64,000 nucleotides of DNA, taken from positions 1 through 64,000 of the forward strand of contig NZ_JAKMAJ010000012.1 in the NCBI RefSeq assembly GCF_022378355.1. The letters are read 5' to 3'. The position numbers were made by a program, and so were the translations under genes. Position 1 is the first letter of the stretch, and every line of letters starts with the position of its first letter. The notes beneath the pieces are model-generated. The model saw only the letters and a program-made list of their open reading frames with translations, made no database searches and had not been told where the DNA came from. Positions 1 through 64,000 of the stretch are shown here, piece by piece. The DNA comes from Brenneria bubanii (GTDB taxonomy: Bacteria > Pseudomonadota > Gammaproteobacteria > Enterobacterales > Enterobacteriaceae).

Positions 1-49
1 ACCTCAAGGAAACAACATGTTGGGTGGAGCGGACAATCCAAATGGTGAA

Positions 50-436
50 TTACTGTCTTATATCATTGGCGCTAACAAAGTGGCAATACTCCAGCAACTC
101 GCGGGCGATGACCTCGCCCTCCCGATCGGCATCAGTGGCGATGACCACGGAGTCCACTTGCTTCAGAAGTGACCTGACAACGGCAAACTGATCCGCCGTA
201 TCTTTTTTAACGGTCATTTTCCACTGCGTCGGCACGATGGGCAGTACGGACTCGCGCCATGGGTTACCGTACTGTTCACCGTAGATCTCAGGTTGAGCCT
301 GCTCTAATAGATGCCCTACAGCCCAGGTAACAATGACTCCGGGACCGGCAAGATAACCCTGCTTACGTTGGGTCGCCCCAAGGATGGCTCCGATATCCTT
401 ACCCTGGGACGGTTTCTCACAGAGATAGAGTTGCAT
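50..436 (-). pseudogene. topB: DNA topoisomerase III, N-terminal fragment (ICE topB)
   Basis: The 128-aa reading frame is the TOPRIM domain of a type IA topoisomerase: it begins MQLYLCEKPSQGKDI, the usual TopB opening, and contains the acidic TOPRIM motif DADREGE near residues 102-108. TopB proteins are about 650 aa and need the catalytic tyrosine domain that follows. Here homology stops after ARELLEYC and the frame ends eight codons later, so the protein cannot relax DNA. In SPI-7-type ICEs topB sits next to the lipoprotein and TIGR03761 genes, exactly as here. The break could be an insertion or deletion whose other side lies beyond the window edge. The family is clear; the cause of truncation is not visible. 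Confidence 0.85.
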
Positions 437-450
437 CTGATCGCCTCCAG

Positions 451-1017
451 TCAGCTCACCTGACCGTTAGCAACCTGCTGCAGCTGCTTCATTAAGCGCC
501 CCAAATACGCATCGGTCAGATGCGAACTATCCGGGGAACTGTAAGTCACCTTCAAACGACTGCCGGCACCGGATTTCTCGACTTCCAGCACCAGGCGATC
601 GCTTCCTTTCCATTCTTGCCCCATTTTATAGTAGCTGCCCTTTACCGCTGACCATACGGAGTGGGCTTCATCGACAGAGCCGGCACTCCAGTCACCGTAC
701 TGATCACGTTTACGCAAACTTTCCAGCTCATCTGAAGAGATAAACTGATAATGACTTTTGAGGCGGGCCGCGGCGGTATCAACATCCACGGGAAGGGTAT
801 AAACATGGAGCACATTTTGACGCGGGCCGGTGTTTCCGGCTTTGGTCATCCATGGCATGTCACTGTCATTAGCACTATTGGCACTGCCGCCGGCCAGCGA
901 ATGGGCGGCATCACTGATTTTTTGATTCCACGCAGCGAGGTCGCTACCGGCGCAACCGCTTAAAATCAGCGCCGTGCAAAATAGAGCAGGCATTAACGCT
1001 TTCTTGTAAGGGCTCAT
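451..1017 (-). CDS. ICE-encoded putative lipoprotein
   Basis: A 188-aa protein with a lipoprotein signal peptide: positive MSPYKK start, hydrophobic stretch and lipobox LILSGC with the lipidated Cys near residue 22. The mature part is Ser/Ala-rich at first, then contains a repeated pattern of aromatic and charged residues with no domain I recognise. Its start codon overlaps the stop of the upstream gene (ATGA arrangement at 1014-1017), so it is translated with the ICE operon. The position between the TIGR03761-type gene and topB matches SPI-7-like elements. The function is unknown; a cell-envelope role in conjugation is an inference from the lipobox and context. Confidence 0.75.
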   Translation of the reverse strand: MSPYKKALMPALFCTALILSGCAGSDLAAWNQKISDAAHSLAGGSANSANDSDMPWMTKAGNTGPRQNVLHVYTLPVDVDTAAARLKSHYQFISSDELESLRKRDQYGDWSAGSVDEAHSVWSAVKGSYYKMGQEWKGSDRLVLEVEKSGAGSRLKVTYSSPDSSHLTDAYLGRLMKQLQQVANGQVS

Positions 1018-1757
1018 GCATTGCCTCCTTTATCAGAGGAAGAATCAGCGGAGACAGTGACAGGATTACGTAACGGCGGGGAGAACGTTGAACGTTTCAC
1101 ACCCGTTAAGATATCTGCATCCGGTTCACCTAACCGTTTGATAGCCTCAAGACCGGCAGGCGTTTGCAGACGAATATCATCGCGGGTCACGCTGACAGAA
1201 TGATATTGTTGCACCACCCCGTATACCTGACGAACCCAGTGTCCTCCCTTACTCAGCAAATCATCGCGTTTCTGACGTGAAATCAAACCGTAATGCCATG
1301 CCTGGAAAGCTTTCATCGCAAGCTGATCAAAACCCACCAGTAACCAGACACAACGGTAACCCAGGGGTGTTCGGCTGAATACACCGATATTTAAAGGCGA
1401 AACGGAGTAAACATCGGACATCGTGATCTGACCCGGCAAATCGGATAAGGTGTTTTCAAGCTCAGCAACCGCCTTTTGTAACCGTGCGGTTCCTCGCTCT
1501 ATCGCCTGCTCCAATAACAACATCGCGTCGTCGGCATACGGGTTGTCACTATCCGAATCGGCATTGATTTTACCTGCCCTAGCGATGACCTGGGGCATGC
1601 TAACTATTTGAGGTTTTTTTGACTCTTTCTGACGTTGACGGCCTTCCCATAAAAGGATGGCATATTGGGTATGCAGTTGAACTGTTAAAGTCGACTTCAG
1701 TGCCCCCGCCTTTCCCCGTGCGGGAGTGTCTGGAGAATTGTTTGCTGTATCTGCCAT
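1014..1757 (-). CDS. TIGR03761-family integrating conjugative element protein (PFL_4669-like)
   Basis: A 247-aa protein that I recognise as the PFL_4669/TIGR03761 family, a conserved gene of PFGI-1/SPI-7-class ICEs with no established biochemical function. Typical stretches include LNIGVFSRTPLGYRCVWLLVG and HWVRQVYGVVQQYHS. I place the start at 1757 rather than the ATG at 1766, because AGAAGG lies 8 nt upstream of the former but abuts the latter. The C-terminal tail is polar and probably disordered. It is first in the leftward run with the lipoprotein and topB. A hairpin with a T-run lies about 150 bp upstream (1890-1920). Confidence 0.8.
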   Translation of the reverse strand: MADTANNSPDTPARGKAGALKSTLTVQLHTQYAILLWEGRQRQKESKKPQIVSMPQVIARAGKINADSDSDNPYADDAMLLLEQAIERGTARLQKAVAELENTLSDLPGQITMSDVYSVSPLNIGVFSRTPLGYRCVWLLVGFDQLAMKAFQAWHYGLISRQKRDDLLSKGGHWVRQVYGVVQQYHSVSVTRDDIRLQTPAGLEAIKRLGEPDADILTGVKRSTFSPPLRNPVTVSADSSSDKGGNA

Positions 1758-1889
1758 GTTGAGCATCCTTCTGTCTGCTGAGAGTATGTTTGGCTTGAAA
1801 TAGTCTCGGCAGGGCCAGAAAGCAGCAATTCAAAACTCTTTTTGGTTTGTGAAGAGAAAGTGTAAAAGGCGGGGTGTTCGTTTTTTAAT

Positions 1890-1920
1890 CTTGTTGGCAC
1901 TGCCAACAAGCTCACTTTTT
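1890..1920. terminator. Hairpin terminator-like repeat, copy 1
   Basis: CTTGTTGGCA (1890-1899) pairs with TGCCAACAAG (1901-1910) around a single C, followed by CTCACTTTTT. The same element recurs at 3989-4020 and in degraded form near 35085. The stop codon of the 49-aa frame at 1912-2061 lies within the downstream flank, so the hairpin would end that leftward transcript; T-runs on both flanks make it potentially bidirectional. Confidence 0.6.
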
Positions 1921-2061
1921 AACCACACATGTACATCCTAGCTGATGCAAGAACTCGTTCAGTTCGGTTTCAGTTACGTCACTAAAATCCATGCCAACTG
2001 ATAATACCCAGAGCTGCACGAATGCCGCGAGAAATTTACTCAGTATCGTTGTTATCATCAT
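1912..2061 (-). CDS. Possible 49-aa small membrane-like protein
   Basis: A short frame opening MMITTILSKFLAAF and ending TCVVKK, preceded by GGAGAG about 6 nt before the first ATG. The first 22 residues are hydrophobic and could form a membrane segment; the rest is acidic and polar. Its stop codon sits directly beside the hairpin at 1890-1910, a layout expected of a real small gene with its own terminator. No homologue comes to mind. It fills most of the otherwise empty 1758-2309 interval. Confidence 0.4.
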   Translation of the reverse strand: MMITTILSKFLAAFVQLWVLSVGMDFSDVTETELNEFLHQLGCTCVVKK

Positions 2062-2162
2062 CCATCTCTCCGTACCTTGCTATTCAATAGATTATCTTAT
2101 GCAAAACACCATAAATTTCACCGGTTTCCTCTGATCAACTTACCGAGTTGAGCTATCATTAT

Positions 2163-2218
2163 GCCGCCGTCGGGGCTCCCGGCGGACCAACCGTTGAATT
2201 GGGCAAGCACAATTCAAC
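2163..2218. promoter_or_regulatory. Two inverted repeats upstream of the RES gene
   Basis: CCGCCG (2164-2169) pairs with CGGCGG (2180-2185), and a perfect 9-bp inverted repeat GTTGAATTG (2193-2201) / CAATTCAAC (2210-2218) follows with an 8-nt loop. They lie 90-145 bp upstream of the RES-domain start at 2310. They may be an operator or an mRNA leader structure. No terminator-like T-run follows. Confidence 0.4.
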
Positions 2219-2309
2219 ACTTCACTCATAGCAGAAAGGATCATCTTTATGATTACCCAATGCTTATTTCTAAAAACAGTAAATCCACGCCTAGCTAAGG
2301 ACGGAAAAT

Positions 2310-2939
2310 ATGATTATTCAATTCGAGGGCGACCTACATGATCGCATAAAAAAAATTATGGACTTGGAAGACCAGGGGGACATTCAGGTGACAAAGGTCA
2401 TCCCAGAAGGTACTGGCTACTACAAGTTGCAGGACGAATACCATGATGGGAACGGTGTTTTCTTTAATCCAAAAAGCAATAACCGTTTTTCGTTGTCCGA
2501 TAAGTCGAAAGGGCCGATGTACCTAGCCGATTCGCCTCATACGGCGTGTAGTGAATTTTTTCAGGATGAAGAATTCATTGACCGTTCGGACTTTGAAGTG
2601 AACTGCATGGCAGAAATCACAACCAAGAAGCCGCTGAAAGTCTTTGATGAGACCCGATTGGCCCCCCATCTTAACCTTGCTGTCGGCGACCTAATGGGGA
2701 CTAAAGCCGTGTATCCTTTTACACAGGAACTGGCGAAAGAGTTGTCTCAACATGCAGATGGATTAGAGTATTTGTCCCGACATACCGGGAAACCGTGTGT
2801 GGTGCTTTGGTCTGATAAAGTCGATGGGGATGACATAGTGTCGACGGAGTCAGTGACTCCGTTACACCAGTACAAACATCAAGGAAAAACAGCCAAGCAG
2901 ATCCTAAAATCTGAGTGTAATTTAAAGATCGCAGGATAA
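2310..2939 (+). CDS. RES-domain protein, probable NAD+-degrading toxin
   Basis: The 209-aa protein carries RES-family signatures: GTGYYKL, then NNRFS with the conserved Arg, then the YLADSPHTACSEFF block containing the conserved Glu. RES toxins (for example MbcT, Xre-RES systems) degrade NAD+ and are neutralised by Xre/MbcA-type antitoxins. The start at 2310 follows AAGGACGGAAAAT, a good ribosome binding site. It is the only rightward gene in this ICE segment and faces the gene at 2980-3654 tail to tail, 40 bp away, instead of the usual antitoxin-toxin operon. The RES call is from sequence; the toxin role is family knowledge; pairing with the neighbour is inference. Confidence 0.7.
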   Translation: MIIQFEGDLHDRIKKIMDLEDQGDIQVTKVIPEGTGYYKLQDEYHDGNGVFFNPKSNNRFSLSDKSKGPMYLADSPHTACSEFFQDEEFIDRSDFEVNCMAEITTKKPLKVFDETRLAPHLNLAVGDLMGTKAVYPFTQELAKELSQHADGLEYLSRHTGKPCVVLWSDKVDGDDIVSTESVTPLHQYKHQGKTAKQILKSECNLKIAG

Positions 2940-2979
2940 CTTAAGAAAAAGCAGTGCCAGGTATGACTGGCACTCCTTT

Positions 2980-3654
2980 TTATACGGCATTTTGGGTACC
3001 AAAGTTCTCTGCCAGAATGCGTAGATGAGCCATTTCTTCCTCCGTAGCCCCGCGCCGCAGTATATCCAACACGCTGATTTTTTCCGCGCAGCCCGGTATT
3101 TCAATCTTACGGGTAAAGAAGTTGCATTTGCGTAAACTACTTACATCATGTGTGATGCACGACAATAATTCCGGCACTCCTTTCAGCATGCCATTTTCAC
3201 TAAGTTTTTTATCGATGGAAAATTGAAAGACCGGATACAGCTTTTCTGCCCCCCAGTCCAGCACTATAAGTTTATTTTGTTTACCGTATTTATGGATAGT
3301 AGGAACGGATAATCCCAGCAGCCCTTTGACAGCAGTGGACTTATGAACGCCGCCATACTTTTCCAAGCTTTTTAGAAATTCCAGCCGTGCTTCAGCATAT
3401 TCTGTCTGCTCATCTTTTTCCGTGCTGTTGTTATTTATCAGCGACTGGGTGAGAGCCAAAACTTTTAATTCCGACCAAAATTCATCGTCGGGTAATGTTA
3501 ATAAAGAAAACAGTTTGTCTTCTTCAATATCATCAAGGACATCGACAAATTTTTTGCCGACGTTATCAATGCGCGACTGGAGCAGCAATTTTACAGTGTG
3601 CTCAGGGTTGAGCCTATGAGCACGAGTATTTTTGTTCATGGTCAGTGTAGTCAT
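2980..3654 (-). CDS. Putative DNA-binding partner/antitoxin of the RES protein
   Basis: A 224-aa protein with a likely helix-turn-helix near residues 120-150 (KSTAVKGLLGLSVPTIHKYG) and a C-terminal segment (VLDILRRGATEEEMAHLRIL) that could be a toxin-binding module like that of Xre/MbcA antitoxins. The N-terminal half is charged and helical. GAGGTC lies 5 nt before the ATG at 3654. It converges on the RES gene with only 40 bp between stops. I do not recognise the exact family; antitoxin function is inferred from the HTH, size and the neighbouring RES toxin. Confidence 0.5.
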   Translation of the reverse strand: MTTLTMNKNTRAHRLNPEHTVKLLLQSRIDNVGKKFVDVLDDIEEDKLFSLLTLPDDEFWSELKVLALTQSLINNNSTEKDEQTEYAEARLEFLKSLEKYGGVHKSTAVKGLLGLSVPTIHKYGKQNKLIVLDWGAEKLYPVFQFSIDKKLSENGMLKGVPELLSCITHDVSSLRKCNFFTRKIEIPGCAEKISVLDILRRGATEEEMAHLRILAENFGTQNAV

Positions 3655-3988
3655 GATGACCTCGTCTCAGTTGTTTAAGATTCTCATGGGTTCATGATAG
3701 AACAAATCTTAAACTCGCGCAACTTTTGCACACTTCTTTTTTAGGCTATGAACCCTTTCGTTTTCTGCTGAAAAGCGGGAGATCACACTGGGCGATGACT
3801 TTACCAAGAGAGTGGATGCCATGATGACCGACTACTTTCCAGCACAAGCATTTCCCTCCTTCAGATAGGCAGTCTCAGGTACCATAACTTTTCCTTTCAC
3901 TGAGCAACAGAAAGGATATACCTCGAACTGATCCATATCAGCTCGGACCTTTTCCTTAAAAAATCTAAAAAACGAAGCCCTCATTTTT

Positions 3989-4022
3989 GAGCTTGTTGGC
4001 AGTGCCAACAAGCTCATTTTTT
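3989..4022. terminator. Hairpin terminator-like repeat, copy 2
   Basis: A perfect 13-bp stem, GAGCTTGTTGGCA (3989-4001) and TGCCAACAAGCTC (4003-4015), around one G, then ATTTTTT; CATTTTT also flanks the left side. It is the best-preserved copy of the repeat seen at 1890 and 35085. The surrounding interval 3655-4118 contains no other gene I can support; the short leftward frame running through the hairpin looks like a by-product of the repeat. Confidence 0.65.
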
Positions 4023-4118
4023 AACCGTTCGAGGATGAGCAAGGTAAAACAAATGGATAAGGCTTGTGTTCGCTATACCAGAAAGTCATTCAATAACTTT
4101 AAGCAGTTCGCACTAATA

Positions 4119-4379
4119 TTACTCACTACGCTGTTTTTTTAGTTCTTTAACATGTTGCTTTTGCAATTGATAGGCCGCTTCAGTGTCTATCGACTCCTGG
4201 CTTAAATCCGCCATATACTGATCATGGAGCAACTCCTGGCGTCCACTACCTTCAGAGCGTTCAATGTCACGTTCAAGTGCTGACAGATAAGTAGCTCTTG
4301 CGGATTTGTACTTTTTCTCACGCAAGTCCAACTCAGTGAGAGCCTCTGAAATTTTTTCTTCAAGTTCTGGAGTGGTCAT
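4119..4379 (-). CDS. Small coiled-coil ICE protein
   Basis: An 86-aa, highly charged protein beginning MTTPELEEKISEALTELDL and ending in a Lys-rich helix; the heptad-like spacing of Leu/Ile/Ala suggests a continuous coiled coil. A longer frame extends upstream, but AAAAGGACC lies 6 nt before the ATG at 4379 and the longer N-terminus looks like a chance hydrophobic extension. It lies downstream of the STY4528-type gene in the same direction. No function is known. Confidence 0.5.
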   Translation of the reverse strand: MTTPELEEKISEALTELDLREKKYKSARATYLSALERDIERSEGSGRQELLHDQYMADLSQESIDTEAAYQLQKQHVKELKKQRSE

Positions 4380-4533
4380 GCAATGGTCCTTTTTTACAAT
4401 GGTGGCAAGTTCACCTGTAAAAACTCTCATGATTGTCCAAGTCCCTGCAACCAAAATAGATACACCCAGCTTGACACAAAACAAGGCAAATCCGGATTTG
4501 AACAATCCTATGTATAGGCTCTTTTATATCAAC

Positions 4534-5769
4534 TCATGTTCTGATTTTGGCTCGTGCCATTTCCTGACGTAATTTAGCGACAACACTGCTGACATGTTCC
4601 CGTGATGCAGATTTTCGGTGAACAGGTAATTCTGTTTTTGCTGAAACAGCAGCGCGCTGTGATTTGCCAGCACTGTTTGGTTTAGCTGACTGCATCGGTT
4701 TTGCCGGCGAATACAACTCCCCGTTCCGGGCGCGCTTTATCACCGTCAGCAGCCAGGCAGTCGGGTTATTCAGATTGCCTCGGGCCATCGTCTGAACAAG
4801 GCTATCCAACACTTGCCGGGCATCCTCAGCAGACAATGCGCAAAGCTGAGCGGTTATCTGTCGGCGATCATCCTCAGCCATGCTGCGTTGCAGTTCGGCT
4901 GGTAGCTCTGGTACGTACGTTTTTTTATTCACACTGTGTGTGAAATTACGTACGTTACAGTTCGGTTTGGGTGAATCCTTGTAAGTAACTGATTCCAGAA
5001 TGAGTTCGGTATCCGAACTGCGCTTAAATTGACTAAGTTCGGCATCCGAACCGGGGGGGTTATTACCGGGTTCGGTTATAGAACCATGGGAAATAGGCTC
5101 CCTGAGGGACACGCGTTTCGCCATCTGCTGAGGCGTTTGCGGCGACCCCAATCGTTCAACGATAGCTGCCATCTGCGAATGCTGATGACGCATTGTCGGG
5201 TCATTTTGGATATCGGACAACACTGACCAAGCCGTTTGATTCACCGTACGGTTTTTATGCTCACAGGCCGCAGCCAGCGTATCAAGCCAGGTCGGATCTA
5301 ATGTCTCGGCATCACGGGCTGATAATGGTTCATCGTGTTGCGCATAGATGTTTCCCCGCACACGACCTTTATCGTCACGCACACGGCGACACAGGCTGAG
5401 CCAGCCGGTAAGACGTAACATCAACAAAACGCGACTAACGGTCTCACGGGATGCTTTGCCGTTAAATGGAGAAGCAAGCTGCAACTGTAATTCATCATAA
5501 GTCGGAAATACGGCCCCCTGATTCTGTTGCGCATACAGACGGATCATTATCCACGCCGTTTTATCCAGTGGCGATAAACGCGTGTCCAACAATAATCGGC
5601 GGGGTATGGAATCATGCACATTGCCCATATAGAGCAGGCCACTACGCAGATTCGTAACATCGGCGCTACCCGTGTGTTTTTCCGCGCTTATTCGCTCCAC
5701 CATTCGGGCATTCATTTGCGCCAGTGTAAAGGAGATCAGGCTATCATCAGGTATTCGAGTTGTAGTCAT
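4534..5769 (-). CDS. STY4528-family pathogenicity island replication protein
   Basis: A 411-aa protein that I recognise as the STY4528 family of SPI-7-type elements, annotated as an island replication protein. Residues about 60-135 (LLDTRLSPLDKTAWIMIRLY, then TYDELQLQLASPF and SRETVSRVLLMLRLTGWLSL) look like a Rep-type winged helix; a long polar linker follows and the C-terminus is basic. It would act when the ICE excises and replicates as a circle, with DnaB and ParAB from the same operon. The start at 5769 gives MTTTRIPDDSLISF. The linker is rich in Ser/Pro/Asn. Confidence 0.75.
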   Translation of the reverse strand: MTTTRIPDDSLISFTLAQMNARMVERISAEKHTGSADVTNLRSGLLYMGNVHDSIPRRLLLDTRLSPLDKTAWIMIRLYAQQNQGAVFPTYDELQLQLASPFNGKASRETVSRVLLMLRLTGWLSLCRRVRDDKGRVRGNIYAQHDEPLSARDAETLDPTWLDTLAAACEHKNRTVNQTAWSVLSDIQNDPTMRHQHSQMAAIVERLGSPQTPQQMAKRVSLREPISHGSITEPGNNPPGSDAELSQFKRSSDTELILESVTYKDSPKPNCNVRNFTHSVNKKTYVPELPAELQRSMAEDDRRQITAQLCALSAEDARQVLDSLVQTMARGNLNNPTAWLLTVIKRARNGELYSPAKPMQSAKPNSAGKSQRAAVSAKTELPVHRKSASREHVSSVVAKLRQEMARAKIRT

Positions 5770-5908
5770 GGATTTAGCGGATCCTTAATCACGCGCCCTG
5801 CGCCAACAAATATGGCGAAGGAGTCAAACGGTAATCGTGCAGGCAATGCTGCACATGGCTAAAGGCACTCAGTCCTGTACCCGGTACCCAGGCACAGGGT
5901 GAATGTCG

Positions 5909-6172
5909 TCACTTCCAAATTTCATTGTTGTAGCGTTCGTGGGTGAGTAACTCCCAGTCTGCGCCACTGTTACGGCTTAACAGCCGCCAGGTGGCCCCGA
6001 CATTAATCTTTATCCAGGCACGCCCGGGGGCGTGCTTACCTTTTACATGGATATTTTTGTAATTTCGCTCGCCGCGGCGAAACTGCTGAACCAGCGCTTT
6101 CGCTTTTTTCTGGCAAGATGGCGGCGCAGAACGAGGGGCCTGCAAACCGGGCATCAAGATCATGGGCTTCAT
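5909..6172 (-). CDS. Small basic ICE protein, unknown function
   Basis: An 87-aa basic protein (many Lys/Arg, ending ELLTHERYNNEIWK) whose ATG overlaps the TGA of the DUF2857 gene (6169-6172), so translation is coupled. The pattern KNIHVKGKHAPGRAWIKINV followed by WRLLS suggests a small alpha/beta fold vaguely like RelE/ParE proteins, but no catalytic residues can be assigned. It is a conserved position in SPI-7-like ICE replication operons as I recall; no function is claimed. Confidence 0.6.
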   Translation of the reverse strand: MKPMILMPGLQAPRSAPPSCQKKAKALVQQFRRGERNYKNIHVKGKHAPGRAWIKINVGATWRLLSRNSGADWELLTHERYNNEIWK

Positions 6173-6792
6173 GCCGGCCTCCTCACCGTTCCTCTCTCGG
6201 CATGATTACGGACCGCCTGAATGGCCTTTTTGGCCGTGTTGGTATGAGGTACATCGAAGCCGCGTACCGCGTGCCACACAGCTGTAAGCGACACATCCAT
6301 TTGCTCGGTGGCCAGCATCATGACATCCAGACCATCCGCGCTTGAGGGATCGTCAATGCCTGCCTTTTGCCACTGGCGCCACAGCGTCGCATTTTCTTCA
6401 TCACTGAGTGCGGCGCAACGCCCCTGGCGGATACTGATACCGGTCATACGCCGACGCGCGGCGACTTCAACCGTCGTCAACCCAAAATAGTGCTGCATCA
6501 TCTCAATAGAACCCCCGAGCGCCAGGGCACGGTCAATACGTTGCATGCGTTGTTGCTCGCGACGCGCATGCTGCAGCATCAATGAGAAGTTTTCATGGTG
6601 GATTTGAAATGTCAGTACCGATACCGGGCTGTTCAGCAGATAATGCAGATCTTCAACAGTTAAACCATGCAGCAGTTGCATTTCCTCTGTGGTCAGTCCC
6701 AGAGACTCACAACGGCGTATATAGCCGGACTTCAACTCCATAACCAACTGCGTTAACAAGCTGTTGGTCGCCTGAGATAAACTGTTACTCAT
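6169..6792 (-). CDS. DUF2857 domain protein
   Basis: A 207-aa protein with the DUF2857 pattern: a helical N-terminus (LLTQLVMELKSGYIRRCESL), LTVEDLHYLLNSPVSVLTF, then a helix-turn-helix-like stretch HYFGLTTVEVAARRRMTGI. DUF2857 proteins are found almost only in PFGI-1/SPI-7-type ICEs and plasmids, often annotated as regulators, but their role is unproven. The gene overlaps its downstream neighbour by 4 nt. About 130 bp without a gene separates it from DUF2786. Confidence 0.75.
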   Translation of the reverse strand: MSNSLSQATNSLLTQLVMELKSGYIRRCESLGLTTEEMQLLHGLTVEDLHYLLNSPVSVLTFQIHHENFSLMLQHARREQQRMQRIDRALALGGSIEMMQHYFGLTTVEVAARRRMTGISIRQGRCAALSDEENATLWRQWQKAGIDDPSSADGLDVMMLATEQMDVSLTAVWHAVRGFDVPHTNTAKKAIQAVRNHAERGTVRRPA

Positions 6793-6925
6793 CGTTGGTT
6801 CCCCCCCAGATATTCAACCACCGGGCTCAAAGCAGTGAATGGCAAAAAAATAAAGCGGTAAGATAAGCAGGTCAGAAAAACAGGAGCCAGGGAAAGGTTA
6901 TCCGTTGGCGATAATTGAATGCACA

Positions 6926-7645
6926 TCACTGAACCTCCCGCCGATGACCAAGCGCGGCAGGCCCGGTTCCCTGTACACCGTGATGCAACCGGGCGTTCTG
7001 TCCGGCCTCATACCCCTGCCGTCGGGCAATATCGTCACCGCGACATGTCTTGAGTGCGCGTGTTTGTAACTCGCCCATTCTCTGATTCTCCATCCATGAC
7101 ACCATCAACTGGTGCTCCTGTTCAGAAACCCGAAACGTTGTAATGACCTGCCGAACGCCCAGAACCCATCCGGCCCGAAACTGCTCCGCTCTCGCACGGC
7201 GCGTAGTCAGTTTCAAACGCTTGTTCTGGGTTTTCAAATAGGCTGAAGTGGCATCTTTCAACTGACGGCTAAGCACATCAAACGCATAAGCGGCAACAGC
7301 CGGGCGTCCGCTAAAGCCATAGAACGTCACATTACGGCGATACCCGGACGGGGTTTCTCGCCAGGAGAAATACAGGCGGCACCCAAAGGCATGGCAAACG
7401 GCCCATGCCAGACTGGACATCCACTCGGGGAGTTTGCTCTTAGCCTCTGACGGCGCTCCCTGACTTGGGGCCTGCTGTATTGATGAAAGGCTCGCATCCA
7501 GCTCGCTGATACCGTATTTTTCCATCAGTTTTTGCGCCCGGGCCAACGCCAGACCAGCCTCATGGGCATTCCTGTTGCTACGAGCCAGTTCAAGAAGTTT
7601 ACGAACCAGTTTCACCAAGCGTTCTTGTCGTTGTGAAGAACTCAT
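6926..7645 (-). CDS. DUF2786 domain protein
   Basis: A 239-aa protein whose first 50 residues match DUF2786: KLVRKLLELARSN-(N/A)-HEAGLALARAQKLMEKYGI. The rest has a W/Y-rich central region (AVCHAFGCRLYFSWRETPSG) like the second domain of these proteins, which are common in mobile elements. No biochemical activity is established. Its ATG overlaps the preceding stop (7642-7645), so it is part of the replication/partition operon. Confidence 0.75.
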   Translation of the reverse strand: MSSSQRQERLVKLVRKLLELARSNRNAHEAGLALARAQKLMEKYGISELDASLSSIQQAPSQGAPSEAKSKLPEWMSSLAWAVCHAFGCRLYFSWRETPSGYRRNVTFYGFSGRPAVAAYAFDVLSRQLKDATSAYLKTQNKRLKLTTRRARAEQFRAGWVLGVRQVITTFRVSEQEHQLMVSWMENQRMGELQTRALKTCRGDDIARRQGYEAGQNARLHHGVQGTGPAALGHRREVQ

Positions 7646-8340
7646 CGGTCATTCTCCTCTGTTGCAGGTACGTCACGCTGCAGCTCGCGCAGACGACGCA
7701 TAACCCGGATAAGGCGCATCAGCTTGACGGCGTGAATGTCGTCAAGCAGCGGTAAGTCAGCAGCCCTCTCCGTTCCGATTAACACATCGCCCAGTGAACA
7801 ACCGTCATGGTCGGTGTTGTCGGCGCCGGCAAGAGAGAGCAGAAAAACAGTAAAAGGGGAAGGTTGTTCAATACGCCCTGCCGCCAGATGCCGATCGGCC
7901 AGCTCATAGCCGGCCGCGTACAATCCGGATCTGTCAGCTTTGATTTCAGCTTCGCACCCCGCGACTTCGGCCAGTTCGAAAGCCAGACGGAACGTCATTA
8001 CCTGCAGATGTTCAATATCATCCTGCAGTGTTGGAATGGCCCAGATAGTGCCGACAGGCTCCAGACCCACGTCAGCAAAAGCAACCTCAGAATGTTCGGT
8101 ATTATCTTGTTGTGGCGCCATGACCAAATGCGGGGGCTGGAATGGAGAACGCGTTAATACCTCATCGTTGTCCGGTAAGGGGGCACTCCCTGAGGCACTT
8201 TCGGTTTCACCAGAGAGTATCGCCGGCGCACCGTATAAATCAGTCTGGGTCTCTACACGCGTCGTATTGAAAGAAGGAGCCGTTTTCTCTTCCTGCTGTT
8301 CCTCCGAAGTGTTGTCCTGCTTACCATCTGAATCAAACAA
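7642..8340 (-). CDS. ICE hypothetical protein with unusual start codon
   Basis: A protein of about 232 aa with an acidic, low-complexity N-terminal third (many Glu, Asp, Thr, Ser) and a helical C-terminal domain rich in Leu/Ala/Asp (LADRHLAAGRIEQPS, DDIHAVKLMRLIRVMRRL). No ATG or GTG is available: the first candidate is TTG at 8340, and upstream in frame only CTG and ATT precede the TAG. parB ends 30 nt upstream, so coupled initiation is likely. Present between parB and DUF2786 in this ICE class; function unknown. Confidence 0.6.
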   Translation of the reverse strand: MFDSDGKQDNTSEEQQEEKTAPSFNTTRVETQTDLYGAPAILSGETESASGSAPLPDNDEVLTRSPFQPPHLVMAPQQDNTEHSEVAFADVGLEPVGTIWAIPTLQDDIEHLQVMTFRLAFELAEVAGCEAEIKADRSGLYAAGYELADRHLAAGRIEQPSPFTVFLLSLAGADNTDHDGCSLGDVLIGTERAADLPLLDDIHAVKLMRLIRVMRRLRELQRDVPATEENDR

Positions 8341-8370
8341 AGCGCCGGCCAGGGCTGTCGGCGCAATATT

Positions 8371-9417
8371 CTAATCGCCCAGATGTTCAACTACGCCCGG
8401 CGATAATTGACTGTTTTTCTCCTCAGGAGATCCCTCTGACGGCAAGGAACCATCAATTTCTAAAGATTGTACCGATAATGATGTTGGTTCCCCCAAATGC
8501 TTACGCCGATTTTGTTCCTTTGGATCGAGTTCCAGTAACCAACGGTCATAGTTAAGTGAGGGATGTGGCAGTGCTTCTACGAGAGCACCGATCAACTCGT
8601 CACGGAACATATCCAGTGAATACATTTCAGGAGCGTCAAAATGACGGCAAACGGCAGCAAATACTTCATTAAAAGAGCGCGTTGTGGAAACATCATTAGC
8701 AAAGAGTTTCCAGGTTTTTTCAGCGTCACTACGCAGGGAAAGTAACTGCCTGATTTGCGGCGCCCCCAGCCCTGACTCAAGTAGTGCCGGCATGGATGGA
8801 TACAGATACTTCACTGTATCTTCCATTCGGCTGATCCCCGAGAAATGTACCGGATAACCTTCCGCAGCAAGTAATGAAGAAAGCTCCCGGAGAGTGACGC
8901 ATTTACCCAATTGCTCTTCATAAATAGAGCGAGCCTTTCTGATACCCAGCGCTTTTTCAATGAAACTCAGGTCGCCACGCACGTCATTTTCGGCCAGATG
9001 TCCAATGACACAGGACAAACGGCCCGGCCACGGTTTGAACAAACAAGGAAAACGGTAGAAACGCTCTTCCCCCGTTTCCTGCCACAGTTCGCACAGGATT
9101 TGGTAGCGTGTGTTGCCACCATCACTGAAGATATAAACCTGCGAACCGGCTTCCGGATCCCGGGTAACTTTCGGCACAGTGTCCAATCCTCTGGCCTGAA
9201 TAGAAGCTTTGATTTCCTCATATTTAGGGTTACGGGAAGTCCGGGGATTGTCCGGGTTAGGTGCCAATTCATCCAAAGTCAGCACCATCGGCAGTTCACT
9301 AACAGGAAGCGGCGTGACTGAGGTTGTTTCAGGTTGCGTACCCAACGCAGTTTTACCCGGTTGCAATAATGCGCTGCTAAGATCGAATACCTTGTTTTTT
9401 GAACGCGCCATGCTCAT
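8371..9417 (-). CDS. parB: PFGI-1-class ICE partition protein ParB
   Basis: A 348-aa ParB/Srx-type protein. The ParB N-terminal domain has LAPNPDNPRTS and IFSDGGNTRYQIL, the latter corresponding to the nucleotide-binding box, followed by a central HTH region (TLRELSSLLAAEGYPVHFSG) that would bind the partition site. The C-terminal tail is acidic. Its ATG overlaps the dnaB stop at 9414-9417 (a second in-frame ATG is at 9411). With ParA it should stabilise the excised circular ICE or its inheritance. Class assignment follows gene order parA-x-dnaB-parB. Confidence 0.85.
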   Translation of the reverse strand: MSMARSKNKVFDLSSALLQPGKTALGTQPETTSVTPLPVSELPMVLTLDELAPNPDNPRTSRNPKYEEIKASIQARGLDTVPKVTRDPEAGSQVYIFSDGGNTRYQILCELWQETGEERFYRFPCLFKPWPGRLSCVIGHLAENDVRGDLSFIEKALGIRKARSIYEEQLGKCVTLRELSSLLAAEGYPVHFSGISRMEDTVKYLYPSMPALLESGLGAPQIRQLLSLRSDAEKTWKLFANDVSTTRSFNEVFAAVCRHFDAPEMYSLDMFRDELIGALVEALPHPSLNYDRWLLELDPKEQNRRKHLGEPTSLSVQSLEIDGSLPSEGSPEEKNSQLSPGVVEHLGD

Positions 9418-10778
9418 GCCCTCCCTGCGCCAGCATATTGCCCGTCAGGGAGATCGCTGAAAGCGGTATATTGCCCTTCAAACTTAACGCGGATGGTGCC
9501 AGTAGCCCCCTGGCGCTGTTTACCAATGATGATTTCGGCAATACCCACATCCTGCGTATCGGCGTCATACACCTCGTCGCGGTAAACAAAAGCAATGACG
9601 TCAGCATCCTGCTCCAGCGCGCCAGAATCACGAAGGTCGCCGTTAAACGGGCGTTTATCCGCTCGGCTCTCCAATTGACGATTCAGTTGAGACAACGCTA
9701 CCACCGGGCAGTCCAGCTCTTTGGCCAGCGCTTTGAGACTCCGTGAGATCTCAGAGATTTCCTGCGTACGGTTTTCCTGACCTGGGCAACGTATCAGTTG
9801 CAGATAGTCCACCATGATGAGGCCCGGCCGGCCATAAAGGCGGGTATAGCGTCGTGCGCGTGAACGCAGCAAGGCCGGTGTCTGGTAGCTTTCATCATCA
9901 ATGATTAAGCGATCTTCCCAGGGCGTCATTTCCGCGACAGCCTGGCTGATCCGTGCCCAGTCTTCATCATCCAGTTGACCACTGCGCAGCCGTGCTAACG
10001 CTACCCGTCCCAGCATCGAAACAAGCCGTTGCAGCAACTGTGCTCGCGGCATCTCAAGGCTAAAACAAAATGCCGGCTTACTGGCGTCCCGAAGGGCGCC
10101 GACGCAGAATGAGAGCCCCAGAGAGGTTTTCCCCATGGAAGGGCGTGCAGCGAGTAAAATGAGGTCGCCGCCCTGCAAGCCACAGGTAATCGCATCCAGT
10201 CTGGCGAAACCGGTCGGCGTTCCGGTAATGCCATTACCACCGTTAACCATTTCCAAATGACTGGCCAGCGATTCAAGACCGGCAATCAGACTCACGTTTT
10301 GCTGTGTTTGTGTCTGTTCTGACAGTTGGAACAATTGCTGTTCCGCCCGTTCGGTCAGTACGGCCGCATCGGCACGGGGAACGACTGCTTCGGCGCTTAA
10401 TTCACGCCCTAACTGGAGAAGTCCACGCAGCCTGCTGCGCTCAGCAACAATATTGGCATAGGCGACAATGTTGGCCGCACTCGGCGTGTTTTTCGCCATT
10501 TCAGCCAGATAGGCAAATCCACCAACCGATTCAAGAGCTGTGTTTTGCTCCAACGAATCGGATAAAGTAATCAGATCGATTGGCTGCTGGCTGGCCATAA
10601 GTTGCCCCATCGCCTGAAAAATCCGGCGGTGTGCCGGCAGATAAAAATCGGTATCCCGGATCAGCGGCAGCACATCATCCCAGCGATCGTTATCCAGCAT
10701 CAACCCGCCGATCACAGCTTGCTCGGCATCAGCGGAATAAGGTACGTTTACGGTTTGTTCTGACACGGTTCTGCTCAT
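9414..10778 (-). CDS. dnaB: ICE-encoded replicative DNA helicase (DnaB family)
   Basis: A 454-aa DnaB-family helicase close to the normal 470-aa length. The N-terminal domain begins VPYSADAEQAVIGGLMLD; the RecA-like core has the Walker A variant ARPSMGKTS, a Walker B strand GLIMVDYLQLI, and downstream ALSQLNRQLESR and RDSGALEQDADVI, all typical. It would unwind the excised ICE for replication. ATGA overlaps on both sides (parB, and the small gene upstream) place it in one translationally coupled operon. It is a mobile-element paralogue rather than the chromosomal dnaB, judged by context. Confidence 0.9.
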   Translation of the reverse strand: MSRTVSEQTVNVPYSADAEQAVIGGLMLDNDRWDDVLPLIRDTDFYLPAHRRIFQAMGQLMASQQPIDLITLSDSLEQNTALESVGGFAYLAEMAKNTPSAANIVAYANIVAERSRLRGLLQLGRELSAEAVVPRADAAVLTERAEQQLFQLSEQTQTQQNVSLIAGLESLASHLEMVNGGNGITGTPTGFARLDAITCGLQGGDLILLAARPSMGKTSLGLSFCVGALRDASKPAFCFSLEMPRAQLLQRLVSMLGRVALARLRSGQLDDEDWARISQAVAEMTPWEDRLIIDDESYQTPALLRSRARRYTRLYGRPGLIMVDYLQLIRCPGQENRTQEISEISRSLKALAKELDCPVVALSQLNRQLESRADKRPFNGDLRDSGALEQDADVIAFVYRDEVYDADTQDVGIAEIIIGKQRQGATGTIRVKFEGQYTAFSDLPDGQYAGAGRA

Positions 10779-11155
10779 GCCAGCACCTCCCGCAACGCAC
10801 TTTCCAGCACTTCACGCAGGCGTGGTGATGCGACCAGAATCAGAGGCTTCGTATCATAAATTGCCCTCCTTCCCCCCCAGCCACTCTCAAGCAACGGCAT
10901 ACCTGGAGGTACTTGCGTCCCCAGGGCCATATCGCGTAATTCTTTCTCATCACAGAGATTATGAAATTCGATGCGCGCCGGCTTATCATCCCACTGACTC
11001 ACTTTGCTAATTTTCCACTCCTCGGACAGCCGCTCGTAAATCCGCTCTTTCGCTGTTTCCCTATCCGGCGCATCGACGAAAACATAAACTTCTTCCTGGA
11101 ATTTACAGGTGTTAATTGAATAAGCGACAGCCCGCCAAATTAGATTCCGAGTCAT
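10775..11155 (-). CDS. Hypothetical protein between ParA and DnaB
   Basis: A 126-aa protein with an N-terminal strand-rich segment (NTCKFQEEVYVFVDAPDRETAKERI) and a C-terminal helix (SPRLREVLESALREVLA). It overlaps parA and dnaB by 4 nt each, so it is clearly part of the operon. A gene of this size occupies the same slot in SPI-7-type ICEs. I know no function for it. Confidence 0.7.
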   Translation of the reverse strand: MTRNLIWRAVAYSINTCKFQEEVYVFVDAPDRETAKERIYERLSEEWKISKVSQWDDKPARIEFHNLCDEKELRDMALGTQVPPGMPLLESGWGGRRAIYDTKPLILVASPRLREVLESALREVLA

Positions 11156-12072
11156 ACGCGAACCTCCCTGGAGAGAACGTCGTCAAATTGTTCTTTCCAC
11201 TGCGGAAACAACTCGCAGGCCAAACTATGCATAGTGACGGCGGCAGCCTGAGTGGATGTACGAGTCGTCGTTCTTTCAAGACGGTGAACCGGCTGACCAC
11301 AGGCATGGCCCATTTTGTAGATTTCTAATTTGGGAATAAGTGTATCGAGGAGAGATACGTTGAATTGATCTGCACGAGTGTATAGGCCGTTGGCGATAAT
11401 GTTGTTCAGGCTTTCCAGCGTTTGCTGGTCAAGGTTCGTGAACTCCATGCAGTTTGTCAGAATACGAATGTGTGGCAACGAAATACCGTAGCAAGTCAAC
11501 GGTAATAGCCCTTCCATCAATCCCAACGTACCACGCAGGAACTCACGAGTGTCCGGCAGTATAGGTTTAATCACTCCGACGGCAAATTCGGTGCTGGCCA
11601 GCAATATGAGCTCTAACATCACTGAAGCCGCACCTTTAGAATCGATGATAATGACGTCATAGCCCTGAAACAGAGGATGCTGCAGCACATTGCGCAGACG
11701 CATGCGACCATCAGGCGCGTGAAGCATGGCAGAAGACAGGCGGTCATGCGGATCGTTAGAAACAATAATGTCCAGATTTGGGATGACTGACCGTGAAACG
11801 ATATTCTCAGGCTGATTGAGATCGACTGACTTCATCAACAATTCGTACAGGCCGCTGGGTGCCTCGTATTCCAGGGCGAATATACTACTTGCTGTAGGTT
11901 GAGAGTGATCACCATCAATGAGGAGAGTCTTTTTGCCCGCATCCGCCAGAAAACCGGCGAGGTTGGCACTTTGTGTCGATTTTCCTTCGCCGCCTTTGGT
12001 TGAGACCATAGGGACGATTTGCGGCCGGGTACTGACGGAAGCTTCAGTGGCTTTAGTAACGATATTTTCCAT
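11152..12072 (-). CDS. parA: ICE partition ATPase ParA (Soj-like)
   Basis: A 306-aa ParA-family ATPase with the deviant Walker A motif STKGGEGKST near residue 25, the LLIDGDHSQPTAS loop and a Walker B-like VIIIDSKGA. Soj-like ParA proteins sit at the attachment-site end of PAPI-1/SPI-7/PFGI-1 elements and are needed for maintenance of the excised form. Here the start codon lies only 82 bp from the tRNA-Phe half site, so its promoter must be in 12073-12153. It leads the operon parA-x-dnaB-parB. Confidence 0.88.
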   Translation of the reverse strand: MENIVTKATEASVSTRPQIVPMVSTKGGEGKSTQSANLAGFLADAGKKTLLIDGDHSQPTASSIFALEYEAPSGLYELLMKSVDLNQPENIVSRSVIPNLDIIVSNDPHDRLSSAMLHAPDGRMRLRNVLQHPLFQGYDVIIIDSKGAASVMLELILLASTEFAVGVIKPILPDTREFLRGTLGLMEGLLPLTCYGISLPHIRILTNCMEFTNLDQQTLESLNNIIANGLYTRADQFNVSLLDTLIPKLEIYKMGHACGQPVHRLERTTTRTSTQAAAVTMHSLACELFPQWKEQFDDVLSREVRV

Positions 12073-12153
12073 GTGTACACTCGAATAAATTATTCGATGC
12101 GTACAGGGTCTACGGTACTCTACACACTGCGATATATTAACTTGCTTACAAAG

Positions 12154-12204
12154 AGAGGATTGAAAATCCTCGTGTCCTTGGTTCGATTCCGAGTCCGGGC
12201 ACCA
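12154..12204 (+). other. tRNA-Phe 3' half: ICE/island attachment site
   Basis: The 51 bp ending in GAGTCCGGGCACCA is the 3' part of tRNA-Phe: anticodon stem-loop with TTGAAAATCC (anticodon GAA), variable loop, T arm GGTTCGATTCC, 3' acceptor strand and CCA. The 5' half is absent, so this is an att repeat and not a functional tRNA. SPI-7-type ICEs integrate at pheU/pheV and duplicate a segment of this size. It separates the ICE (left) from the P4-type integrase island (right). The complete tRNA gene should lie left of the window. Confidence 0.88.
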
Positions 12205-12266
12205 TATTTTTGTTTTGGGACGTTCCTATACGTCCGGGAACATAGCAAAATCAGTAAGTTGATGAA

Positions 12267-12301
12267 AATCTGGAGTACCTCAAGGTACTACCAGATTTTT
12301 T
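12267..12301 (+). terminator. Rho-independent terminator after the tRNA half
   Basis: AATCTGG-A-GTACC, loop TCAA, GGTAC-TA-CCAGATT, followed by TTTT; a strong hairpin 60 bp after the CCA end and 66 bp before the integrase start. Confidence 0.7.
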
Positions 12302-12312
12302 GACATCCGTAG

Positions 12313-12336
12313 TTTTTGGGGGCTTAATTGGGGGCC
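12313..12336 (+). repeat. G-rich arm-type repeat at left end of integrase island
   Basis: TTTTTGGGGGC-TTAATT-GGGGGCC just upstream of the integrase. A near-copy in the same orientation occurs at 33192-33217, next to the right-hand tRNA tail. Paired GGGGGC boxes at both island ends would suit P4-type integrase arm binding. Confidence 0.5.
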
Positions 12337-12367
12337 TGTCGGTTCGATAAACTACGGAGCCCCCACC

Positions 12368-13627
12368 ATGCCTCTGACTGATACCGCCATCCGCAACGCC
12401 AAACCGCTCGATAAACCTTACAAACTCAGCGACGCGCAGGGTCTGTACCTGCTGATTAAACCTAACGGTTCCAAGCTCTGGCATCTTAAGTACCGCTTCG
12501 GCGGCAAGGAGAAGAAGCTAGCGTTTGGCGCTTACCCGACTGTCCCGCTGGCAAATGCCCGTAAACTGCGTGAAGAAGCCCGTGCGGTACTCAGCACGGG
12601 TGCCGATCCCGGTGTGAAGAAACAGCAGGATAAGCAGATGAGAAAAAACTGCAATACCTTTGAGGCCGTCTCACGTCAGTGGGTTGCCGCAAACATTCGC
12701 TGGAGTGAGGCACACGCCGCCAAAGTCCTGCGCTCACTGGAATTGCACGTTTTCCCGCTCATCGGCCATGCCCTTGTCACCGACCTGAAAACCGCCGATC
12801 TGCTAATCCCGCTGCGGGTGGCGGAGAAAAAGGGTTGTCTGGAAACAGCGGCACGGATACAGCAACGCACGACGGTCATCATGCGTTACGCCGTACAGGA
12901 AGGGCTGATTGCCAGCAATCCGGCCAATGACCTCTGCGGCGCTATCACCCCGCCGCAAAAAAACCATTACCCTGCCCTGCCGCTGGAAAAGTTGCCGGAA
13001 CTGCTGGAACGAATCGAAGGCTATTCCGGCAGACTGCTGACAAGATTGGCGGTACAGCTTAATTTGCTGATCTTTATCCGCTCCAGCGAATTACGTTTTG
13101 CCCGTTGGAAGGAGATCGATTTGGATAACGCCATGTGGACACTTCCCGCACAGCGTGAGCCTATCGCTGGCGTGCGTCACTCAGAGCGCGGCGCAAAGAT
13201 GAAAACGCCGCATCTGGTGCCGCTATCAAAACAGGCGGTAACGGCACTGAAACAGCTAAAACTGCTGTCCGGTAGCAGTGAGTTGCTGTTTCCCGGCGAC
13301 CACGACCCGCGCAAACCGATGAGCGAAAACACCATCAACAAGGCGCTGCGCACGATGGGCTATGACACGCAGGTGAACGTTTGCGGTCATGGTTTCCGCA
13401 CGATGGCCTGTAGCGCGTTGATTGAATCAGGCCGCTGGTCAAAAGATGCCGTGGAGCGGCAGATGAGCCATCAAGAGCGTAACCACGTTCGCGCCGCCTA
13501 TATCCACAAGGCGGAGCACCTCGACGAACGCACGCAGATGATGCAATGGTGGTCGGACTATCTCGACGCCTGCCGGCAGAAATTCATCCCGGCTTACCGT
13601 TTTGAGAAGTCGATTAAGGTTGCCTGA
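12368..13627 (+). CDS. P4-type tyrosine integrase of the tRNA-Phe island
   Basis: A 419-aa P4-family site-specific recombinase of normal length. It starts MPLTDTAIRNAKPLDKPYKL, the DUF4102 arm-binding domain, then the SAM-like domain (residues about 100-190) and the catalytic domain with Arg in IRSSELRFARW, the HGFRTMA box, His in QMSHQERN and the Tyr in AAYIHKAEHL. P4 integrases stand immediately beside the tRNA and point inward, as here. It should have inserted the 12205-33297 island into the tRNA-Phe end left by the ICE or shared by both. It looks intact. Confidence 0.93.
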   Translation: MPLTDTAIRNAKPLDKPYKLSDAQGLYLLIKPNGSKLWHLKYRFGGKEKKLAFGAYPTVPLANARKLREEARAVLSTGADPGVKKQQDKQMRKNCNTFEAVSRQWVAANIRWSEAHAAKVLRSLELHVFPLIGHALVTDLKTADLLIPLRVAEKKGCLETAARIQQRTTVIMRYAVQEGLIASNPANDLCGAITPPQKNHYPALPLEKLPELLERIEGYSGRLLTRLAVQLNLLIFIRSSELRFARWKEIDLDNAMWTLPAQREPIAGVRHSERGAKMKTPHLVPLSKQAVTALKQLKLLSGSSELLFPGDHDPRKPMSENTINKALRTMGYDTQVNVCGHGFRTMACSALIESGRWSKDAVERQMSHQERNHVRAAYIHKAEHLDERTQMMQWWSDYLDACRQKFIPAYRFEKSIKVA

Positions 13628-13707
13628 GTCAGACTGATGCACCAATGGAAATAGAATAAGCCGCTGCAAAATATTGCTTTGTAACGGCTTATATAATTTT
13701 TTAAAAA

Positions 13708-13896
13708 TTATTTTTTCTCTAACCCTTTAATTTTATGAATGATGTTTTTAACATCGCCATGTTTTGTATTTGAAGGAAGATTGTTTTTTAACAATGTTCT
13801 GTTTGCTGCTGTCTCGCGATAGCCATGCTTGCTTAAAAGATCATTTAATTCATAGTCTTGATCTTTGTTTACAAAGTCCCAGTCTGATTTAGACAT
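13708..13896 (-). CDS. Small hypothetical protein
   Basis: A 62-aa, A+T-rich gene opening MSKSDWDFVNKDQDYELNDL with a Lys-rich C-terminus. AAGGAG is 6 nt before the ATG at 13896. It points toward the integrase gene and ends 80 bp from its stop. There is no recognisable domain; the strong ribosome binding site is the main support. Confidence 0.55.
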   Translation of the reverse strand: MSKSDWDFVNKDQDYELNDLLSKHGYRETAANRTLLKNNLPSNTKHGDVKNIIHKIKGLEKK

Positions 13897-14054
13897 TCTT
13901 TCTCCTTTTAAAATATTAATAATGTCAGAGTAATCAATTAATGGGTCATTAACACAACAAATGACTCATACTGTATATAGATGAAGATCTGAATAATTCA
14001 AGTATTACAGAACGTTTCTTTCGACATGGCAGAAACCATACTAACGTACTGGGC

Positions 14055-14318
14055 GTGTTTTTATGGCTTTTCAATTCCTGTGCCATTCAGGAATTGAAAA
14101 GTGGCGTGAGGCGAGTAAATGCCATTTCGCAGAAATGGCTAATTTGCGTCGCCCGAACCCACCAGCGAGCGTTTCCCCCGAGGGAAACCGAGCAGGCTGG
14201 GGGGAGCCGAATAAATTTTGCCGCCCCAGCGAGCAAAAAGACGCGCCCACGCGTCGGTTTATTTGGGGGGCAAGCCCCGCACACCGTCGCCGCTAAGCCT
14301 CCGGCCACAAGCCGGTAG
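14055..14318 (+). CDS. Possible Icd/Ash-like small island protein, doubtful frame
   Basis: Two overlapping rightward frames (GTG at 14055, 87 aa; ATG at 14063, 77 aa) cover the same sequence, and a leftward 178-aa frame crosses both. The first contains RTHQRAFPP-(x)-SRINFAAPASKKTRPRVG, which resembles the Icd-like cell-division inhibitor/Ash small proteins annotated in P4-type islands. I cannot decide which frame is real. The DNA also forms a large hairpin just downstream (14323-14427), so an RNA-based function like the P4 immunity region is an alternative. Confidence 0.3.
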   Translation: MFLWLFNSCAIQELKSGVRRVNAISQKWLICVARTHQRAFPPRETEQAGGSRINFAAPASKKTRPRVGLFGGQAPHTVAAKPPATSR

Positions 14319-14322
14319 CGTG

Positions 14323-14427
14323 GCGCGACCAACCCATTTAAAGCAGCGTTTCCCGTTATTTCGTACCGAGCTTGCGAGAAAGAGAAATAACAGGCTAAAA
14401 CGCGCGTCTTAAAGGGGTTGGTCGCGC
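14323..14427. repeat. Nested inverted repeat (about 105 bp)
   Basis: Outer arms of 13 nt, GCGCGACCAACCC (14323-14335) and GGGTTGGTCGCGC (14415-14427), enclose inner arms GTTATTTC (14355-14362) and GAAATAAC (14384-14391). The transcript would fold into a long stem. P4-type islands have structured immunity RNAs in this neighbourhood of short genes. Confidence 0.5.
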
Positions 14428-14784
14428 GTAGCGTGCGACGGTGTGCCGCCGTTGACCTTGGGGGTTTTGGCGTGGCGTCCAGCCGCGACCTTACCCCCAT
14501 GTGCCATGCAGTAAGGGCGTTCAGCCCGAACGTAATGGAACACGCTGTTGCCCGCCATTCGGGCGTTTCAGGTGACAAACGACCACGGGTCGGCAGGTAC
14601 CTGAAAGCACGGATTACGGGCATGCCCGCAGGATGCGGGTAACCGGTTCAGGGGCGTCATCTGTGGGCGTCGCCTGTGAGCATGGGGTCTGACGCCCACA
14701 CGCAGCGCCCATGCCAGCATAGAAACAGCAGCACCCGGCGTTCCCTTTCCATGGCAAAAACCAGCGCCGGAATTTCATTTGGGT

Positions 14785-14842
14785 CGCCCCATGACATCGC
14801 CCCATATCACGGTGTGAATTAATGGGGCGATGTCATGGGGCG
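14785..14842. repeat. Perfect 21-bp palindrome
   Basis: Left arm 14785-14805, beginning CGCCCCATGACATC, is the exact reverse complement of 14822-14842, with a 16-nt A+T-rich spacer. No T-run follows, so it is not an obvious terminator. The stretch 14320-14976 contains no other gene I can support. Confidence 0.7.
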
Positions 14843-14929
14843 TACTTCTACAGAAGTATCCCCCTAACCTACTCCCATAAAAATAGAGGTTTGCGGAATG
14901 CGCCGGCTCTTTGCCGCCCGCTCCCGCAG

Positions 14930-14972
14930 CCTGCGAATTTTCCGGGTATCATATACCCGGAAAATTCGCAGG
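14930..14972. repeat. Perfect 20-bp palindrome with 3-nt loop
   Basis: CCTGCGAATTTTCCGGGTAT (14930-14949) and its exact complement at 14953-14972 are separated only by CAT. It lies directly against the IS5-type transposase remnant and may mark an insertion or recombination junction. Confidence 0.7.
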
Positions 14973-14976
14973 AAAA

Positions 14977-15140
14977 TTAACAGTACCTGAAACATCTGTC
15001 AGTTCAACGGCCAGATGCAGTTTCCTCCAGATGCGACTGCGCTCATTGCCATGTTTTCTGACTTTCCACTCACCTTCACCGAAAACTTTCAGGCCGGTGG
15101 AATCAATTACTAGATGGGCTATTTCACCCCGAATAGGGGC
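14977..15140 (-). pseudogene. IS5-family transposase fragment
   Basis: About 50 residues read HLVIDSTGLKVFGEGEWKV and then KHGNERSRIWRKLHLAVE, the central DDE-domain segment of IS5/IS903-type transposases including the first catalytic Asp in VIDSTG. Sequence on both sides is unrelated, no terminal inverted repeats are visible, and the remaining 250 or so residues are missing. It is an internal relic. Confidence 0.75.
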
Positions 15141-15157
15141 TTTAAAACAGACGGTAA

Positions 15158-16671
15158 CTGCACCAGATACCCCACCGGACAAACATCGAACTGCACCAAT
15201 GACGGGCTTTTCAGCCCTTCAGCCCTTTGGCCCTTTCCGGTTTGGCGCTGTTACCCTTAGCCTTCCTTTACCCTTTAGGCCTTTTCCCTTTCGCTGCACC
15301 AGATACAAGAATTATCCTTCGTTTCAACGCCCATAAACCTGCGCCACATAACGCCCACGCCCGTCGCCGTGGCCTAAATCCATCGCCGTCAGCGCCAGCG
15401 CCTCTTTTTTACTGAACCCCTGCGCCAGATAATGACGAATGGCATCCTGCGCCCAGGCGTAACGCAATGAATGCGGGGAATATGCGCCAGTCAAGCCGAT
15501 ACGCGACGCCTGACCATGCCAATATTTCATCGCGGATTTAAGATCAGGCTTGTCAATCAGCTTGCCATTGCGTTGTTCTGCCAAAGCCATCGCATTTCCC
15601 AGCGCTTTTCTGACTGCGCCAGCCTCCAGAACCACCGTCTCGCGGGGCCGTCCGCCTTTGGTGCCGAACACCACGGTCAGCCGGATTTCACCACGCTCCA
15701 GCGCCTGTTTCCATGTCCTAAGCGATTGCGCACACTGCACCGCTTCCTGAGAACGCAATCCCATCAACCTTGAAAGCTCCAACACCACAGCCATCCCCGC
15801 GTCTTTTGCACGAACGGTTTCCAGCACCTGCCGATAATGCTCTGCCGTGATAGCCTGCCGGGTGCCGTTGCGGGATGCGCCGGATAAGCCGAGAGATTTA
15901 TTGGACAGCCGTTCACTGGTGGCCAATCGATCACGCCCGGCCTGCTTCAGCAGACAGCGGAGCGTTGCCATTTCGTTTTGCTGGCTGCGTTTCGTTATGC
16001 CTTGTTCCAACCGTTCCCGAACGTAACTCTCAATATGCCGCGCTTTCAGTTGCTCCACCCGTCGGATCTGCACATTTTGCGCCACCACCAGACGGCCACA
16101 AAAGCGCTGCGCCAGCCTAATACGGTCGTGAACGGTTTTATGGCTGCCGCCCGCCTGCCGCGCCAGCGTTTTCATTTGCTGCTCCAGAAGACTCATTTTT
16201 ACATGTCCCCTTTTCATGATTGCCGCAAAATCCAAAACAGATACAACCTTCCCCGGCGCATAGGCCGATAGCCCCTAATTTTTTGTCGGGGCTGCGAACG
16301 ATACCTGAGCGCCGGGGCGGCAGCCGTTGAGGTGTTGCGGGGCTTCGGTGGTGCTCTCTGAGCAGCCGCCCGCTTGCGCGGGTTATCCCCCGGATCGTCC
16401 TGATCCCCCTCCGGTATCGGTTCAAGTTCTCCTGTGAGTGAACGTGGGTTGAATCACGGTGTCAGAATCCCACCGCGTGTTGGCGCAGTTGAATTGTCTG
16501 GTGCAGTCAAAAGGCGCTGGTGCGTCACTTTCCCGCTCTACGCGGTTAAAGTGACGCACTGGACTGGCGCAGTGATTAAAAATTGGAATTCTGGTGCAGG
16601 ATTGCGGTCACACGGCAGCAAAGCCGCTGTCTTTACAGGCCGCGGCCCGTCACGTTTATAGACTGGTGCAG
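15158..16671. repeat. Scattered CTGCACCAG / CTGGTGCAG boxes around a recombinase gene
   Basis: CTGCACCAG occurs at 15158-15166 and 15294-15302 (CTGCACCAA at 15191-15199) before the recombinase stop. The inverse CTGGTGCAG occurs at 16498-16506, 16591-16599 and 16663-16671, with variants at 16517-16525 and 16564-16572, beyond its start. They bracket the gene in opposite orientations. Between two of them lies GTGCGTCACTTT / AAAGTGACGCAC, a perfect 12-bp inverted repeat. Confidence 0.5.
15324..16196 (-). CDS. Integrase-domain (Integrase_1-type) tyrosine recombinase
   Basis: About 290 aa from the ATG at 16196 (MSLLEQQMKTLARQAGGSHK); an upstream ATG would give 303 aa, but AGGGGAC lies about 10 nt before 16196. 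The N-terminal half is a SAM-like DNA-binding domain (HDRIRLAQRFCGRL, HIESYVRERLEQG). The C-terminal half carries tyrosine recombinase hallmarks: Arg in LSRLMGLRSQEAVQ, the HSLRYAWAQ box, LGHGDGRGRYV and a final Tyr in VAQVYGR. I associate it with the Integrase_1 (PF12835) family found in enterobacterial islands. Its target is unknown; CTGCACCAG boxes flank the gene. A truncated copy of its 5' end lies at 38910-39035. Confidence 0.75.
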   Translation of the reverse strand: MSLLEQQMKTLARQAGGSHKTVHDRIRLAQRFCGRLVVAQNVQIRRVEQLKARHIESYVRERLEQGITKRSQQNEMATLRCLLKQAGRDRLATSERLSNKSLGLSGASRNGTRQAITAEHYRQVLETVRAKDAGMAVVLELSRLMGLRSQEAVQCAQSLRTWKQALERGEIRLTVVFGTKGGRPRETVVLEAGAVRKALGNAMALAEQRNGKLIDKPDLKSAMKYWHGQASRIGLTGAYSPHSLRYAWAQDAIRHYLAQGFSKKEALALTAMDLGHGDGRGRYVAQVYGR

Positions 16672-16756
16672 AGAGTGAAGGATGACCTTAACCATCGGTA
16701 GGATGGCCCGGCGGTTTGCAAAGGTAGCCGCCGGTAAGGGATTGACCATCCTGATT

Positions 16757-16885
16757 CATCAGGCGCTTCTCTCAGGTCGTGAAGCATTTTGTGCAGGCGA
16801 AAACTTACACCCGTGGCAACAAGGCAGAAAGGGAAAACTGTTTTTTGCTTTTATAGAGTTGTTTGTTGATTTTTTCGTCATTTTA
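16757..16885 (+). repeat. Block duplicated at about 34175-34295
   Basis: CAGGTCGTGAAGCATTTTGTGC and flanking bases match CAGGTCATGAAGCATTTTGTGC near 34192. Similarity continues through the AAAACTG-TT-TTTTGCTTTT and GTTGATTTT segments. In one frame both copies would read a short VKHFV / MKHFV peptide, but neither is a convincing gene. Confidence 0.5.
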
Positions 16886-16972
16886 TGAATGTAAAGCTGC
16901 CGCGCTTCGCTTGCCTTCTCCCGTCCCGTTATCCGCGTTCGCCGATAATGGGACGGGAGAGGTTGTTTTACT

Positions 16973-17194
16973 TTAGCGTTCTTCGGGATTGCGGTAACGG
17001 GAAGGCCAGATTTCCGCAGGCGAAACGCCTAGCGCTTCAGCAATCAGCCGTTCTCCCTTGGGCCAGTGTTTTGTCAGCGCATTCGCCAGCGTGGAAGAGG
17101 CCAGCCCTGCGTTACGCGAAACCGCCGCCAGCGAATTTCCCCGCTTTTTCAGCGCCGCAATAATATCGGCGGAATGCCAGTCCTGTTGATTCAT
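16973..17194 (-). CDS. Ner/SfsB-like helix-turn-helix regulator
   Basis: A 73-aa protein matching the Ner/Nlp family: QQDWHSADIIAALKKRGNSL, LAAVSRNAGLASSTLANAL and the ending EALGVSPAEIWPSRY are diagnostic. These are Mu-type repressors that control early phage or island genes. Its ATG overlaps the stop of the upstream gene at 17191-17194, so the two are co-translated. In this island it may repress its own operon or recombinase expression. The interval 16200-16972 upstream of the recombinase carries only repeats and the block shared with 34178. Confidence 0.85.
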   Translation of the reverse strand: MNQQDWHSADIIAALKKRGNSLAAVSRNAGLASSTLANALTKHWPKGERLIAEALGVSPAEIWPSRYRNPEER

Positions 17195-17652
17195 ACCGCC
17201 TCCTCATTAATACATTTCACACCATCCGCTGTACGTATCCAGCGCGGGGCTTTCAGTTCAGAAGCAAAGTAATCAACCAGTTCCGCCAGAAGCCAGCGCA
17301 ATTGTTCTTCCGCTTGTGGCGGAAACATCCGGCAAAGCAGAAGCTGAGTCAGGGTAAAACAGTAATCGCAAAGAGTATCCGCATCAGGGGCAAAACGAGG
17401 AGAGTTTGTGGGCAAGGTATCAACGGTCAGGCTGTCTATCAGGTGAGGCGGAATGGGATCGCTTAGGCCCGGTTTCAGCAGCGCAAGACCGGCGGCAAGC
17501 CGACCGCAGAGAGCCATCTTCAGCGCCGGATCGTAGCATTCCGCCTGAGTATCTGCGCACTTTTCACAATGCTCGGCCAGCACGGTAAAATCTGTATCGG
17601 CATTAAAAGGGTGGGTAAGTAACGGGTGAGTCTGGTTGAGGGTTGTAGCCAT
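17191..17652 (-). CDS. Hypothetical island protein, Cys-containing
   Basis: A 153-aa protein with several cysteines in the first two thirds (HCEKCADTQAECYDP, LCDYCFTLTQLLLC) and a helical, Trp-containing C-terminus (RWLLAELVDYFASEL). The CxxC pairs could bind a metal, though spacing does not match a known zinc finger. It is the first gene of a two-gene operon with the Ner-like regulator (4-nt overlap). No function is known; similar genes accompany Ner-like regulators in prophage-like islands. Confidence 0.6.
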   Translation of the reverse strand: MATTLNQTHPLLTHPFNADTDFTVLAEHCEKCADTQAECYDPALKMALCGRLAAGLALLKPGLSDPIPPHLIDSLTVDTLPTNSPRFAPDADTLCDYCFTLTQLLLCRMFPPQAEEQLRWLLAELVDYFASELKAPRWIRTADGVKCINEEAV

Positions 17653-17823
17653 AATGGCAGCCTCCAGTGAGAAGTTAACTTATAACCACCACCAGAGGTT
17701 CCAATCTCAGGGTGGTGGACTGAACGGGGTTGGAACTACCGGCCTCACTGAAACCGGCGCACCTTGCGGTGCCCCCGCCCAGCCCACCATAATTTGGGTG
17801 TAGCTAAACGCGCGACATAAAAA

Positions 17824-17842
17824 AAGACGCGTTGGCGTCTCG
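17824..17842. terminator. Possible terminator hairpin
   Basis: AGACGC-GTTG-GCGTCT preceded by a run of A, which would serve as a T-run for leftward transcripts. It lies in the 17653-17913 interval, where I see otherwise only A+T-poor repeats and no gene. Confidence 0.45.
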
Positions 17843-17913
17843 TCGCCAGTGAGGTTCATCGGGGTTCCAATCCCGGCACCTGATTTTGCAGGTGCGGGTA
17901 AAAGATATCGCGA

Positions 17914-18123
17914 TCAATAATTGACAGCAAGAAATTTTACATCCAGCGGAGGTTGCAAACCACATTGACCATAATCTGATCTGCCATGTTTATAAAAATA
18001 CCCGGAAACTGTCGACTTACCTGAGCCGTTTTGTCCATAGATAAGAGTGACATACTTCCTCAAATCAAACTCTACTGGTTTTTCGCCCTGGTAGCTGCGA
18101 GCGCCGTGGATAGAGAGATAGTC
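17914..18123 (-). pseudogene. P-loop ATPase fragment (SMC/AAA_13-like), 5' and 3' truncated
   Basis: Reading leftward, about 70 codons encode HDYLSIHGARSYQGEKPVEF, then a Walker A motif LIYGQNGSGKST, then unrelated residues to a TGA at 17914. The N-terminal pattern is that of large SMC-like defence ATPases (RloC/PrrC or AAA_13 type), where the hydrophobic strand precedes GxNGSGKS. There is no start codon (in-frame TGA just upstream) and nothing after the P-loop, so it is a relic. It shows that another defence ATPase once occupied this slot. Too short for the usual gene finders. Confidence 0.6.
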
Positions 18124-18127
18124 ATGC

Positions 18128-18205
18128 TGTACCCGTCATACTTCAAGCTGCAGGTGCGTTGGCTACGCTCAGTCACCCGAATCACTTACTTGAGGTATGC
18201 CCTAT
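18128..18205. repeat. Dispersed intergenic repeat
   Basis: The stretch beginning ACCCGTCATACTTCAAGCTG and continuing GGTGCGTTGGCTACGCTC resembles a high-copy intergenic repeat that I remember from Pectobacterium, Photorhabdus and related genomes. It directly abuts the broken ATPase and may have mediated its truncation. Recognition is from memory only. Confidence 0.45.
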
Positions 18206-18292
18206 GCCCTACAACAAGCCGATTGGCTGACAGTTGCTGCCCGATACATTCAAAAATTATAATCATATTATAATAGCTACTGACATCATCAT

Positions 18293-18316
18293 CCTTGTAT
18301 TCCATGTTATACAAGG
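18293..18316. promoter_or_regulatory. Candidate AbiEi operator
   Basis: CCTTGTAT (18293-18300) and ATACAAGG (18309-18316) form a perfect 8-bp inverted repeat with an 8-nt spacer, 49 bp before the AbiEi-like start. A+T-rich ATTATAAT boxes (18256-18263, 18267-18274) just upstream could supply the promoter. AbiEi antitoxins autorepress by binding inverted repeats in this position. Confidence 0.55.
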
Positions 18317-18364
18317 AGTATGATAAATTCACATATAAATTAAAACGTCAGTACAGGATAATAA

Positions 18365-18982
18365 ATGTCCGTTGCCGCCCTGGCCCGCCAGCGGGTACAC
18401 CGCATGAAGCGTGGTGTACCATTTTCCATCAGCGGATTTTATTCGCTGGGAAGCCGTGCGTCGGTGCAACAGGCAATGAGTCGTCTGGTAAAAGAAGGTC
18501 TGCTGGTCCGGGTTGAGCGCGGTTTCTACTCACGGCCGAAACCGTTGAGGAACATCCCCTCTGTTAAGGTTGTTGCCAGCGCCAATGATGTTGCCGCAGC
18601 ATGGGCAAAAGAACGCGGCTACAAAATCGCCCTTCAGGGACTGGAAGCCGCTTACCGGTTGGGGCTGCAAACGCAGGCTCCGGTTAAACGCATCTACTGG
18701 TCCAACGGTCCTACGCGAGAATTCCGTGTCGGCAATGAGTTAGTACGGATCCAGCATAAATCAGCAAGCCGGTTACGTTGGCTGAACCGGCCTGAAGGAG
18801 AGTTGATGCGCGGTTTGCTGAGTCTGAATCAGGAACATACCCTCCCGGAAACGCTGAAGAATGCTTTCCATCGGCTGAGCATCCCGTCCGCTAAAGCGCG
18901 ACAGATTGCCGGAAAATTAATGAATGAGCCTGCGCTTCATGCGTGGCGCTTGCAGCTTATGACGCTGCAAAAGGCGCTCTGA
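18365..18982 (+). CDS. abiEi: AbiEi-type antitoxin / DUF6088 protein
   Basis: A 205-aa protein with an N-terminal winged helix (residues about 18-60: SISGFYSLGSRASVQQAMSR then LVRVERGFYSRPKPL), the arrangement of AbiEi and DUF6088 proteins. The C-terminal domain has GYKIALQGLEAAYRLGLQT and RIYWSNGP, also typical. It would neutralise the following nucleotidyltransferase and repress the promoter; type IV-style toxin-antitoxin, phage abortive infection. Its TGA overlaps the ATG of the next gene at 18982. A palindromic operator candidate lies upstream. Confidence 0.82.
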   Translation: MSVAALARQRVHRMKRGVPFSISGFYSLGSRASVQQAMSRLVKEGLLVRVERGFYSRPKPLRNIPSVKVVASANDVAAAWAKERGYKIALQGLEAAYRLGLQTQAPVKRIYWSNGPTREFRVGNELVRIQHKSASRLRWLNRPEGELMRGLLSLNQEHTLPETLKNAFHRLSIPSAKARQIAGKLMNEPALHAWRLQLMTLQKAL

Positions 18983-20049
18983 TGAACATTTTCGATTATT
19001 ATCGGAGCGCATCACAACGCCGCGAGCTTCAGGAAATCCTCTCTTACGCTGCACAGCAGCATCCCTCCGGGCTGGGAGCCAGCTTTCTGGAAAAGGATCT
19101 CTGGGTAACGGAGATCCTTCGGCTGCTTTTTAATAAGGATCTGCTGGGTGGTTTATCTGTCGCGTTTAAAGGCGGAACGGCGTTAAGCAAATGCTGGAAC
19201 GTGATCGAGCGCTTTTCTGAAGATATCGATCTTTCTGTTCACTGGGCAGATCTGGCGGGTCACTCAGAAGAGGAAGAACAACAGGCTTGGGAGCAAAGCA
19301 CGCGGAATAACAGCCAAAATCGTCGGTTCAGAGAGCAGCAGCAAGCTCGCTTAACAGAATGGACAAGAGCTCTGGTAGAACGGCTAAATCAACGCCTTCA
19401 GGTTTATGAAATTCCAGGCCTTGAAGCAGAAATAGAACCCGACAGCGGCGGTGAAAAAGTAGATATCTATTTTCCACGGGTGAAGGAAGATAGTATGGCT
19501 TATCAACGCGATCATATTCTGCTGGAATTTGGCGGGCGAAATCGTGGTAAACCAGCCGATCTGATGCCTGTAGTGAGCTACCTGTCCGCGATTGTAGGAA
19601 TGGATGCACTTCAGCTACCTACCGCGACCGTAAATGCTTATGACACCGGTTATATTCTTTGGGAAAAACTAACGGCGCTGCACCAGTTCTGTACGCAAAC
19701 CAGAGCACCAAACCCGGAGCGGCTGGCGCGCCACTGGTACGATGTGGATTGTCTGCTGCGTAATGATTTCGCCAGTCCGTATGAAACGCTGGAGGCAATG
19801 CATGATGTGGTTGAGATGAAGCAACGCCGCTGGTTTGTTCCGGGCGTTGATTTTACTCAGGTCACTGTCGGAAAATTGCTTCTGGTGCCTGATGACGCTA
19901 AACGGTTCGCAGCAATCTTAGGGGATCACCAGACGGCTGTTGAAGGTGGGATGTTTTTTCGTCAACCTGATGGATTTGCTGAAATTGCTAACCGTCTTCG
20001 CCATGTTCAGGATGAAATCAATTATTTTATGCGAGATTCGCGGACGTAA
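18982..20049 (+). CDS. abiEii: AbiEii-type nucleotidyltransferase toxin
   Basis: A 355-aa AbiEii-family protein. I chose the ATG at 18982 (MNIFDYYRSASQRRELQE) because it overlaps the antitoxin stop; a longer frame from 18943 lies inside the antitoxin gene. Nucleotidyltransferase motifs are present: FKGGTALSKCW followed by FSEDIDLSV, with the paired acidic residues of the DNA polymerase beta fold, and a Lys-containing C-terminal region (GYILWEKLTALHQFC). AbiEii/MenT-type toxins add nucleotides to tRNA or related targets to stop growth. The pair is complete and looks functional. Confidence 0.87.
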   Translation: MNIFDYYRSASQRRELQEILSYAAQQHPSGLGASFLEKDLWVTEILRLLFNKDLLGGLSVAFKGGTALSKCWNVIERFSEDIDLSVHWADLAGHSEEEEQQAWEQSTRNNSQNRRFREQQQARLTEWTRALVERLNQRLQVYEIPGLEAEIEPDSGGEKVDIYFPRVKEDSMAYQRDHILLEFGGRNRGKPADLMPVVSYLSAIVGMDALQLPTATVNAYDTGYILWEKLTALHQFCTQTRAPNPERLARHWYDVDCLLRNDFASPYETLEAMHDVVEMKQRRWFVPGVDFTQVTVGKLLLVPDDAKRFAAILGDHQTAVEGGMFFRQPDGFAEIANRLRHVQDEINYFMRDSRT

Positions 20050-20228
20050 CCTCTCATCTTCAGTTCCCCTGCCGTATGGCATAATCCTGCTGAATAATGC
20101 GTTTTTTATGCTTGTACTCCAGCCCAGTCGCGCTATGATTTTACGATCTATCTTCCAGTTTTATGCTTGCCGCCTTTGCCGATGGTAGAATAATGCCGGG
20201 AAGCGTCATCAGCGATTAAGGGCACGGA
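20050..20228 (+). promoter_or_regulatory. Leader of the five-gene defence-like operon
   Basis: A 179-bp non-coding interval between the AbiEii stop and the TerB-domain gene. It must carry the operon promoter if the operon is not read through from abiE. I see A+T-rich candidate -10 boxes (TAGAAT near 20187) but no clean promoter, operator or terminator. AAGGG lies about 7 nt before the start at 20229. Confidence 0.35.
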
Positions 20229-22556
20229 ATGGGCTTCTGGATATTTGTTATTGCACTGGCTGTTATCTGGTTTCTGTTTTCCAAAAAGAAAAAGTCGCCG
20301 CCCCCCAGAATAAACAGCAAAAACATCAGCCCAATAAATAATACGTCACGACAAAAATCTCTCAATAAGCCAACCAATAGCGTAGCAAGTATGCATTCTC
20401 AGGCATCCGATGATGACGAACTGGCAACCTTTACTTTCGTTAATGGGCAGACCGTTGAATACAGCACCAGCCGCGAACAGTCACGAGAAACCGCAGCCCG
20501 GCGCAATATCACGCCAGCGCGATGGGTCAAACCGGGAGAAAGCGTTACAATTCAAAATGTCGTCATTAATCACGGTAATTTTTATTTCGGCGGACAGTTA
20601 AAAACATATTCATCAGGAGAATATGGCTATCTTTATAACGATGGTTCCGACGCTTCTCTGGTTAATGATGCTTTACCCATCGAGTATATTTCACGACATT
20701 ATCAGGATGGGTCTCTGGGATACTGGCCCAGCTTTGCCACTCTCTCTCCTCGCTGTCGCGGCGCCTATCTTGACTGGCTGGCAAGCGACCGCAGCGATGC
20801 AAGCAGTCCTGTTGGTTATGTTTTTATCTATTTTTACGGTCTTGAGCGCCGCATACTGGCAGATGGCACACAAGAAGCTATTTCTGACAATGAATTCAAA
20901 GCGTTATTTGAAGAAATATCCCGCCTGAGAACCGTGTTTCAGGCGAGCGGTTCCTTCCGGCATTATGCAACACAGTTGCTGGAAATGATGATTATTCTCA
21001 GACCAACGCTCCTTTCGATAAACAGTGAAAACGAATATTTCTCGTCGAGGAGTTCATTACTATTCAGACTTAATCTGTCTACTACGGTTGATAAAGGACA
21101 ACCTGTTTCCGCCGATCTGGCACTGGCATGGCTACACTATTTTCCTGACTACACACTGCGCACGCCTGCCCGTCGATGTCATTCTGAATTTTCTGCGTTA
21201 TTCAAACAGCGCTATACACAAAAATATGGTGACGGTATTGTCGTCAAAGCCAATAAAACACGGTTGCATTTAAGCTATACACCAGCCAGCGGTACGCTCC
21301 GGGAGATCCAAGTCAAAAAACAGATGGACCTCCCCGATCCAAGCGTTTTAAAAGCACCGATTCAGAAATTGATCCCCATTGCAGAATCCTGCATCAACGC
21401 CCTGGATGCCTATAGCCGCTATCTTGGTAAAAAAGATGCATCAGGAAGCGATGTCGCCGCCATCATGCTTCTCCCCGATGAAATCCTGACCGAAGATGCA
21501 GAACACATGTTCGCTGAATTTAAACACTGGGCAGATGAGAGGATCCGTGAGAATTCAGGGCTGGCAACAGTTGCTGGTTTCTGGGCCAGACTGGATATGC
21601 CTGTGCCAGATAAGATCAATAAAAAAGAAGCCGAGCTGATGCAAAATTTCGCCAAGCGAGCAGGCTACGGCATTGCACCGGATATGCGCTATCACCTTGT
21701 CAGGCCAGAGCCAGAAGGTAATCTTGTTTTATTTCCAGAAGGGCACGCTGAATTCTACATACCATCTGCGGAATTTACGTCAGTCTCCGTGGCGCTTCGG
21801 TTGGGCGCAATGATTGCACAAATGGACAAGCGTGTGGACGTCGCTGAACAGGCTGCACTGGAGAGAACGATTGATCATAACGACACGTTGTCGCCGACTG
21901 AAAAACGCTCGCTGCACGCCTACCTTACCTGGCGACTCAATACGCCTGCAAGTCAGGCCGGTCTGAAAGGCAAAATCGAGCAACTCAGCAATAAAGAAAA
22001 GTCCACTATTGGCAACGTTATTATTAACGTCGCCTGTGCAGATGGAAAAATCGATCCGGCTGAGATTAAGCAACTGGAAAAAATTTACGCCAGCCTCGGT
22101 CTGGACAGCAGTACCGTCACCAGCGATATCCACCGCCTGTCAACCGCAGAAACAACCTCGACAGCTAGGTTACAAACCACATCAGAGACGAGCGGCACGT
22201 TTTCTCTTGATGAACGGACCCTTGCCCGTCACGAGTCCGACACAACAGACGTACGTCAGTTGCTGAGCACCATCTTTGCCGAAGATGAACCCGCAAACGA
22301 ACCACCAGCAGAGATCCCGTCACATACTGGCACGGGTCTCGATGAAGCACATCACCAGCTCTACCTGCGTTTGCTGGAAAAAGAACGCTGGGCGCGAAAC
22401 GAAGTCGCTGAGCTATGTCAGTCGCTTAATTTGATGGTGAGCGGCGCGATTGAGGCGATTAATGACTGGTCTTATGAACAGGTTGATGCCCCGGTACTTG
22501 ATGATGACGGTGATATTTACGTTGACCTAGAAATAGCACAAGAACTCAAAGGATAA
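20229..22556 (+). CDS. TerB-domain membrane-anchored protein (first gene of defence operon)
   Basis: A 775-aa protein. Residues 3-17 form one membrane segment (IFVIALAVIWFLF) followed by KKKK, so the bulk faces the cytoplasm. After a disordered linker comes a TerB_N-like domain (about 60-300, with GNFYFGG and LYNDGSDASLVNDALPI). Near residues 590-640 a TerB-type helical domain is visible (IGNVIINVACADGKIDPAEIK), with the acidic metal-binding pattern of TerB, then a TerB_C-like tail (WARNEVAELCQSLNLMVSGAIEAINDW). Such tripartite TerB proteins occur in multi-gene stress/defence clusters, not in tellurite export. The gene ends 3 nt before the ATPase start. Scaffold or membrane sensor is an inference. 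Confidence 0.75.
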   Translation: MGFWIFVIALAVIWFLFSKKKKSPPPRINSKNISPINNTSRQKSLNKPTNSVASMHSQASDDDELATFTFVNGQTVEYSTSREQSRETAARRNITPARWVKPGESVTIQNVVINHGNFYFGGQLKTYSSGEYGYLYNDGSDASLVNDALPIEYISRHYQDGSLGYWPSFATLSPRCRGAYLDWLASDRSDASSPVGYVFIYFYGLERRILADGTQEAISDNEFKALFEEISRLRTVFQASGSFRHYATQLLEMMIILRPTLLSINSENEYFSSRSSLLFRLNLSTTVDKGQPVSADLALAWLHYFPDYTLRTPARRCHSEFSALFKQRYTQKYGDGIVVKANKTRLHLSYTPASGTLREIQVKKQMDLPDPSVLKAPIQKLIPIAESCINALDAYSRYLGKKDASGSDVAAIMLLPDEILTEDAEHMFAEFKHWADERIRENSGLATVAGFWARLDMPVPDKINKKEAELMQNFAKRAGYGIAPDMRYHLVRPEPEGNLVLFPEGHAEFYIPSAEFTSVSVALRLGAMIAQMDKRVDVAEQAALERTIDHNDTLSPTEKRSLHAYLTWRLNTPASQAGLKGKIEQLSNKEKSTIGNVIINVACADGKIDPAEIKQLEKIYASLGLDSSTVTSDIHRLSTAETTSTARLQTTSETSGTFSLDERTLARHESDTTDVRQLLSTIFAEDEPANEPPAEIPSHTGTGLDEAHHQLYLRLLEKERWARNEVAELCQSLNLMVSGAIEAINDWSYEQVDAPVLDDDGDIYVDLEIAQELKG

Positions 22557-22559
22557 CTT

Positions 22560-23876
22560 ATGTCTGGCATTCGCATTCGTCTCAAAGAAAGAGACGCCAT
22601 TATTCAATCACTAAAGTCAGGCGTTACGCCTAAAATCGGCATTCAGCATATTCAGGTTGGCCGGGTCAACGAGATAAAAGCACTGTATCAGGATATTGAG
22701 CGCATCACCGATGGAGGCGCGGGATTCCGTCTGATTATCGGGGAATACGGTTCAGGTAAGACGTTCTTTTTAAGCGTTGTGCGTTCGATTGCGTTAGAGA
22801 AAAAGCTGGTAACGGTCAACGCGGATTTATCCCCGGATCGCCGTATCCACGCGACCGGCGGACAGGCGCGAAACCTCTATTCTGAGCTGATGAAAAATCT
22901 ATCCACCCGAAATAAACCAGATGGTAATGCTTTATTAAGCGTGGTTGAGCGCTTTATTACAGAAGCCAGAAAAGAAGCAGAAACGACAAACACACCGGTT
23001 CCGGCAATTATTCACCAAAAGCTCGCAGCCCTATCCGATATGGTTGGCGGTTATGATTTCGCCAAAGTCATTGAATGTTACTGGCAGGGCCATGAGCAGG
23101 ATAATGAGACGCTAAAATCGAATGCTATCCGTTGGCTGAGAGGTGAATACACGACGAAAACCGACGCACGTAACGATCTGGGTGTGCGCACAATTATCTC
23201 TGATGCATCTTTCTACGATTCGTTAAAGCTGATGAGTCTGTTTGTCCGTCACGCCGGGTATGCCGGTCTGTTGGTGAATCTGGATGAAATGGTCAATCTG
23301 TATAAGCTTAGTAATACGCAGGCCCGGGTTGCTAATTATGAACAGATACTGCGTATTCTGAATGACTGTCTACAAGGAACGGCTGAATATATCGGCTTTT
23401 TACTCGGCGGCACGCCGGAGTTCCTGTTCGATCCGCGTAAAGGGTTATATAGCTACGAAGCGCTCCAGTCACGGCTGGCGGAAAACAGCTTTGCTCAGCG
23501 AGCAGGGGTGATTGATTACTCATCCCCTTCCTTGCATTTAGCCAGCTTGACGCCGGAAGAGCTCTACATCCTGTTGAAAAACCTTCGTCACGTTTATTCC
23601 GGCGGCGATGTAGATAACTATCTGGTTCCTGATGATGCGTTGACGGCATTCTTACGCCACTGTAGCAATACCATCGGCGATGCCTATTTCCGTACGCCAC
23701 GGAACACGATTAAAGCATTTCTGGATATGCTCGCCGTGCTGGAACAAAACCCGTCCATTGAATGGTCACAGTTGATTACCGGTGTCGCTATCGCAGAGGA
23801 AAAACCCAGCGATATGGATGAGATTAGTTCGCCAGAGGATGCCGATGAGGACGGACTGACCGATTTCAGATTATGA
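22560..23876 (+). CDS. P-loop ATPase, BrxD-like (DUF2791 type)
   Basis: A 438-aa ATP-binding protein. Walker A GEYGSGKTFF lies near residue 62, Walker B GLLVNLDEMVNLYKL near residue 240, and a sensor-like GFLLGGTPEFL near residue 283. The opening RLKERDAIIQSLKSGVTPKIG and VGRVNEIKALYQDIE match BrxD/DUF2791-type ATPases that travel with Lhr-like helicases in type 2 BREX and other clusters. A cytosolic AAA+-like motor or switch is implied. AAAGGA inside the end of the previous gene serves as ribosome binding site; the stop overlaps the helicase start (ATGA). BrxD assignment is from memory of motifs and gene order. Confidence 0.75.
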   Translation: MSGIRIRLKERDAIIQSLKSGVTPKIGIQHIQVGRVNEIKALYQDIERITDGGAGFRLIIGEYGSGKTFFLSVVRSIALEKKLVTVNADLSPDRRIHATGGQARNLYSELMKNLSTRNKPDGNALLSVVERFITEARKEAETTNTPVPAIIHQKLAALSDMVGGYDFAKVIECYWQGHEQDNETLKSNAIRWLRGEYTTKTDARNDLGVRTIISDASFYDSLKLMSLFVRHAGYAGLLVNLDEMVNLYKLSNTQARVANYEQILRILNDCLQGTAEYIGFLLGGTPEFLFDPRKGLYSYEALQSRLAENSFAQRAGVIDYSSPSLHLASLTPEELYILLKNLRHVYSGGDVDNYLVPDDALTAFLRHCSNTIGDAYFRTPRNTIKAFLDMLAVLEQNPSIEWSQLITGVAIAEEKPSDMDEISSPEDADEDGLTDFRL

Positions 23877-26071
23877 TGAATGAATACCAGCGGCTGGATC
23901 CATGCATTCGGAAGTGGATATACCAGCAGGGATGGGCAGACCTCAGGGAACTGCAAAAAAAAGCCATTCCACCGATATTAGCGGGCGATCGGGATGTATT
24001 GATCAGCGCCGCTACTGCCGCTGGTAAAACTGAAGCTTTTTTCCTGCCCGCCTGTTCTGCTATCGCGGATGTTCAAGGAGGCTTTGGTATTTTATACATT
24101 AGCCCGCTTAAGGCCCTGATTAACGATCAATATCGACGGCTGGAAAGCCTCGGAGATGCGTTGGAAATGCCGATCACGCCCTGGCACGGAGATGTTGCGC
24201 AGAGCAAAAAACTAAAAGCGAAGAAAAATCCTGCCGGTATTTTGCTTATCACCCCGGAATCACTGGAAGCAATGCTGATCCGCAACGCGGGATGGTTAAA
24301 GCAGGCTTTCACTCCACTGGCTTATATCGCCATTGATGAATTCCATGCCTTCATCGGTTCTGAGCGGGGTATGCAGCTTCTTTCTCTGTTAAACCGGGTC
24401 GATAACCTCTTGGGAAGAATCAACAATCCAGTACCCAGGGTCGCACTAAGCGCAACGCTGGGAGAACTGGAACAGGTACCTTTATCTCTGCGGCCAAATC
24501 AACGTCTGCCCTGCGACATTATTACCGACAGTCAGACTCACGCTACATTAAAAGTGCAGGTAAAAGGTTATCTGGAACCGCTGGCCACCTCGGGCCAGCA
24601 ACCCCCACTGTCGGCAGAGACGCAAATCTGCCATGATATCTTTCGCTTCTGTCGCGGTGACTCCCATCTGGTGTTCGCTAATAGTCGCAAGCGGACCGAA
24701 AGCATTGCCGCTACGCTTAGCGATCTTAGTGAAATGAACATCGTTCCCAACGAGTTCTTCCCCCATCACGGCTCGCTGTCCAGAGATCTACGTGAAACGC
24801 TGGAACAGCGGCTTCAGAAAGGCAACTTACCTACCACTGCGATCTGTACGATGACGCTGGAACTGGGTATCGACATCGGCAAAGTCAGTTCTGTCGTGCA
24901 GGTTACCCCCCCCCATTCCGTTGCCAGTCTGCGCCAACGAATGGGACGTTCCGGCAGGCGCGACTCTCCTGCCGTACTGAGAATGCTGATTGCCGAACAT
25001 GAACTGACGCCAACGTCGGGCATTGTCGATCAGCTCAGGCTCCAGCTTGTTCAGTCGCTGGCCATGATCCGCTTACTTATCGGCAGCAAATGGTTTGAGC
25101 CTGCCGATACCCGGCAGATGCACTATTCCACCCTGTTCCATCAGATCCTGGCGATCATAGCACAGTGGGGAGGCGTACGTGCGGATCAGCTCTGGTCGCA
25201 GCTATGTCAACAAGGGCCATTTCAGAAAGTCAGAATCGATGATTTCAAAACGTTGTTGATGCATATGGGAGAACTCCAATTTCTGACTCAGCTATCAAGC
25301 GGCGAACTGGTACTGGGCGTGGAAGGTGAGCGTCAGGTTAATCAATACACCTTCTACGCAGTGTTCAGCACGCCGGAAGAGTTTCGTATTGTGGCGGGGA
25401 GCAAAACATTGGGCTCTATCCCCGTTGATTCTCCACTGATGCCTGACCAACATATTATTTTCGGCGGACGACGCTGGAAAGTGATCGATATCGATAGCGA
25501 TAAAAAAGTTATTTACGTCGAGGCGACAAAAGGCGGGCAGCCACCTTTATTTGGCGGGCAAGGGATGTCCATTCATGATGTCGTCCGCCAGGAAATGCTC
25601 ACCATTTATCAGGAAGGTGACTACCGCATCACCATTGGCGATCGCAAGGCCGATTTTGCCGACTCCACCGCCAGAAGCCTGTTTGATGAAGGGCTACACT
25701 GTTTTCGCAACAATAATCTGGCTTCTGAATGCTTTATTCAGCAGGGGCAGCATGTCTACATTCTTCCCTGGCAGGGCGATCAAACCGTAAACACGCTGTC
25801 GGCATTACTTATCCAGCGCGGTTTCAAGGCGGGCTCATTTGCTGGTGTGGTTGAAGTGGAAAAAACCACGGTCACAGAGATTAAACAAGCGTTAGCCTGC
25901 GCGCTTCAGGAAGGTTTGCCATCCGAATCTCGTCTCGCCGAAAGCATCGCTGAAAAGTGCCTCGAAAAATATGATGAGTATTTACCGGAAGGATTACTGA
26001 CGCAGGAGTATGGGTTACGCGCTTTTAATGTTGAACGCGTTACGGAGTGGCTGCGGGGGCATTTACATTAA
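23873..26071 (+). CDS. Lhr/BrxHI-like DEAD/DEAH-box helicase
   Basis: A 732-aa superfamily 2 helicase with all core motifs: ISAATAAGKTEAFFLPA (I), YISPLKALINDQYRR (Ia), AIDEFHAF (II), LSATLGELE (III), FANSRKRTE (IV), HHGSLSRDLR, MTLELGIDIGKV (V) and RQRMGRSGRR (VI). The C-terminal 300 residues contain a winged-helix-like and Lhr-type region. Length and motif style fit BrxHI, the helicase partnered with BrxD. It should translocate on nucleic acid. It overlaps the ATPase gene by 4 nt and is followed after 10 bp by the large helicase-nuclease. Confidence 0.85.
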   Translation: MMNEYQRLDPCIRKWIYQQGWADLRELQKKAIPPILAGDRDVLISAATAAGKTEAFFLPACSAIADVQGGFGILYISPLKALINDQYRRLESLGDALEMPITPWHGDVAQSKKLKAKKNPAGILLITPESLEAMLIRNAGWLKQAFTPLAYIAIDEFHAFIGSERGMQLLSLLNRVDNLLGRINNPVPRVALSATLGELEQVPLSLRPNQRLPCDIITDSQTHATLKVQVKGYLEPLATSGQQPPLSAETQICHDIFRFCRGDSHLVFANSRKRTESIAATLSDLSEMNIVPNEFFPHHGSLSRDLRETLEQRLQKGNLPTTAICTMTLELGIDIGKVSSVVQVTPPHSVASLRQRMGRSGRRDSPAVLRMLIAEHELTPTSGIVDQLRLQLVQSLAMIRLLIGSKWFEPADTRQMHYSTLFHQILAIIAQWGGVRADQLWSQLCQQGPFQKVRIDDFKTLLMHMGELQFLTQLSSGELVLGVEGERQVNQYTFYAVFSTPEEFRIVAGSKTLGSIPVDSPLMPDQHIIFGGRRWKVIDIDSDKKVIYVEATKGGQPPLFGGQGMSIHDVVRQEMLTIYQEGDYRITIGDRKADFADSTARSLFDEGLHCFRNNNLASECFIQQGQHVYILPWQGDQTVNTLSALLIQRGFKAGSFAGVVEVEKTTVTEIKQALACALQEGLPSESRLAESIAEKCLEKYDEYLPEGLLTQEYGLRAFNVERVTEWLRGHLH

Positions 26072-26081
26072 GGGGAAGAAA

Positions 26082-29000
26082 ATGAGAAAGAACTGGACTA
26101 TTGAGGAAGATTGTAAGCTGCTAACCCTTGTGCGTCAGCACTTTTCCGAACTGGTCAGCCATGAGCGTCTAAATGCCACGATGCCGTTTAGTCAGCAACT
26201 CCACACAGCATTTGACTCACCTGACCGCGATGCAGCAGCGCTGCTACATCGCTTCAGACTAGCTGGAATATTGGAGTTTGCCGGACGTCCGGGAGGCGAT
26301 CCCGCTAAACAGCCGTTCCGCTGCCTGATAAACAATGATTTGGCGCTATACGATTACAGTCTCACCTTTCCGACGCTCAGGAAAGCATTGCATCCAGAGA
26401 CCGTTGCAGCAGCGCTAAACTACTTCACGATTAGCAATCCGCACGAGCCACTATCCAATACTATCAATGAAATCGCAACAGCTCTGCATCTTGCCCCCAT
26501 GCAGATAGAAAAGGTGCTAATCGAAAGCGGCCAAATCACCCTCAATAACTATCGTCAATATGAACGCGTTGGCGAGAAAACGACGAATAATAACCTGAAA
26601 ACTCTCATCTCCAGCCAAACGCCAGATACGACGCTGATTGAAGAGATTAACTCCTGTCGCGCCAGGGTCTCCCAGCTTTACGACGCCCATGAACGCGATG
26701 GCGCGGAGGTTATTTTCAGCTCAGACGGCACGGGGTTCGGCAAAAGCTATGGCGTAATTCAGGGATACGTCGACTATCTGACGCGCTTCGCCCAAACCCA
26801 GAAGCCAGATTACCTGTTTCCCGATGGTGGCTTTACCAACCTGCTGTTCATGTCACCGCAAAAATCACAAATCGACCTGGCCAGCAGCCAGAAAAATAAC
26901 ATTCTGGCTGCTGGCGGTGAGTTCATTTGCGTTCTCTCCCGTAAAGATATTGCCGACCTCGACTTTATGGACTGGGCCTCTGGCCTGAAAAACCGCAACC
27001 GCTATATTCAGTGGTACGAAGGGGCGAAAGGCAGCAAATATATCGGCGGCGCTATGCGTTCGCTCAATTATCATGTCTCGCAAATCGATCGTTGTGAAGA
27101 ACAGCTAGCAAAGCTGGCGACATATAGCACCCAGGATACCCGCTACGACAGGGAAATGCTCGACGAGCAACTTAAAAACAGCCGTCACAATATCCGCGAT
27201 GCGATTCAGTCAGCCTGTAAAGCACTCTTTGGGCCGGACAGTGAAGACACCTCCATTCAAGAATATATTCGCCGCGGACTGCTTGCTCGCAGAAAACGAG
27301 AGCTTAACGCGATGCAGGGGAAACCTGCAAAAATAAGCGTACACGAAGTCTACTTCGAGCTTATCAAGCAGGTATTGCCTTTCGAAGTTTGCCAGTATCG
27401 CCCGTCGGTGCTGTTAATGACCACCAACAAGTTTGACACATCAACTTACCGCCTGACGCCTCGTCAACGAGGCGAAGGCGTGCGTTTTGAGCCCGTGGAT
27501 TTTGACCTGCTCCTTGGCGGCAAGCTGAAACCCAAAGATCCGCAGATCAGCACCGTTGCGGCAGCAGGTCACTCCGAACAGGCAGCTTACCTTCGCAATG
27601 AACATTTCAGACGCAATCCAGACTGCCCTTTTCGCCGCAAGAATATCCGCTTCACGGTGATAATCGATGAACTGCATGAAGCCTACACCCGCCTTGAAGA
27701 AACGTGCCATGTGAAACTGGTCACACAGGAAAATAACCTGGCGCACGTTATCTCCGTTGCAGGACGCATTCACAACGCGGTACTCAGCCTGGAGCGCCGA
27801 AACAAGCCTAAAGAAGCACAAACGACCTTTGAGCAAGAGATGGTCAAATTCATCGCCACTCTGCGCAATTTACTGGCAGAAAAGTGCGAACTCTCATCCG
27901 GTACAACGCTGGGATCGATACTGGAGATGTTTCGCGACCAGTTGGGGGCATTTGAAGTCAACGGCGATGCCGCCGAACGCATCATTTCAATCACCCGCAA
28001 CGTCTTCAGCTTTAACCCCAAAATGTACGTCAATGAAGAGGGGCTGAAACGCATTCGTATGCGCAACAGCGAAGGCGACATAACGCGTACCGAGTTGTAT
28101 TACGAAGTTGAAAATGATGCCAGCGACACTAACCCCACCCTGCATGATCTGTTCCAGTTAGTCTCCGTCATCCTTGCCGCCTGCTCTGAAATCACCAACC
28201 GCGACTTTAAGCGCTGGGTAAAAAATGGCGGCCAAGATAACTCCAGCAGCCAGAATACGCCTTTGGGCCAGTTTGTCGACGCAGCCAATAACGTGGCCGG
28301 CGTAGTGCGCCATATCTTCGATCGCACCACCGATGAAAACTTGTTGATTGATCATTTCTACACTTACCTGCAGCCCAAAACTGTATTCACGATGACGCCG
28401 ATAGCTGAACTCAACTACGTGAACAGGGGAGCCGAGCGCACAATTATTCTGGCGTTCGAGATGGATCTGGTACAAGAGTTGCCCGAAGTCATGCTGCTGC
28501 GTTTATTAACCGGCACGCACAATAAAGTGATTGGGCTGAGCGCCACCAGCGGTTTTAGCCACACCAAAAACGGTAACTTCAATCGTCGTTTCCTGGCGCA
28601 CTATAGCCGCGACTTTGGCTACCAGATCGTTGAACGCGAAACAGCAGATATCGATACGCTTAAGGCATTACGCGAGCTGAGGGCCCGTATCCGCAATGTC
28701 AATTTCAGGGTGTTTGATGATAGGCAGCTAAAATTGACCGATATCTGCCAGAACAGCGACACTTTTCATAAGGTGTATAACGACTTTTTCAAAGCACTAA
28801 AAGAATCGCTGGAATACGACCTGAACAATACCTACAAACGGCGTCAGTACTACCGGGAGCTGGAAGCATTATTGCTTGCCGCCTACGAGGGTAAAAACAG
28901 CCTGATTCTGTCACTTTCAGGGGCGTTTAAGCGGGCCTTTATCAGCGCCTGGCGCACGCATCAAACAGCATGGCGCAAAGAGTACGGTATGTACTCCCGG

Positions 29001-30782
29001 TGCGACGAAAAAACGGATAATAGTAAGAAACATGATCAGATCCTGACCTTTACCCCATTCAAAGGGCGTCACACTGTCCATTTGGTCTTTTTCGATTCAC
29101 CGTTGGCCAATATCGAAGATATCAGGCGCGAAACCTATATCGATAGCAGCAACACCGTACTAGTTTTTATGAGCAGCTACAAAAGCGCGGGCACCGGCCT
29201 CAACTACTTTGTTAAATACCATGACGGCGATATTAATGATACAAGTGCGCCGCGTCTGGATGTCGATTTTCAACGCCTGGTACTCATCAACTCCTCGTTT
29301 TATAGCGAAGTAAAGGACAACAGCGCTAACCTTAATACATTACCCAACTACGTCACCGTGCTTAAACACTACGCCGATGACGATATTACCGTCCACAAGC
29401 TGGCCGATTTCAGCGTTAATTTCGCCCAGGGTGAAAATTATCGCCTGCTGATGGCCGAACATGATATGAGCCTGTTCAAAGTCGTCGTGCAGGCCGTAGG
29501 TCGGGTCGAGCGCCGCGATACGCTATTGAAAACAGAAATCTTTTTACCCCGCGACGTATTCCGTAATGTCGCATTCCAGTTCGCCACCCTCAGTGAAGAC
29601 AGCGGCAACGAAGTGGTATCAGAAAGCATGTCCTTGCTTAACCACCGCCTCATGGAGGAGTGCGAAAAACTGAGTCAGAGCCAGTCATTTAGTGATGCAG
29701 AACAGCGGCATGTGTTTGAACAGGCTATCGTAGAAAATGGTCGCCGCATCGATGCGGTTCACAAACGAGTCCTGAAAACCGACTGGATAAATCAGGTACG
29801 CGTGGGCAATGTCGATTATCTCGCACTGTGTAATTTATTCCGTGATCCTGACTCCTTTACCGATCCCCAGCGCTGGCTGGAAAAACTCCAGGCTAATCCC
29901 TTGTATGCCGCCAATCGACAAATGCAATCTATCCACAATGCCCTGTTTATCGATCGCCAACAGGGTAGCCAAACTATTTTACTTTGCCACAAACGCGGCC
30001 CAGATGGACTTGCCCACGGCGATTATTCCGCTCTATCGGACTTTGCTGGCGGTGCCAGAGTATATCAGCCAGAACTCACCCTCTTCCCGCAGTACAGAAA
30101 CGATGTCGATTATACCCCCGGCAACCTGGTGGGTGAGCTGATTAGTGAATGCGACAGGATTCAGAAAACGGCATTCGAAAAATGGGTGCCCAACCCCAGG
30201 CTGGTTCCGTTGCTCAAAGGCAATGTCGGCGAATTTCTTTTTGATAAGGTGCTGAAACATTATGGTGTGCCCCCTCTTACCGACCAGCAGGTATTTGAGC
30301 GCCTTGCGCCGTTGGTCTATGAGTTTTTTGACCGCTTTATTGAAGTGGGTGACGACCTGCTCTGCATCGACGTTAAACGCTGGGCGACGCAGTTGGACGA
30401 TTTGACGCGAGCAGAAGAAACGCTTGAGAAAAGCGGCAACAAGATTCGCCAGATCCGCAATATCGCCAACCAAAAGGCGGATACTGAGGGGCAGAAACAG
30501 ATCCAGGCGACGCTGGCAGGTCGTTACGAACGTATTCGATTTATCTATCTGAACGTCGCCTACAGCCAGAACCCCAATAATCTGATGTGGCAGGATAACG
30601 TGGATCACACGATCCACTACCTTAATCTGTTGCAGACTGACTACCAGTATTATCAGCCCAAAAATCGAGAGAGCGGACGTTCTCAGGAAAGATCGAAACT
30701 GCGCACTACGCTGGACATTAACCCGATGTTACTAACCCTGCTGGGTATAGAAAGATTGCCGACTAAAGGAAAAGCGTCATGA
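26082..30782 (+). CDS. Large SF2 helicase with C-terminal PD-(D/E)XK-like nuclease
   Basis: A 1566-aa protein from the ATG at 26082, chosen over an upstream in-frame start because AAGGGGAAG lies just before it. The N-terminus (NWTIEEDCKLLTLVRQHF) looks Myb/SANT-like. Helicase motifs: GTGFGKSYG near residue 220 (I), VIIDELHEAYTR near 528 (II), IGLSATSGF near 818 (III), SSYKSAGTGLN near 1025, and VVQAVGRVERRDT near 1136 (VI). The roughly 290-residue insert between II and III recalls DinG/XPD-type enzymes, but I see no clear four-Cys iron-sulphur site. Residues about 1380-1432 have GNVGEFLFDKVL and VGDDLLCIDVKRW, the E...D...xVK layout of a PD-(D/E)XK nuclease. Such helicase-nuclease fusions include DdmD; homology to it is unverified. 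Confidence 0.7.
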   Translation: MRKNWTIEEDCKLLTLVRQHFSELVSHERLNATMPFSQQLHTAFDSPDRDAAALLHRFRLAGILEFAGRPGGDPAKQPFRCLINNDLALYDYSLTFPTLRKALHPETVAAALNYFTISNPHEPLSNTINEIATALHLAPMQIEKVLIESGQITLNNYRQYERVGEKTTNNNLKTLISSQTPDTTLIEEINSCRARVSQLYDAHERDGAEVIFSSDGTGFGKSYGVIQGYVDYLTRFAQTQKPDYLFPDGGFTNLLFMSPQKSQIDLASSQKNNILAAGGEFICVLSRKDIADLDFMDWASGLKNRNRYIQWYEGAKGSKYIGGAMRSLNYHVSQIDRCEEQLAKLATYSTQDTRYDREMLDEQLKNSRHNIRDAIQSACKALFGPDSEDTSIQEYIRRGLLARRKRELNAMQGKPAKISVHEVYFELIKQVLPFEVCQYRPSVLLMTTNKFDTSTYRLTPRQRGEGVRFEPVDFDLLLGGKLKPKDPQISTVAAAGHSEQAAYLRNEHFRRNPDCPFRRKNIRFTVIIDELHEAYTRLEETCHVKLVTQENNLAHVISVAGRIHNAVLSLERRNKPKEAQTTFEQEMVKFIATLRNLLAEKCELSSGTTLGSILEMFRDQLGAFEVNGDAAERIISITRNVFSFNPKMYVNEEGLKRIRMRNSEGDITRTELYYEVENDASDTNPTLHDLFQLVSVILAACSEITNRDFKRWVKNGGQDNSSSQNTPLGQFVDAANNVAGVVRHIFDRTTDENLLIDHFYTYLQPKTVFTMTPIAELNYVNRGAERTIILAFEMDLVQELPEVMLLRLLTGTHNKVIGLSATSGFSHTKNGNFNRRFLAHYSRDFGYQIVERETADIDTLKALRELRARIRNVNFRVFDDRQLKLTDICQNSDTFHKVYNDFFKALKESLEYDLNNTYKRRQYYRELEALLLAAYEGKNSLILSLSGAFKRAFISAWRTHQTAWRKEYGMYSRCDEKTDNSKKHDQILTFTPFKGRHTVHLVFFDSPLANIEDIRRETYIDSSNTVLVFMSSYKSAGTGLNYFVKYHDGDINDTSAPRLDVDFQRLVLINSSFYSEVKDNSANLNTLPNYVTVLKHYADDDITVHKLADFSVNFAQGENYRLLMAEHDMSLFKVVVQAVGRVERRDTLLKTEIFLPRDVFRNVAFQFATLSEDSGNEVVSESMSLLNHRLMEECEKLSQSQSFSDAEQRHVFEQAIVENGRRIDAVHKRVLKTDWINQVRVGNVDYLALCNLFRDPDSFTDPQRWLEKLQANPLYAANRQMQSIHNALFIDRQQGSQTILLCHKRGPDGLAHGDYSALSDFAGGARVYQPELTLFPQYRNDVDYTPGNLVGELISECDRIQKTAFEKWVPNPRLVPLLKGNVGEFLFDKVLKHYGVPPLTDQQVFERLAPLVYEFFDRFIEVGDDLLCIDVKRWATQLDDLTRAEETLEKSGNKIRQIRNIANQKADTEGQKQIQATLAGRYERIRFIYLNVAYSQNPNNLMWQDNVDHTIHYLNLLQTDYQYYQPKNRESGRSQERSKLRTTLDINPMLLTLLGIERLPTKGKAS

Positions 30783-33010
30783 TCCCTAATCTGAATGAGC
30801 TGACAGATACCCCGATTGCCCGCACTAATTTGATCAAGCTTGGAGAAGATCAGCTGACGACCATCCAACGTCTATTGGCTCCGGTATCTAATATATATAC
30901 GATAGACTTTATGGTTCAGCGCTTTACTAAAGAGCGAAAAGAAAAATCCGCTGATTACTATGCGCGTATCCATCAGGAGGTTAAATCCTGTGTGCGGCAG
31001 AAGCTTGGTCTGGATGCCGGGCAGGACGTAAAATATGAGCTACATCTCTTACCCAATTACCAGCACGTCTATTTTTTCCTGGCGCCTGCCGCTGCACCGA
31101 ACAGCCCGGCTCATCGGACTTTGGCAGAACGCATTGAAACGCTTTGTCAGCAGCTCACCGCTGAAAATTATGACCTGTCTCGCCTGATTCAGGGATTGTT
31201 CAGTCTGCATTTAAAAATGGTAATGCTGGAACAAGCCAATGAACGCTTTTCGGTATCACCGACCTACTTCAACTCGACGCTCTATCTCAACGCTCGCCTG
31301 AGTCAGCCCGTCACGCAGAAAAGCGGCACTGGAGTGATGGAGGCATTCGAACTCGATATTTACGCATCAGAATATAACGAACTCGCCTTTACCCTGCACA
31401 AACGAAAATTTCTGGTTGAACCAGCGGATGAGTTGCATCTCCCTCTGGAAGATACTCACGTGTGGTTTAACATCGATAATCGTCGGCTCAAAGCCCGGCG
31501 TAAACTTGATGCCCGGGATAGCAAGCTGGACTTTTTCCGTGAACGCAGCGGCTATGGCGAATGCCAGGCCTACACCTATAACGTGGTCATGAATGCTGCC
31601 TGCGAGCGGCTCAGTGTACTAGAGATCCCGCACCAGCCTATCCCATTTCAGGCCACCCACGAGGTCAATCAGTTCACTACCGACCTAGATCAACAGCTGA
31701 CTAATACGCTGTTGGTGGTTAATAACGGCATCGAATTCAGCGCCACGCAAGAAGCTTATTTCTTTGACGCATTAACCTGCCAGTTCCCCGGATATCAACT
31801 CTGGCCGCTGGCGTCGCTTATACATTCTCAGCAAACCGGCTTTTCTGAGCTGCCTGCCAATACGTCCATTCTGGTTCTCAACGCGGTAGATGAAGAACGA
31901 AGCAACAGTATCCGCCGGCAAGATAATGAATCTGTTGAGTATGGTGATTTCTATGCTGCCTTTGTCGACGCTCGGAAACAACCTGAACTCAACTGGGATA
32001 CCTACACCCAGCTTAAGCTGGATCGTTTGCAAGGATGGTTAAATCAGCAGCCGCTGCCTGTTGTCTTGCAAGGTATGAATATTGATCGCAAATTACTGGA
32101 TGCGATTGATTTTATTAATGAACGATCGGCGAACAACCCTGCTCAATACGAAATCGATCTTACGAAGCCTCACAGCCGTCTCAAGTCAGCAGTTACCTTA
32201 CTAAACAGTAAGGTACGCCGAACAAAAACCGAACTATGGTTCAAAGAGAGCTTACTCAATCAGCACCATATTCCACTGTCAGACCTGACGGACGGCCACT
32301 ATACCGCCTATGCGGTACGTAAAACGAAAGGCAATCTCCCTTTGCTTGGATATGTTGAACTGAAAGTAGAGCACGGCCAGCTTAGAGTGGTAAGTACCGG
32401 GATCGCTGAAGGTAAATTAGATTGGTTATCGGTTGATCATCCCCCACTGGGACGGCTAAAAAAAATATTCGACAAAAGCTTCTATCTCTACGACCACGCC
32501 GCAGACGTCCTGCTTACCACCTACAACAGCGCGCGCGTGCCGCGCCTGATTGGCCCTGCTCAACTTAATATCGTCGATTCATACGCTTATCAGGAGCAAG
32601 AAAAAGCGCTGACGGAGCGTAAAGGGGATAAATTTAACGGGTATACCATTACTCGCTCGGCAAAACCGGAACAAAACGTACTGCCCTATCTGATATCACC
32701 AGGCCGTTCGAAACACGACTCGCTGACCAAAGCGCAAAAGATGAAGCACCACCATATTTACCTGCAACCGCATGAGAACGGGGTGTTTGTTCTGGTGAGC
32801 GATGCTCAGCCTACAAATCCTACTATTGCACGGCCTAACCTAGTGGAAAATCTGCTGATATGGGATGCCCGGGGCAAAGCCGTAGATGTATTTAGCCACC
32901 CGTTAACTGGCGTTTACCTCAATAGCTTCACCCTGGATATGCTCAGGAGCGGCGAAAGCAGTAAGAGTTCGATTTTTACCAAGCTTGCCCGGTTGATGGT
33001 GGAGAACTAA
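30779..33010 (+). CDS. 743-aa partner protein, possibly DdmE/pPIWI-like
   Basis: The last gene of the operon, its ATG overlapping the helicase-nuclease stop. I recognise no domain with confidence. The N-terminal half mixes helices and strands. Residues about 305-380 alternate strand and loop as in a Rossmann/MID-like fold (NTLLVVNNGIEFSA, TSILVLNAVDEE). The C-terminal 270 residues have YTAYAVRKTKGNLPLLGYVE, then HHHIYLQP, VFVLVSD and a PTIARPNLVENLL ending. Length, position after a helicase-nuclease and overall strand pattern suggest an Argonaute/PIWI-like guide-binding protein such as DdmE or pPIWI_RE; this is inference only. Alternatives are a YjiT/STY4851-type or wholly new family. Confidence 0.45.
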   Translation: MIPNLNELTDTPIARTNLIKLGEDQLTTIQRLLAPVSNIYTIDFMVQRFTKERKEKSADYYARIHQEVKSCVRQKLGLDAGQDVKYELHLLPNYQHVYFFLAPAAAPNSPAHRTLAERIETLCQQLTAENYDLSRLIQGLFSLHLKMVMLEQANERFSVSPTYFNSTLYLNARLSQPVTQKSGTGVMEAFELDIYASEYNELAFTLHKRKFLVEPADELHLPLEDTHVWFNIDNRRLKARRKLDARDSKLDFFRERSGYGECQAYTYNVVMNAACERLSVLEIPHQPIPFQATHEVNQFTTDLDQQLTNTLLVVNNGIEFSATQEAYFFDALTCQFPGYQLWPLASLIHSQQTGFSELPANTSILVLNAVDEERSNSIRRQDNESVEYGDFYAAFVDARKQPELNWDTYTQLKLDRLQGWLNQQPLPVVLQGMNIDRKLLDAIDFINERSANNPAQYEIDLTKPHSRLKSAVTLLNSKVRRTKTELWFKESLLNQHHIPLSDLTDGHYTAYAVRKTKGNLPLLGYVELKVEHGQLRVVSTGIAEGKLDWLSVDHPPLGRLKKIFDKSFYLYDHAADVLLTTYNSARVPRLIGPAQLNIVDSYAYQEQEKALTERKGDKFNGYTITRSAKPEQNVLPYLISPGRSKHDSLTKAQKMKHHHIYLQPHENGVFVLVSDAQPTNPTIARPNLVENLLIWDARGKAVDVFSHPLTGVYLNSFTLDMLRSGESSKSSIFTKLARLMVEN

Positions 33011-33191
33011 CGAATGTGGGGCGGTAATTCGTTATCGACGCCGCTCTGCCCCGGAGCTCCTGTGGATGTACAAGCAGGAAGGTATGTTCTTTTCATTTTT
33101 AGGACCCGCTATGTGGACATGACTCTACATATAACGAAGCCAATTCGCTAAATGACAATTTTTCGTGATAACCATCACAAAAACAAAGCGA

Positions 33192-33217
33192 TTTTTTATG
33201 GGGGCCTTAGTGGGGGC
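33192..33217 (+). repeat. G-rich arm-type repeat at right end of integrase island
   Basis: TTTTTTATGGGGGCC-TTAG-TGGGGGCG mirrors, in the same orientation, the GGGGGC pair at 12313-12336. It stands 60 bp before the degenerate tRNA tail and probably marks the right-hand arm-binding region of the P4-type integrase. The rest of 33011-33275 has no gene I can support. Confidence 0.5.
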
Positions 33218-33275
33218 GCTGTTTGGTCGTTTTTCCAACAAAACCAATAATAAACAGCATATTAATCGTCGATAT

Positions 33276-33294
33276 GATTCCGAGTCCGGCACCA
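33276..33294 (+). other. Right attachment site of the island (degenerate tRNA-Phe tail)
   Basis: GATTCCGAGTCCGGCACCA repeats the last part of the tRNA-Phe site at 12154-12204 with one G missing. It is followed at once by a strong terminator, as expected downstream of a tRNA gene. It therefore marks the original chromosomal flank and the right end of the 12205-33297 island. A further, weaker copy (TCCGAGTCCGACACCA) lies at 33439-33454 before the decayed integrase. Confidence 0.7.
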
Positions 33295-33300
33295 CTTATT

Positions 33301-33329
33301 AAAAAAACCAGCCTGATGGCTGGTTTTTT
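33301..33329 (+). terminator. Rho-independent terminator
   Basis: AAAACCAGCC (33304-33313), loop TGAT, GGCTGGTTTT (33318-33327), then TT. Its place 10 bp after the tRNA tail suggests it is the original tRNA-Phe terminator. Confidence 0.75.
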
Positions 33330-33438
33330 GCTTTTCAGAGAATGAACTCTTCATCGAACTCTGTTCGATGATTCGCCGCAAGCGGCTCACCCCTTCGGGG
33401 CCAGCGCATTAACGCGCGGTTCAATGCCTACGGCGTAG

Positions 33439-33454
33439 TCCGAGTCCGACACCA
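33439..33454 (+). repeat. Second degenerate tRNA-Phe tail
   Basis: TCCGAGTCCGACACCA, one mismatch and a missing GG relative to the intact tail. It precedes the decayed P4 integrase by 160 bp, the distance expected of an attachment site for that older island. Confidence 0.45.
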
Positions 33455-33614
33455 CCTTTCTTGTTTATGCCTCCTTATCAATCCCTATATTGTTGTGATT
33501 CAATAAGTTGGCGTAAAAATATTTTCCGATGCGTTTTGACTTATCCCTTCGTATCCGAAAAATTTGGGGTCAGATTGCGGGTCGTTCAGTTCGATGAACG
33601 AAGGAGCCCCTCAC

Positions 33615-34090
33615 ATGGCCCTGAATGACAGCAAAATCCGCGCAGCCAAATCCCGCGCAACATCCTACAAACGTTCCGACTCGCAAGGTCTGTACCTGAC
33701 GGTATCCGCCCGCAGCGCCAAGTTATGGTATTTCCGCTATCGCTTCGGCGGTAAAGAAACAGCCTGGCTTTTGGCCCCTACCCGCAAACTACACTGGCGG
33801 AAGCCCGCGAAAAGAGCGATGGACATCGCTCAGGTTGAAACCCGCATCTGGCGCAGTTGGTTAAGGCAATTGACGACAAAGGCGTGCATGATGTCGCCGG
33901 ACGGGTACGCCAGCATTTGACCAAAATCATGCGTCACGCCGTACAGCAGGGCGTGATTAAATATAATCCGGCTTGCGATCTGGATGGCGTCGTGACCCCG
34001 GTGGTGACCCAACATCACCCCGCCCTGCTGTTGAAACATCTGGAGGCGCTGATAATCAGCAGGCTCGGAAATGTTCGGCAGTGGCAATAA
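33615..34090 (+). pseudogene. Decayed P4-type integrase
   Basis: Starts normally at 33615 (MALNDSKIRAAKSRATSYKR), with the DUF4102 domain through YRFGGKE. The frame is then lost near 33760, where ENRLAFG-type sequence should follow; the alternative frame continues as TLAEAREK. A stretch corresponding to roughly 80-100 codons is missing before HDVAGRVRQHLTKIMRHAV, and similarity ends at about 34055, before any catalytic Arg-His-Arg-Tyr. It marks an older island integrated at the same site and now immobile. About 45% of the gene remains. Confidence 0.8.
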
Positions 34091-34169
34091 ATTGTCGAGT
34101 GTAACGTATGACCCCGACCGGGATGCGGTTCGCAGTTTTCAGGGGCATTATCGTATTTGGCGACTAGCC

Positions 34170-34297
34170 TGCATGTCAGGCCGCTTCTTGCAGGTCATGA
34201 AGCATTTTGTGCCGGAGGGATATTACTGTGCAGCAAAAGATGCAGATAAGAAAAAACTGTTATTTCTTTTTAAAGGATTATCTGTTGATTTTGTGCA
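34170..34297 (+). repeat. Block duplicated from about 16757-16885
   Basis: Shares CAGGTC-TGAAGCATTTTGTGC and the following A+T-rich stretch (AAAACTGTTATTTC versus AAAACTGTTTTTTG; CTGTTGATTTT versus TTGTTGATTTT) with the region upstream of the Ner-like operon in the other island. A 104-aa frame (34071-34385) overlaps it, but its N-terminus is integrase debris. Confidence 0.5.
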
Positions 34298-34482
34298 ATC
34301 AGATAAGCAGGAGAAACGGCGCAGAGTCTGTATCAACGCTGCGCCAACGGCAGACCACATTTTGGGCAATTACCTGACTTCATGAGAACCGTCACGCCTT
34401 ATAACAGGTGGACATCTGAGGATATAGGTATTGTTGACCCTAACCGCGGCTTTATCTATTTTGACAGGGGAGAACCACGAAC

Positions 34483-34917
34483 ATGAAAAATTCACTAAAA
34501 ATTACGCTGACCATTCTGGTGGTATGCGTAATTGGTCTTTTCTATGGATTACAATATCTCAAGATGGAATTCGTTGACGGTGCTGATTACACGGAACAGG
34601 ATAAGCGGGAATACGATTATTACACTCCGGTATTGCTAAAAAATATTCCTCGCGTTAGTAACGTCTACAGCTTCCATTACAGCAATGTGTCCGGACCCAA
34701 CCCCACACTGATTTATCAGGTAAGATTTTCCGGCACAACGGATACTAGCGAAATTGACACCTACCTGGAAAAAAACGGGTATAAAAAAGGAGGAATGTGC
34801 GATACCAGCGGAGATTGCTGGATAGGCAAGGATCCCAATATAACCATATCGGTGGGTATCGAAGAAAACCCGAGCGCCATCTGTGTCAAGATGGTCGATA
34901 AGGTGGGATACCATTGA
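34483..34917 (+). CDS. Small membrane-anchored hypothetical protein
   Basis: A 144-aa protein with one N-terminal membrane segment or uncleaved signal (LTILVVCVIGLFYGLQYL) and a soluble domain that would face the periplasm, with two Cys close together (GGMCDTSGDCWIG) able to form a disulfide. GGGGAGAACCACGA precedes the ATG. The gene stands alone in a debris region. Size and topology are compatible with an immunity or inhibitor protein, but I do not recognise it. Confidence 0.5.
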   Translation: MKNSLKITLTILVVCVIGLFYGLQYLKMEFVDGADYTEQDKREYDYYTPVLLKNIPRVSNVYSFHYSNVSGPNPTLIYQVRFSGTTDTSEIDTYLEKNGYKKGGMCDTSGDCWIGKDPNITISVGIEENPSAICVKMVDKVGYH

Positions 34918-35084
34918 CGAGATTAGGCAAGAAATAGCGAAAACCCTACTATAAACTACAATCGCAGATTATTATATACAATAAAAACAGTTAATTATGA
35001 TCTTTTCGTGGTTTTTTACATCATTGAAAAGCTCAAATCCCAGAGCGAGTCTGGAAGGCATGTGCTCATTGTTTAACCTTTCCG

Positions 35085-35108
35085 GCACTGCCAACAAGCT
35101 CACTTTTT
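35085..35108. repeat. Hairpin repeat, degraded copy 3
   Basis: GGCACTGCCAACAAGCTCAC followed by TTTTTT matches the right half of the ICE hairpins at 1890 and 3989; the left arm has diverged (TTCCGGCA). The interval 34918-35420 holds no gene I can support. Confidence 0.5.
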
Positions 35109-35420
35109 TGCCACCAATAAGTATCCTGAGTAATACCAGATACTGGTTCTATTCACTACATTGCAGATCGCAGACTCCGCATCCTGGTGAAAAAGGCATG
35201 TTAGCAAAACGCCGGAAGAGTTACTTGCCAGATTGAAACGTCGACCGACGCTACCAGCAACAAGTTCCTTCAGAAACCTTGATGAAGCTGAAATTCTTAC
35301 GACTAAGGTGTGTTAGCTCAAACTCAATCTGACAGTTTCCGCAGATAGAATGCAATCAAACCTGACAATCCGCTATGAGCGAGGAGCAGACATCATGCTC
35401 TTTATTAGGACACCGTATCC

Positions 35421-35930
35421 TTAAAATTTTAATCGCATAGCTACGCGCCGCGCCGGGTTGAAGCCCATTTTTATCTCCTCAGCTTTCTGGCTTATCAGGT
35501 GGGGCGGGCACGATTGGCCTTCCACCATCTCAAAACCTAGTGAAGCGTAAAATTTTGCATTAAAGGCTGCTATGTTATCCGTTGTGAGAGTGGCACCTGC
35601 CAGACCGAGTTGCTGCCCAGAAGAGAGGAGAGACTGCATCAATAATCTGCCGATTCCATTGCGCTGCCAGTTCGGATGTACATCAATTTCAGCAATGTGC
35701 AGCCATATGTCTTCGAAATTGCCAGCTATAAATCCCACAGGGATTGAATCCGGCGTAAAGGCTGCAAGCAGTAAACCGTCTCGGCTGAAATCATAAAATT
35801 CCTTTAGGCTATTTGCGACCGCTTGGCCTGTAACAGCACCTGCTTCACGAAGTGTTTCAAAAGCAGCTAATTCAATGGCGCGGAGTGACGAGTAATGGTC
35901 AGGTTGCGCGGCGCTAATAGTGATGTCCAA
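35421..35930 (-). CDS. GNAT-family N-acetyltransferase
   Basis: A 169-aa acetyltransferase. Motif A, EIDVHPNWQRNGIGRLLMQS, carries the QRNGIG pyrophosphate-binding loop for acetyl-CoA. Motif B-like AFNAKFYASLGFE follows. The start at 35930 gives MDITISAAQPDHYSSLRAIE, the usual RimI-like opening. The substrate cannot be told. It is a lone leftward gene between remnants of islands, full length for the family (150-180 aa) and probably functional. Confidence 0.85.
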   Translation of the reverse strand: MDITISAAQPDHYSSLRAIELAAFETLREAGAVTGQAVANSLKEFYDFSRDGLLLAAFTPDSIPVGFIAGNFEDIWLHIAEIDVHPNWQRNGIGRLLMQSLLSSGQQLGLAGATLTTDNIAAFNAKFYASLGFEMVEGQSCPPHLISQKAEEIKMGFNPARRVAMRLKF

Positions 35931-36129
35931 AAGTTAATTTCCATCTGTTTTAACAAGTTCTATGATGATATGACTTGTTCTCGATTGAATAAAATCAATT
36001 TGTCAGCAATGTCCGTTGTTGGCACAGAGCTACCTGTTAGATTAGGTTTGGCTTTGTGCCATAGCTGTGTCAGGTCAAATCTGAGCTAATACAACTAAGG
36101 TATTAGACGCGCATAAAAACGAAATAGAG

Positions 36130-36321
36130 ATGTTTGTAAAATACCAACCCAAAGGAACACCCTGGCGCAAAAAGATATCTATGAACTTCTCTAAATCAAC
36201 CAGGATAGTCGTTAGAAAAGGGAGCACCGAGGTCAGGAAATGCTATCGTGTCGAAGTCTGGCTGGAACTGACTGAATATAACGGAAAGCCCTATTTTATC
36301 CTGACATCAATGCCGCTGTAG
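36130..36321 (+). pseudogene. Possible C-terminal fragment of a CdiA-type toxin
   Basis: A 63-codon frame ending RVEVWLELTEYNGKPYFILTSMPL-like sequence directly before the CdiI-like gene (6-nt gap). Ending in a hydrophobic ILTSMPL after a Lys/Arg-rich strand resembles the C-termini of BECR/EndoU-type CdiA-CT nucleases (which finish in xxTxYP-like motifs). The remaining several thousand residues of a CdiA are absent and the ATG at 36130 may be fortuitous. Interpretation rests on position and ending only. Confidence 0.35.
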
Positions 36322-36327
36322 TGAATT

Positions 36328-36645
36328 ATGTTCATCAAAAATAAAGCAAGGGAACTCGATAACCTGATCTGTAACTACTTCGGGCAAGATTATGACGTGA
36401 TCGATGACAGTGAAGAACTCCGGCCCAAAATTGATGCGTATAACGAACACTCCGGACGGGCTATGCAATTGGCGCTCCTTGACGATATAGAAGAATTCCT
36501 GTCGCTGGGAGATCTATTGAATAGCACTTTTCACGACGTCTACTGCGAGTATTTTCTTCCTGATCTCTGGGGCACGACTCCCCGTGAATTTTTATTGTTG
36601 GTCCGGGAACAGGTAACTCAGTTTTTAAATAAAGAAAGCAGCTGA
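36328..36645 (+). CDS. CdiI-like contact-dependent inhibition immunity protein
   Basis: A 105-aa acidic, helical protein: RELDNLICNYFGQDYDVID near the N-terminus and EFLLLVREQVTQFL at the C-terminus. The YFGQDYD pattern is typical of the CdiI_2 type of immunity proteins as I remember them. It follows a possible toxin tail, giving an orphan toxin/immunity module like those left when cdiA genes recombine. As an orphan it could protect against sibling toxins. Confidence 0.55.
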   Translation: MFIKNKARELDNLICNYFGQDYDVIDDSEELRPKIDAYNEHSGRAMQLALLDDIEEFLSLGDLLNSTFHDVYCEYFLPDLWGTTPREFLLLVREQVTQFLNKESS

Positions 36646-36726
36646 CGCGCCTGAAACCGTTCTTTCGTGGCTTGTCTGCTGACGAAGGCGCACAAAACGA
36701 GTTTTGTACGCCTTCGTCCAGCCTGA

Positions 36727-36927
36727 TCAAGAGCAATGTTCCGTCTGAAAGAAAGGGTCAGCGCCAATGAACACCTCATCAGGAATATCCGCCCATTCCT
36801 GGCGCAGAATATCGAATTCGCCTTCATTCCAATATCGCAAAAACATCTTACATTCATCCGCATCCAGTTCCAGCACAAACTGAATAGCAGAAACCGCTGC
36901 CTCACAGCACTCACCATTCATTTCCAT
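36727..36927 (-). CDS. Small acidic hypothetical protein
   Basis: A 66-aa acidic protein, VLELDADECKMFLRYWNEGE then WADIPDEVFIGADPFF, of a small conserved enterobacterial type that I have seen near immunity-gene clusters but whose role I do not know. The start at 36927 is preceded by a weak GGAA. Convergent with the CdiI-like gene, 80 bp apart. Confidence 0.45.
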   Translation of the reverse strand: MEMNGECCEAAVSAIQFVLELDADECKMFLRYWNEGEFDILRQEWADIPDEVFIGADPFFQTEHCS

Positions 36928-37053
36928 CAGTATTCCATTAAAATTAAAGATATTTTTTAAACGTAGCCGTCGTCACCGTAATGGCTGTGCCAAACAACAG
37001 CGCTGCTGGCAGTAGCAATAACACTCTCCTATTGCCGGTCCCACTTACAGTTT

Positions 37054-37170
37054 TTAATACGGTGGGCCGGTGGCGATCAGATCAACAGAATTGGCCGGAA
37101 GGTTCTTGATGAATTGCAAAGAATCAACATTCACCAACCGGGTCCCGATATTTTCTTGAAAAATTTCCAT
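37054..37170 (-). pseudogene. DNA (adenine-N6) methyltransferase N-terminal fragment
   Basis: A 38-codon frame: LVNVDSLQFIKNLPANSVDL followed by IATGPPY and a stop. This is the start of an N6-adenine/N4-cytosine beta-type methyltransferase, whose catalytic motif IV is normally (D/N)PPY preceded by T or S and Asp; here TGPPY has Gly in place of Asp. The rest of the enzyme is missing. A hairpin (AACCCCGCC/GGCGAGGTT, 37206-37229) lies behind it. A relic of a restriction-modification or orphan methylase gene. Confidence 0.6.
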
Positions 37171-37202
37171 TTTGAAAGGCTCTTTTCAGTGGATGCAGAA
37201 AG

Positions 37203-37230
37203 CAAAAAACCCCGCCAAACGGCGAGGTTT
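37203..37230. terminator. Terminator-like hairpin
   Basis: AAAAAACCCCGCC-AAA-CGGCGAGGTTT with one bulge; suits a bidirectional terminator between the methylase relic and the effector gene. The rest of 37171-37366 holds the presumed promoter of the effector. Confidence 0.45.
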
Positions 37231-37366
37231 CGATGTTTATGTGTCGTTATGTTGTGACCAACCATAACAGACTATAATAATTTTTGCGCAGCGCACTAGA
37301 ATTATTTATATTTATTCCTGTTTTTTACAATCTGATGTGGCGCTGAAATTAAGGGAGAATGGATGC

Positions 37367-38377
37367 ATGGCGCGTAACTTAGCCCCTGGGTATTGTGTGG
37401 TGGAACGGCCCGGAACACTGGATTACTAGGCACGAGAACTCTTCAGGGGAGTGCGATCCCCGGCCACCAGCCTGTTTATGAAACTCAATGCGGACACCCA
37501 ATACCTGACACCAGGCCAGATTCTGATTGTGGCTGATCCCGACACACCTGATCAGTTGACAATGCAGATGCTAAATACACTCCGACAGGCAAAGAATAAA
37601 ACCAATGCGTCGTTAATTGGCGTTGGCAGTGACGATGCCAGTTTCATGCATAAACATTATGGAATGATTGCAGCGCTGACCGGTGCCGGAGACAAGATAT
37701 TCGGTGCCGCTGGAGACGCTGGAGAAAAATATTTTAATGCTATTGAGCAGACTCTTAAAAAAATTGAGGCCAGATATCAGAATCAGTTCCGCACCCAGGG
37801 AACGCTGATAGGACAGCAGTTCTTTGTAGAACGAAACCAGTTGCTGAATCAGTTAAGAAATCTCGTTAACAAACCACTTCTAGGGGCACTTGCCCGCAAT
37901 ACTGTTAAGTTCAGTGATTATGACAATATGAAGCGGGCATTAAACCTGTCCAGTCGTTCCATTGTGCATGAGTGGTCTACTGTAGGGATGGGCGGCATTC
38001 CCGGTTATTCATACTATGTCGGCAATGCTGCCAGAGCGGCACGTTTTCTTAAGGCCGGTGGGTATATTGGTATCGGATTCGCTTTTGCCGGAACGACTAA
38101 TGATGTGGTTAATGCCTGTTCGACAGGTCGCGAGGGGGAATGCGGAAAAATTGCGTTTAAAGGTTATTCTAAATTCGGTTTATCAACTCTTTTAGGTGTC
38201 GGAGGGGGAGCAGTTGGTGCATCGGCTGGAGGCGCGACTTGTGTTGGACTGGGCATAGCTACGGCCCCCGCAGGAGGTGTTGGTGGATTAGCATGTGCCG
38301 TGGTCGGCTCCGTAGCTGGCGGGATCATTGCAAGTTCTGCTAGCGAATCAATAATTGATTACTTCGTTAAGGATTAA
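37367..38377 (+). pseudogene. LysM-like, glycine-zipper effector gene with in-frame TAG
   Basis: From ATG 37367 (AAGGGAG 9 nt upstream) the frame reads MARNLAPGYCVVERPGTLDY, hits TAG at 37427-37429 and resumes ARELFRGVRSPAT... without frame change for 316 more codons. The opening and PGQILIVADP form a LysM-type module known from type VI secretion-linked effectors. Central helices follow, and residues about 270-325 are a Gly/Ala zipper (GVGGGAVGASAGG, GGVGGLACAVVG), which suggests pore formation. A GTG at 37451 could restart translation without the LysM N-terminus. The next gene looks like a membrane immunity protein. Family function is inferred. Confidence 0.6.
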
Positions 38378-38381
38378 AGGA

Positions 38382-38794
38382 ATGTCTGCCTTGTTTTCTT
38401 ATTTGGGGTTAGCTGCTGTATGGGTAAGCATTCTTTCTTTCATTTTCCTTTTTTTTATTTTGGCTTAAACAATAAAAATTACAACAGAATCATTGAGCTA
38501 TATTACAAAGAAGGGTTTGTATTTTACATACCATATCATTTTCACTCTTTGATGGGTTTTTTTGGTTCATTCACTCTTGTTTATTACTTTCTGTGCCTCT
38601 TAAAGAAGGAAAAACCTTTACTTATGTGGTATGACAACAAAAAAACATACAATTTCTTTGACGATATCCCAAAAGACTTATATAAATGGATGTATTTGTA
38701 TTACAGAATAACACTTATCTGCATACTCTCATGTGCTTTCATTCTATTAATGATTCTAGCCAAGTTTATTAATGAAAATTACTTTGTCAGTTAA
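38382..38794 (+). pseudogene. Putative membrane immunity protein, apparently frameshifted at a T8 run
   Basis: AAAGGA precedes ATG 38382, which encodes MSALFSYLGLAAVWVSILSF, a membrane helix, but the frame stops after 28 codons. The run TTTTTTTT at 38449-38456 joins it, with a one-base shift, to a frame encoding YFGLNNKNYNRIIELYYKEG and two further membrane segments (GFFGSFTLVYYFLCLL and LICILSCAFILLMILA). The combined product of about 137 aa with three helices would suit immunity to a pore-forming effector, whose gene ends 5 bp upstream. Either a disrupted gene or slippage-dependent expression. Confidence 0.5.
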
Positions 38795-38909
38795 CCCTCT
38801 GTAGCCACAATGTGTGGCTACAGTTTCCAAAAACTACTGTCCATCTCCAGCTCAACATCAAGCATCGACAGACAGACGTCAGTTTGCGCCAGTAAACACT
38901 CACACAATC

Positions 38910-39035
38910 GCTGCACCAGCGCCATACGGTCGTGAACGGTTTTATGGCTGCCGCCCGCCTGCCGCGCCAGCGTTTTCATTTGCTGCTCCAGAAAACTCAT
39001 TTTTTTGCATTTCCCCCTTTCATGATTGCCGCCAC
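38910..39035 (-). pseudogene. 5' fragment of the Integrase_1-type recombinase (duplicate)
   Basis: Encodes MSFLEQQMKTLARQAGGSHK then TVHDRMALVQRLCE, nearly identical to the N-terminus of the recombinase at 15324-16196, including the upstream CATGATTGCCGC stretch. After about 33 codons similarity ends. A second island of the same type was therefore present here; only its edge remains. Confidence 0.8.
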
Positions 39036-39097
39036 GCGGCAGCAGCAAAGCCGCTGTCTTGGCTGGTCGCAGTTCATAAAGGTTATCCGCGGTGATC

Positions 39098-39766
39098 TTA
39101 GTCAGGGAGGTATGAATATATGCGTTCAGATGACAAAGAGAGATATTCTCGCCCAACTTCATCAGAGTACGCTGAAGGCACCTTAAACGCTTGTCTAAAC
39201 CCCATACTCACTATATAAAACCCATGAGAATTGACAGCCAAGAAATCTCCATCTTCCAAATCGCGCAAATAAATCATAAGTTCCTCTCCTACGAGAATCT
39301 CATGTACCTCACTTGCATTAAACGTTAAAATGCCAAGCTCCGCTAAATATTTTTCTATTTTCTCACTGGAGAGATCGTTTTTTATCTTGCAGAAATCGAT
39401 CTTCAACGTATTTATATCAAAGCTACATTTTTTTATATTTAGATCAGCATTAATTCCAGCCACCAGCCCTGAATGAAAATAAAAAACTAGTGAGACATCC
39501 TTCCCGGATTTTTTATCAAAGACAGTCACTCCATAAATAGAAAATCCTGTTTCATTTTTTCTTTCATACGCAGAGGAAAATTTTGTATTGTAGATAATAG
39601 TAATATAATTAGGCGTTTCTCCCGGCCCCGTAAGAATCCTTCTGATTACCCCCTCCTGTACTTGTCTAAAATAATGAATATATTCGCCAGGCATTTTTTC
39701 AAGCATTAAGGAGAACAATTGTTCGACGATAGATTTATAATTGTTAAGGCTAAAGATACCAAACAT
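39098..39766 (-). CDS. Hypothetical protein, possibly immunity-type
   Basis: A 222-aa, A+T-rich gene. The start at 39766 follows AAAAGGAG with 6-nt spacing. The protein has two halves: an alternating strand region (SIYGVTVFDKKSGKDVSLVF) and a C-terminal acidic region (EILVGEELMIYLRDLEDGDF, SHGFYIVSMGFRQAF). Size, acidity and location among effector/immunity debris suggest a SUKH-like or other immunity protein, but I cannot assign a family. No signal peptide. The following 39767-40126 has no gene that I can see. Confidence 0.5.
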   Translation of the reverse strand: MFGIFSLNNYKSIVEQLFSLMLEKMPGEYIHYFRQVQEGVIRRILTGPGETPNYITIIYNTKFSSAYERKNETGFSIYGVTVFDKKSGKDVSLVFYFHSGLVAGINADLNIKKCSFDINTLKIDFCKIKNDLSSEKIEKYLAELGILTFNASEVHEILVGEELMIYLRDLEDGDFLAVNSHGFYIVSMGFRQAFKVPSAYSDEVGREYLSLSSERIYSYLPD

Positions 39767-40126
39767 CACCGACTCCTTTTAATGCCAAGTAAATCAGCTA
39801 CCTTTACTAAGGCAATCACATCATGTTTAATTTATTTTCCTTAGCATTTAAATCTATATTTATCAATCAAATAATACTGAGTAACGCTCATTTTTCATAC
39901 ATTAAGCTGATTGTTACCCAAAAAGTTATCGCAGTCTCCGAGTTATCAAAAAACGGATTCGCTCGCACAAATAAGCACTGAGTTTAGGTTTCTGCATCGT
40001 ACCGACCCCGCCGAAAAAGCGGGCTATCGAACGGCGGTTCCATCGCGTCAACCCGTTTATTGATGAATCATCGACACACGCCCCTGGAGTCGCGGCGTCG
40101 TCAATGGATTATGACAATCAAATTTC

Positions 40127-40144
40127 AACTACAACGTTGCCGTT
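40127..40144. promoter_or_regulatory. Candidate TetR operator upstream of the regulator
   Basis: AACT-A-CAACGTTG-C-CGTT, an imperfect palindrome centred on CAACGTTG, 60 bp before the TetR start. Its perfect counterpart lies upstream of the pump genes at 41175-41192. Confidence 0.6.
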
Positions 40145-40203
40145 TAATTCAGTATGCTTTCTCCGTTTATGTAATTCAGCAGATTAAAAAAGAGGGGTAA
40201 CCG

Positions 40204-40791
40204 ATGGCTTGGGATACCGAGGGCACGAAACGAAAAATTTTGAACGCCGCCGTAGTTAAGTTTGCGGAGCTGGGGCCCGATAGCGCAACCGTTGAGTTGA
40301 TTGCGAAAACAGCAGGCGTGAATAAAGAACGAGTATATAAATATTTTGGCGATAAACATTCCTTATTCATGACCGTCCTGAGCGAAGAGCTGGCAAAAGT
40401 CGCGCAGGCAGTGGCGATTGAATCATTAACGGTTGAAGATATCGGTGAATACGCTGGCCGGGCTTATGATTATCATCTTGAACATCCGGAACTCAGCAGG
40501 CTCCTGCGCTGGGAAGGGTTGGTGCTGAATGGAACCGTCCCCGATGAAGATGTTCGGCGTAAATTCTATACCGTCAAAACGCAGGCGATCAAAGATGCTC
40601 AGAAAGCCGGCATTCTCACCCGTGATGTTGATGCCGATCACCTGGCTTTCCTGATTCTCGGGCTGGCTGGCTGGTGGGCGGCATTACCACAAGTTGCACG
40701 TATGGTTACGGGCGCGGATGATGCCCCCGAGCACGTGCGACGCAGGGCTTCTGTCGTGCTGGCGGCGCGTCGTCTGGCGCTAGCGCCATAG
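40204..40791 (+). CDS. TetR/AcrR-family transcriptional regulator
   Basis: A 195-aa TetR-family repressor. Residues 9-50 form the HTH domain: RKILNAAVVKFAELGPDSAT, then AKTAGVNKERVYKYFGDKHSLF with the characteristic YKYFGDK. The C-terminal ligand domain is all-helical (LAFLILGLAGWWAALPQVAR). GAGGGGTAACC precedes the ATG. It points toward the tripartite pump 540 bp away, and both promoters share the CAACGTTG palindrome, so it probably represses itself and the pump until a toxic ligand binds. Confidence 0.88.
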   Translation: MAWDTEGTKRKILNAAVVKFAELGPDSATVELIAKTAGVNKERVYKYFGDKHSLFMTVLSEELAKVAQAVAIESLTVEDIGEYAGRAYDYHLEHPELSRLLRWEGLVLNGTVPDEDVRRKFYTVKTQAIKDAQKAGILTRDVDADHLAFLILGLAGWWAALPQVARMVTGADDAPEHVRRRASVVLAARRLALAP

Positions 40792-41174
40792 CATACAGCA
40801 GCCGGCTCTTCAGGGGGAAGTTCACTGCAGCGTTATCATCACGCCTTGACCTGTGACCTCCCCCAACGCGCAGCATAACGAAGCCTATGCGTAAACGCCG
40901 TCGCTGTAACGCATATTGGCAACGGGGCAAAAAATGGGCGCCGAAGCCTCTAACGGCGCGCCCTAACGCAGTCGCGCCGCGACTCCCATTCACTATGCCT
41001 GTATCCCCTTAGTCTCTTTATTTATCGCCAGACAGATCTCCGCCAGGCCACCAGCCCCCCGCCGTCGATGAACCGCATCTCGAAATGCGCCGTCTTCAGG
41101 CCGCAGCCGCGCACTCTATTGGTGGCCGTTGCGGGAAAAGAGAGTTGTCATTTGGCGAAAATAGCTCTAAATTA

Positions 41175-41192
41175 AACTCCAACGTTGCAGTT
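41175..41192. promoter_or_regulatory. Candidate TetR operator upstream of the efflux operon
   Basis: AACT-C-CAACGTTG-C-AGTT is a perfect 18-bp palindrome, matching the site at 40127-40144 in 15 of 18 positions. It lies 158 bp before the outer-membrane factor start. The interval 40792-41174 between regulator and operator shows no intact gene. Confidence 0.65.
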
Positions 41193-41218
41193 TGTTTTTA
41201 AGGAAAAGAGATGGAGAC

Positions 41219-41281
41219 ATGAAGGTCGGCATTGTCATTTGCGGATTCGCGGCGGTCATTTCAGATGCGGTGACGCGCTAA
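41219..41281 (+). CDS. Possible 20-aa leader peptide
   Basis: MKVGIVICGFAAVISDAVTR, preceded by GGAG, between the operator and the outer-membrane factor gene. It is hydrophobic, so it could be a regulatory leader peptide or the remnant of a small membrane protein. Only the ribosome binding site and location support it. Confidence 0.25.
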   Translation: MKVGIVICGFAAVISDAVTR

Positions 41282-41332
41282 AAGCCAACGCGGCACCGCA
41301 TGCCTTTTTTAATTTTCTGTTCGGGTACCCCT

Positions 41333-42787
41333 ATGCCATTCCAAACTTACTGGAAGCTTGCGCCGCTGTTCGCCGTTTTCGCTTTGGCCGGCTGCGCGGC
41401 CAATCATGATATTGCGCCTCAGTCAACGCGGCTCGATACGCAACAGCTTCATCTACAACAGGTAAAAAACCGTTCTCTGAGCATCACGCCACAGTGGTGG
41501 CGCAGCCTTGATGACCCGCAACTCGACAATCTGATGACCACGACGTTGCAAAACTCGCCATCATTACGCCAGGCGGCGGCCCGCGTGCGGGAAGCGCAAA
41601 GCGTGATGGGAGAGGCGGATGCGGCCAACGGCCCCTATCTGGACTTGAACGGTTCAATGCGACGTGAACGTGTGGCGAAAAACACCATTCCGCCGTTCCT
41701 GACCCGCTATCCTGACGCGCCGATTTACGACAGCAGCAACAGCCTCGGGCTGAATCTGAGCTACGAATTTGACTGGTGGGGAAAATACCGCAATCAGGTG
41801 AATGCCGCGAAAGCACGGGTGGATGCCACCCGTGCGGAACAGGCGGAAGCCGCGCTGACGCTGAGCTGTTCGGTGGCGTCGGCCTATTATCAGTTGCAGG
41901 CCAATCTGGCGTTGCAGAAGGTTCTGCAACAGGAAGTGTACAACAATCAGCGCCTGGTCGATTTGCGTCAGGCGCAGTATCAGTCCGGCGTGTACAGTAT
42001 TGAAATTCCACAACAAACGCAGGCTCAAACCGACAGCGCCAAACAGCAGCTCATCGTGCTGTTGTCACAGACCGAACAACTGCGACATCAGCTTTCCGCG
42101 CTGGCCGGACGCGGCCCGGACGCGATGGACGGACTGCACGCCGTTACGCCGCCATCGCCTGACGCGCTGACCACGAAAGGCGAATTGACGCTGGATTTAC
42201 TGGGCAAACGTCCTGACATTACCGCACAGCGCGATCTGGTGGAGTCCTATTCCCAACGCGTCAGCGCCGCGAAAAAAGCGTTTTATCCAAGCCTTTCTAT
42301 CAGCGCCTTTAGCGGCCTGACCACGACCCACTATGGAAACGTCAGCCCGAATCTTTTGGACGCCGCCAGTCAAGCCTGGAGCATCACGCCAGCGGTTTCA
42401 CTGCCGATTTTCCATGCCGGGGGTTTGCGCGCCAAACTGGGCGAAGAATCCGCGCGATTCGACCAATCCGTTGAGTCCTATAACCAGACCATCCTGAACG
42501 CCGTCCAGCAAACCGCCGATGCCGTAACCCAGTCAGAAAGCCGTGCCGAACAATGGCGGCAGGCGTCTTCCGCCGCAAGATCGCTGGCAGCGGTGTATCG
42601 CATTTCGGATGCAAAGTATCGCGCCGGCATCATCGGAAGGGATGAGCTGTTAAGTCGCCAGTCAGCGCTTCAGCAGCAGCAACGGGCGCAACTTTGCGCC
42701 GGCAGCCGGTTGATGCAGGCAAAGATCCGCCTCATTCGTGCGCTTGGGGGCGGCTATCAGGCCCCAGCGGTGGAGCAAAAATCGTAA
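41333..42787 (+). CDS. Outer-membrane efflux lipoprotein (NodT/OprM family)
   Basis: A 484-aa TolC-like outer-membrane factor. The start at 41333 gives a clean lipoprotein signal, LAPLFAVFALAGCAANHD, with the lipidated Cys at about residue 20. The family repeats are visible: WWRSLDDPQLDNLMTTTLQ, SPSLRQAAARVREAQ, LSYEFDWWGKYRNQV and the second-half LGKRPDITAQRDLVES and SPAVSLPIFHAGGLRAK-like segments. It forms the trimeric exit duct for the adaptor and permease encoded just downstream (25 bp to the adaptor). Substrates are unknown but likely lipophilic drugs or plant phenolics. Confidence 0.9.
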   Translation: MPFQTYWKLAPLFAVFALAGCAANHDIAPQSTRLDTQQLHLQQVKNRSLSITPQWWRSLDDPQLDNLMTTTLQNSPSLRQAAARVREAQSVMGEADAANGPYLDLNGSMRRERVAKNTIPPFLTRYPDAPIYDSSNSLGLNLSYEFDWWGKYRNQVNAAKARVDATRAEQAEAALTLSCSVASAYYQLQANLALQKVLQQEVYNNQRLVDLRQAQYQSGVYSIEIPQQTQAQTDSAKQQLIVLLSQTEQLRHQLSALAGRGPDAMDGLHAVTPPSPDALTTKGELTLDLLGKRPDITAQRDLVESYSQRVSAAKKAFYPSLSISAFSGLTTTHYGNVSPNLLDAASQAWSITPAVSLPIFHAGGLRAKLGEESARFDQSVESYNQTILNAVQQTADAVTQSESRAEQWRQASSAARSLAAVYRISDAKYRAGIIGRDELLSRQSALQQQQRAQLCAGSRLMQAKIRLIRALGGGYQAPAVEQKS

Positions 42788-42811
42788 TAATAGATACATG
42801 TGGAGAAAATC

Positions 42812-43987
42812 ATGAGCGCCAATGCCGATATTCGGGCAACACAGCCAACGCCAAAGAATAAAAAGAAAACGCGCAAAGTCGCGATGCTCTCGTTAACCGG
42901 GATTTTCATTATCATCGCCGTCGTCTATCTCTGTTACTGGCTGCGGGTTTTGCGTCATGTAGAGTCGACTGATGATGCGTATATCGCCGGGAATCAGGTT
43001 CAGATTATGGCTCAGGTGTCGGGCAGCGTAACCAGCGTTAATTTCGACAGCACCGACCTGGTGAAAACCGGCGACGTACTGGTGTCTGTCGATGCGACCG
43101 ATGCAGAACAGGCTTTTGAGCGAGCGAAAACGGCGCTGGCGCACAGCGTGCGTCAAACCCATCAGTGGATCATCAACGGCAAGCAGTATCAGGCGAATAT
43201 CGCGCTGCGTCAGACTCAATGGCGGCAGGCGCAAACAGACCTGAAGCGCCGCATTGCGTTGGGGAATGTCGATGCGATTGGTCGTGAAGAGCTGCAGCAC
43301 GCCCGTGACGCCGTCGAAACGACCAAAGCGCAATACGACGTCGCCGTTCAGCAATACAACGCCAATCAGGCGATGGTGCTGAATACGCCCGTTGCTCAAC
43401 AGCCGCAGGTTTTGCAGGCCGCCGTACAGGTTCGTGATGCATGGCTCGCCCTACAGCGTACCCAAATCCGCAGTCCGATTGATGGCTTTGTGGCGCGCCG
43501 CGCCGTACAGGTTGGGCAGCAGATCACACCGTCCACGTCATTGATAGCCGTAGTGCCCGCCCGCCGCATTTGGGTAGATGCCAACTTTAAAGAAACGCAG
43601 TTGGAAAATATACGCATTGGTCAGAGAGTCACCGTCGTCAGCGATATGTACGGCGATGACGTGAAATACTCGGGCAAAGTGGTCGGTATGGACATGGGCA
43701 CCGGCGGGGCGTTCTCACTATTACCCGCCCAGAACGCCACCGGTAACTGGATCAAAGTAGTGCAGCGTCTACCGGTACGTATTGAGCTAAACGATCGGGA
43801 AGTGGCGGAGCATCCGCTACGCATTGGTTTGTCCGCGCTGGTCACGGTCGACACCCGCAACCGGGATGGTCTGGTGCTGGCGAATACCGTCCGCACCAAG
43901 CCGCTGTATCAGACATCCGCCCTGACGCTGGATCTGGCGCCGGTCGACGCCATCATCGATGACGTTATTCTTGCCAATGCAGGCTAA
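42812..43987 (+). CDS. EmrA-like membrane fusion protein (HlyD family)
   Basis: A 391-aa adaptor. I use ATG 42812 (MSANADIRATQPTPK), with GGAGAA 5 nt upstream, instead of the GTG at 42800. One N-terminal membrane helix (LTGIFIIIAVVYLCYWL) is followed by VESTDDAYIAGNQVQIMAQV, the diagnostic EmrA/HlyD lipoyl-like start, a coiled-coil hairpin (residues about 100-200) and the second lipoyl half LALQRTQIRSPIDGFVARR, then the beta-barrel with WVDANFKETQLENIRIGQ. It bridges the EmrB-like permease and the outer-membrane factor. Confidence 0.92.
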   Translation: MSANADIRATQPTPKNKKKTRKVAMLSLTGIFIIIAVVYLCYWLRVLRHVESTDDAYIAGNQVQIMAQVSGSVTSVNFDSTDLVKTGDVLVSVDATDAEQAFERAKTALAHSVRQTHQWIINGKQYQANIALRQTQWRQAQTDLKRRIALGNVDAIGREELQHARDAVETTKAQYDVAVQQYNANQAMVLNTPVAQQPQVLQAAVQVRDAWLALQRTQIRSPIDGFVARRAVQVGQQITPSTSLIAVVPARRIWVDANFKETQLENIRIGQRVTVVSDMYGDDVKYSGKVVGMDMGTGGAFSLLPAQNATGNWIKVVQRLPVRIELNDREVAEHPLRIGLSALVTVDTRNRDGLVLANTVRTKPLYQTSALTLDLAPVDAIIDDVILANAG

Positions 43988-44004
43988 CATTTCTGGAGGC
44001 CTCT

Positions 44005-45528
44005 GTGGCAAATAAACCGCTGGTCGGCGCCCGGCTGGCCTGGATGACGGTGGCGTTGTCTATGGCCACCTTTATGCAGGTACTGGACTCGACGATCGCC
44101 AACGTGGCGATCCCCACCATTGCAGGGAATCTCGGCGCATCGAACGCCCAGGGCACCTGGGTCATCACCTCGTTCGGGGTGGCAAACGCCATCTCGATCC
44201 CAATCACCGGCTGGCTGGCGAAACGCCTCGGTGAGGTCAAACTATTCCTGTGGTCGACCGGACTGTTTGCCGTCGCCTCCTGGCTATGCGGTATGTCTAA
44301 CAGTCTGGGAATGCTGATTTTCTTCCGTGTGGTACAGGGCGTGGTGGCCGGTCCGCTGATCCCGCTGTCGCAAAGTCTGTTGCTGAATAATTATCCGCCG
44401 GCCAGGCGAAGCACCGCGCTTGCGCTCTGGTCGATGACGGTGATCGTCGCTCCGATTTGCGGCCCGATCCTCGGCGGATACATCAGTGATAACCATCACT
44501 GGGGCTGGATCTTCTTTATTAACCTGCCGATCGGCATTGCGGTGGTATTCCTGACGCTCAACACGCTGAAGGGCCGCGAAACCGCGACGCAGATCCGTCC
44601 GATCGACCGCGTCGGCTTAATGCTTCTCGCTCTCGGCGTCGGCGCATTGCAGGTGATGCTCGATCAGGGCAAGGAGCTCGACTGGTTTAACTCGATCGAC
44701 ATTATCGTGCTGGCAATCGTCGCGGTGATCGCGCTTTGCTTCCTGGTGGTCTGGGAATTGACGGACGACCATCCGATAGTCGATCTATCGTTGTTTAAAT
44801 CACAAAATTTTACCATCGGCGTGCTGTGTATCAGCCTGGCCTTCATGCTCTATGTCAGCTCGCTGGTGCTGCTGCCGCAGCTATTGCAGGAGGTCTATGG
44901 CTATACCGCCACTTGGGCAGGTCTGGCATCGGCGCCGGTCGGAATATTGCCGATTCTGATATCACCGATTATCGGCCGCTTTACGCACCGTCTGGATATG
45001 CGCAAGCTGGTGACGTTCAGCTTTATTATGTACGCCTACTGCTTCTTCTGGCGCGCGTATACGTTCGAACCAGCGATGAATTTTGGCGCGTCCGCCTGGC
45101 CACAGTTTATTCAGGGTTTCGCCGTGGGCTGCTTCTTCATGCCGCTGACTACCATTATTTTTTCCGGGCTGCCGCCGGAGCGTATGGCGGGGGCATCCAG
45201 CCTGTCGAATTTTATTCGTATTCTGATGGGGTCAATAGGGACGTCGATTACCACCACCATGTGGTCGAACCGTGAGTCGCTGCATCACGTGCAGCTAACG
45301 GAAAACATCACGACGTTTAATCCGGCGACGACGCAAATTTATCAGCGGCTGGCGGGCAGAGGCATGAGCGATCAGCAGGCATCAGGCTGGATAGCGCGCG
45401 AGATCACCCATCAGGGGCTGATCATTTCGGCCAACGAGCTCTTCTGGTTGTCCGGAGGAGCGTTCCTGATACTGCTGATATTAATCTGGTTCGCGCGTCC
45501 GCCGTTCAGCAGCGGCGGCGCTCACTGA
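44005..45528 (+). CDS. EmrB-like MFS drug:H+ antiporter (DHA2 family, 14 TM)
   Basis: A 507-aa permease starting with GTG at 44005, 13 nt behind GGAGG. The N-terminus WMTVALSMATFMQVLDSTIAN contains motif D1 of DHA2 transporters; GWLAKRLGEVKLFLWS is motif A; VVQGVVAGPLIPLSQSLLLN and APICGPILGGYIS (motif C) follow. Fourteen hydrophobic segments can be counted. It exports hydrophobic compounds with the adaptor and outer-membrane factor. The operon order OMF-EmrA-EmrB, in which the exit duct is co-transcribed, is common in plant-associated enterobacteria. Convergent with ugd. Confidence 0.93.
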   Translation: MANKPLVGARLAWMTVALSMATFMQVLDSTIANVAIPTIAGNLGASNAQGTWVITSFGVANAISIPITGWLAKRLGEVKLFLWSTGLFAVASWLCGMSNSLGMLIFFRVVQGVVAGPLIPLSQSLLLNNYPPARRSTALALWSMTVIVAPICGPILGGYISDNHHWGWIFFINLPIGIAVVFLTLNTLKGRETATQIRPIDRVGLMLLALGVGALQVMLDQGKELDWFNSIDIIVLAIVAVIALCFLVVWELTDDHPIVDLSLFKSQNFTIGVLCISLAFMLYVSSLVLLPQLLQEVYGYTATWAGLASAPVGILPILISPIIGRFTHRLDMRKLVTFSFIMYAYCFFWRAYTFEPAMNFGASAWPQFIQGFAVGCFFMPLTTIIFSGLPPERMAGASSLSNFIRILMGSIGTSITTTMWSNRESLHHVQLTENITTFNPATTQIYQRLAGRGMSDQQASGWIAREITHQGLIISANELFWLSGGAFLILLILIWFARPPFSSGGAH

Positions 45529-45550
45529 TGCCGGCGCCCTGAAAGCGAAA

Positions 45551-45570
45551 ACGGACGCGCATGCGTCCGT
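45551..45570. terminator. Hairpin between convergent emrB-like gene and ugd
   Basis: ACGGACGC-GCAT-GCGTCCGT, perfect 8-bp stem with a 4-nt loop, 20 bp after the permease stop. It lacks a T-run, so it may be an attenuating or mRNA-protecting hairpin. Confidence 0.5.
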
Positions 45571-45652
45571 CAGATTACTGACGCCCGGCGGGCGGTACGG
45601 CGAAAAATATTCCGGCGCCGCCGCGAAACGCACCGTTATGCCCCAAATAGCA

Positions 45653-46819
45653 TCAATCGGCGCCAAACACATCCCGGGTATAGACCTTGTCGGCGATATC
45701 TGACAATTCTTCCGCCATGCGATTAGAGATAATCACGTCGGCCACTTGCTTAAATTCCGTCAAATCGTTTATCACTCGCGAACAGAAAAAGCGCGCTTCC
45801 TGCAACATCGGCTCATAAACGACGACCTCGACCCCTTTCGCTTTGATGCGTTTCATAACCCCTTGAATAGCCGAAGCCCTGAAATTATCCGAGCCGCTTT
45901 TCATTACCAGGCGATAAACGCCGACGACGTTGGGATTACGCTGAAGGACGGATTGGGCGATAAAATCTTTCCTTGTCCTATTGGCATCAACGATGGCGCT
46001 GATTAAGCTATTGGGCACTTTTTTATAATTAGCCAGCAGTTGTTTAGTATCTTTAGGTAAGCAATAACCGCCATAGCCAAACGACGGATTATTGTAATGT
46101 TTGCCGATGCGGGGATCTAATTCAACGCCTTCAATAATCTGTTTACTGTCCAGACCATTAATCTGCGCATAGCTATCCAACTCATTAAAGTAGGCCACCC
46201 GCATCGCCAGATAGGTATTCGCGAACAGTTTGATGGCCTCCGCCTCGGTTGAATGGGTGAGGAGCACCGGCACCGTTTTTTTTATCGCGCCCTGCAATAA
46301 TAATGCCGCGAATTGAGCGGCGCGCGCGGAGCACTCGCCTATAACGATACGCGACGGATAAAGATTATCGTATAAGGCTTTTCCCTCGCGTAAAAACTCC
46401 GGAGCAAAAATAATATTGCTGAAATCATATTTATCGCACAGCTGTTTGGTATAACCCACCGGCACCGTTGATTTTATGACGATAACGGCATCCGGATTAA
46501 TGTCCATCACATCCTGAATAACGGATTCAACCGACTGCGTATTAAAATAATTTTTTTTTGCATCATAGTCCGTCGGCGTAGCGACAATAATAAACTCGGC
46601 TCCTTTATAGGCAAATTCCTTATCCGTCGTCGCCTGAAAATTTAGCTTTTTATTAGATAGAAAGTCCTTAATTTCCTTATCAGCGATAGGCGATAACCTA
46701 TCATTAAGCAGATGTACTTTTTTTTCATCGATATCCAAAGCCACCACATCATTATTCTGCGCCAGCAACATGGCATTAGACAGACCGACATAGCCCGTTC
46801 CGGCAATTGCTATTTTCAT
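45653..46819 (-). CDS. ugd: UDP-glucose 6-dehydrogenase
   Basis: A 388-aa enzyme that oxidises UDP-glucose to UDP-glucuronate, the precursor used by ArnA. The Rossmann start [20 protein letters not shown] binds NAD+. Family blocks [44 protein letters not shown] and [15 protein letters not shown] with the catalytic Cys are all intact. Full length. It is the last gene in line with arnF (80 bp gap), supplying substrate for the pathway. Its sequence is visibly more A+T-rich than the arn genes upstream, so it may have a different origin. Confidence 0.96.
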
Positions 46820-46898
46820 TATTTAACCATCAAGATTGTATTTAGCCTTTACTCAGGCGTCCGCCGCCCATGAATCAAATCGCTTTTGCCGCGTTTGG

Positions 46899-47279
46899 TC
46901 ATGGGCCGGCTTTACCCGGCTGAACGCGCATGCACAGTAAACCCAGCAAGATCAGCGCGACGCCCGCCATCGCCCCCGGATGAAAGGGCTCGGCAAACGC
47001 CGGCAGCAGAATCGCCGATATCCACACCAGCACATAGCTCAGGCTGAGCACCGGATATGCCCGGCTGAGAGGCAGTCGCCGCAAAGCCAGCAGCCAGCAC
47101 AGCATGGAGAGCGCGTAGGCGGTTAGCCCCCCGAACAGTACCAGCAGCGGTGGCGGCGAAAACGTTCGCCATTCGGCCAGGCTCTCAACGCCCGGCAGGC
47201 GCATCATCGACCAGCGCAGCATCAGTTGCGCCGCCGTAACCAGCATGGCGCTGTACAGCGCCAGTCGGTATCCCTTCAT
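46899..47279 (-). CDS. arnF: 4-amino-4-deoxy-L-arabinose-phosphoundecaprenol flippase subunit ArnF
   Basis: A 126-aa membrane protein with four helices of the small multidrug resistance type (YSAMLVTAAQLMLRWSMMRL, LVLFGGLTAYALSMLCWLLA, PVLSLSYVLVWISAILL, MAGVALILLGLLCM). I set the start at 47279 (MKGYRLALYSAML), which overlaps the arnE stop; a longer frame upstream is antisense noise. With ArnE it flips undecaprenyl-phosphate-L-Ara4N to the periplasmic face of the inner membrane. Confidence 0.93.
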   Translation of the reverse strand: MKGYRLALYSAMLVTAAQLMLRWSMMRLPGVESLAEWRTFSPPPLLVLFGGLTAYALSMLCWLLALRRLPLSRAYPVLSLSYVLVWISAILLPAFAEPFHPGAMAGVALILLGLLCMRVQPGKAGP

Positions 47280-47605
47280 ACATAACTCCCGATAACGGCC
47301 ACGCCCGCCACGATCAGCAATGTTCCCAGCCACTGCATAGGGCACATCCGTTCTCGCCAGCATAATCTGGCCGCGACGGCCACCAGAATAAAGTTGATGC
47401 TCAGCATCGGATACGCCAGGCTGACCGGCAGGCGCTGTAGCACCAGCAGCCATAGCGCCATCCCGCCGCTCAGAAACCCCAGACTGACCGACAGCCAGAC
47501 GATCAGCCAGCGGCGAGCTGTCTGACGCGCCGCCTGTTTCTGGCACATCTGACCGGCGCAGGTCAGCAGGCTGGTCAGCAGCACAAGAAGCAGACTCAGC
47601 TTCAT
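47276..47605 (-). CDS. arnE: 4-amino-4-deoxy-L-arabinose-phosphoundecaprenol flippase subunit ArnE
   Basis: A 109-aa, four-helix SMR-like protein: [75 protein letters not shown]. The YPMLSxNFxLV signature is typical of ArnE. Overlaps of 4 nt with arnT and arnF make the three translationally coupled. Confidence 0.93.
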   Translation of the reverse strand: MKLSLLLVLLTSLLTCAGQMCQKQAARQTARRWLIVWLSVSLGFLSGGMALWLLVLQRLPVSLAYPMLSINFILVAVAARLCWRERMCPMQWLGTLLIVAGVAVIGSYV

Positions 47606-49260
47606 GGCGCGGCACGGTATTGCAAGAACAGCATCAGATCGGCGCGATAGACGACATCGGCAAGCGGTAAATCGACAGGCATCGGCTTATCGCGATCCAA
47701 CTGCAGCACCAGCGCAACCGTCCCTTGCTTGCGGTGTTCGGCCAGCCAGCGATGAAAATCGGCGTTGCTGACGTAACGCGACTGCGCATCCGGGTAGCTT
47801 AGCCCGTAATGAAGCTCTCCCTGCTTGTCGTAGAAAAGGATATCGCTGCGGCCAAGCGTCCAGGCGACGGCAGAGGCCGTGCCGGAATGGTTGCTCAGGA
47901 TGTAGCGGCTATCGGCGAGCCGATCGGCGATGCGGCGCACAAAGGCCTGAGGCTGCTTACTGTTTCGCACGCTTTCCGGAATTGCCGCGCCGACGCACAG
48001 CGCCAGCGCCAGCGGACAAAGCGCGGCGACCAACCAACGGTTGCCCTGTTGATTCAGGCTTACCGCGCCGGCCAGGCTCCAACCGGCGAATGAAACCATC
48101 GCCAACGCCAGCGGGATCATCTCGTGCGGCTGGTAAAACGGGTGACGGCTGATGCCCCAGGGCGCCAGCACCACCAGCAAGGTCAGGATGCCGGCGTAAC
48201 CGAACAAGATATTAATCCAGGCGTTGATCTGCAGAATGTTGCCGGCCTTGCCGGCGAGCAGGCGGCCGTACCGCGCCATCAGAATCGCCAACGGCGCAAA
48301 GCACGGCAGGATGTAGGTCGGCAGCTTGCCTTGGGCAACGCTGAAGAACAGAAACGGAACCGTCGCCCAGCACAGCAGATACAGTCCGCCGGGAGAGGCA
48401 GAGCGTTCGCGCCAGCCCAGATGAAGCGCGCCCGGCAGCAAAGCCAGCCAGGGAAGCGTACCCGCCAGCAGCACCGGCAGGTAATACCAGAATGGCGCTT
48501 TGTGCTGGGCGTTCGACTCAGCGAAGCGCTGGATGTGTTCAACCCAAAAAAAGTAATGCCAGAAGTCCGGCTGTTGCTGATGAATGGCCAGCGCCCAGGG
48601 CGCGCTCAGCAACGCCGCGCTTAACACCGCAAGCGGGCCGTAAACCAGCAGTTCCCGGAAACGGCGCTGCCGGATAGCCCAGGGGACAATAGCCAGCGCC
48701 GGCACGGCCAGCGCCAGAAAACCTTTCGTCATAAACCCCATGCCGCAGCTCAGGCCCAGCAGCAAATAACCGGCCACGCGCTGTTTGACCCGGTCGGCGA
48801 CGACGGCAAACCAGTAACTGCACATCGCGGCGGCCAGCCACAGCGACAGCATAGGATCGAGCACCGCATAGGTACCCACGCCGTAAACCAACAGAGAGGT
48901 AAGCAAGATAACGCATGCGGTTAGAGAAAGGGCGCGGTCGGCATAGATGCGGCGCCCCAGCCAGTACACCAGCAGCGCGCTTATCAGGGTTGAAAATACG
49001 GAGCCTATGCGCACGGCAAAATTATTGCGGCCGAACAGCCACTGTCCGACGTTGTTGAACCAGTAGCCCGCCGCCGGCTTTTCGAAATAACGCAGATCAA
49101 AGAAATGCGGCGTTACACAGTTGCCGTTTTGCAGCATTTCCCGGCTTATTTCCGCATATCGCGTCTCATCAGGCTGCCAGAGATCCCTGAACTCAAGGGG
49201 AGCCAGGTAATACAGAACCAAGAGAGCAAGCAGGAGAAAACCTTTGCCAGCGGTCGTCAT
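47602..49260 (-). CDS. arnT: Lipid A L-Ara4N transferase ArnT
   Basis: A 552-aa inner-membrane GT-C glycosyltransferase with about 13 helices. The N-terminal periplasmic loop has the catalytic-type acidic motif [29 protein letters not shown] and the [21 protein letters not shown] loop are also typical. It transfers aminoarabinose from the undecaprenyl carrier to lipid A phosphates and so lowers binding of polymyxin and other cationic peptides. Normal length. It overlaps arnD and arnE by 4 nt. Confidence 0.96.
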
Positions 49261-50159
49261 TCCATGATCCCCGCGAGTTTTTCACAACCAAGCCAACCTT
49301 CACGACCCGGAATATGTCCGCGCGCCACCCTTCCCGTCGGCAACTGAGCCGGATTATCCGGCAACAGTTGGCCGAGCGGACAAAACTGTAGCCCCTGCCG
49401 CTTCGCGCGCTGAAGCAGGTCGGCGAACGCGCCGAGCTGGCTGATGCCTTCCACCTCCGCATGAATGGCGTACACCGGCGTACCGCTATCCGCCCGCATA
49501 CGGGCAAGGATAAAATCGTTATAGTCGCTGACGCTGACGCGCTGGCCCACGACTTCGTCCCAGGTCGGCAGCGTGACCGGAACCTGCACGGTGCCCGGCT
49601 GACCGTTACCGAGCAGCGGCAGAAAGGGCGCGGTCCCGCGGCAGTCGCTGTTATAGCGGAAGCCGAAAGCCTGTTTGACTTCCGTCACCCTGCCGTCGGC
49701 GCGCCAGCCGGCTGCCGCCGAGCAGGTCACCGGCTGCTCGACGATCTTTTCCAGCGCCGTCAAGCCGCAGGCAATCTGCTGCCAGAGTTTCTCCGCCGGC
49801 CAGCGTCCGGCCCAAGTTTGCCAGGCAAAATGATCCCAAGCGTGCAGCCCGATTTCATGATGGTCGGCGGCGGCGCGGATAACGTCCGCCAATCCCTCGC
49901 CAATGACCCGCCCCGGCCAGGCGGTGCCCGCCAGCAGAATATCCCAGCCATACAGCGATGCGGCGCGCGAGCGCAGCATTTTCCATAAAAACCGGGGCTT
50001 CATCAGGCGCCATAAGTGGCGCCCCATGTTATCCGGACCGACGCTGAAGAAAAACGTCGCCTGGATATTCTGTCTATTGAACAGCGCCAGCAGCGCCGGA
50101 ACCCCCAGTTGCGTACCGCGCCAGGTATCGACATCGACCCGCAGCCCCACGTTTCTCAT
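49257..50159 (-). CDS. arnD: 4-deoxy-4-formamido-L-arabinose-phosphoundecaprenol deformylase ArnD
   Basis: A 300-aa NodB-type polysaccharide deacetylase. The N-terminus [20 protein letters not shown] contains the catalytic/metal Asp, and [13 protein letters not shown] the metal-binding His residues; [15 protein letters not shown] is family-typical. It removes the formyl group from the lipid-linked sugar at the inner membrane before flipping. Position between arnA and arnT with short overlaps is canonical. Confidence 0.95.
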
Positions 50160-52138
50160 GAAACCTTCTCCGGCAGTTCCACGCTGCGAAGGAAGAAATC
50201 AAGCGTATTTTCAATGGTGGTATCCATCGCCACCGTCGGGGCCCACGCCAGCAGTCGGCGGGCATTGCGAATAGAGGGCTTGCGGTGTTCAACGTCCTGA
50301 TAGCCTTTGCCGTAGTAGCTGCCGCTTTCTACCGTCTGGATCCCGGCGAACGGCGGAAAGCGGCCGCGCAGCGGATGACGATCAAAACTGGCCAGCAGGC
50401 GCTCCGCCAGTTCCTTGATGCTGGCTTCGTTCTCCGGATTGCCGATATTGATAATCTGTCCGTCGCAGTTATGCCGTTTGTTTTCGATGATGCGGAACAG
50501 CGCTTCAATGCCGTCGCTGATATCGGTAAAGCAGCGTTTCTGCCTGCCGCCGTCAACCAGCTTGATGGGCGAGCCTTCAACCAGATTCAGAATTAACTGC
50601 GTAATCACGCGCGAACTGCCGATGCGGGCGGCGTTCAGGCTATCAAGACGCGGGCCCATCCAGTTGAAAGGACGGAACAGCGTAAAACGCAGCCCCTCCT
50701 TCTCGCCGTAAGCCCAGATGACACGATCCAGAAGCTGTTTGGATACCGAGTAAATCCAACGCGGTTTGTTAACGGGGCCGACAACCAGCTTTGAATGGTC
50801 TTCGTCAAAACTGTCGTCGGTACACATGCCATACACTTCCGATGTGGACGGAAAGATGATGCGCTTGCCATATTTCACGCAGCAGCGGATGATCTTCAGG
50901 TTCTCTTCAAAGTCGAGTTCAAACACGCGCAGCGTATTACGGGTGTATTCGATCGGCGTGGCGATCGCCACCAGCGGCAGAATGACATCGCATTTTTTGA
51001 TGTGGTATTCGATCCACTCGGAATGAATGCTGATATCGCCTTCAACAAACTGAAAGCGCGGATGGCCCGAAAAGCGGCTGATGGCGTCAGCGCTAATGTC
51101 CAGACCAAAAATCTCGAAATTATCATCCCGGAGTAACCGCTCGGTCAGGTGGTTGCCGATGAAGCCGTTCACCCCCAGGATCAGCACGCGCGTACGGCGT
51201 TTAACCGCGGCCGCCGGTTGGGAAGAGAGCCGCGCGCCGGGCACCACGCCCAGACCTTGCGCCAGTTGGCGACCGTTCATGTAGACGCCGTTATCGGTCT
51301 GACCGGTCAGCACTTCCAGCGCGCCGTCTTTACCGGCGACCACAAAGGGATCGGCGGACAGCACGGTGCCGGGTTTAGCCTGAGCATGCGCCGATAACAC
51401 CCGGCTTTTCCAGATGATAAATTTTGACGCGCCCGCCCAGGCAAAGGCGCCCGGCCAGGGATCGGTGACGGCGCGCACCAGATTATGGATGTCCCTGGCG
51501 GGCAAAGACCAGTCGATGCGCCCGTCCTCCGGCGTGCGGCGACGAACCACCGTCGCTTCAGCCTCGTTCTGGCTCCGTCCCTCGATTCGGCCCTGCCTCA
51601 TGGCCGGCAGGGTGTCGCCAAGCAGATGACGCGCACAGCGCACCAGCTTATGGTGTAGCGTCATCGCATCATCTTCATCGTCAATATTTATCGACTGCTG
51701 GGCAATAATGTCGCCGGCGTCGGCCGGCTCGACCATCCGATGCAGCGTAACGCCGGTTTCACGTTCGCCGTTGGCGATGGCCCAATTGAGGGGCGCGCGG
51801 CCGCGGTATTTGGGCAGCAGGGAACCATGTAGGTTAAAGGCGCCGAACCTGGCGCTGCGCAAAATATCTCCGCTCAGCAGCGTGCGGTAATAAAATGAAA
51901 ACAGCATGTCCGGCGCCATCGCGTTGATACGTTCGACCCACAACGGGTGGTTAACGTCGTCAGGGGCATAGACCGGAATCCCCTTGTCTGCGGCAATACG
52001 CGCGACCGAGGCAAAGAAGTGATTTTCAGCGGCCGTATCGGCATGGGTGAAAATGGCGCTGATGGTATAGCCCGCCTCAAGCAGCGCATTGATGCCCGCA
52101 CAGCCCATATCATGGTAGGCGAAGACGATGGTTTTCAT
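50156..52138 (-). CDS. arnA: Bifunctional UDP-L-Ara4N formyltransferase / UDP-glucuronate decarboxylase ArnA
   Basis: A 660-aa two-domain enzyme from ATG 52138 ([20 protein letters not shown]); an upstream extension of that frame is antisense to arnC. The N-terminal formyltransferase (1-305) has [20 protein letters not shown] with catalytic Asn/His. The C-terminal SDR domain (about 316-660) has the NAD+ motif [22 protein letters not shown] with catalytic Ser-Glu, and [16 protein letters not shown] with the YxxxK pair. It oxidatively decarboxylates UDP-glucuronate and later formylates UDP-Ara4N. Overlaps arnC and arnD by 4 nt. Confidence 0.96.
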
Positions 52139-53118
52139 TGTTTGTTTTCCTGTACTGAAGCGTCTTTCTGAGAATGGATAACGCGTTGGATAAAATAGCG
52201 AGGCCGCGCCCGCACATCGTTGTAGATGCGGCCGATGTATTCGCCAAGCAGTCCCATGCCGATAAACTGGGCGCCGACGAACATGAACAACACCGCGAAG
52301 AGCATGAATACGCCGTCTCCAGCCCACTGCGCGCCCAGAAACAGGCGCAGCGCAATCAGCAAGACCGAGAAGGAAAATCCAGCCAGGGCAATCAGGCTGC
52401 CCAGCACGCTCAACATACGCAGCGGCGTGGTCGTCAGACAGGTCACCAGGTCATACATCAGGTTGATAAGCCGCATAAAGCTGTACTTTGAACTGCCGAA
52501 TTCACGTTCGGCATGCGTCACGGGCAGTTCCTTCGCGCGGCGCGCGAAGGTATTGGCCAGAATGGGAATAAAGGTGCTGCGCTCATGGCAGTTCAGCATG
52601 GCGTCAATAATGTGGCGACGATAAGCACGCAGCATGCAGCCATAGTCGCCCATCGCTTTGCCGGTCACATGCTGAATCAGGCGATTGATGGCGCGAGAAG
52701 CGCGGCGGCGGAACCAGCTATCCTGACGATTCCGCCGCACCGTGCCCACCACGTCATAGCCTTCCCGGGCGGCCGCCACCAGTCGGGGAATCTCCTCCGG
52801 CGGGTTTTGTAAATCGGCATCCAGCGTGATAACAAGATCGCCGCTGACATGGCTGAAACCGGCCATAATCGCTGAATGCTGACCGTAATTGCGGTTAAGC
52901 AGGATCGCCACCACATGACTGCCCGGCAGACAGGCCGCGGCGGAAATCATGTCGGCGGAACGATCCTGACTGCCATCATCAACCAGTAAAATTTCATATT
53001 TCAGATTCAGCCCGCCGCAGGCGCTGTCCGTACGTCGTATCAGTTCCGGCAGACTTTCCTGTTCGTTGAAAACCGGAATAACCACCGACACTTTATTAAT
53101 GGTTTTTTCTTCAATCAT
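52135..53118 (-). CDS. arnC: Undecaprenyl-phosphate 4-deoxy-4-formamido-L-arabinose transferase ArnC
   Basis: A 327-aa GT2 glycosyltransferase. The GT-A domain begins [19 protein letters not shown] and has the acidic nucleotide-sugar site [18 protein letters not shown] and the family block [19 protein letters not shown]. Two C-terminal membrane helices ([19 protein letters not shown] and [20 protein letters not shown]) anchor it in the inner membrane. Its ATG directly abuts the arnB stop. It loads the formylated sugar onto undecaprenyl phosphate. Confidence 0.95.
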
Positions 53119-54255
53119 TTAAACCCCGGCTAGCTCGCGAAGCGCAGCAATGACGCGCGTCACGTCGCCGTCAGTCATCGCGGGAAAAAGGGGGAGAGAG
53201 CAGATACGCTGGCTGTTCCACTCGGTCACGGGCAGCGACACGCCAGGGTAGCGTTCGCGGTAATACTGATGCGTATGCGCGGCGCGAAAATGCAGGCCGG
53301 TACCGATGTTGCGCGCTTTGAGCTCCCTCATCAGGACATCGCGCGTGATGCCGCAGGCCGCTTCATCGACGCGAATGATAAACAGATGCCAGGCATGCCG
53401 ATGCGGCCAGGCAGGCGCCCCAAGCGGGAAGAAAGGCGTTTCTTGCAACGCCTCAAGGTAACGCTGCGCAATCGCCGTTCGCCGGGCATTGAGCTGCGGC
53501 AGCCTTTCAAGCTGGACCAGCGCGATCGCCGCGCTGATATCCGGCAGGTTGTATTTCAAACCGGGCGCGATGACCTGCGCCTGAGGCTGACGGCCGTGGG
53601 TCTGGCGATCGAACGCGTCCACCCCCAGCCCATGAAACTTCAGCATACGGATACGGTCCGCCAGGCCCGCGTCGTCAGTGACAACCAGCCCGCCTTCCGC
53701 GCACGACATGTTTTTGATGGCATGGAAGGAGAAAATCGCCGTACCGCGATCCCCCACATGGCGACCTTTATAAAAGGTGCCGGCCGCATGCGCGGCGTCT
53801 TCGATGATCGGTATGCCATGGCGCGCGCCCACCGCCCTGACGGCGTCGAGATCAACCGGGGCGCCGGCATAGTGCACCGGTATAATCGCCCGGGTACGGG
53901 GTGTGATGGCGGCCTCAATGGCGGCGGACGTCACCATCAGCGTGTCGCGGTCAACATCGATCATGACCGGCGTGGCGCCAAGCAACGAGATGATATTGAT
54001 GGTGGAAACCCACGTCAGCGACGGCGTGATCACTTCTTCGCCGGGTTGCAAATCAAGCGCCATCAGGGTGACATGCATACCGGCCGTGGCGGAACTCAGG
54101 CTAATGGCATGTCGGTTACCCGTGAGCCGGCAAAACTCGCGCTCAAGTTCGGCGCATTTCGGCCCGGTGGTAATCCAGCCGGATGCGAAAACCGCCTTTA
54201 CCGCCGCCAGCTCCGTTTCGCCGAGCGAAGGCCGGGAAAAAGGAAGGAATGTCAT
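53119..54255 (-). CDS. arnB: UDP-4-amino-4-deoxy-L-arabinose aminotransferase ArnB
   Basis: A 378-aa PLP-dependent DegT/DnrJ/EryC1-family aminotransferase. The opening [18 protein letters not shown] and [14 protein letters not shown] are typical, the PLP Lys lies in [15 protein letters not shown], and [13 protein letters not shown] and [12 protein letters not shown] build the active site. It transaminates the UDP-keto-pentose made by ArnA. First gene of the arn run; only 47 bp separate it from mipA upstream, so there is little room for an own promoter and I see no good PmrA-type CTTAA-N5-CTTAA box there. Confidence 0.95.
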
Positions 54256-54302
54256 GGCGTAAATTCCTTAATATAGGTTGCCTGCTACCGCCGTCCCTGA
54301 TC

Positions 54303-55142
54303 TCAGAACGTATAGTTGACCATCGCAAAACCGGTCACGCCGGTGTCGCCTTCCACTATCGGACTATGGTGCGCCCGGTCGCTGAATTCCATCAGGTTAA
54401 CCCCCATGAACAGCGTCCAGTTCTCATCGAAATCGTGCTGCCAGTCGAGGGAAGCCGAATAGGCATAAACGCCGGATTTGGCGTTGAAGCGGGAAAAACG
54501 CGAGTTGGCATGCTGTCGCTCGCTCACGCCGAAATAGGTGCGGTTGTAGCGGCTGTCGCCCGCATGAGCATTGACGCCCAGGGTGATGGTATCGCCGCCG
54601 TCGTGCAGCAGGGTGCTCTCCAGCCCTAAGCGATAACGGTTTCCGCGTTGGTAACCCGCCATACGAAACTCGGCTTCGCCATTAATCGACAGCCAGGAGG
54701 TGATTGATTGCGATATTTGCAAATCGGCGGTGGTCGCGCCTTTGACCTCGCCCATGCCGCGCAGGCGTTTGGACCCCGGCCGCCAGCTGCTATCTTTATC
54801 TTTACGACCGGGGTCGTAAGACAATGCGCCGCTGACATAGAATCCGCCGTCGGTAAGATATTCCGCGCCGACGCCGCGCAACATATCGGCAAAAAAGACG
54901 CCGCGAGAAACGCTGAACGCCAGCGCAGGGATCACCCGCGTCTGACGCGCGCCCATGTAGCGCGGGCTGACCGCCGCGCCGAGCCCTAGGTTGACGTCCG
55001 TTTTATCGCCGAAGAGACTGTCAGGCGCTTTCAATTCGGTTTGTTGCGCCTGACCCGCCAACGGCAACGCCGCCAGAGCGCAAGCCAGACATATCAGCGT
55101 CGACGCATGCCGATGCGTCGGGAAACTGCTTGTATTGCTCAT
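54303..55142 (-). CDS. mipA: MipA/OmpV-family outer-membrane protein
   Basis: A 279-aa beta-barrel protein. Residues 1-32 are a signal peptide (LICLACALAALPLAGQAQQ). The mature part shows MipA/OmpV hallmarks: NLGLGAAVSPRYMGARQTRV, FADMLRGVGAEYL, and a C-terminal strand GVTGFAMVNYTF ending in Phe for BAM recognition. MipA proteins are MltA-interacting in E. coli and members are induced by cationic antibiotics in other species. It sits between the two-component system and arn genes, same strand, so it is probably in the same regulon. Confidence 0.88.
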   Translation of the reverse strand: MSNTSSFPTHRHASTLICLACALAALPLAGQAQQTELKAPDSLFGDKTDVNLGLGAAVSPRYMGARQTRVIPALAFSVSRGVFFADMLRGVGAEYLTDGGFYVSGALSYDPGRKDKDSSWRPGSKRLRGMGEVKGATTADLQISQSITSWLSINGEAEFRMAGYQRGNRYRLGLESTLLHDGGDTITLGVNAHAGDSRYNRTYFGVSERQHANSRFSRFNAKSGVYAYSASLDWQHDFDENWTLFMGVNLMEFSDRAHHSPIVEGDTGVTGFAMVNYTF

Positions 55143-55250
55143 TCGTACTCATCCTCAAGCTGAATAGAAACCGCAAGCAGTACACCAGCGTTCAGACAAG
55201 TTCCGACCGAGAAATGGTGAAGATTCTATGAAGAGAGGGGAAAAAGCCCC

Positions 55251-56441
55251 TTAGTCAGGCAGGTAAATACGGATGCGCGCGCCGCCGCCGTCACGATTGT
55301 GAACGGAAAGCCGGCCGGCGTGCGCCTGACAGATCGCCACGGCGACCGCCAGTCCCAATCCGCTGCCGCCCGCGTGCCGCGAACGGGAGCTTTCCGCGCG
55401 CCAGAAACGGTCGCAGACCAGATCAAGATGCTCGGGTGCAAAACCGGGGCCGCCGTCTTCCACCTCAATGCACACCCCTGCGCCCTGCTGGCGGGCGCTG
55501 AGCGCGATCCACCCCCCGGCGGCGGCGTAGCGGAGGGCGTTGTCGAGCAGAATAGACAGCACCTGTCCCACGCGATGGCGATCCGCCTGCAGGCAAAGGT
55601 TCGCCGCCGCGTCGAGGTCAACCCGCATACGCACGGCCTGCAAACGCGGCGCGGCCCAGGCGATACGCTCCTCCAGCAGAGGACGCAGCGCGAACTCAGT
55701 GGGGGACAACGTTAATTGTCCGGCGGAAACCAGCGACAGCAGGTACAGATCATCAATCAAGCGGTTTAATTGATCCAGTTGGCCCATGATAAGCTGAAAA
55801 TTTTGCGACGTGGGCTCAAACACGCCGTCAAGTACGGCCTGCAGACGCCCTTTCGCCGCCGTCAGCGGCGTACGCAGCTCATGCGCGGTAGCGGCGCTGG
55901 AGGCCTGGATCTCCCGCTCATGGCGCTCCAGGCGCTCGGCCATGCGGTTAAAATCGCTGGTCAGACTACGCAGCGCCGCCGGCGTATGGGACACCAGCGT
56001 CGCGCGGGAAGTGAAATTGCCTTGCGCTATTTGGTCGGCGGAGATCGCCACCGCGCCGAGCTGACGCGACAGGCGCAGCGAAACCCATACGCCGCCGCCG
56101 ACAATCAACGGAATCGACAACAGCACGAATGCGCCGAAAAACAGCATATCCTCATGCACGGCTTCATTGGTGAAATATTCGCCATACATATACTCGCCAT
56201 AGATCTGCAGCAGACGCTGCCGATGTTCGGTCGGCTGAGACTCCAACATGTGCAGTTCCTGCCGCACCGGCTCCGGGATCGTCGCGCGCAGATGCGCTTC
56301 CCACCAGGTAAAGCGCAGCCACATGCCGCCGCCGATCACCAGAATGGCCGCCATGGCCAGTCCGATCATGCGCAGGCTGATCCAGCGCCACAAGGGTTCG
56401 GCGGCGTAGCCTTGACGGTTGCCTAAGCCATTTTCACTCAT
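55251..56441 (-). CDS. Sensor histidine kinase 1
   Basis: A 396-aa membrane kinase. Helices at about 25-43 and 101-121 frame a 55-residue periplasmic loop rich in Glu and Tyr (YGEYMYGEYFTNEAVHED), which could bind cations or peptides. A HAMP domain follows, then the H-box ATAHELRTPLTA with His187, N-box LLDNALRYA, and the ATP-binding DGGPGF and GSGLGLAVA boxes. Its start overlaps the response regulator stop (56438-56441). It is a paralogue of the kinase at 58858-60036, with the same length, topology and N-terminal WRWI motif. Confidence 0.92.
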   Translation of the reverse strand: MSENGLGNRQGYAAEPLWRWISLRMIGLAMAAILVIGGGMWLRFTWWEAHLRATIPEPVRQELHMLESQPTEHRQRLLQIYGEYMYGEYFTNEAVHEDMLFFGAFVLLSIPLIVGGGVWVSLRLSRQLGAVAISADQIAQGNFTSRATLVSHTPAALRSLTSDFNRMAERLERHEREIQASSAATAHELRTPLTAAKGRLQAVLDGVFEPTSQNFQLIMGQLDQLNRLIDDLYLLSLVSAGQLTLSPTEFALRPLLEERIAWAAPRLQAVRMRVDLDAAANLCLQADRHRVGQVLSILLDNALRYAAAGGWIALSARQQGAGVCIEVEDGGPGFAPEHLDLVCDRFWRAESSRSRHAGGSGLGLAVAVAICQAHAGRLSVHNRDGGGARIRIYLPD

Positions 56442-57136
56442 AACACATTGCAGAAACGGTAGCCCAAACCTCGTACCGTCAGCAGTACATCGTGGATGCC
56501 GACCCGTTCCAGCTTGCGGCGCAAATTATAGATATGCGCGTCGACAACGCGCTCCAGCGCATCGCTTTCCGGCAGGCAGCCGGCAAGCAATTCCGCGCGG
56601 GAAAACATGCGCGTCGGGCAGGCCATCAGCATCGCCAGCAGATTGAATTCGGTGCGCGTCAGATCGAGCGGTTGCCGTACGCCGTCGCTGTCGACCGACA
56701 CCTGCGCCGCATCGATATCCACAATCAAATTGCCGTGGCGCAGACAGCGGGAGCGTGCCTCGGCGTTGTTGCCCCAGCGCCGCAGCACGGCATAGACGCG
56801 AGCCACCACTTCACCGGGATTATAGGGTTTGACCACATAGTCGTCGGCACCATACAGCAATGAATTGATGCGATTGGATTCGCTGCCGACCGCCGTGACC
56901 ATAATGACCGGCGTGGAGGCGTGCTGACGAATCGCCGCCAGCACATCGTTGCCGCTGAGTCCCGGCAGCATGATATCCAGCAACACCAAATCCGGCCGCC
57001 ATTGCGCATGTTGCTCCAATGCCTGCCGACCATCGGCGACATGACGAGTCTGGAATCCATCCCGGTTCAGGTAAGCGCTCAATACCTCGGCGCCGTCGAA
57101 ATCATCTTCAACAATCAATACTCTTCGCTGACTCAT
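56438..57136 (-). CDS. OmpR-family response regulator
   Basis: A 232-aa regulator from ATG 57136 (MSQRRVLIVEDDFDGAEVLS); a 79-residue upstream extension of the frame is rejected because the family start is clear. The receiver has the acidic pair Glu-Asp-Asp, phospho-acceptor Asp54 in LVLLDIMLPGLSG and the switch Lys in DDYVVKPYNPGEV. The C-terminal winged helix has LDLTRTEFNLLAML and VVDAHIYNLRRKLE with RGLGYRF. It pairs with the overlapping kinase and may also serve the orphan kinase of the divergent pump operon. Confidence 0.94.
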   Translation of the reverse strand: MSQRRVLIVEDDFDGAEVLSAYLNRDGFQTRHVADGRQALEQHAQWRPDLVLLDIMLPGLSGNDVLAAIRQHASTPVIMVTAVGSESNRINSLLYGADDYVVKPYNPGEVVARVYAVLRRWGNNAEARSRCLRHGNLIVDIDAAQVSVDSDGVRQPLDLTRTEFNLLAMLMACPTRMFSRAELLAGCLPESDALERVVDAHIYNLRRKLERVGIHDVLLTVRGLGYRFCNVL

Positions 57137-57388
57137 AGATTCTGTCCCTTCATGAAATCTTGATAATTCATTAAGCATCACTTGATTTTGTAATGCGAAG
57201 ATCGATGTCGATTCTCGTTCATGATGATGATTTTGCTGCGGGTATTGATAGAGAGAGAAAGGCGGCGACTGCGCGCAATTATAGAAAGAGCATGGGGGTA
57301 TTTCAATTTCAATTATTTTACCGATGTGTCGAAAGAAGCGGACAGTCACCGTATTCCACCAACATTTGTCCACACAATGAGAGTTGCC
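57137..57388. promoter_or_regulatory. Divergent control region between regulator and RND operon
   Basis: A 252-bp A+T-rich interval from which the two-component/mipA/arn side and the efflux side are transcribed in opposite directions. It contains CTTAATGAATTATCAAG (read leftward, near 57160-57176), partly matching the CTTGATGAA repeat at 60053-60072, and the direct repeat TTTCAA-TTTCAA near 57301. These are candidate sites for the OmpR-type regulator. Confidence 0.4.
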
Positions 57389-58855
57389 ATGAACAAAGCG
57401 CTATATCGCGCCGGCCTGCTGTTGCTCGCTTTTCCGCTGGCCTGCTGCACGCTGGCGCCGGATTACCAACGCCCGACATCGCCGATCGCCGCCGTTTACC
57501 CGCCGCATGACGGCAACGCGGCGGCACCGGGCGACGAACCGCTGGACTGGCGACATTTTTACGGCGATGAACGGCTGCGTCGCCTGATCGCGCTGGCGCT
57601 CGACAGCAATCGCGACCTGCGGCTTGCCGTATTGAACACGGAACGCCTTCAGGCGCAATACCGGGTGCGCGCATCAGAACAGTGGCCGGCAATCAACGCC
57701 GGTATGCAACAAGAGCGCATACGGCCGGAAACCACGTCTGACGTGGCGACTTACGGCGTATCGGTTACCGAATACGAACTCGACCTGTTCGGCCGCGTCC
57801 ACAGCCTCAAAGACGCTGCGCTGGCCGACTATTTCTCATCGCTCGCCTCGCGTCAGGCCGCGCAAATCAGTCTGGCCGCCGCCGTTGCAACCACGGAGCT
57901 CAGTCTACGGGCCGACGACCAACTGCTGCGGCTTGCCCGCGACCTGCTGCAAACCCAGCAGCAATCGGCCGCGCTGGCGCAACAACGCGTCAACGCCGGT
58001 CTGGACGGCGAAACGCTGTCTCACCAGCATGCGGCGGTTTTGCAGGACGCCATCGCCAGCGTCGCTCAATTAGCGCGGCAACGGGCGCAGGATCGCCATG
58101 CGCTTCTGTTCCTGCTGGGCGTTGCCGAGTTGCCAGCCGACCTGCCCGCCGCGGATCCGCGGCTTTCCGCCATTGACGCGCCGCCGGCGATCCCGGTTGG
58201 GCTGCCCGCCGATCTCCTGACGCGCCGCCCCGATATCATCGCCGCCGAGCAAAAGCTGATCGGCGCCAACGCCAACATCGGCGCCGCGCGGGCGGCATTT
58301 TTCCCCCGCATCGCCTTAACCGGTTCATACGGTCAGGCGAGTTCGAACCTGTCCAATTTGTTCGACCATTCGATCCGCGGCTGGTCATTCTCGCCGAAAG
58401 TCACCCTGCCCTTGTTCGACTTCGGCGCCAACGAAGCCAATCTGGCGACCGCCAAAACCGAACGGCGCATGGCGGTGGCCGAATATGAAAAAACCATTCA
58501 GATCGCCTTTCGGGAAGTCGCCGATGCCTTGAGCGCGCAAACGACGGGGCGCGAGGAACTGGACGCCATGCGCGATAAAGCGCAATGGCTGCGCGCAAAC
58601 GCCGAGCTGGCGGAGCAACGATACCGCGACGGCAGCGACAGCATGCTGGATTGGCTCAGCGCCAGAAGCGACTGGCTGAACGCGCAGCAAGCGTGGATTC
58701 AGGCCGACCTGCGTCAGCAATTAACCCTGATTTCACTGTATAAAGCGCTGGGCGGCGGCTGGGAGCGACGGGCGATGCCGGCTCAGATGCTGCCGCCGAC
58801 GTCGTCCGCAAACGCCGTCGCGCAGGTTTCCCGCCCGCCCTCGGCGCGGAACTGA
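57389..58855 (+). CDS. RND efflux outer-membrane lipoprotein (NodT family)
   Basis: A 488-aa outer-membrane factor. From ATG 57389 the signal peptide is LLLLAFPLACCTLAPDY; the lipobox-like LACC/C suggests lipidation at one of two adjacent Cys. The body has APDYQRPTSPI, LDWRHFYGDERLRRLIALAL, VTEYELDLFGRVHSLKD and the second-half LLTRRPDIIAAEQKLIGAN and LPLFDFGANEANLAT blocks of the NodT/OprM family. It is only 2 bp ahead of the kinase gene. It supplies the exit duct for the RND pump encoded further on. Confidence 0.9.
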   Translation: MNKALYRAGLLLLAFPLACCTLAPDYQRPTSPIAAVYPPHDGNAAAPGDEPLDWRHFYGDERLRRLIALALDSNRDLRLAVLNTERLQAQYRVRASEQWPAINAGMQQERIRPETTSDVATYGVSVTEYELDLFGRVHSLKDAALADYFSSLASRQAAQISLAAAVATTELSLRADDQLLRLARDLLQTQQQSAALAQQRVNAGLDGETLSHQHAAVLQDAIASVAQLARQRAQDRHALLFLLGVAELPADLPAADPRLSAIDAPPAIPVGLPADLLTRRPDIIAAEQKLIGANANIGAARAAFFPRIALTGSYGQASSNLSNLFDHSIRGWSFSPKVTLPLFDFGANEANLATAKTERRMAVAEYEKTIQIAFREVADALSAQTTGREELDAMRDKAQWLRANAELAEQRYRDGSDSMLDWLSARSDWLNAQQAWIQADLRQQLTLISLYKALGGGWERRAMPAQMLPPTSSANAVAQVSRPPSARN

Positions 58856-58857
58856 CG

Positions 58858-60036
58858 ATGAAAAACAAGGAGTATCATTCTCTCTGGCGCTGGATATGCA
58901 TGCGAGTACTGGCGCTGGCGATTGGCTCGGTGATCGTCATCGCGCTCTGTATGTGGCTACGCTTCGCCATTCAGAATATCTGGGTGCTGCATCATATGCC
59001 GCCGGTGCTGCGGGAAGAATTTGCAATACTGCGCCAGCACCCCGAAATCAACCTGACCCGTTTTCACCAGATTGTCGATACCTGGTGGGGCGTGAACTAC
59101 TCCGATCCGTCCATCGCCTCCGCCGACTGGCTGATGGTCGGGGTGCTGGTGGTGGTCATGATCCCCTTTATCGTGGCGCTGGGTCTCAAGACCGCACGCC
59201 CGTTCTCGCGCCAGTTCAGCCGACTGGCCGCGGCCTCCGAGGCCGTCACCCGCGGAACCTTCGGCGCGCAAGCCGAGCTGGTCAAGAAAGCGCCGACGGA
59301 AATGGCCCGCTTTACCCGCGATTTCAATGCCATGACGCACCAGCTTGCCCGCTATGAACACGAAATGCGGGCGTCGCATGTGGCGCTGGCGCACGAACTG
59401 CGCTCGCCGCTGACCGCGGCCATAGGACGACTTCAGGGCATGATTGACGGCGTATTCAGCGCCGATGCGCAACAGCTCGGCATGGTGATGAAGCAATTAC
59501 AGCATCTGAACCGCCTGATTGACGAACTGCATCTGCTTTCGCTGGCCGAAGCGGGCAGGCTTGAGCTCGATCGCCGCATGCTCAACCTGGCGGAACTGCT
59601 GCGGGAACGCACCGCCTGGCTTAAGCCGCAGTTGGAAAAAACCGGCATGTCGATCAACGTCATTGCCCGGATACCCTGTACCTATGTGGGCGATGCGTTT
59701 CGTCTTGGACAGGTTTTTACCGTGCTGATGGAAAACGCGCTGCGCTATGCCAGTGAAGGCAAGCGGCTGACGATCAAAATACAATCTGCGGGTAACGGCT
59801 ACCGCCTCACCTTTCGCGATTACGGCCCCGGCGTGAACCCGGACTTTTTATCCGACATGTTCGAGCGCTTTACCCGCGCGGACGCATCCAGAGCCCGCCA
59901 CTCCGGCGGCAGCGGCCTCGGCCTGTCCATAGCACGCGCCATCTGCGCGGCGCATGGCGGAAGCATTACCGCCACCCTGCCGGCGGATAAAGGACTGCTC
60001 ATCACCCTCATCCTGCCGGAAACCAGCCAGGTATAA
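58858..60036 (+). CDS. Sensor histidine kinase 2, without adjacent regulator
   Basis: A 392-aa kinase embedded in the efflux operon, starting 2 bp after the outer-membrane factor stop. Helices at about 18-33 and 91-109 frame a short periplasmic loop (residues 40-88). HAMP, H-box ALAHELRSPLTA with His179, N-box MENALRYASE, G boxes DYGPGVNPDF and GSGLGLSIA are intact. It aligns along its length with kinase 1 (WRWI...CMWLRFA against WRWI...GMWLRFT; MIDGVF against VLDGVF). No response regulator lies in its operon, so cross-talk with the divergent regulator is likely. Confidence 0.9.
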   Translation: MKNKEYHSLWRWICMRVLALAIGSVIVIALCMWLRFAIQNIWVLHHMPPVLREEFAILRQHPEINLTRFHQIVDTWWGVNYSDPSIASADWLMVGVLVVVMIPFIVALGLKTARPFSRQFSRLAAASEAVTRGTFGAQAELVKKAPTEMARFTRDFNAMTHQLARYEHEMRASHVALAHELRSPLTAAIGRLQGMIDGVFSADAQQLGMVMKQLQHLNRLIDELHLLSLAEAGRLELDRRMLNLAELLRERTAWLKPQLEKTGMSINVIARIPCTYVGDAFRLGQVFTVLMENALRYASEGKRLTIKIQSAGNGYRLTFRDYGPGVNPDFLSDMFERFTRADASRARHSGGSGLGLSIARAICAAHGGSITATLPADKGLLITLILPETSQV

Positions 60037-60052
60037 CGGCACCCGCCGCTCT

Positions 60053-60072
60053 CTTGATGAATCCTTGATGAA
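60053..60072 (+). promoter_or_regulatory. Tandem CTTGATGAA direct repeat
   Basis: CTTGATGAA at 60053-60061 and again at 60064-60072, an 11-bp period, the geometry of OmpR-family dimer sites. It lies 64-83 bp before the adaptor start, giving a possible internal regulated promoter for the adaptor and pump. Confidence 0.5.
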
Positions 60073-60135
60073 AAATAAACGGAACTTCGGCACAAGGTTG
60101 ATTAAATGGCGCCATCTTGATTCAGGGGAAGCACC

Positions 60136-61278
60136 ATGTCAGAAAACCTCAGCATTTACGCACGCCGCGCGCTGCACCGGATTATCACCCCTATCCGCCG
60201 CCTTCGGTTACCGACGTCTCGGGCTCTGTTAACTCTGGCGCCGCTGCTTATCGTCGGTTGCGACGATCCCGCCCCCCCGAAAAGCGTCGCGCCGCGGCCG
60301 GTACGTTACGTCACCGCGCCGCTGCCCTCTAGCGGCGCACCGCTTCAGCGGACCGGCGAGATCCGCGCCCATGATGAAATCACCCTGGGTTTCCGGTTGG
60401 ATGGCCGGCTTCTCGCCCGCGCGGCCGAGGTGGGCGACCAGGTCGCCAAGGGCCAGTTGCTGGCCACTCAGGAAAGCGATACCGGCCGCAATCAACTCAG
60501 CAGCGCGCAGGCCGAACTGACTAGCGCGCGCGCCGCCGAGCGGGTCGCGACGGTAAACCTGCATCGACTGCGTTCGCTGATGCCGTCCGGCGCCATTGCC
60601 CAGACGCAGTTGGACACGGCGACCGCGGACTGGCAGGCGGCGATATCCCGTCGTCAAAGCGGCGAGGCCGCGCTGAAAAACGCACAGGATAATCTGGCGT
60701 GGACCCGCCTTACCGCCCCCCAGTCGGGTGTGATCACCAGCGTCAGCGCCTCTGCCGGTCAGGTGGTCAGCGCCGGACAGGCTATCTTCACCCTTGCCGC
60801 CAGTAACGGACGTGACGCCGTATTCGATGTCGCCGATCCGCAGGCAATCGCCGGTCTCAGCAATGGCCGGTTTACTATTTCGCTGCTCGCCAACCCGGCG
60901 GTCAATACGACAGGCCGCCTGCGTGACATCAGTCCGCAGGCCGACCCCCAGACCCGAACCTGGCGAGTAAGGATTTCGCTTGATAACCCGCCGGACGCTA
61001 TGGCGATGGGCGCCAGCGCACAAGCGGAAATAGCGCGTTCAGGAGCGGCAATGATTGCCATCCCCGCCTCTACGCTGACCCGCGCCGGCGACAAACCGGC
61101 GGTATTCATCGTGGACAAAGACATGCGGCTTCACCTGCACCCGATTGCGCCGGCAAGCTACACCGCCTCATCGGTATTGATCGCCAGCGGCATTCAGCCC
61201 GGAGAAAAAGTGGTCACGGCCGGCGTCAGCAAATTGCGGGAAGGTGAAACGGTCACGCTTGGCGAGGAGTTGCAATGA
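60136..61278 (+). CDS. RND efflux periplasmic adaptor (membrane fusion lipoprotein)
   Basis: A 380-aa adaptor with an unusually long N-terminal stretch (about 45 residues, Arg-rich) before the lipobox LLIVGCDDP. The lipoyl half-motifs GEIRAHDEITLGFRLDGRLL and LTAPQSGVITSVSASAGQVV flank an alpha-hairpin (90-165), followed by the beta-barrel (GRFTISLLANPAVNT) and the membrane-proximal domain ending in GIQPGEKVVTAGVSKLREGE. Its stop overlaps the permease start (ATGA at 61275). It couples permease and outer-membrane factor. Confidence 0.92.
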   Translation: MSENLSIYARRALHRIITPIRRLRLPTSRALLTLAPLLIVGCDDPAPPKSVAPRPVRYVTAPLPSSGAPLQRTGEIRAHDEITLGFRLDGRLLARAAEVGDQVAKGQLLATQESDTGRNQLSSAQAELTSARAAERVATVNLHRLRSLMPSGAIAQTQLDTATADWQAAISRRQSGEAALKNAQDNLAWTRLTAPQSGVITSVSASAGQVVSAGQAIFTLAASNGRDAVFDVADPQAIAGLSNGRFTISLLANPAVNTTGRLRDISPQADPQTRTWRVRISLDNPPDAMAMGASAQAEIARSGAAMIAIPASTLTRAGDKPAVFIVDKDMRLHLHPIAPASYTASSVLIASGIQPGEKVVTAGVSKLREGETVTLGEELQ

Positions 61279-64000
61279 GTCCTTCAGATTTTAAACGGTC
61301 GTTTAACCTCTCGGCATGGGCGCTGAAAAATCAGCAGTTAGTGACCTTTTTCATGCTGTTGATCATGATCGCGGGCGTAATCAGCTATGACCAACTGCCG
61401 CGTAATGAAGACCCGGCCTTTACGATAAAAGCCGCCGTGGTCACCACGCTGTGGCCTGGCGCCCCCCTCGGCGACACCGCCAATCTGGTGACGGACACGC
61501 TGGAAAAGAAATTACAGGAAACGCCTTACCTGGATTATGTGGAAAGTGAAACCAAGGCCGGCCAGTCGGTCATCTTCGTCAATCTGAGGGATGACACGCC
61601 GCCGGCGCAGGTGACGGCTATCTGGCACCAGGTGCGCAATAAAATGCAGGATATCGCCCCCTCGCTGCCGCAAGGCGTACAGGGGCCCGCGGTGAATGAC
61701 GAATTCGATAATACCTTCGGCACGATTTACGGCTTTACCGCCGAAGGCTTCACGCCGCGCGAGCTGCGTGAACGGGTTGAAGACGTACGGCGCACGCTGA
61801 TGTCGGTGCCGGATATCGGCAAAATCAGTCTGGTGGGGGAACAGGAAGAACAGATCGTCATTGCTTTTTCCCCGCGCAAACTGGCCGGGATGGGACTGGA
61901 TTTGCAGCAGGTGACCGAAGCCCTGAAGGCGCAGAACGAGGTGGTGCCGGCCGGTGCGCAGCGAACGGAAAAAGAGAATATCGCGCTGCGGGTCAGCGGC
62001 GCATTGGACTCGGAAGATAGCCTGCGCGCCGTCATCTTGCGCATCGACGGACGCTACATTCCGCTGACGGATATCGCCGATATCAGTCGACAGCCGGCGG
62101 AACCGCCGGCGGCGGCGTTCCAGGTCAACGGCAAGCCCGCTATCGGCCTGGCCATTTCAATGGCGTCAACCGGCAACATGCTGCGTTTTGGTCAGGCGAT
62201 TAACCAGCAAATGGCGGATATACAGACGCATCTGCCGCATGGCATCGAGATGACCACCGTTGCCGACCAGTCAAGCGTGGTGAAGCAAGCGGTCAGCGGC
62301 TTCGTCAGAGTGCTGATCGAAGCGGTGGTGATTGTGCTGGCCGTTTCGTTCGTCTCGCTGGGGCTACGGGCCGGGCTGGTAGTCGCCGCCGCCATTCCAT
62401 TGGTGCTGGCGATGACCTTCGCCGTCATGATGCTGTGTGGCATCGGCCTTCAGCGTATCTCGCTGGGCGCGCTGATCATCGCGCTCGGATTACTGGTGGA
62501 TGACGCCATGATCACCGTCGAAACCATGGTGGCCTGTTTGGAGAAAGGCGATAACCGCTGGCGCGCCGCGACCTACGCATTTGAAACCACGGCGTTTCCG
62601 ATGCTCACCGGCACGCTGGTGATGATTGCCGGTTTTATTCCGGTCGGCTTCGCGGCTTCAAGCGCCGGCGAGTACTGTTTTTCCCTGTTTGCCGTCGTAC
62701 TTATCGCCTTACTCTGCTCGTGGATCGTGGCCATCCTGTTCTCGCCGCTGACCGGCGTCTGGATCTTGCCCCATACCCTTAACGCGCATGCGGGCGAAAA
62801 AGAGCGGCGGCCGGGGCGGCTGATGCGTTTTTACAGCGCTCTGCTGGCGCAGGTGCTGCGTCATCGCCTGGCTACGCTCGGCATCGCGCTGCTGGTCTTT
62901 GCGCTCTCGCTATTCGGCGCCGCCTTCATGGAAGGCGAATTTTTCCCGGCCTCCGACCGTCCCGAATTGCTGGTCAGCCTTTCCCTGCCGGCCAACGCCT
63001 CGCAGACGGAAACCGCGCGTCAGGCGACGCGACTCGGACAAGCGCTGGAGAGAAATGAGGATGTCGACCACTATTCAACCTATATCGGCACCGGCGCGAT
63101 ACGCTTTTATCTGCCGATGGACGTGCTGCTGGATAATGAAAATACCGCTCAACTGGTGGTGGTCGCCAACAGCCTGGAAGCCCGCGATAGGTTAAGCCGA
63201 CAGTTAAAAACGATACTGGCTGAACAGTTCAGCAATATCACCACCCGCGTGTCGCCGCTGGAACTGGGACCGCCGGTAGGCTGGCCGGTCAAATACCGCA
63301 TCAGCGGCCCGGATTACGCCAGGGTTCGTCATTTCGCACAGCAACTGGCGGGCGTCATCGGGCGAAATCCCGCGGCGCGCGAGGTAAACCTGACGGCGGG
63401 AGAGCCTGAACGGGTCATCACGCTGAAGGTGAATCAGACAGAGGCCAGAGCCGTGGGCGTATCCTCCAGCAGTCTGGCGGATACGCTGCATACCGTCTGG
63501 GCCGGCAGCGTGGTCACCACCGTGCGCGATCGCAACCGGTTGATCGATGTGGTGCTGCGCGGCAACGACGCCGAACGACTGGATACCGCCAGCTTTCAAT
63601 CCCTGATGATTACCACCTCGGCAGGCCGGAAAGTGCCGTTAAGCCGGATCGCGACGCCGGTATGGGGAGTCGAAGATCCGGTGATATGGCGACGCCAGCG
63701 GCTGCCTTTTATCACCGTTCAGACCGACCTGGCGCCGGGGATGAATGCCGTCGCGGTATCCCAGGCATTGCTGCCCGACATTGATTCACTGCGCAGCACC
63801 CTTGCGCCAGGCTATAGCATTGAGGAAGGCGGCACGGTGGCCGAATCCGATAAGGGCAACAGTTCGGTGTATGCCGTATTGCCGGTCACGCTTTTCTCGA
63901 TGTTGATCCTGTTGATGATCCAGCTACAGAAGTTCAGCCGCATGCTGCTGGCGCTGCTGATGGCGCCGTTTGGCTTACCGGGGATTGTCGCGGCGATGCT
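61275..64000 (+). CDS. RND efflux permease, cut by the window end
   Basis: The first 908 residues of an RND (AcrB/MexF-like superfamily) pump; about 100-130 residues run beyond the window. The start MSPSDFKRSFNLSAWALKN is followed by TM1 and DQLPRNEDPAFTIKAAVV, then the first periplasmic porter domain. TM4 has the proton-relay pair in LGLLVDDAMITVETMV. A second TM block begins near residue 540 (LATLGIALLVFALSLFGAAF) and the second porter domain with EGEFFPASDRPELLV. It acts as a trimer driven by protons. Coupled by overlap to the adaptor. Confidence 0.93.
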   Translation, partial: MSPSDFKRSFNLSAWALKNQQLVTFFMLLIMIAGVISYDQLPRNEDPAFTIKAAVVTTLWPGAPLGDTANLVTDTLEKKLQETPYLDYVESETKAGQSVIFVNLRDDTPPAQVTAIWHQVRNKMQDIAPSLPQGVQGPAVNDEFDNTFGTIYGFTAEGFTPRELRERVEDVRRTLMSVPDIGKISLVGEQEEQIVIAFSPRKLAGMGLDLQQVTEALKAQNEVVPAGAQRTEKENIALRVSGALDSEDSLRAVILRIDGRYIPLTDIADISRQPAEPPAAAFQVNGKPAIGLAISMASTGNMLRFGQAINQQMADIQTHLPHGIEMTTVADQSSVVKQAVSGFVRVLIEAVVIVLAVSFVSLGLRAGLVVAAAIPLVLAMTFAVMMLCGIGLQRISLGALIIALGLLVDDAMITVETMVACLEKGDNRWRAATYAFETTAFPMLTGTLVMIAGFIPVGFAASSAGEYCFSLFAVVLIALLCSWIVAILFSPLTGVWILPHTLNAHAGEKERRPGRLMRFYSALLAQVLRHRLATLGIALLVFALSLFGAAFMEGEFFPASDRPELLVSLSLPANASQTETARQATRLGQALERNEDVDHYSTYIGTGAIRFYLPMDVLLDNENTAQLVVVANSLEARDRLSRQLKTILAEQFSNITTRVSPLELGPPVGWPVKYRISGPDYARVRHFAQQLAGVIGRNPAAREVNLTAGEPERVITLKVNQTEARAVGVSSSSLADTLHTVWAGSVVTTVRDRNRLIDVVLRGNDAERLDTASFQSLMITTSAGRKVPLSRIATPVWGVEDPVIWRRQRLPFITVQTDLAPGMNAVAVSQALLPDIDSLRSTLAPGYSIEEGGTVAESDKGNSSVYAVLPVTLFSMLILLMIQLQKFSRMLLALLMAPFGLPGIVAAM

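Follow-up and report, generated by a model that had tools for sequence, protein, structure and literature searches.

Shango and ApsAB, two described immune systems, lie in tandem in a Brenneria island, and related stand-alone apsAB genes carry traces of Shango

Shango is a three-gene system encoding a TerB protein, an ATPase and a helicase; it lowers the plating of several phages, though only modestly (10- to 100-fold). The Shango of PA14 is anti-phage when cloned into PAO1 and acts there without apsAB (PMC10250203). ApsAB is described as an antiplasmid system (Zongo et al. 2024, PMC11096173). Its ApsA component is a helicase of superfamily SF2 that ends in a PD-(D/E)XK nuclease; ApsB resembles Argonautes and is marked by a MID-like motif, formed by Y409, K413, Q431 and K489, and by N743 at its C-terminus. 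According to the same article, plasmids are eliminated by the system of ST38 and by two homologues from E. coli, and apsAB expressed in MG1655 was active against a ColE1 plasmid but against none of eight phages. ApsA helicase residues and ApsB K413 were fully needed for activity, the nuclease lysine only partly, and inactivation of apsAB by insertion sequences is also documented. The text of that article further states that DdmDE has no sequence similarity to ApsAB, that DdmE carries no MID motif, that ApsB is without PIWI and PAZ domains, and that the models of ApsB and DdmE differ (RMSD 30.6). Its Fig. 8 legend mentions that some apsAB islands additionally encode SngABC and AbiE, and the arrangement examined here is therefore already in print, as a remark.

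Five co-directional genes occupy positions 20229-33010 (12,782 nt in the ORF list) of the 64,000-nucleotide stretch of Brenneria bubanii DNA that was analysed, hereafter the window. A phage-type integrase gene (12368-13627) lies upstream, followed by an AbiE pair (18365-20049) and then by the five genes. An initial annotation, made from the sequence alone, had read these genes as a candidate new defence system of 12.8 kb, placed in an integrase island directly after an AbiE pair. Its description of the layout is borne out by the ORF coordinates, with a gap of 3 nt between genes 1 and 2, an overlap of 4 nt between genes 2 and 3, a gap of 10 nt between genes 3 and 4, and an overlap of 4 nt between genes 4 and 5. 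The relevant features are as follows.

18365..18982, + strand: AbiEi antitoxin-like gene (PADLOC AbiEi, 1.1e-46), a neighbour within the putative ancestral array
18979..20049, + strand: AbiEii nucleotidyltransferase gene (PADLOC AbiEii, 9.8e-189), a neighbour whose 3′ end persists in six scars
20050..20228, + strand: sngA leader, holding a candidate promoter, TTGTAC-16-TATGAT, at 20112-20139, and kept in scarred relatives
20229..22556, + strand: sngA, TerB protein of Shango, hydrophobic at its N-terminus, 775 aa (PADLOC SngA, 2.1e-95; Pfam TerB_N, TerB, TerB_C)
22560..23876, + strand: sngB, Shango ATPase of the BrxC/BrxD superfamily, 438 aa (PADLOC SngB, 4.7e-186; BrxD, 2.5e-41)
23873..26071, + strand: sngC, Shango DEAD-box helicase, 732 aa (PADLOC SngC, 7.2e-274; BrxHI, 1.3e-114)
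25925..26071, + strand: sngC 3′ end, kept 5′ of apsA in 9 of 9 tested "stand-alone" loci of the clade (74-85% matches)
26082..30782, + strand: apsA, SF2 helicase with a C-terminal PD-(D/E)XK nuclease, 1566 aa (published ApsA motifs)
30779..33010, + strand: apsB, Argonaute-like partner, 743 aa (published ApsB residues; predicted structure closest to DdmE)

For gene 4 the mechanical ORF starts at 26010; we used instead the ATG at 26082, which is preceded by AAGGGGAAGAAA and conserved as a start in close relatives. The arrangement is not a chance one, because at least 80% of the 12.8 kb is found at a single place in 21 of 5426 complete E. coli genomes. Among the 20 E. coli matches listed, DNA identity to the window is about 89%, and three carry an insertion sequence within the unit.

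The surrounding island has several further elements. An Integrase_1 gene is present at 15324-16235, and the minus strand at 16295-16425 and 17708-17908 matches EFASI RNA, C4 antisense RNA, isrK and c4-a1b1 targets; we take these parts to resemble those of P4-type satellites. Direct repeats connect 16097-16226 with 38901-39032 (104 nt at 93% and 31 nt at 90%). They suggest that part of the Integrase_1 region recurs about 22.8 kb further downstream, as though one island followed another in tandem. Just 3′ of apsB, two short matches to the island integrase at about 33615-34054 (4337-4776 in the relative L001) are probably the remnant of a broken integrase gene. No tRNA gene was detected in the window by ARAGORN, whereas tRNA-Phe is the site of the related E. 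coli islands L004 and L008.

Genes 1-3 can be identified as Shango (SngABC). The first protein contains the expected TerB domains, and the genes for the SngB ATPase and the SngC DEAD/DEAH helicase follow in that order. The domains that the initial annotation had described for these genes were recovered with Pfam, as TerB_N, TerB and TerB_C, a BrxC_BrxD ATPase and a DEAD helicase. The hydrophobic N-terminus of SngA is alike in the window and in four relatives (L004, L008, L016 and L021).

Genes 4 and 5 can likewise be assigned to ApsAB. All four helicase motifs of ApsA occur in the window protein (GFGKS 218-222, DELH 529-532, SAT 820-822 and QAVGRVER 1137-1144), followed by D1417 and D1430-V-K1432; the published protein has GFGKS, DELH, SAT, QAVGRVER and DVK at 218, 532, 823, 1140 and 1433 (PMC11096173). 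The helicase-nuclease called for gene 4 from the sequence alone was correctly recognised. All 20 aligned sequences, the window's among them, have D1417, D1430 and K1432. The window ApsB has Y409, K413, Q431, K489 and N743 at numbers identical to those of the published protein, and these five residues are also invariant in 20 of 20 aligned sequences (again counting the window), down to 25% identity. The two genes stand together in 22 of 24 genome loci, and in the other two the contig ends. The window ApsA and ApsB are 85% and 90% identical, respectively, to those of L006, a copy in an E. coli tRNA-Leu island. L006 has the published ApsA numbering, which it shares with L013, L014, L015 and L020, and the published island site; on these two grounds, rather than by accession, it appears to be the published ST38 copy.

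ApsA and ApsB have no match in Pfam, PADLOC 2023 or NCBIfam 2026, and the proteins are annotated as "hypothetical" in the E. coli records examined. The description of gene 5 as unrecognised thus holds for these three collections and not for the literature, in which ApsB is published. Its suggested role as a guide- or target-recognition subunit is very probably right, ApsB being Argonaute-like. A PADLOC scan of 20 ApsA homologues gave no match to DdmD and returned only AbiEii in two and PtuA in one (best E-values 0.0019 and 0.006).

Given the identity of all five proteins, their intact catalytic residues and the tight spacing, the locus almost certainly comprises two complete, known immune systems in tandem, the anti-phage sngABC followed by the antiplasmid apsAB, most likely as two independent modules in one operon. 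That this is a defence locus, as first proposed, is upheld. The claim of novelty fails because each half matches a named system in full, genes 1-3 Shango and genes 4-5 ApsAB.

Each module also occurs by itself. Among 5426 E. coli genomes, window-type apsAB was found in 141 (at least 80% coverage) and window-type Shango in 32, seven of them with an insertion sequence inside; the two are contiguous in 21. In an order-level sample of 394 genomes, SngC was found in 31 and ApsA in six, and both only in the window's own genome. Chance co-occurrence would be expected in about 0.4 genomes besides the window, given five other ApsA genomes, and hence this sample shows each module alone and neither shows nor excludes an association. 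Of the 22 genome loci with apsA-apsB, three have an intact Shango next to the pair: L016 and L021 on the same strand, and L030 in divergent orientation. In L030, from Pseudomonas, a Shango 31-59% identical to that of the window lies head to head with a distant apsAB (3790-9303 and 9983-15966). Judged by length, L010 and L023 appear to be the same contig, as do L011 and L017. ApsB is rare: three of 99 relatives have it, counting the window's own genome, and in the class sample of 369 genomes the window's own is the only one. In PLSDB, ApsB is matched by two of 72,556 records, of which one is a 1.0 Mb record and the other matches over 21% of the protein. No relative turned up among the viral sequences of IMG/VR when these were pattern-scanned with two small alignments, A2 and A1.

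Some of the E. coli copies are broken: L007 is frameshifted, L009 is truncated and others contain insertion sequences. Two genomes (hits H48 and H71) have insertion sequences together with a beta-lactamase gene within the region matching apsAB, which agrees with the report that such elements inactivate the system (PMC11096173). The E. coli locus L008 has Shango without apsAB, and behind its sngC stands a convergent cluster (20891-27291) encoding ATP-binding and DUF7281 proteins. This cluster might be Wadjet-like.

Most of the listed "stand-alone" apsAB matches in E. coli begin at window positions 25904-25931, within sngC and not at apsA. For this reason, up to 6.5 kb upstream of apsA was compared with the window at 24 loci, consisting of four hand-picked from E. 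coli and 20 of the 24 genome loci. L005, L006, L007 and L009 had been picked by hand from the E. coli apsAB matches. The comparison left out L025 and L027 (Photorhabdus, like L024 and L026), the incomplete L033 and L035, L008, which has no apsAB, and L009, in which apsA is truncated. Upstream sequence is short at L014 (234 nt) and L018 (565 nt), so that a leader would lie beyond view there.

Twelve of the 24 loci match the window upstream of apsA. Three of these have intact Shango (L004 from E. coli, L016 from Budvicia and L021 from Erwinia), and nine retain only a truncated sngC 3′ end, in some cases reaching further upstream than 25925. The nine scarred loci are from E. coli (L005, L006, L007), Yersinia (L012), Mangrovibacter (L013), a MAG (L014), Citrobacter (L015), Xenorhabdus (L017) and Enterobacter (L020). 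All twelve fall in a single clade of ApsAB, their ApsA sharing at least 84% identity with that of the window where one segment, or nearly one, covers the protein; the L007 match is broken into segments of 80-89%. Protein matches to SngC fall in two frames in L012 and L017, and the remnant is therefore frameshifted there. The other twelve loci, from Photorhabdus, Pseudomonas and others (ApsA 31-74% identical), have no Shango trace in the upstream stretch compared, and any claim of ancestry is accordingly restricted to the one clade.

At a more sensitive setting, six of the nine scars (L005, L007, L012, L013, L015 and L020) were also found to keep the 3′ end of abiEii and the sngA leader. These matches run from 19787-19791 in abiEii to 20219-20232 at the end of the leader, at 58-63% identity, and resume in sngC from 25420-25422 with further gaps. 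No sngA leader was seen at L006 and L017 in this alignment. To judge from these junctions, the scar is what remained after a deletion of about 5.2 kb of Shango from a window-like AbiE-Shango-ApsAB array. Because the scars of Yersinia, Mangrovibacter, Citrobacter, Enterobacter and E. coli L005 align with each other, with L005 lacking one more stretch, their shared deletion was probably a single event. The tail of L017 is different, contiguous and 550 nt long, and probably records a second deletion. Among 5426 E. coli genomes, 154 match the 182-nt tail of L006, 143 of them over at least 80%; genomes with an intact sngC are counted here as well. A scar of the L005 type is matched over at least 80% in 46. 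Our literature searches, which took in passages of PMC11096173, yielded no mention of sngC remnants at apsAB loci.

An ApsAB tree was built from the 12 intact copies of the clade and two outgroups, the frameshifted L007 being left out, and the same copies were used for dN/dS. Shango-linked and scarred copies are intermingled in the tree, and the Yersinia copy L012 lies outside the linked ones despite sharing the scar, so the history is mixed by recombination or repeated loss. The scars suggest that AbiE-Shango-ApsAB was the ancestral arrangement within the clade and that its "stand-alone" apsAB arose by deletion of Shango; beyond loss, we claim nothing about the order of events. Pairwise dN/dS, which includes changes predating the loss of Shango, is 0.085-0.228 for apsA and 0.036-0.227 for apsB among the eight intact scarred copies (28 pairs each); the four Shango-linked copies give similar values, 0.117-0.167 and 0.127-0.157, respectively (6 pairs each). 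Five scarred copies (L005, L013, L014, L015 and L020) group together, and their ten pairs span the same ranges, so that the values do speak for the period after the loss. They indicate that apsAB remains under purifying selection without Shango.

All five genes are presumably transcribed together from the sngA leader, which holds a candidate promoter. The site TTGTAC-16-TATGAT was read by eye and is below the threshold of the promoter scan, which returned one site in the leader (20167-20194), no more than in shuffled sequences. Alternatively, Shango and apsAB may be mere neighbours in a defence island, their short spacing being accidental and apsAB having its own promoter inside the end of sngC. 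In agreement with such a promoter, the sngC 3′ end has been retained at all nine scarred loci, and L006 and L017 have intact apsAB and no visible leader, which would allow for a promoter in the tail or close to it. However, the sngA leader is fused to the tail in six scars, the TATGAT box is conserved across the alignment of five of them, and no site on the + strand of 25700-26150, before apsA, passed the scan. We therefore regard this alternative as somewhat unlikely. Transcription from the sngA leader has a more elaborate form, for which we would argue only tentatively, as it seems to us unlikely on balance: from the ancestral AbiE-Shango-ApsAB array, one leader would have driven a joint phage and plasmid operon with mutually supporting modules, and the clade's stand-alone copies, E. 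coli's included, would be Shango-deleted derivatives still controlled through the old leader or through the sngC tail.

A closer functional union is another rival reading: the Shango proteins would detect or process the DNA of an invader and pass it on to ApsAB, and the five genes would do better together than the two modules apart. The spacing between sngC and apsA is 10-11 nt in all four Shango-linked loci read (the window, L004, L016 and L021), the Pseudomonas locus L030 brings a separate, head-to-head Shango and apsAB together, and DdmABC and DdmDE are reported to act in synergy in V. cholerae (PMC12409362). Nevertheless, each module is published as active by itself (PMC10250203, PMC11096173), either is found without the other, and apsAB is conserved without Shango. 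Such a composite is thus quite improbable, and as a new system it is rejected, both halves having names already. The sensor-motor module feeding genes 4 and 5 that was originally envisaged is not supported. Far less credible still, and almost certainly wrong, is the initial proposal of a five-gene system derived from type 2 BREX. Genes 2 and 3 do encode BrxD-like and BrxHI-like proteins, and to that extent the BREX connection stands; the resemblance is one of distant families only. The PADLOC SngB profile scores 617 bits against 140 for BrxD, and the SngC profile 909 bits against 382 for BrxHI. Against the NCBIfam BrxD equivalog, gene 2 reaches 137 bits where the cut-off is 350, on which ground we reject BREX membership. 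Moreover, genes 4 and 5 equal ApsAB, and scans with Pfam, PADLOC and NCBIfam found no further BREX protein among the five genes and the scanned neighbours.

Two independent modules in one operon thus remain the favoured reading, in which transcription from the sngA leader would supply the cell with a phage arm and a plasmid arm. By analogy with DdmE and DdmD, ApsB, an Argonaute-like protein presumably devoid of nuclease activity of its own, might hold a short guide in its MID pocket, locate plasmid DNA and load ApsA, which would then unwind and cut it.

What had appeared to be a new composite operon is a false lead that can now be removed, and it exposes an annotation lag, ApsAB being absent from Pfam, PADLOC 2023 and NCBIfam 2026. 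Both systems and the islands that they share were known already; the sngC remnant before apsA, accompanied in six loci by the abiEii end and the leader, is the part that we did not find in print. These scars make the history of apsAB testable, and likewise its control region. The remaining interest of the locus lies in the apparent common ancestry within the clade, in the candidate control region that survived deletion, and in the DdmE-like fold predicted for ApsB, which would make a DdmDE-like guided mechanism for ApsAB testable.

Among the systems to which the locus can be compared, DdmDE of V. cholerae and L. casei similarly combines a helicase bearing a C-terminal PD-(D/E)XK nuclease with an Argonaute-like partner. 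Sequence searches (phmmer and profile) of the PDB with ApsA and ApsB gave no meaningful hit: no chain of DdmD or DdmE was matched, and the vimentin, GEF and ND9 entries were chance hits. DdmE, a catalytically inactive long Argonaute, is the best match of the ApsB model among solved structures, with a Foldseek TM-score of 0.32-0.34 and an rmsd of 10-16 Å for a model that is poor at its C-terminus (pLDDT under 50 over 619-730). For the ApsA helicase model, which is poor (pLDDT 57), DdmD is the best, and weak, fold match (E 4.1e-3, probability 0.44). Type 2 BREX is represented by distant relatives of its BrxD and BrxHI, namely SngB and SngC, and differs in that SngB misses the BrxD equivalog cut-off. 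Genes 1-3 agree with Shango in their three proteins, order and domain content, the family profiles covering nearly all of SngB and SngC and residues 55-774 of the window SngA; the difference is that here apsAB follows sngC after 10 nt. Genes 4 and 5 agree with ApsAB in published motifs, gene order and 4-nt overlap, but whereas the tested stand-alone copies of the clade are preceded by a truncated sngC end, apsAB of the window stands directly behind an intact Shango.
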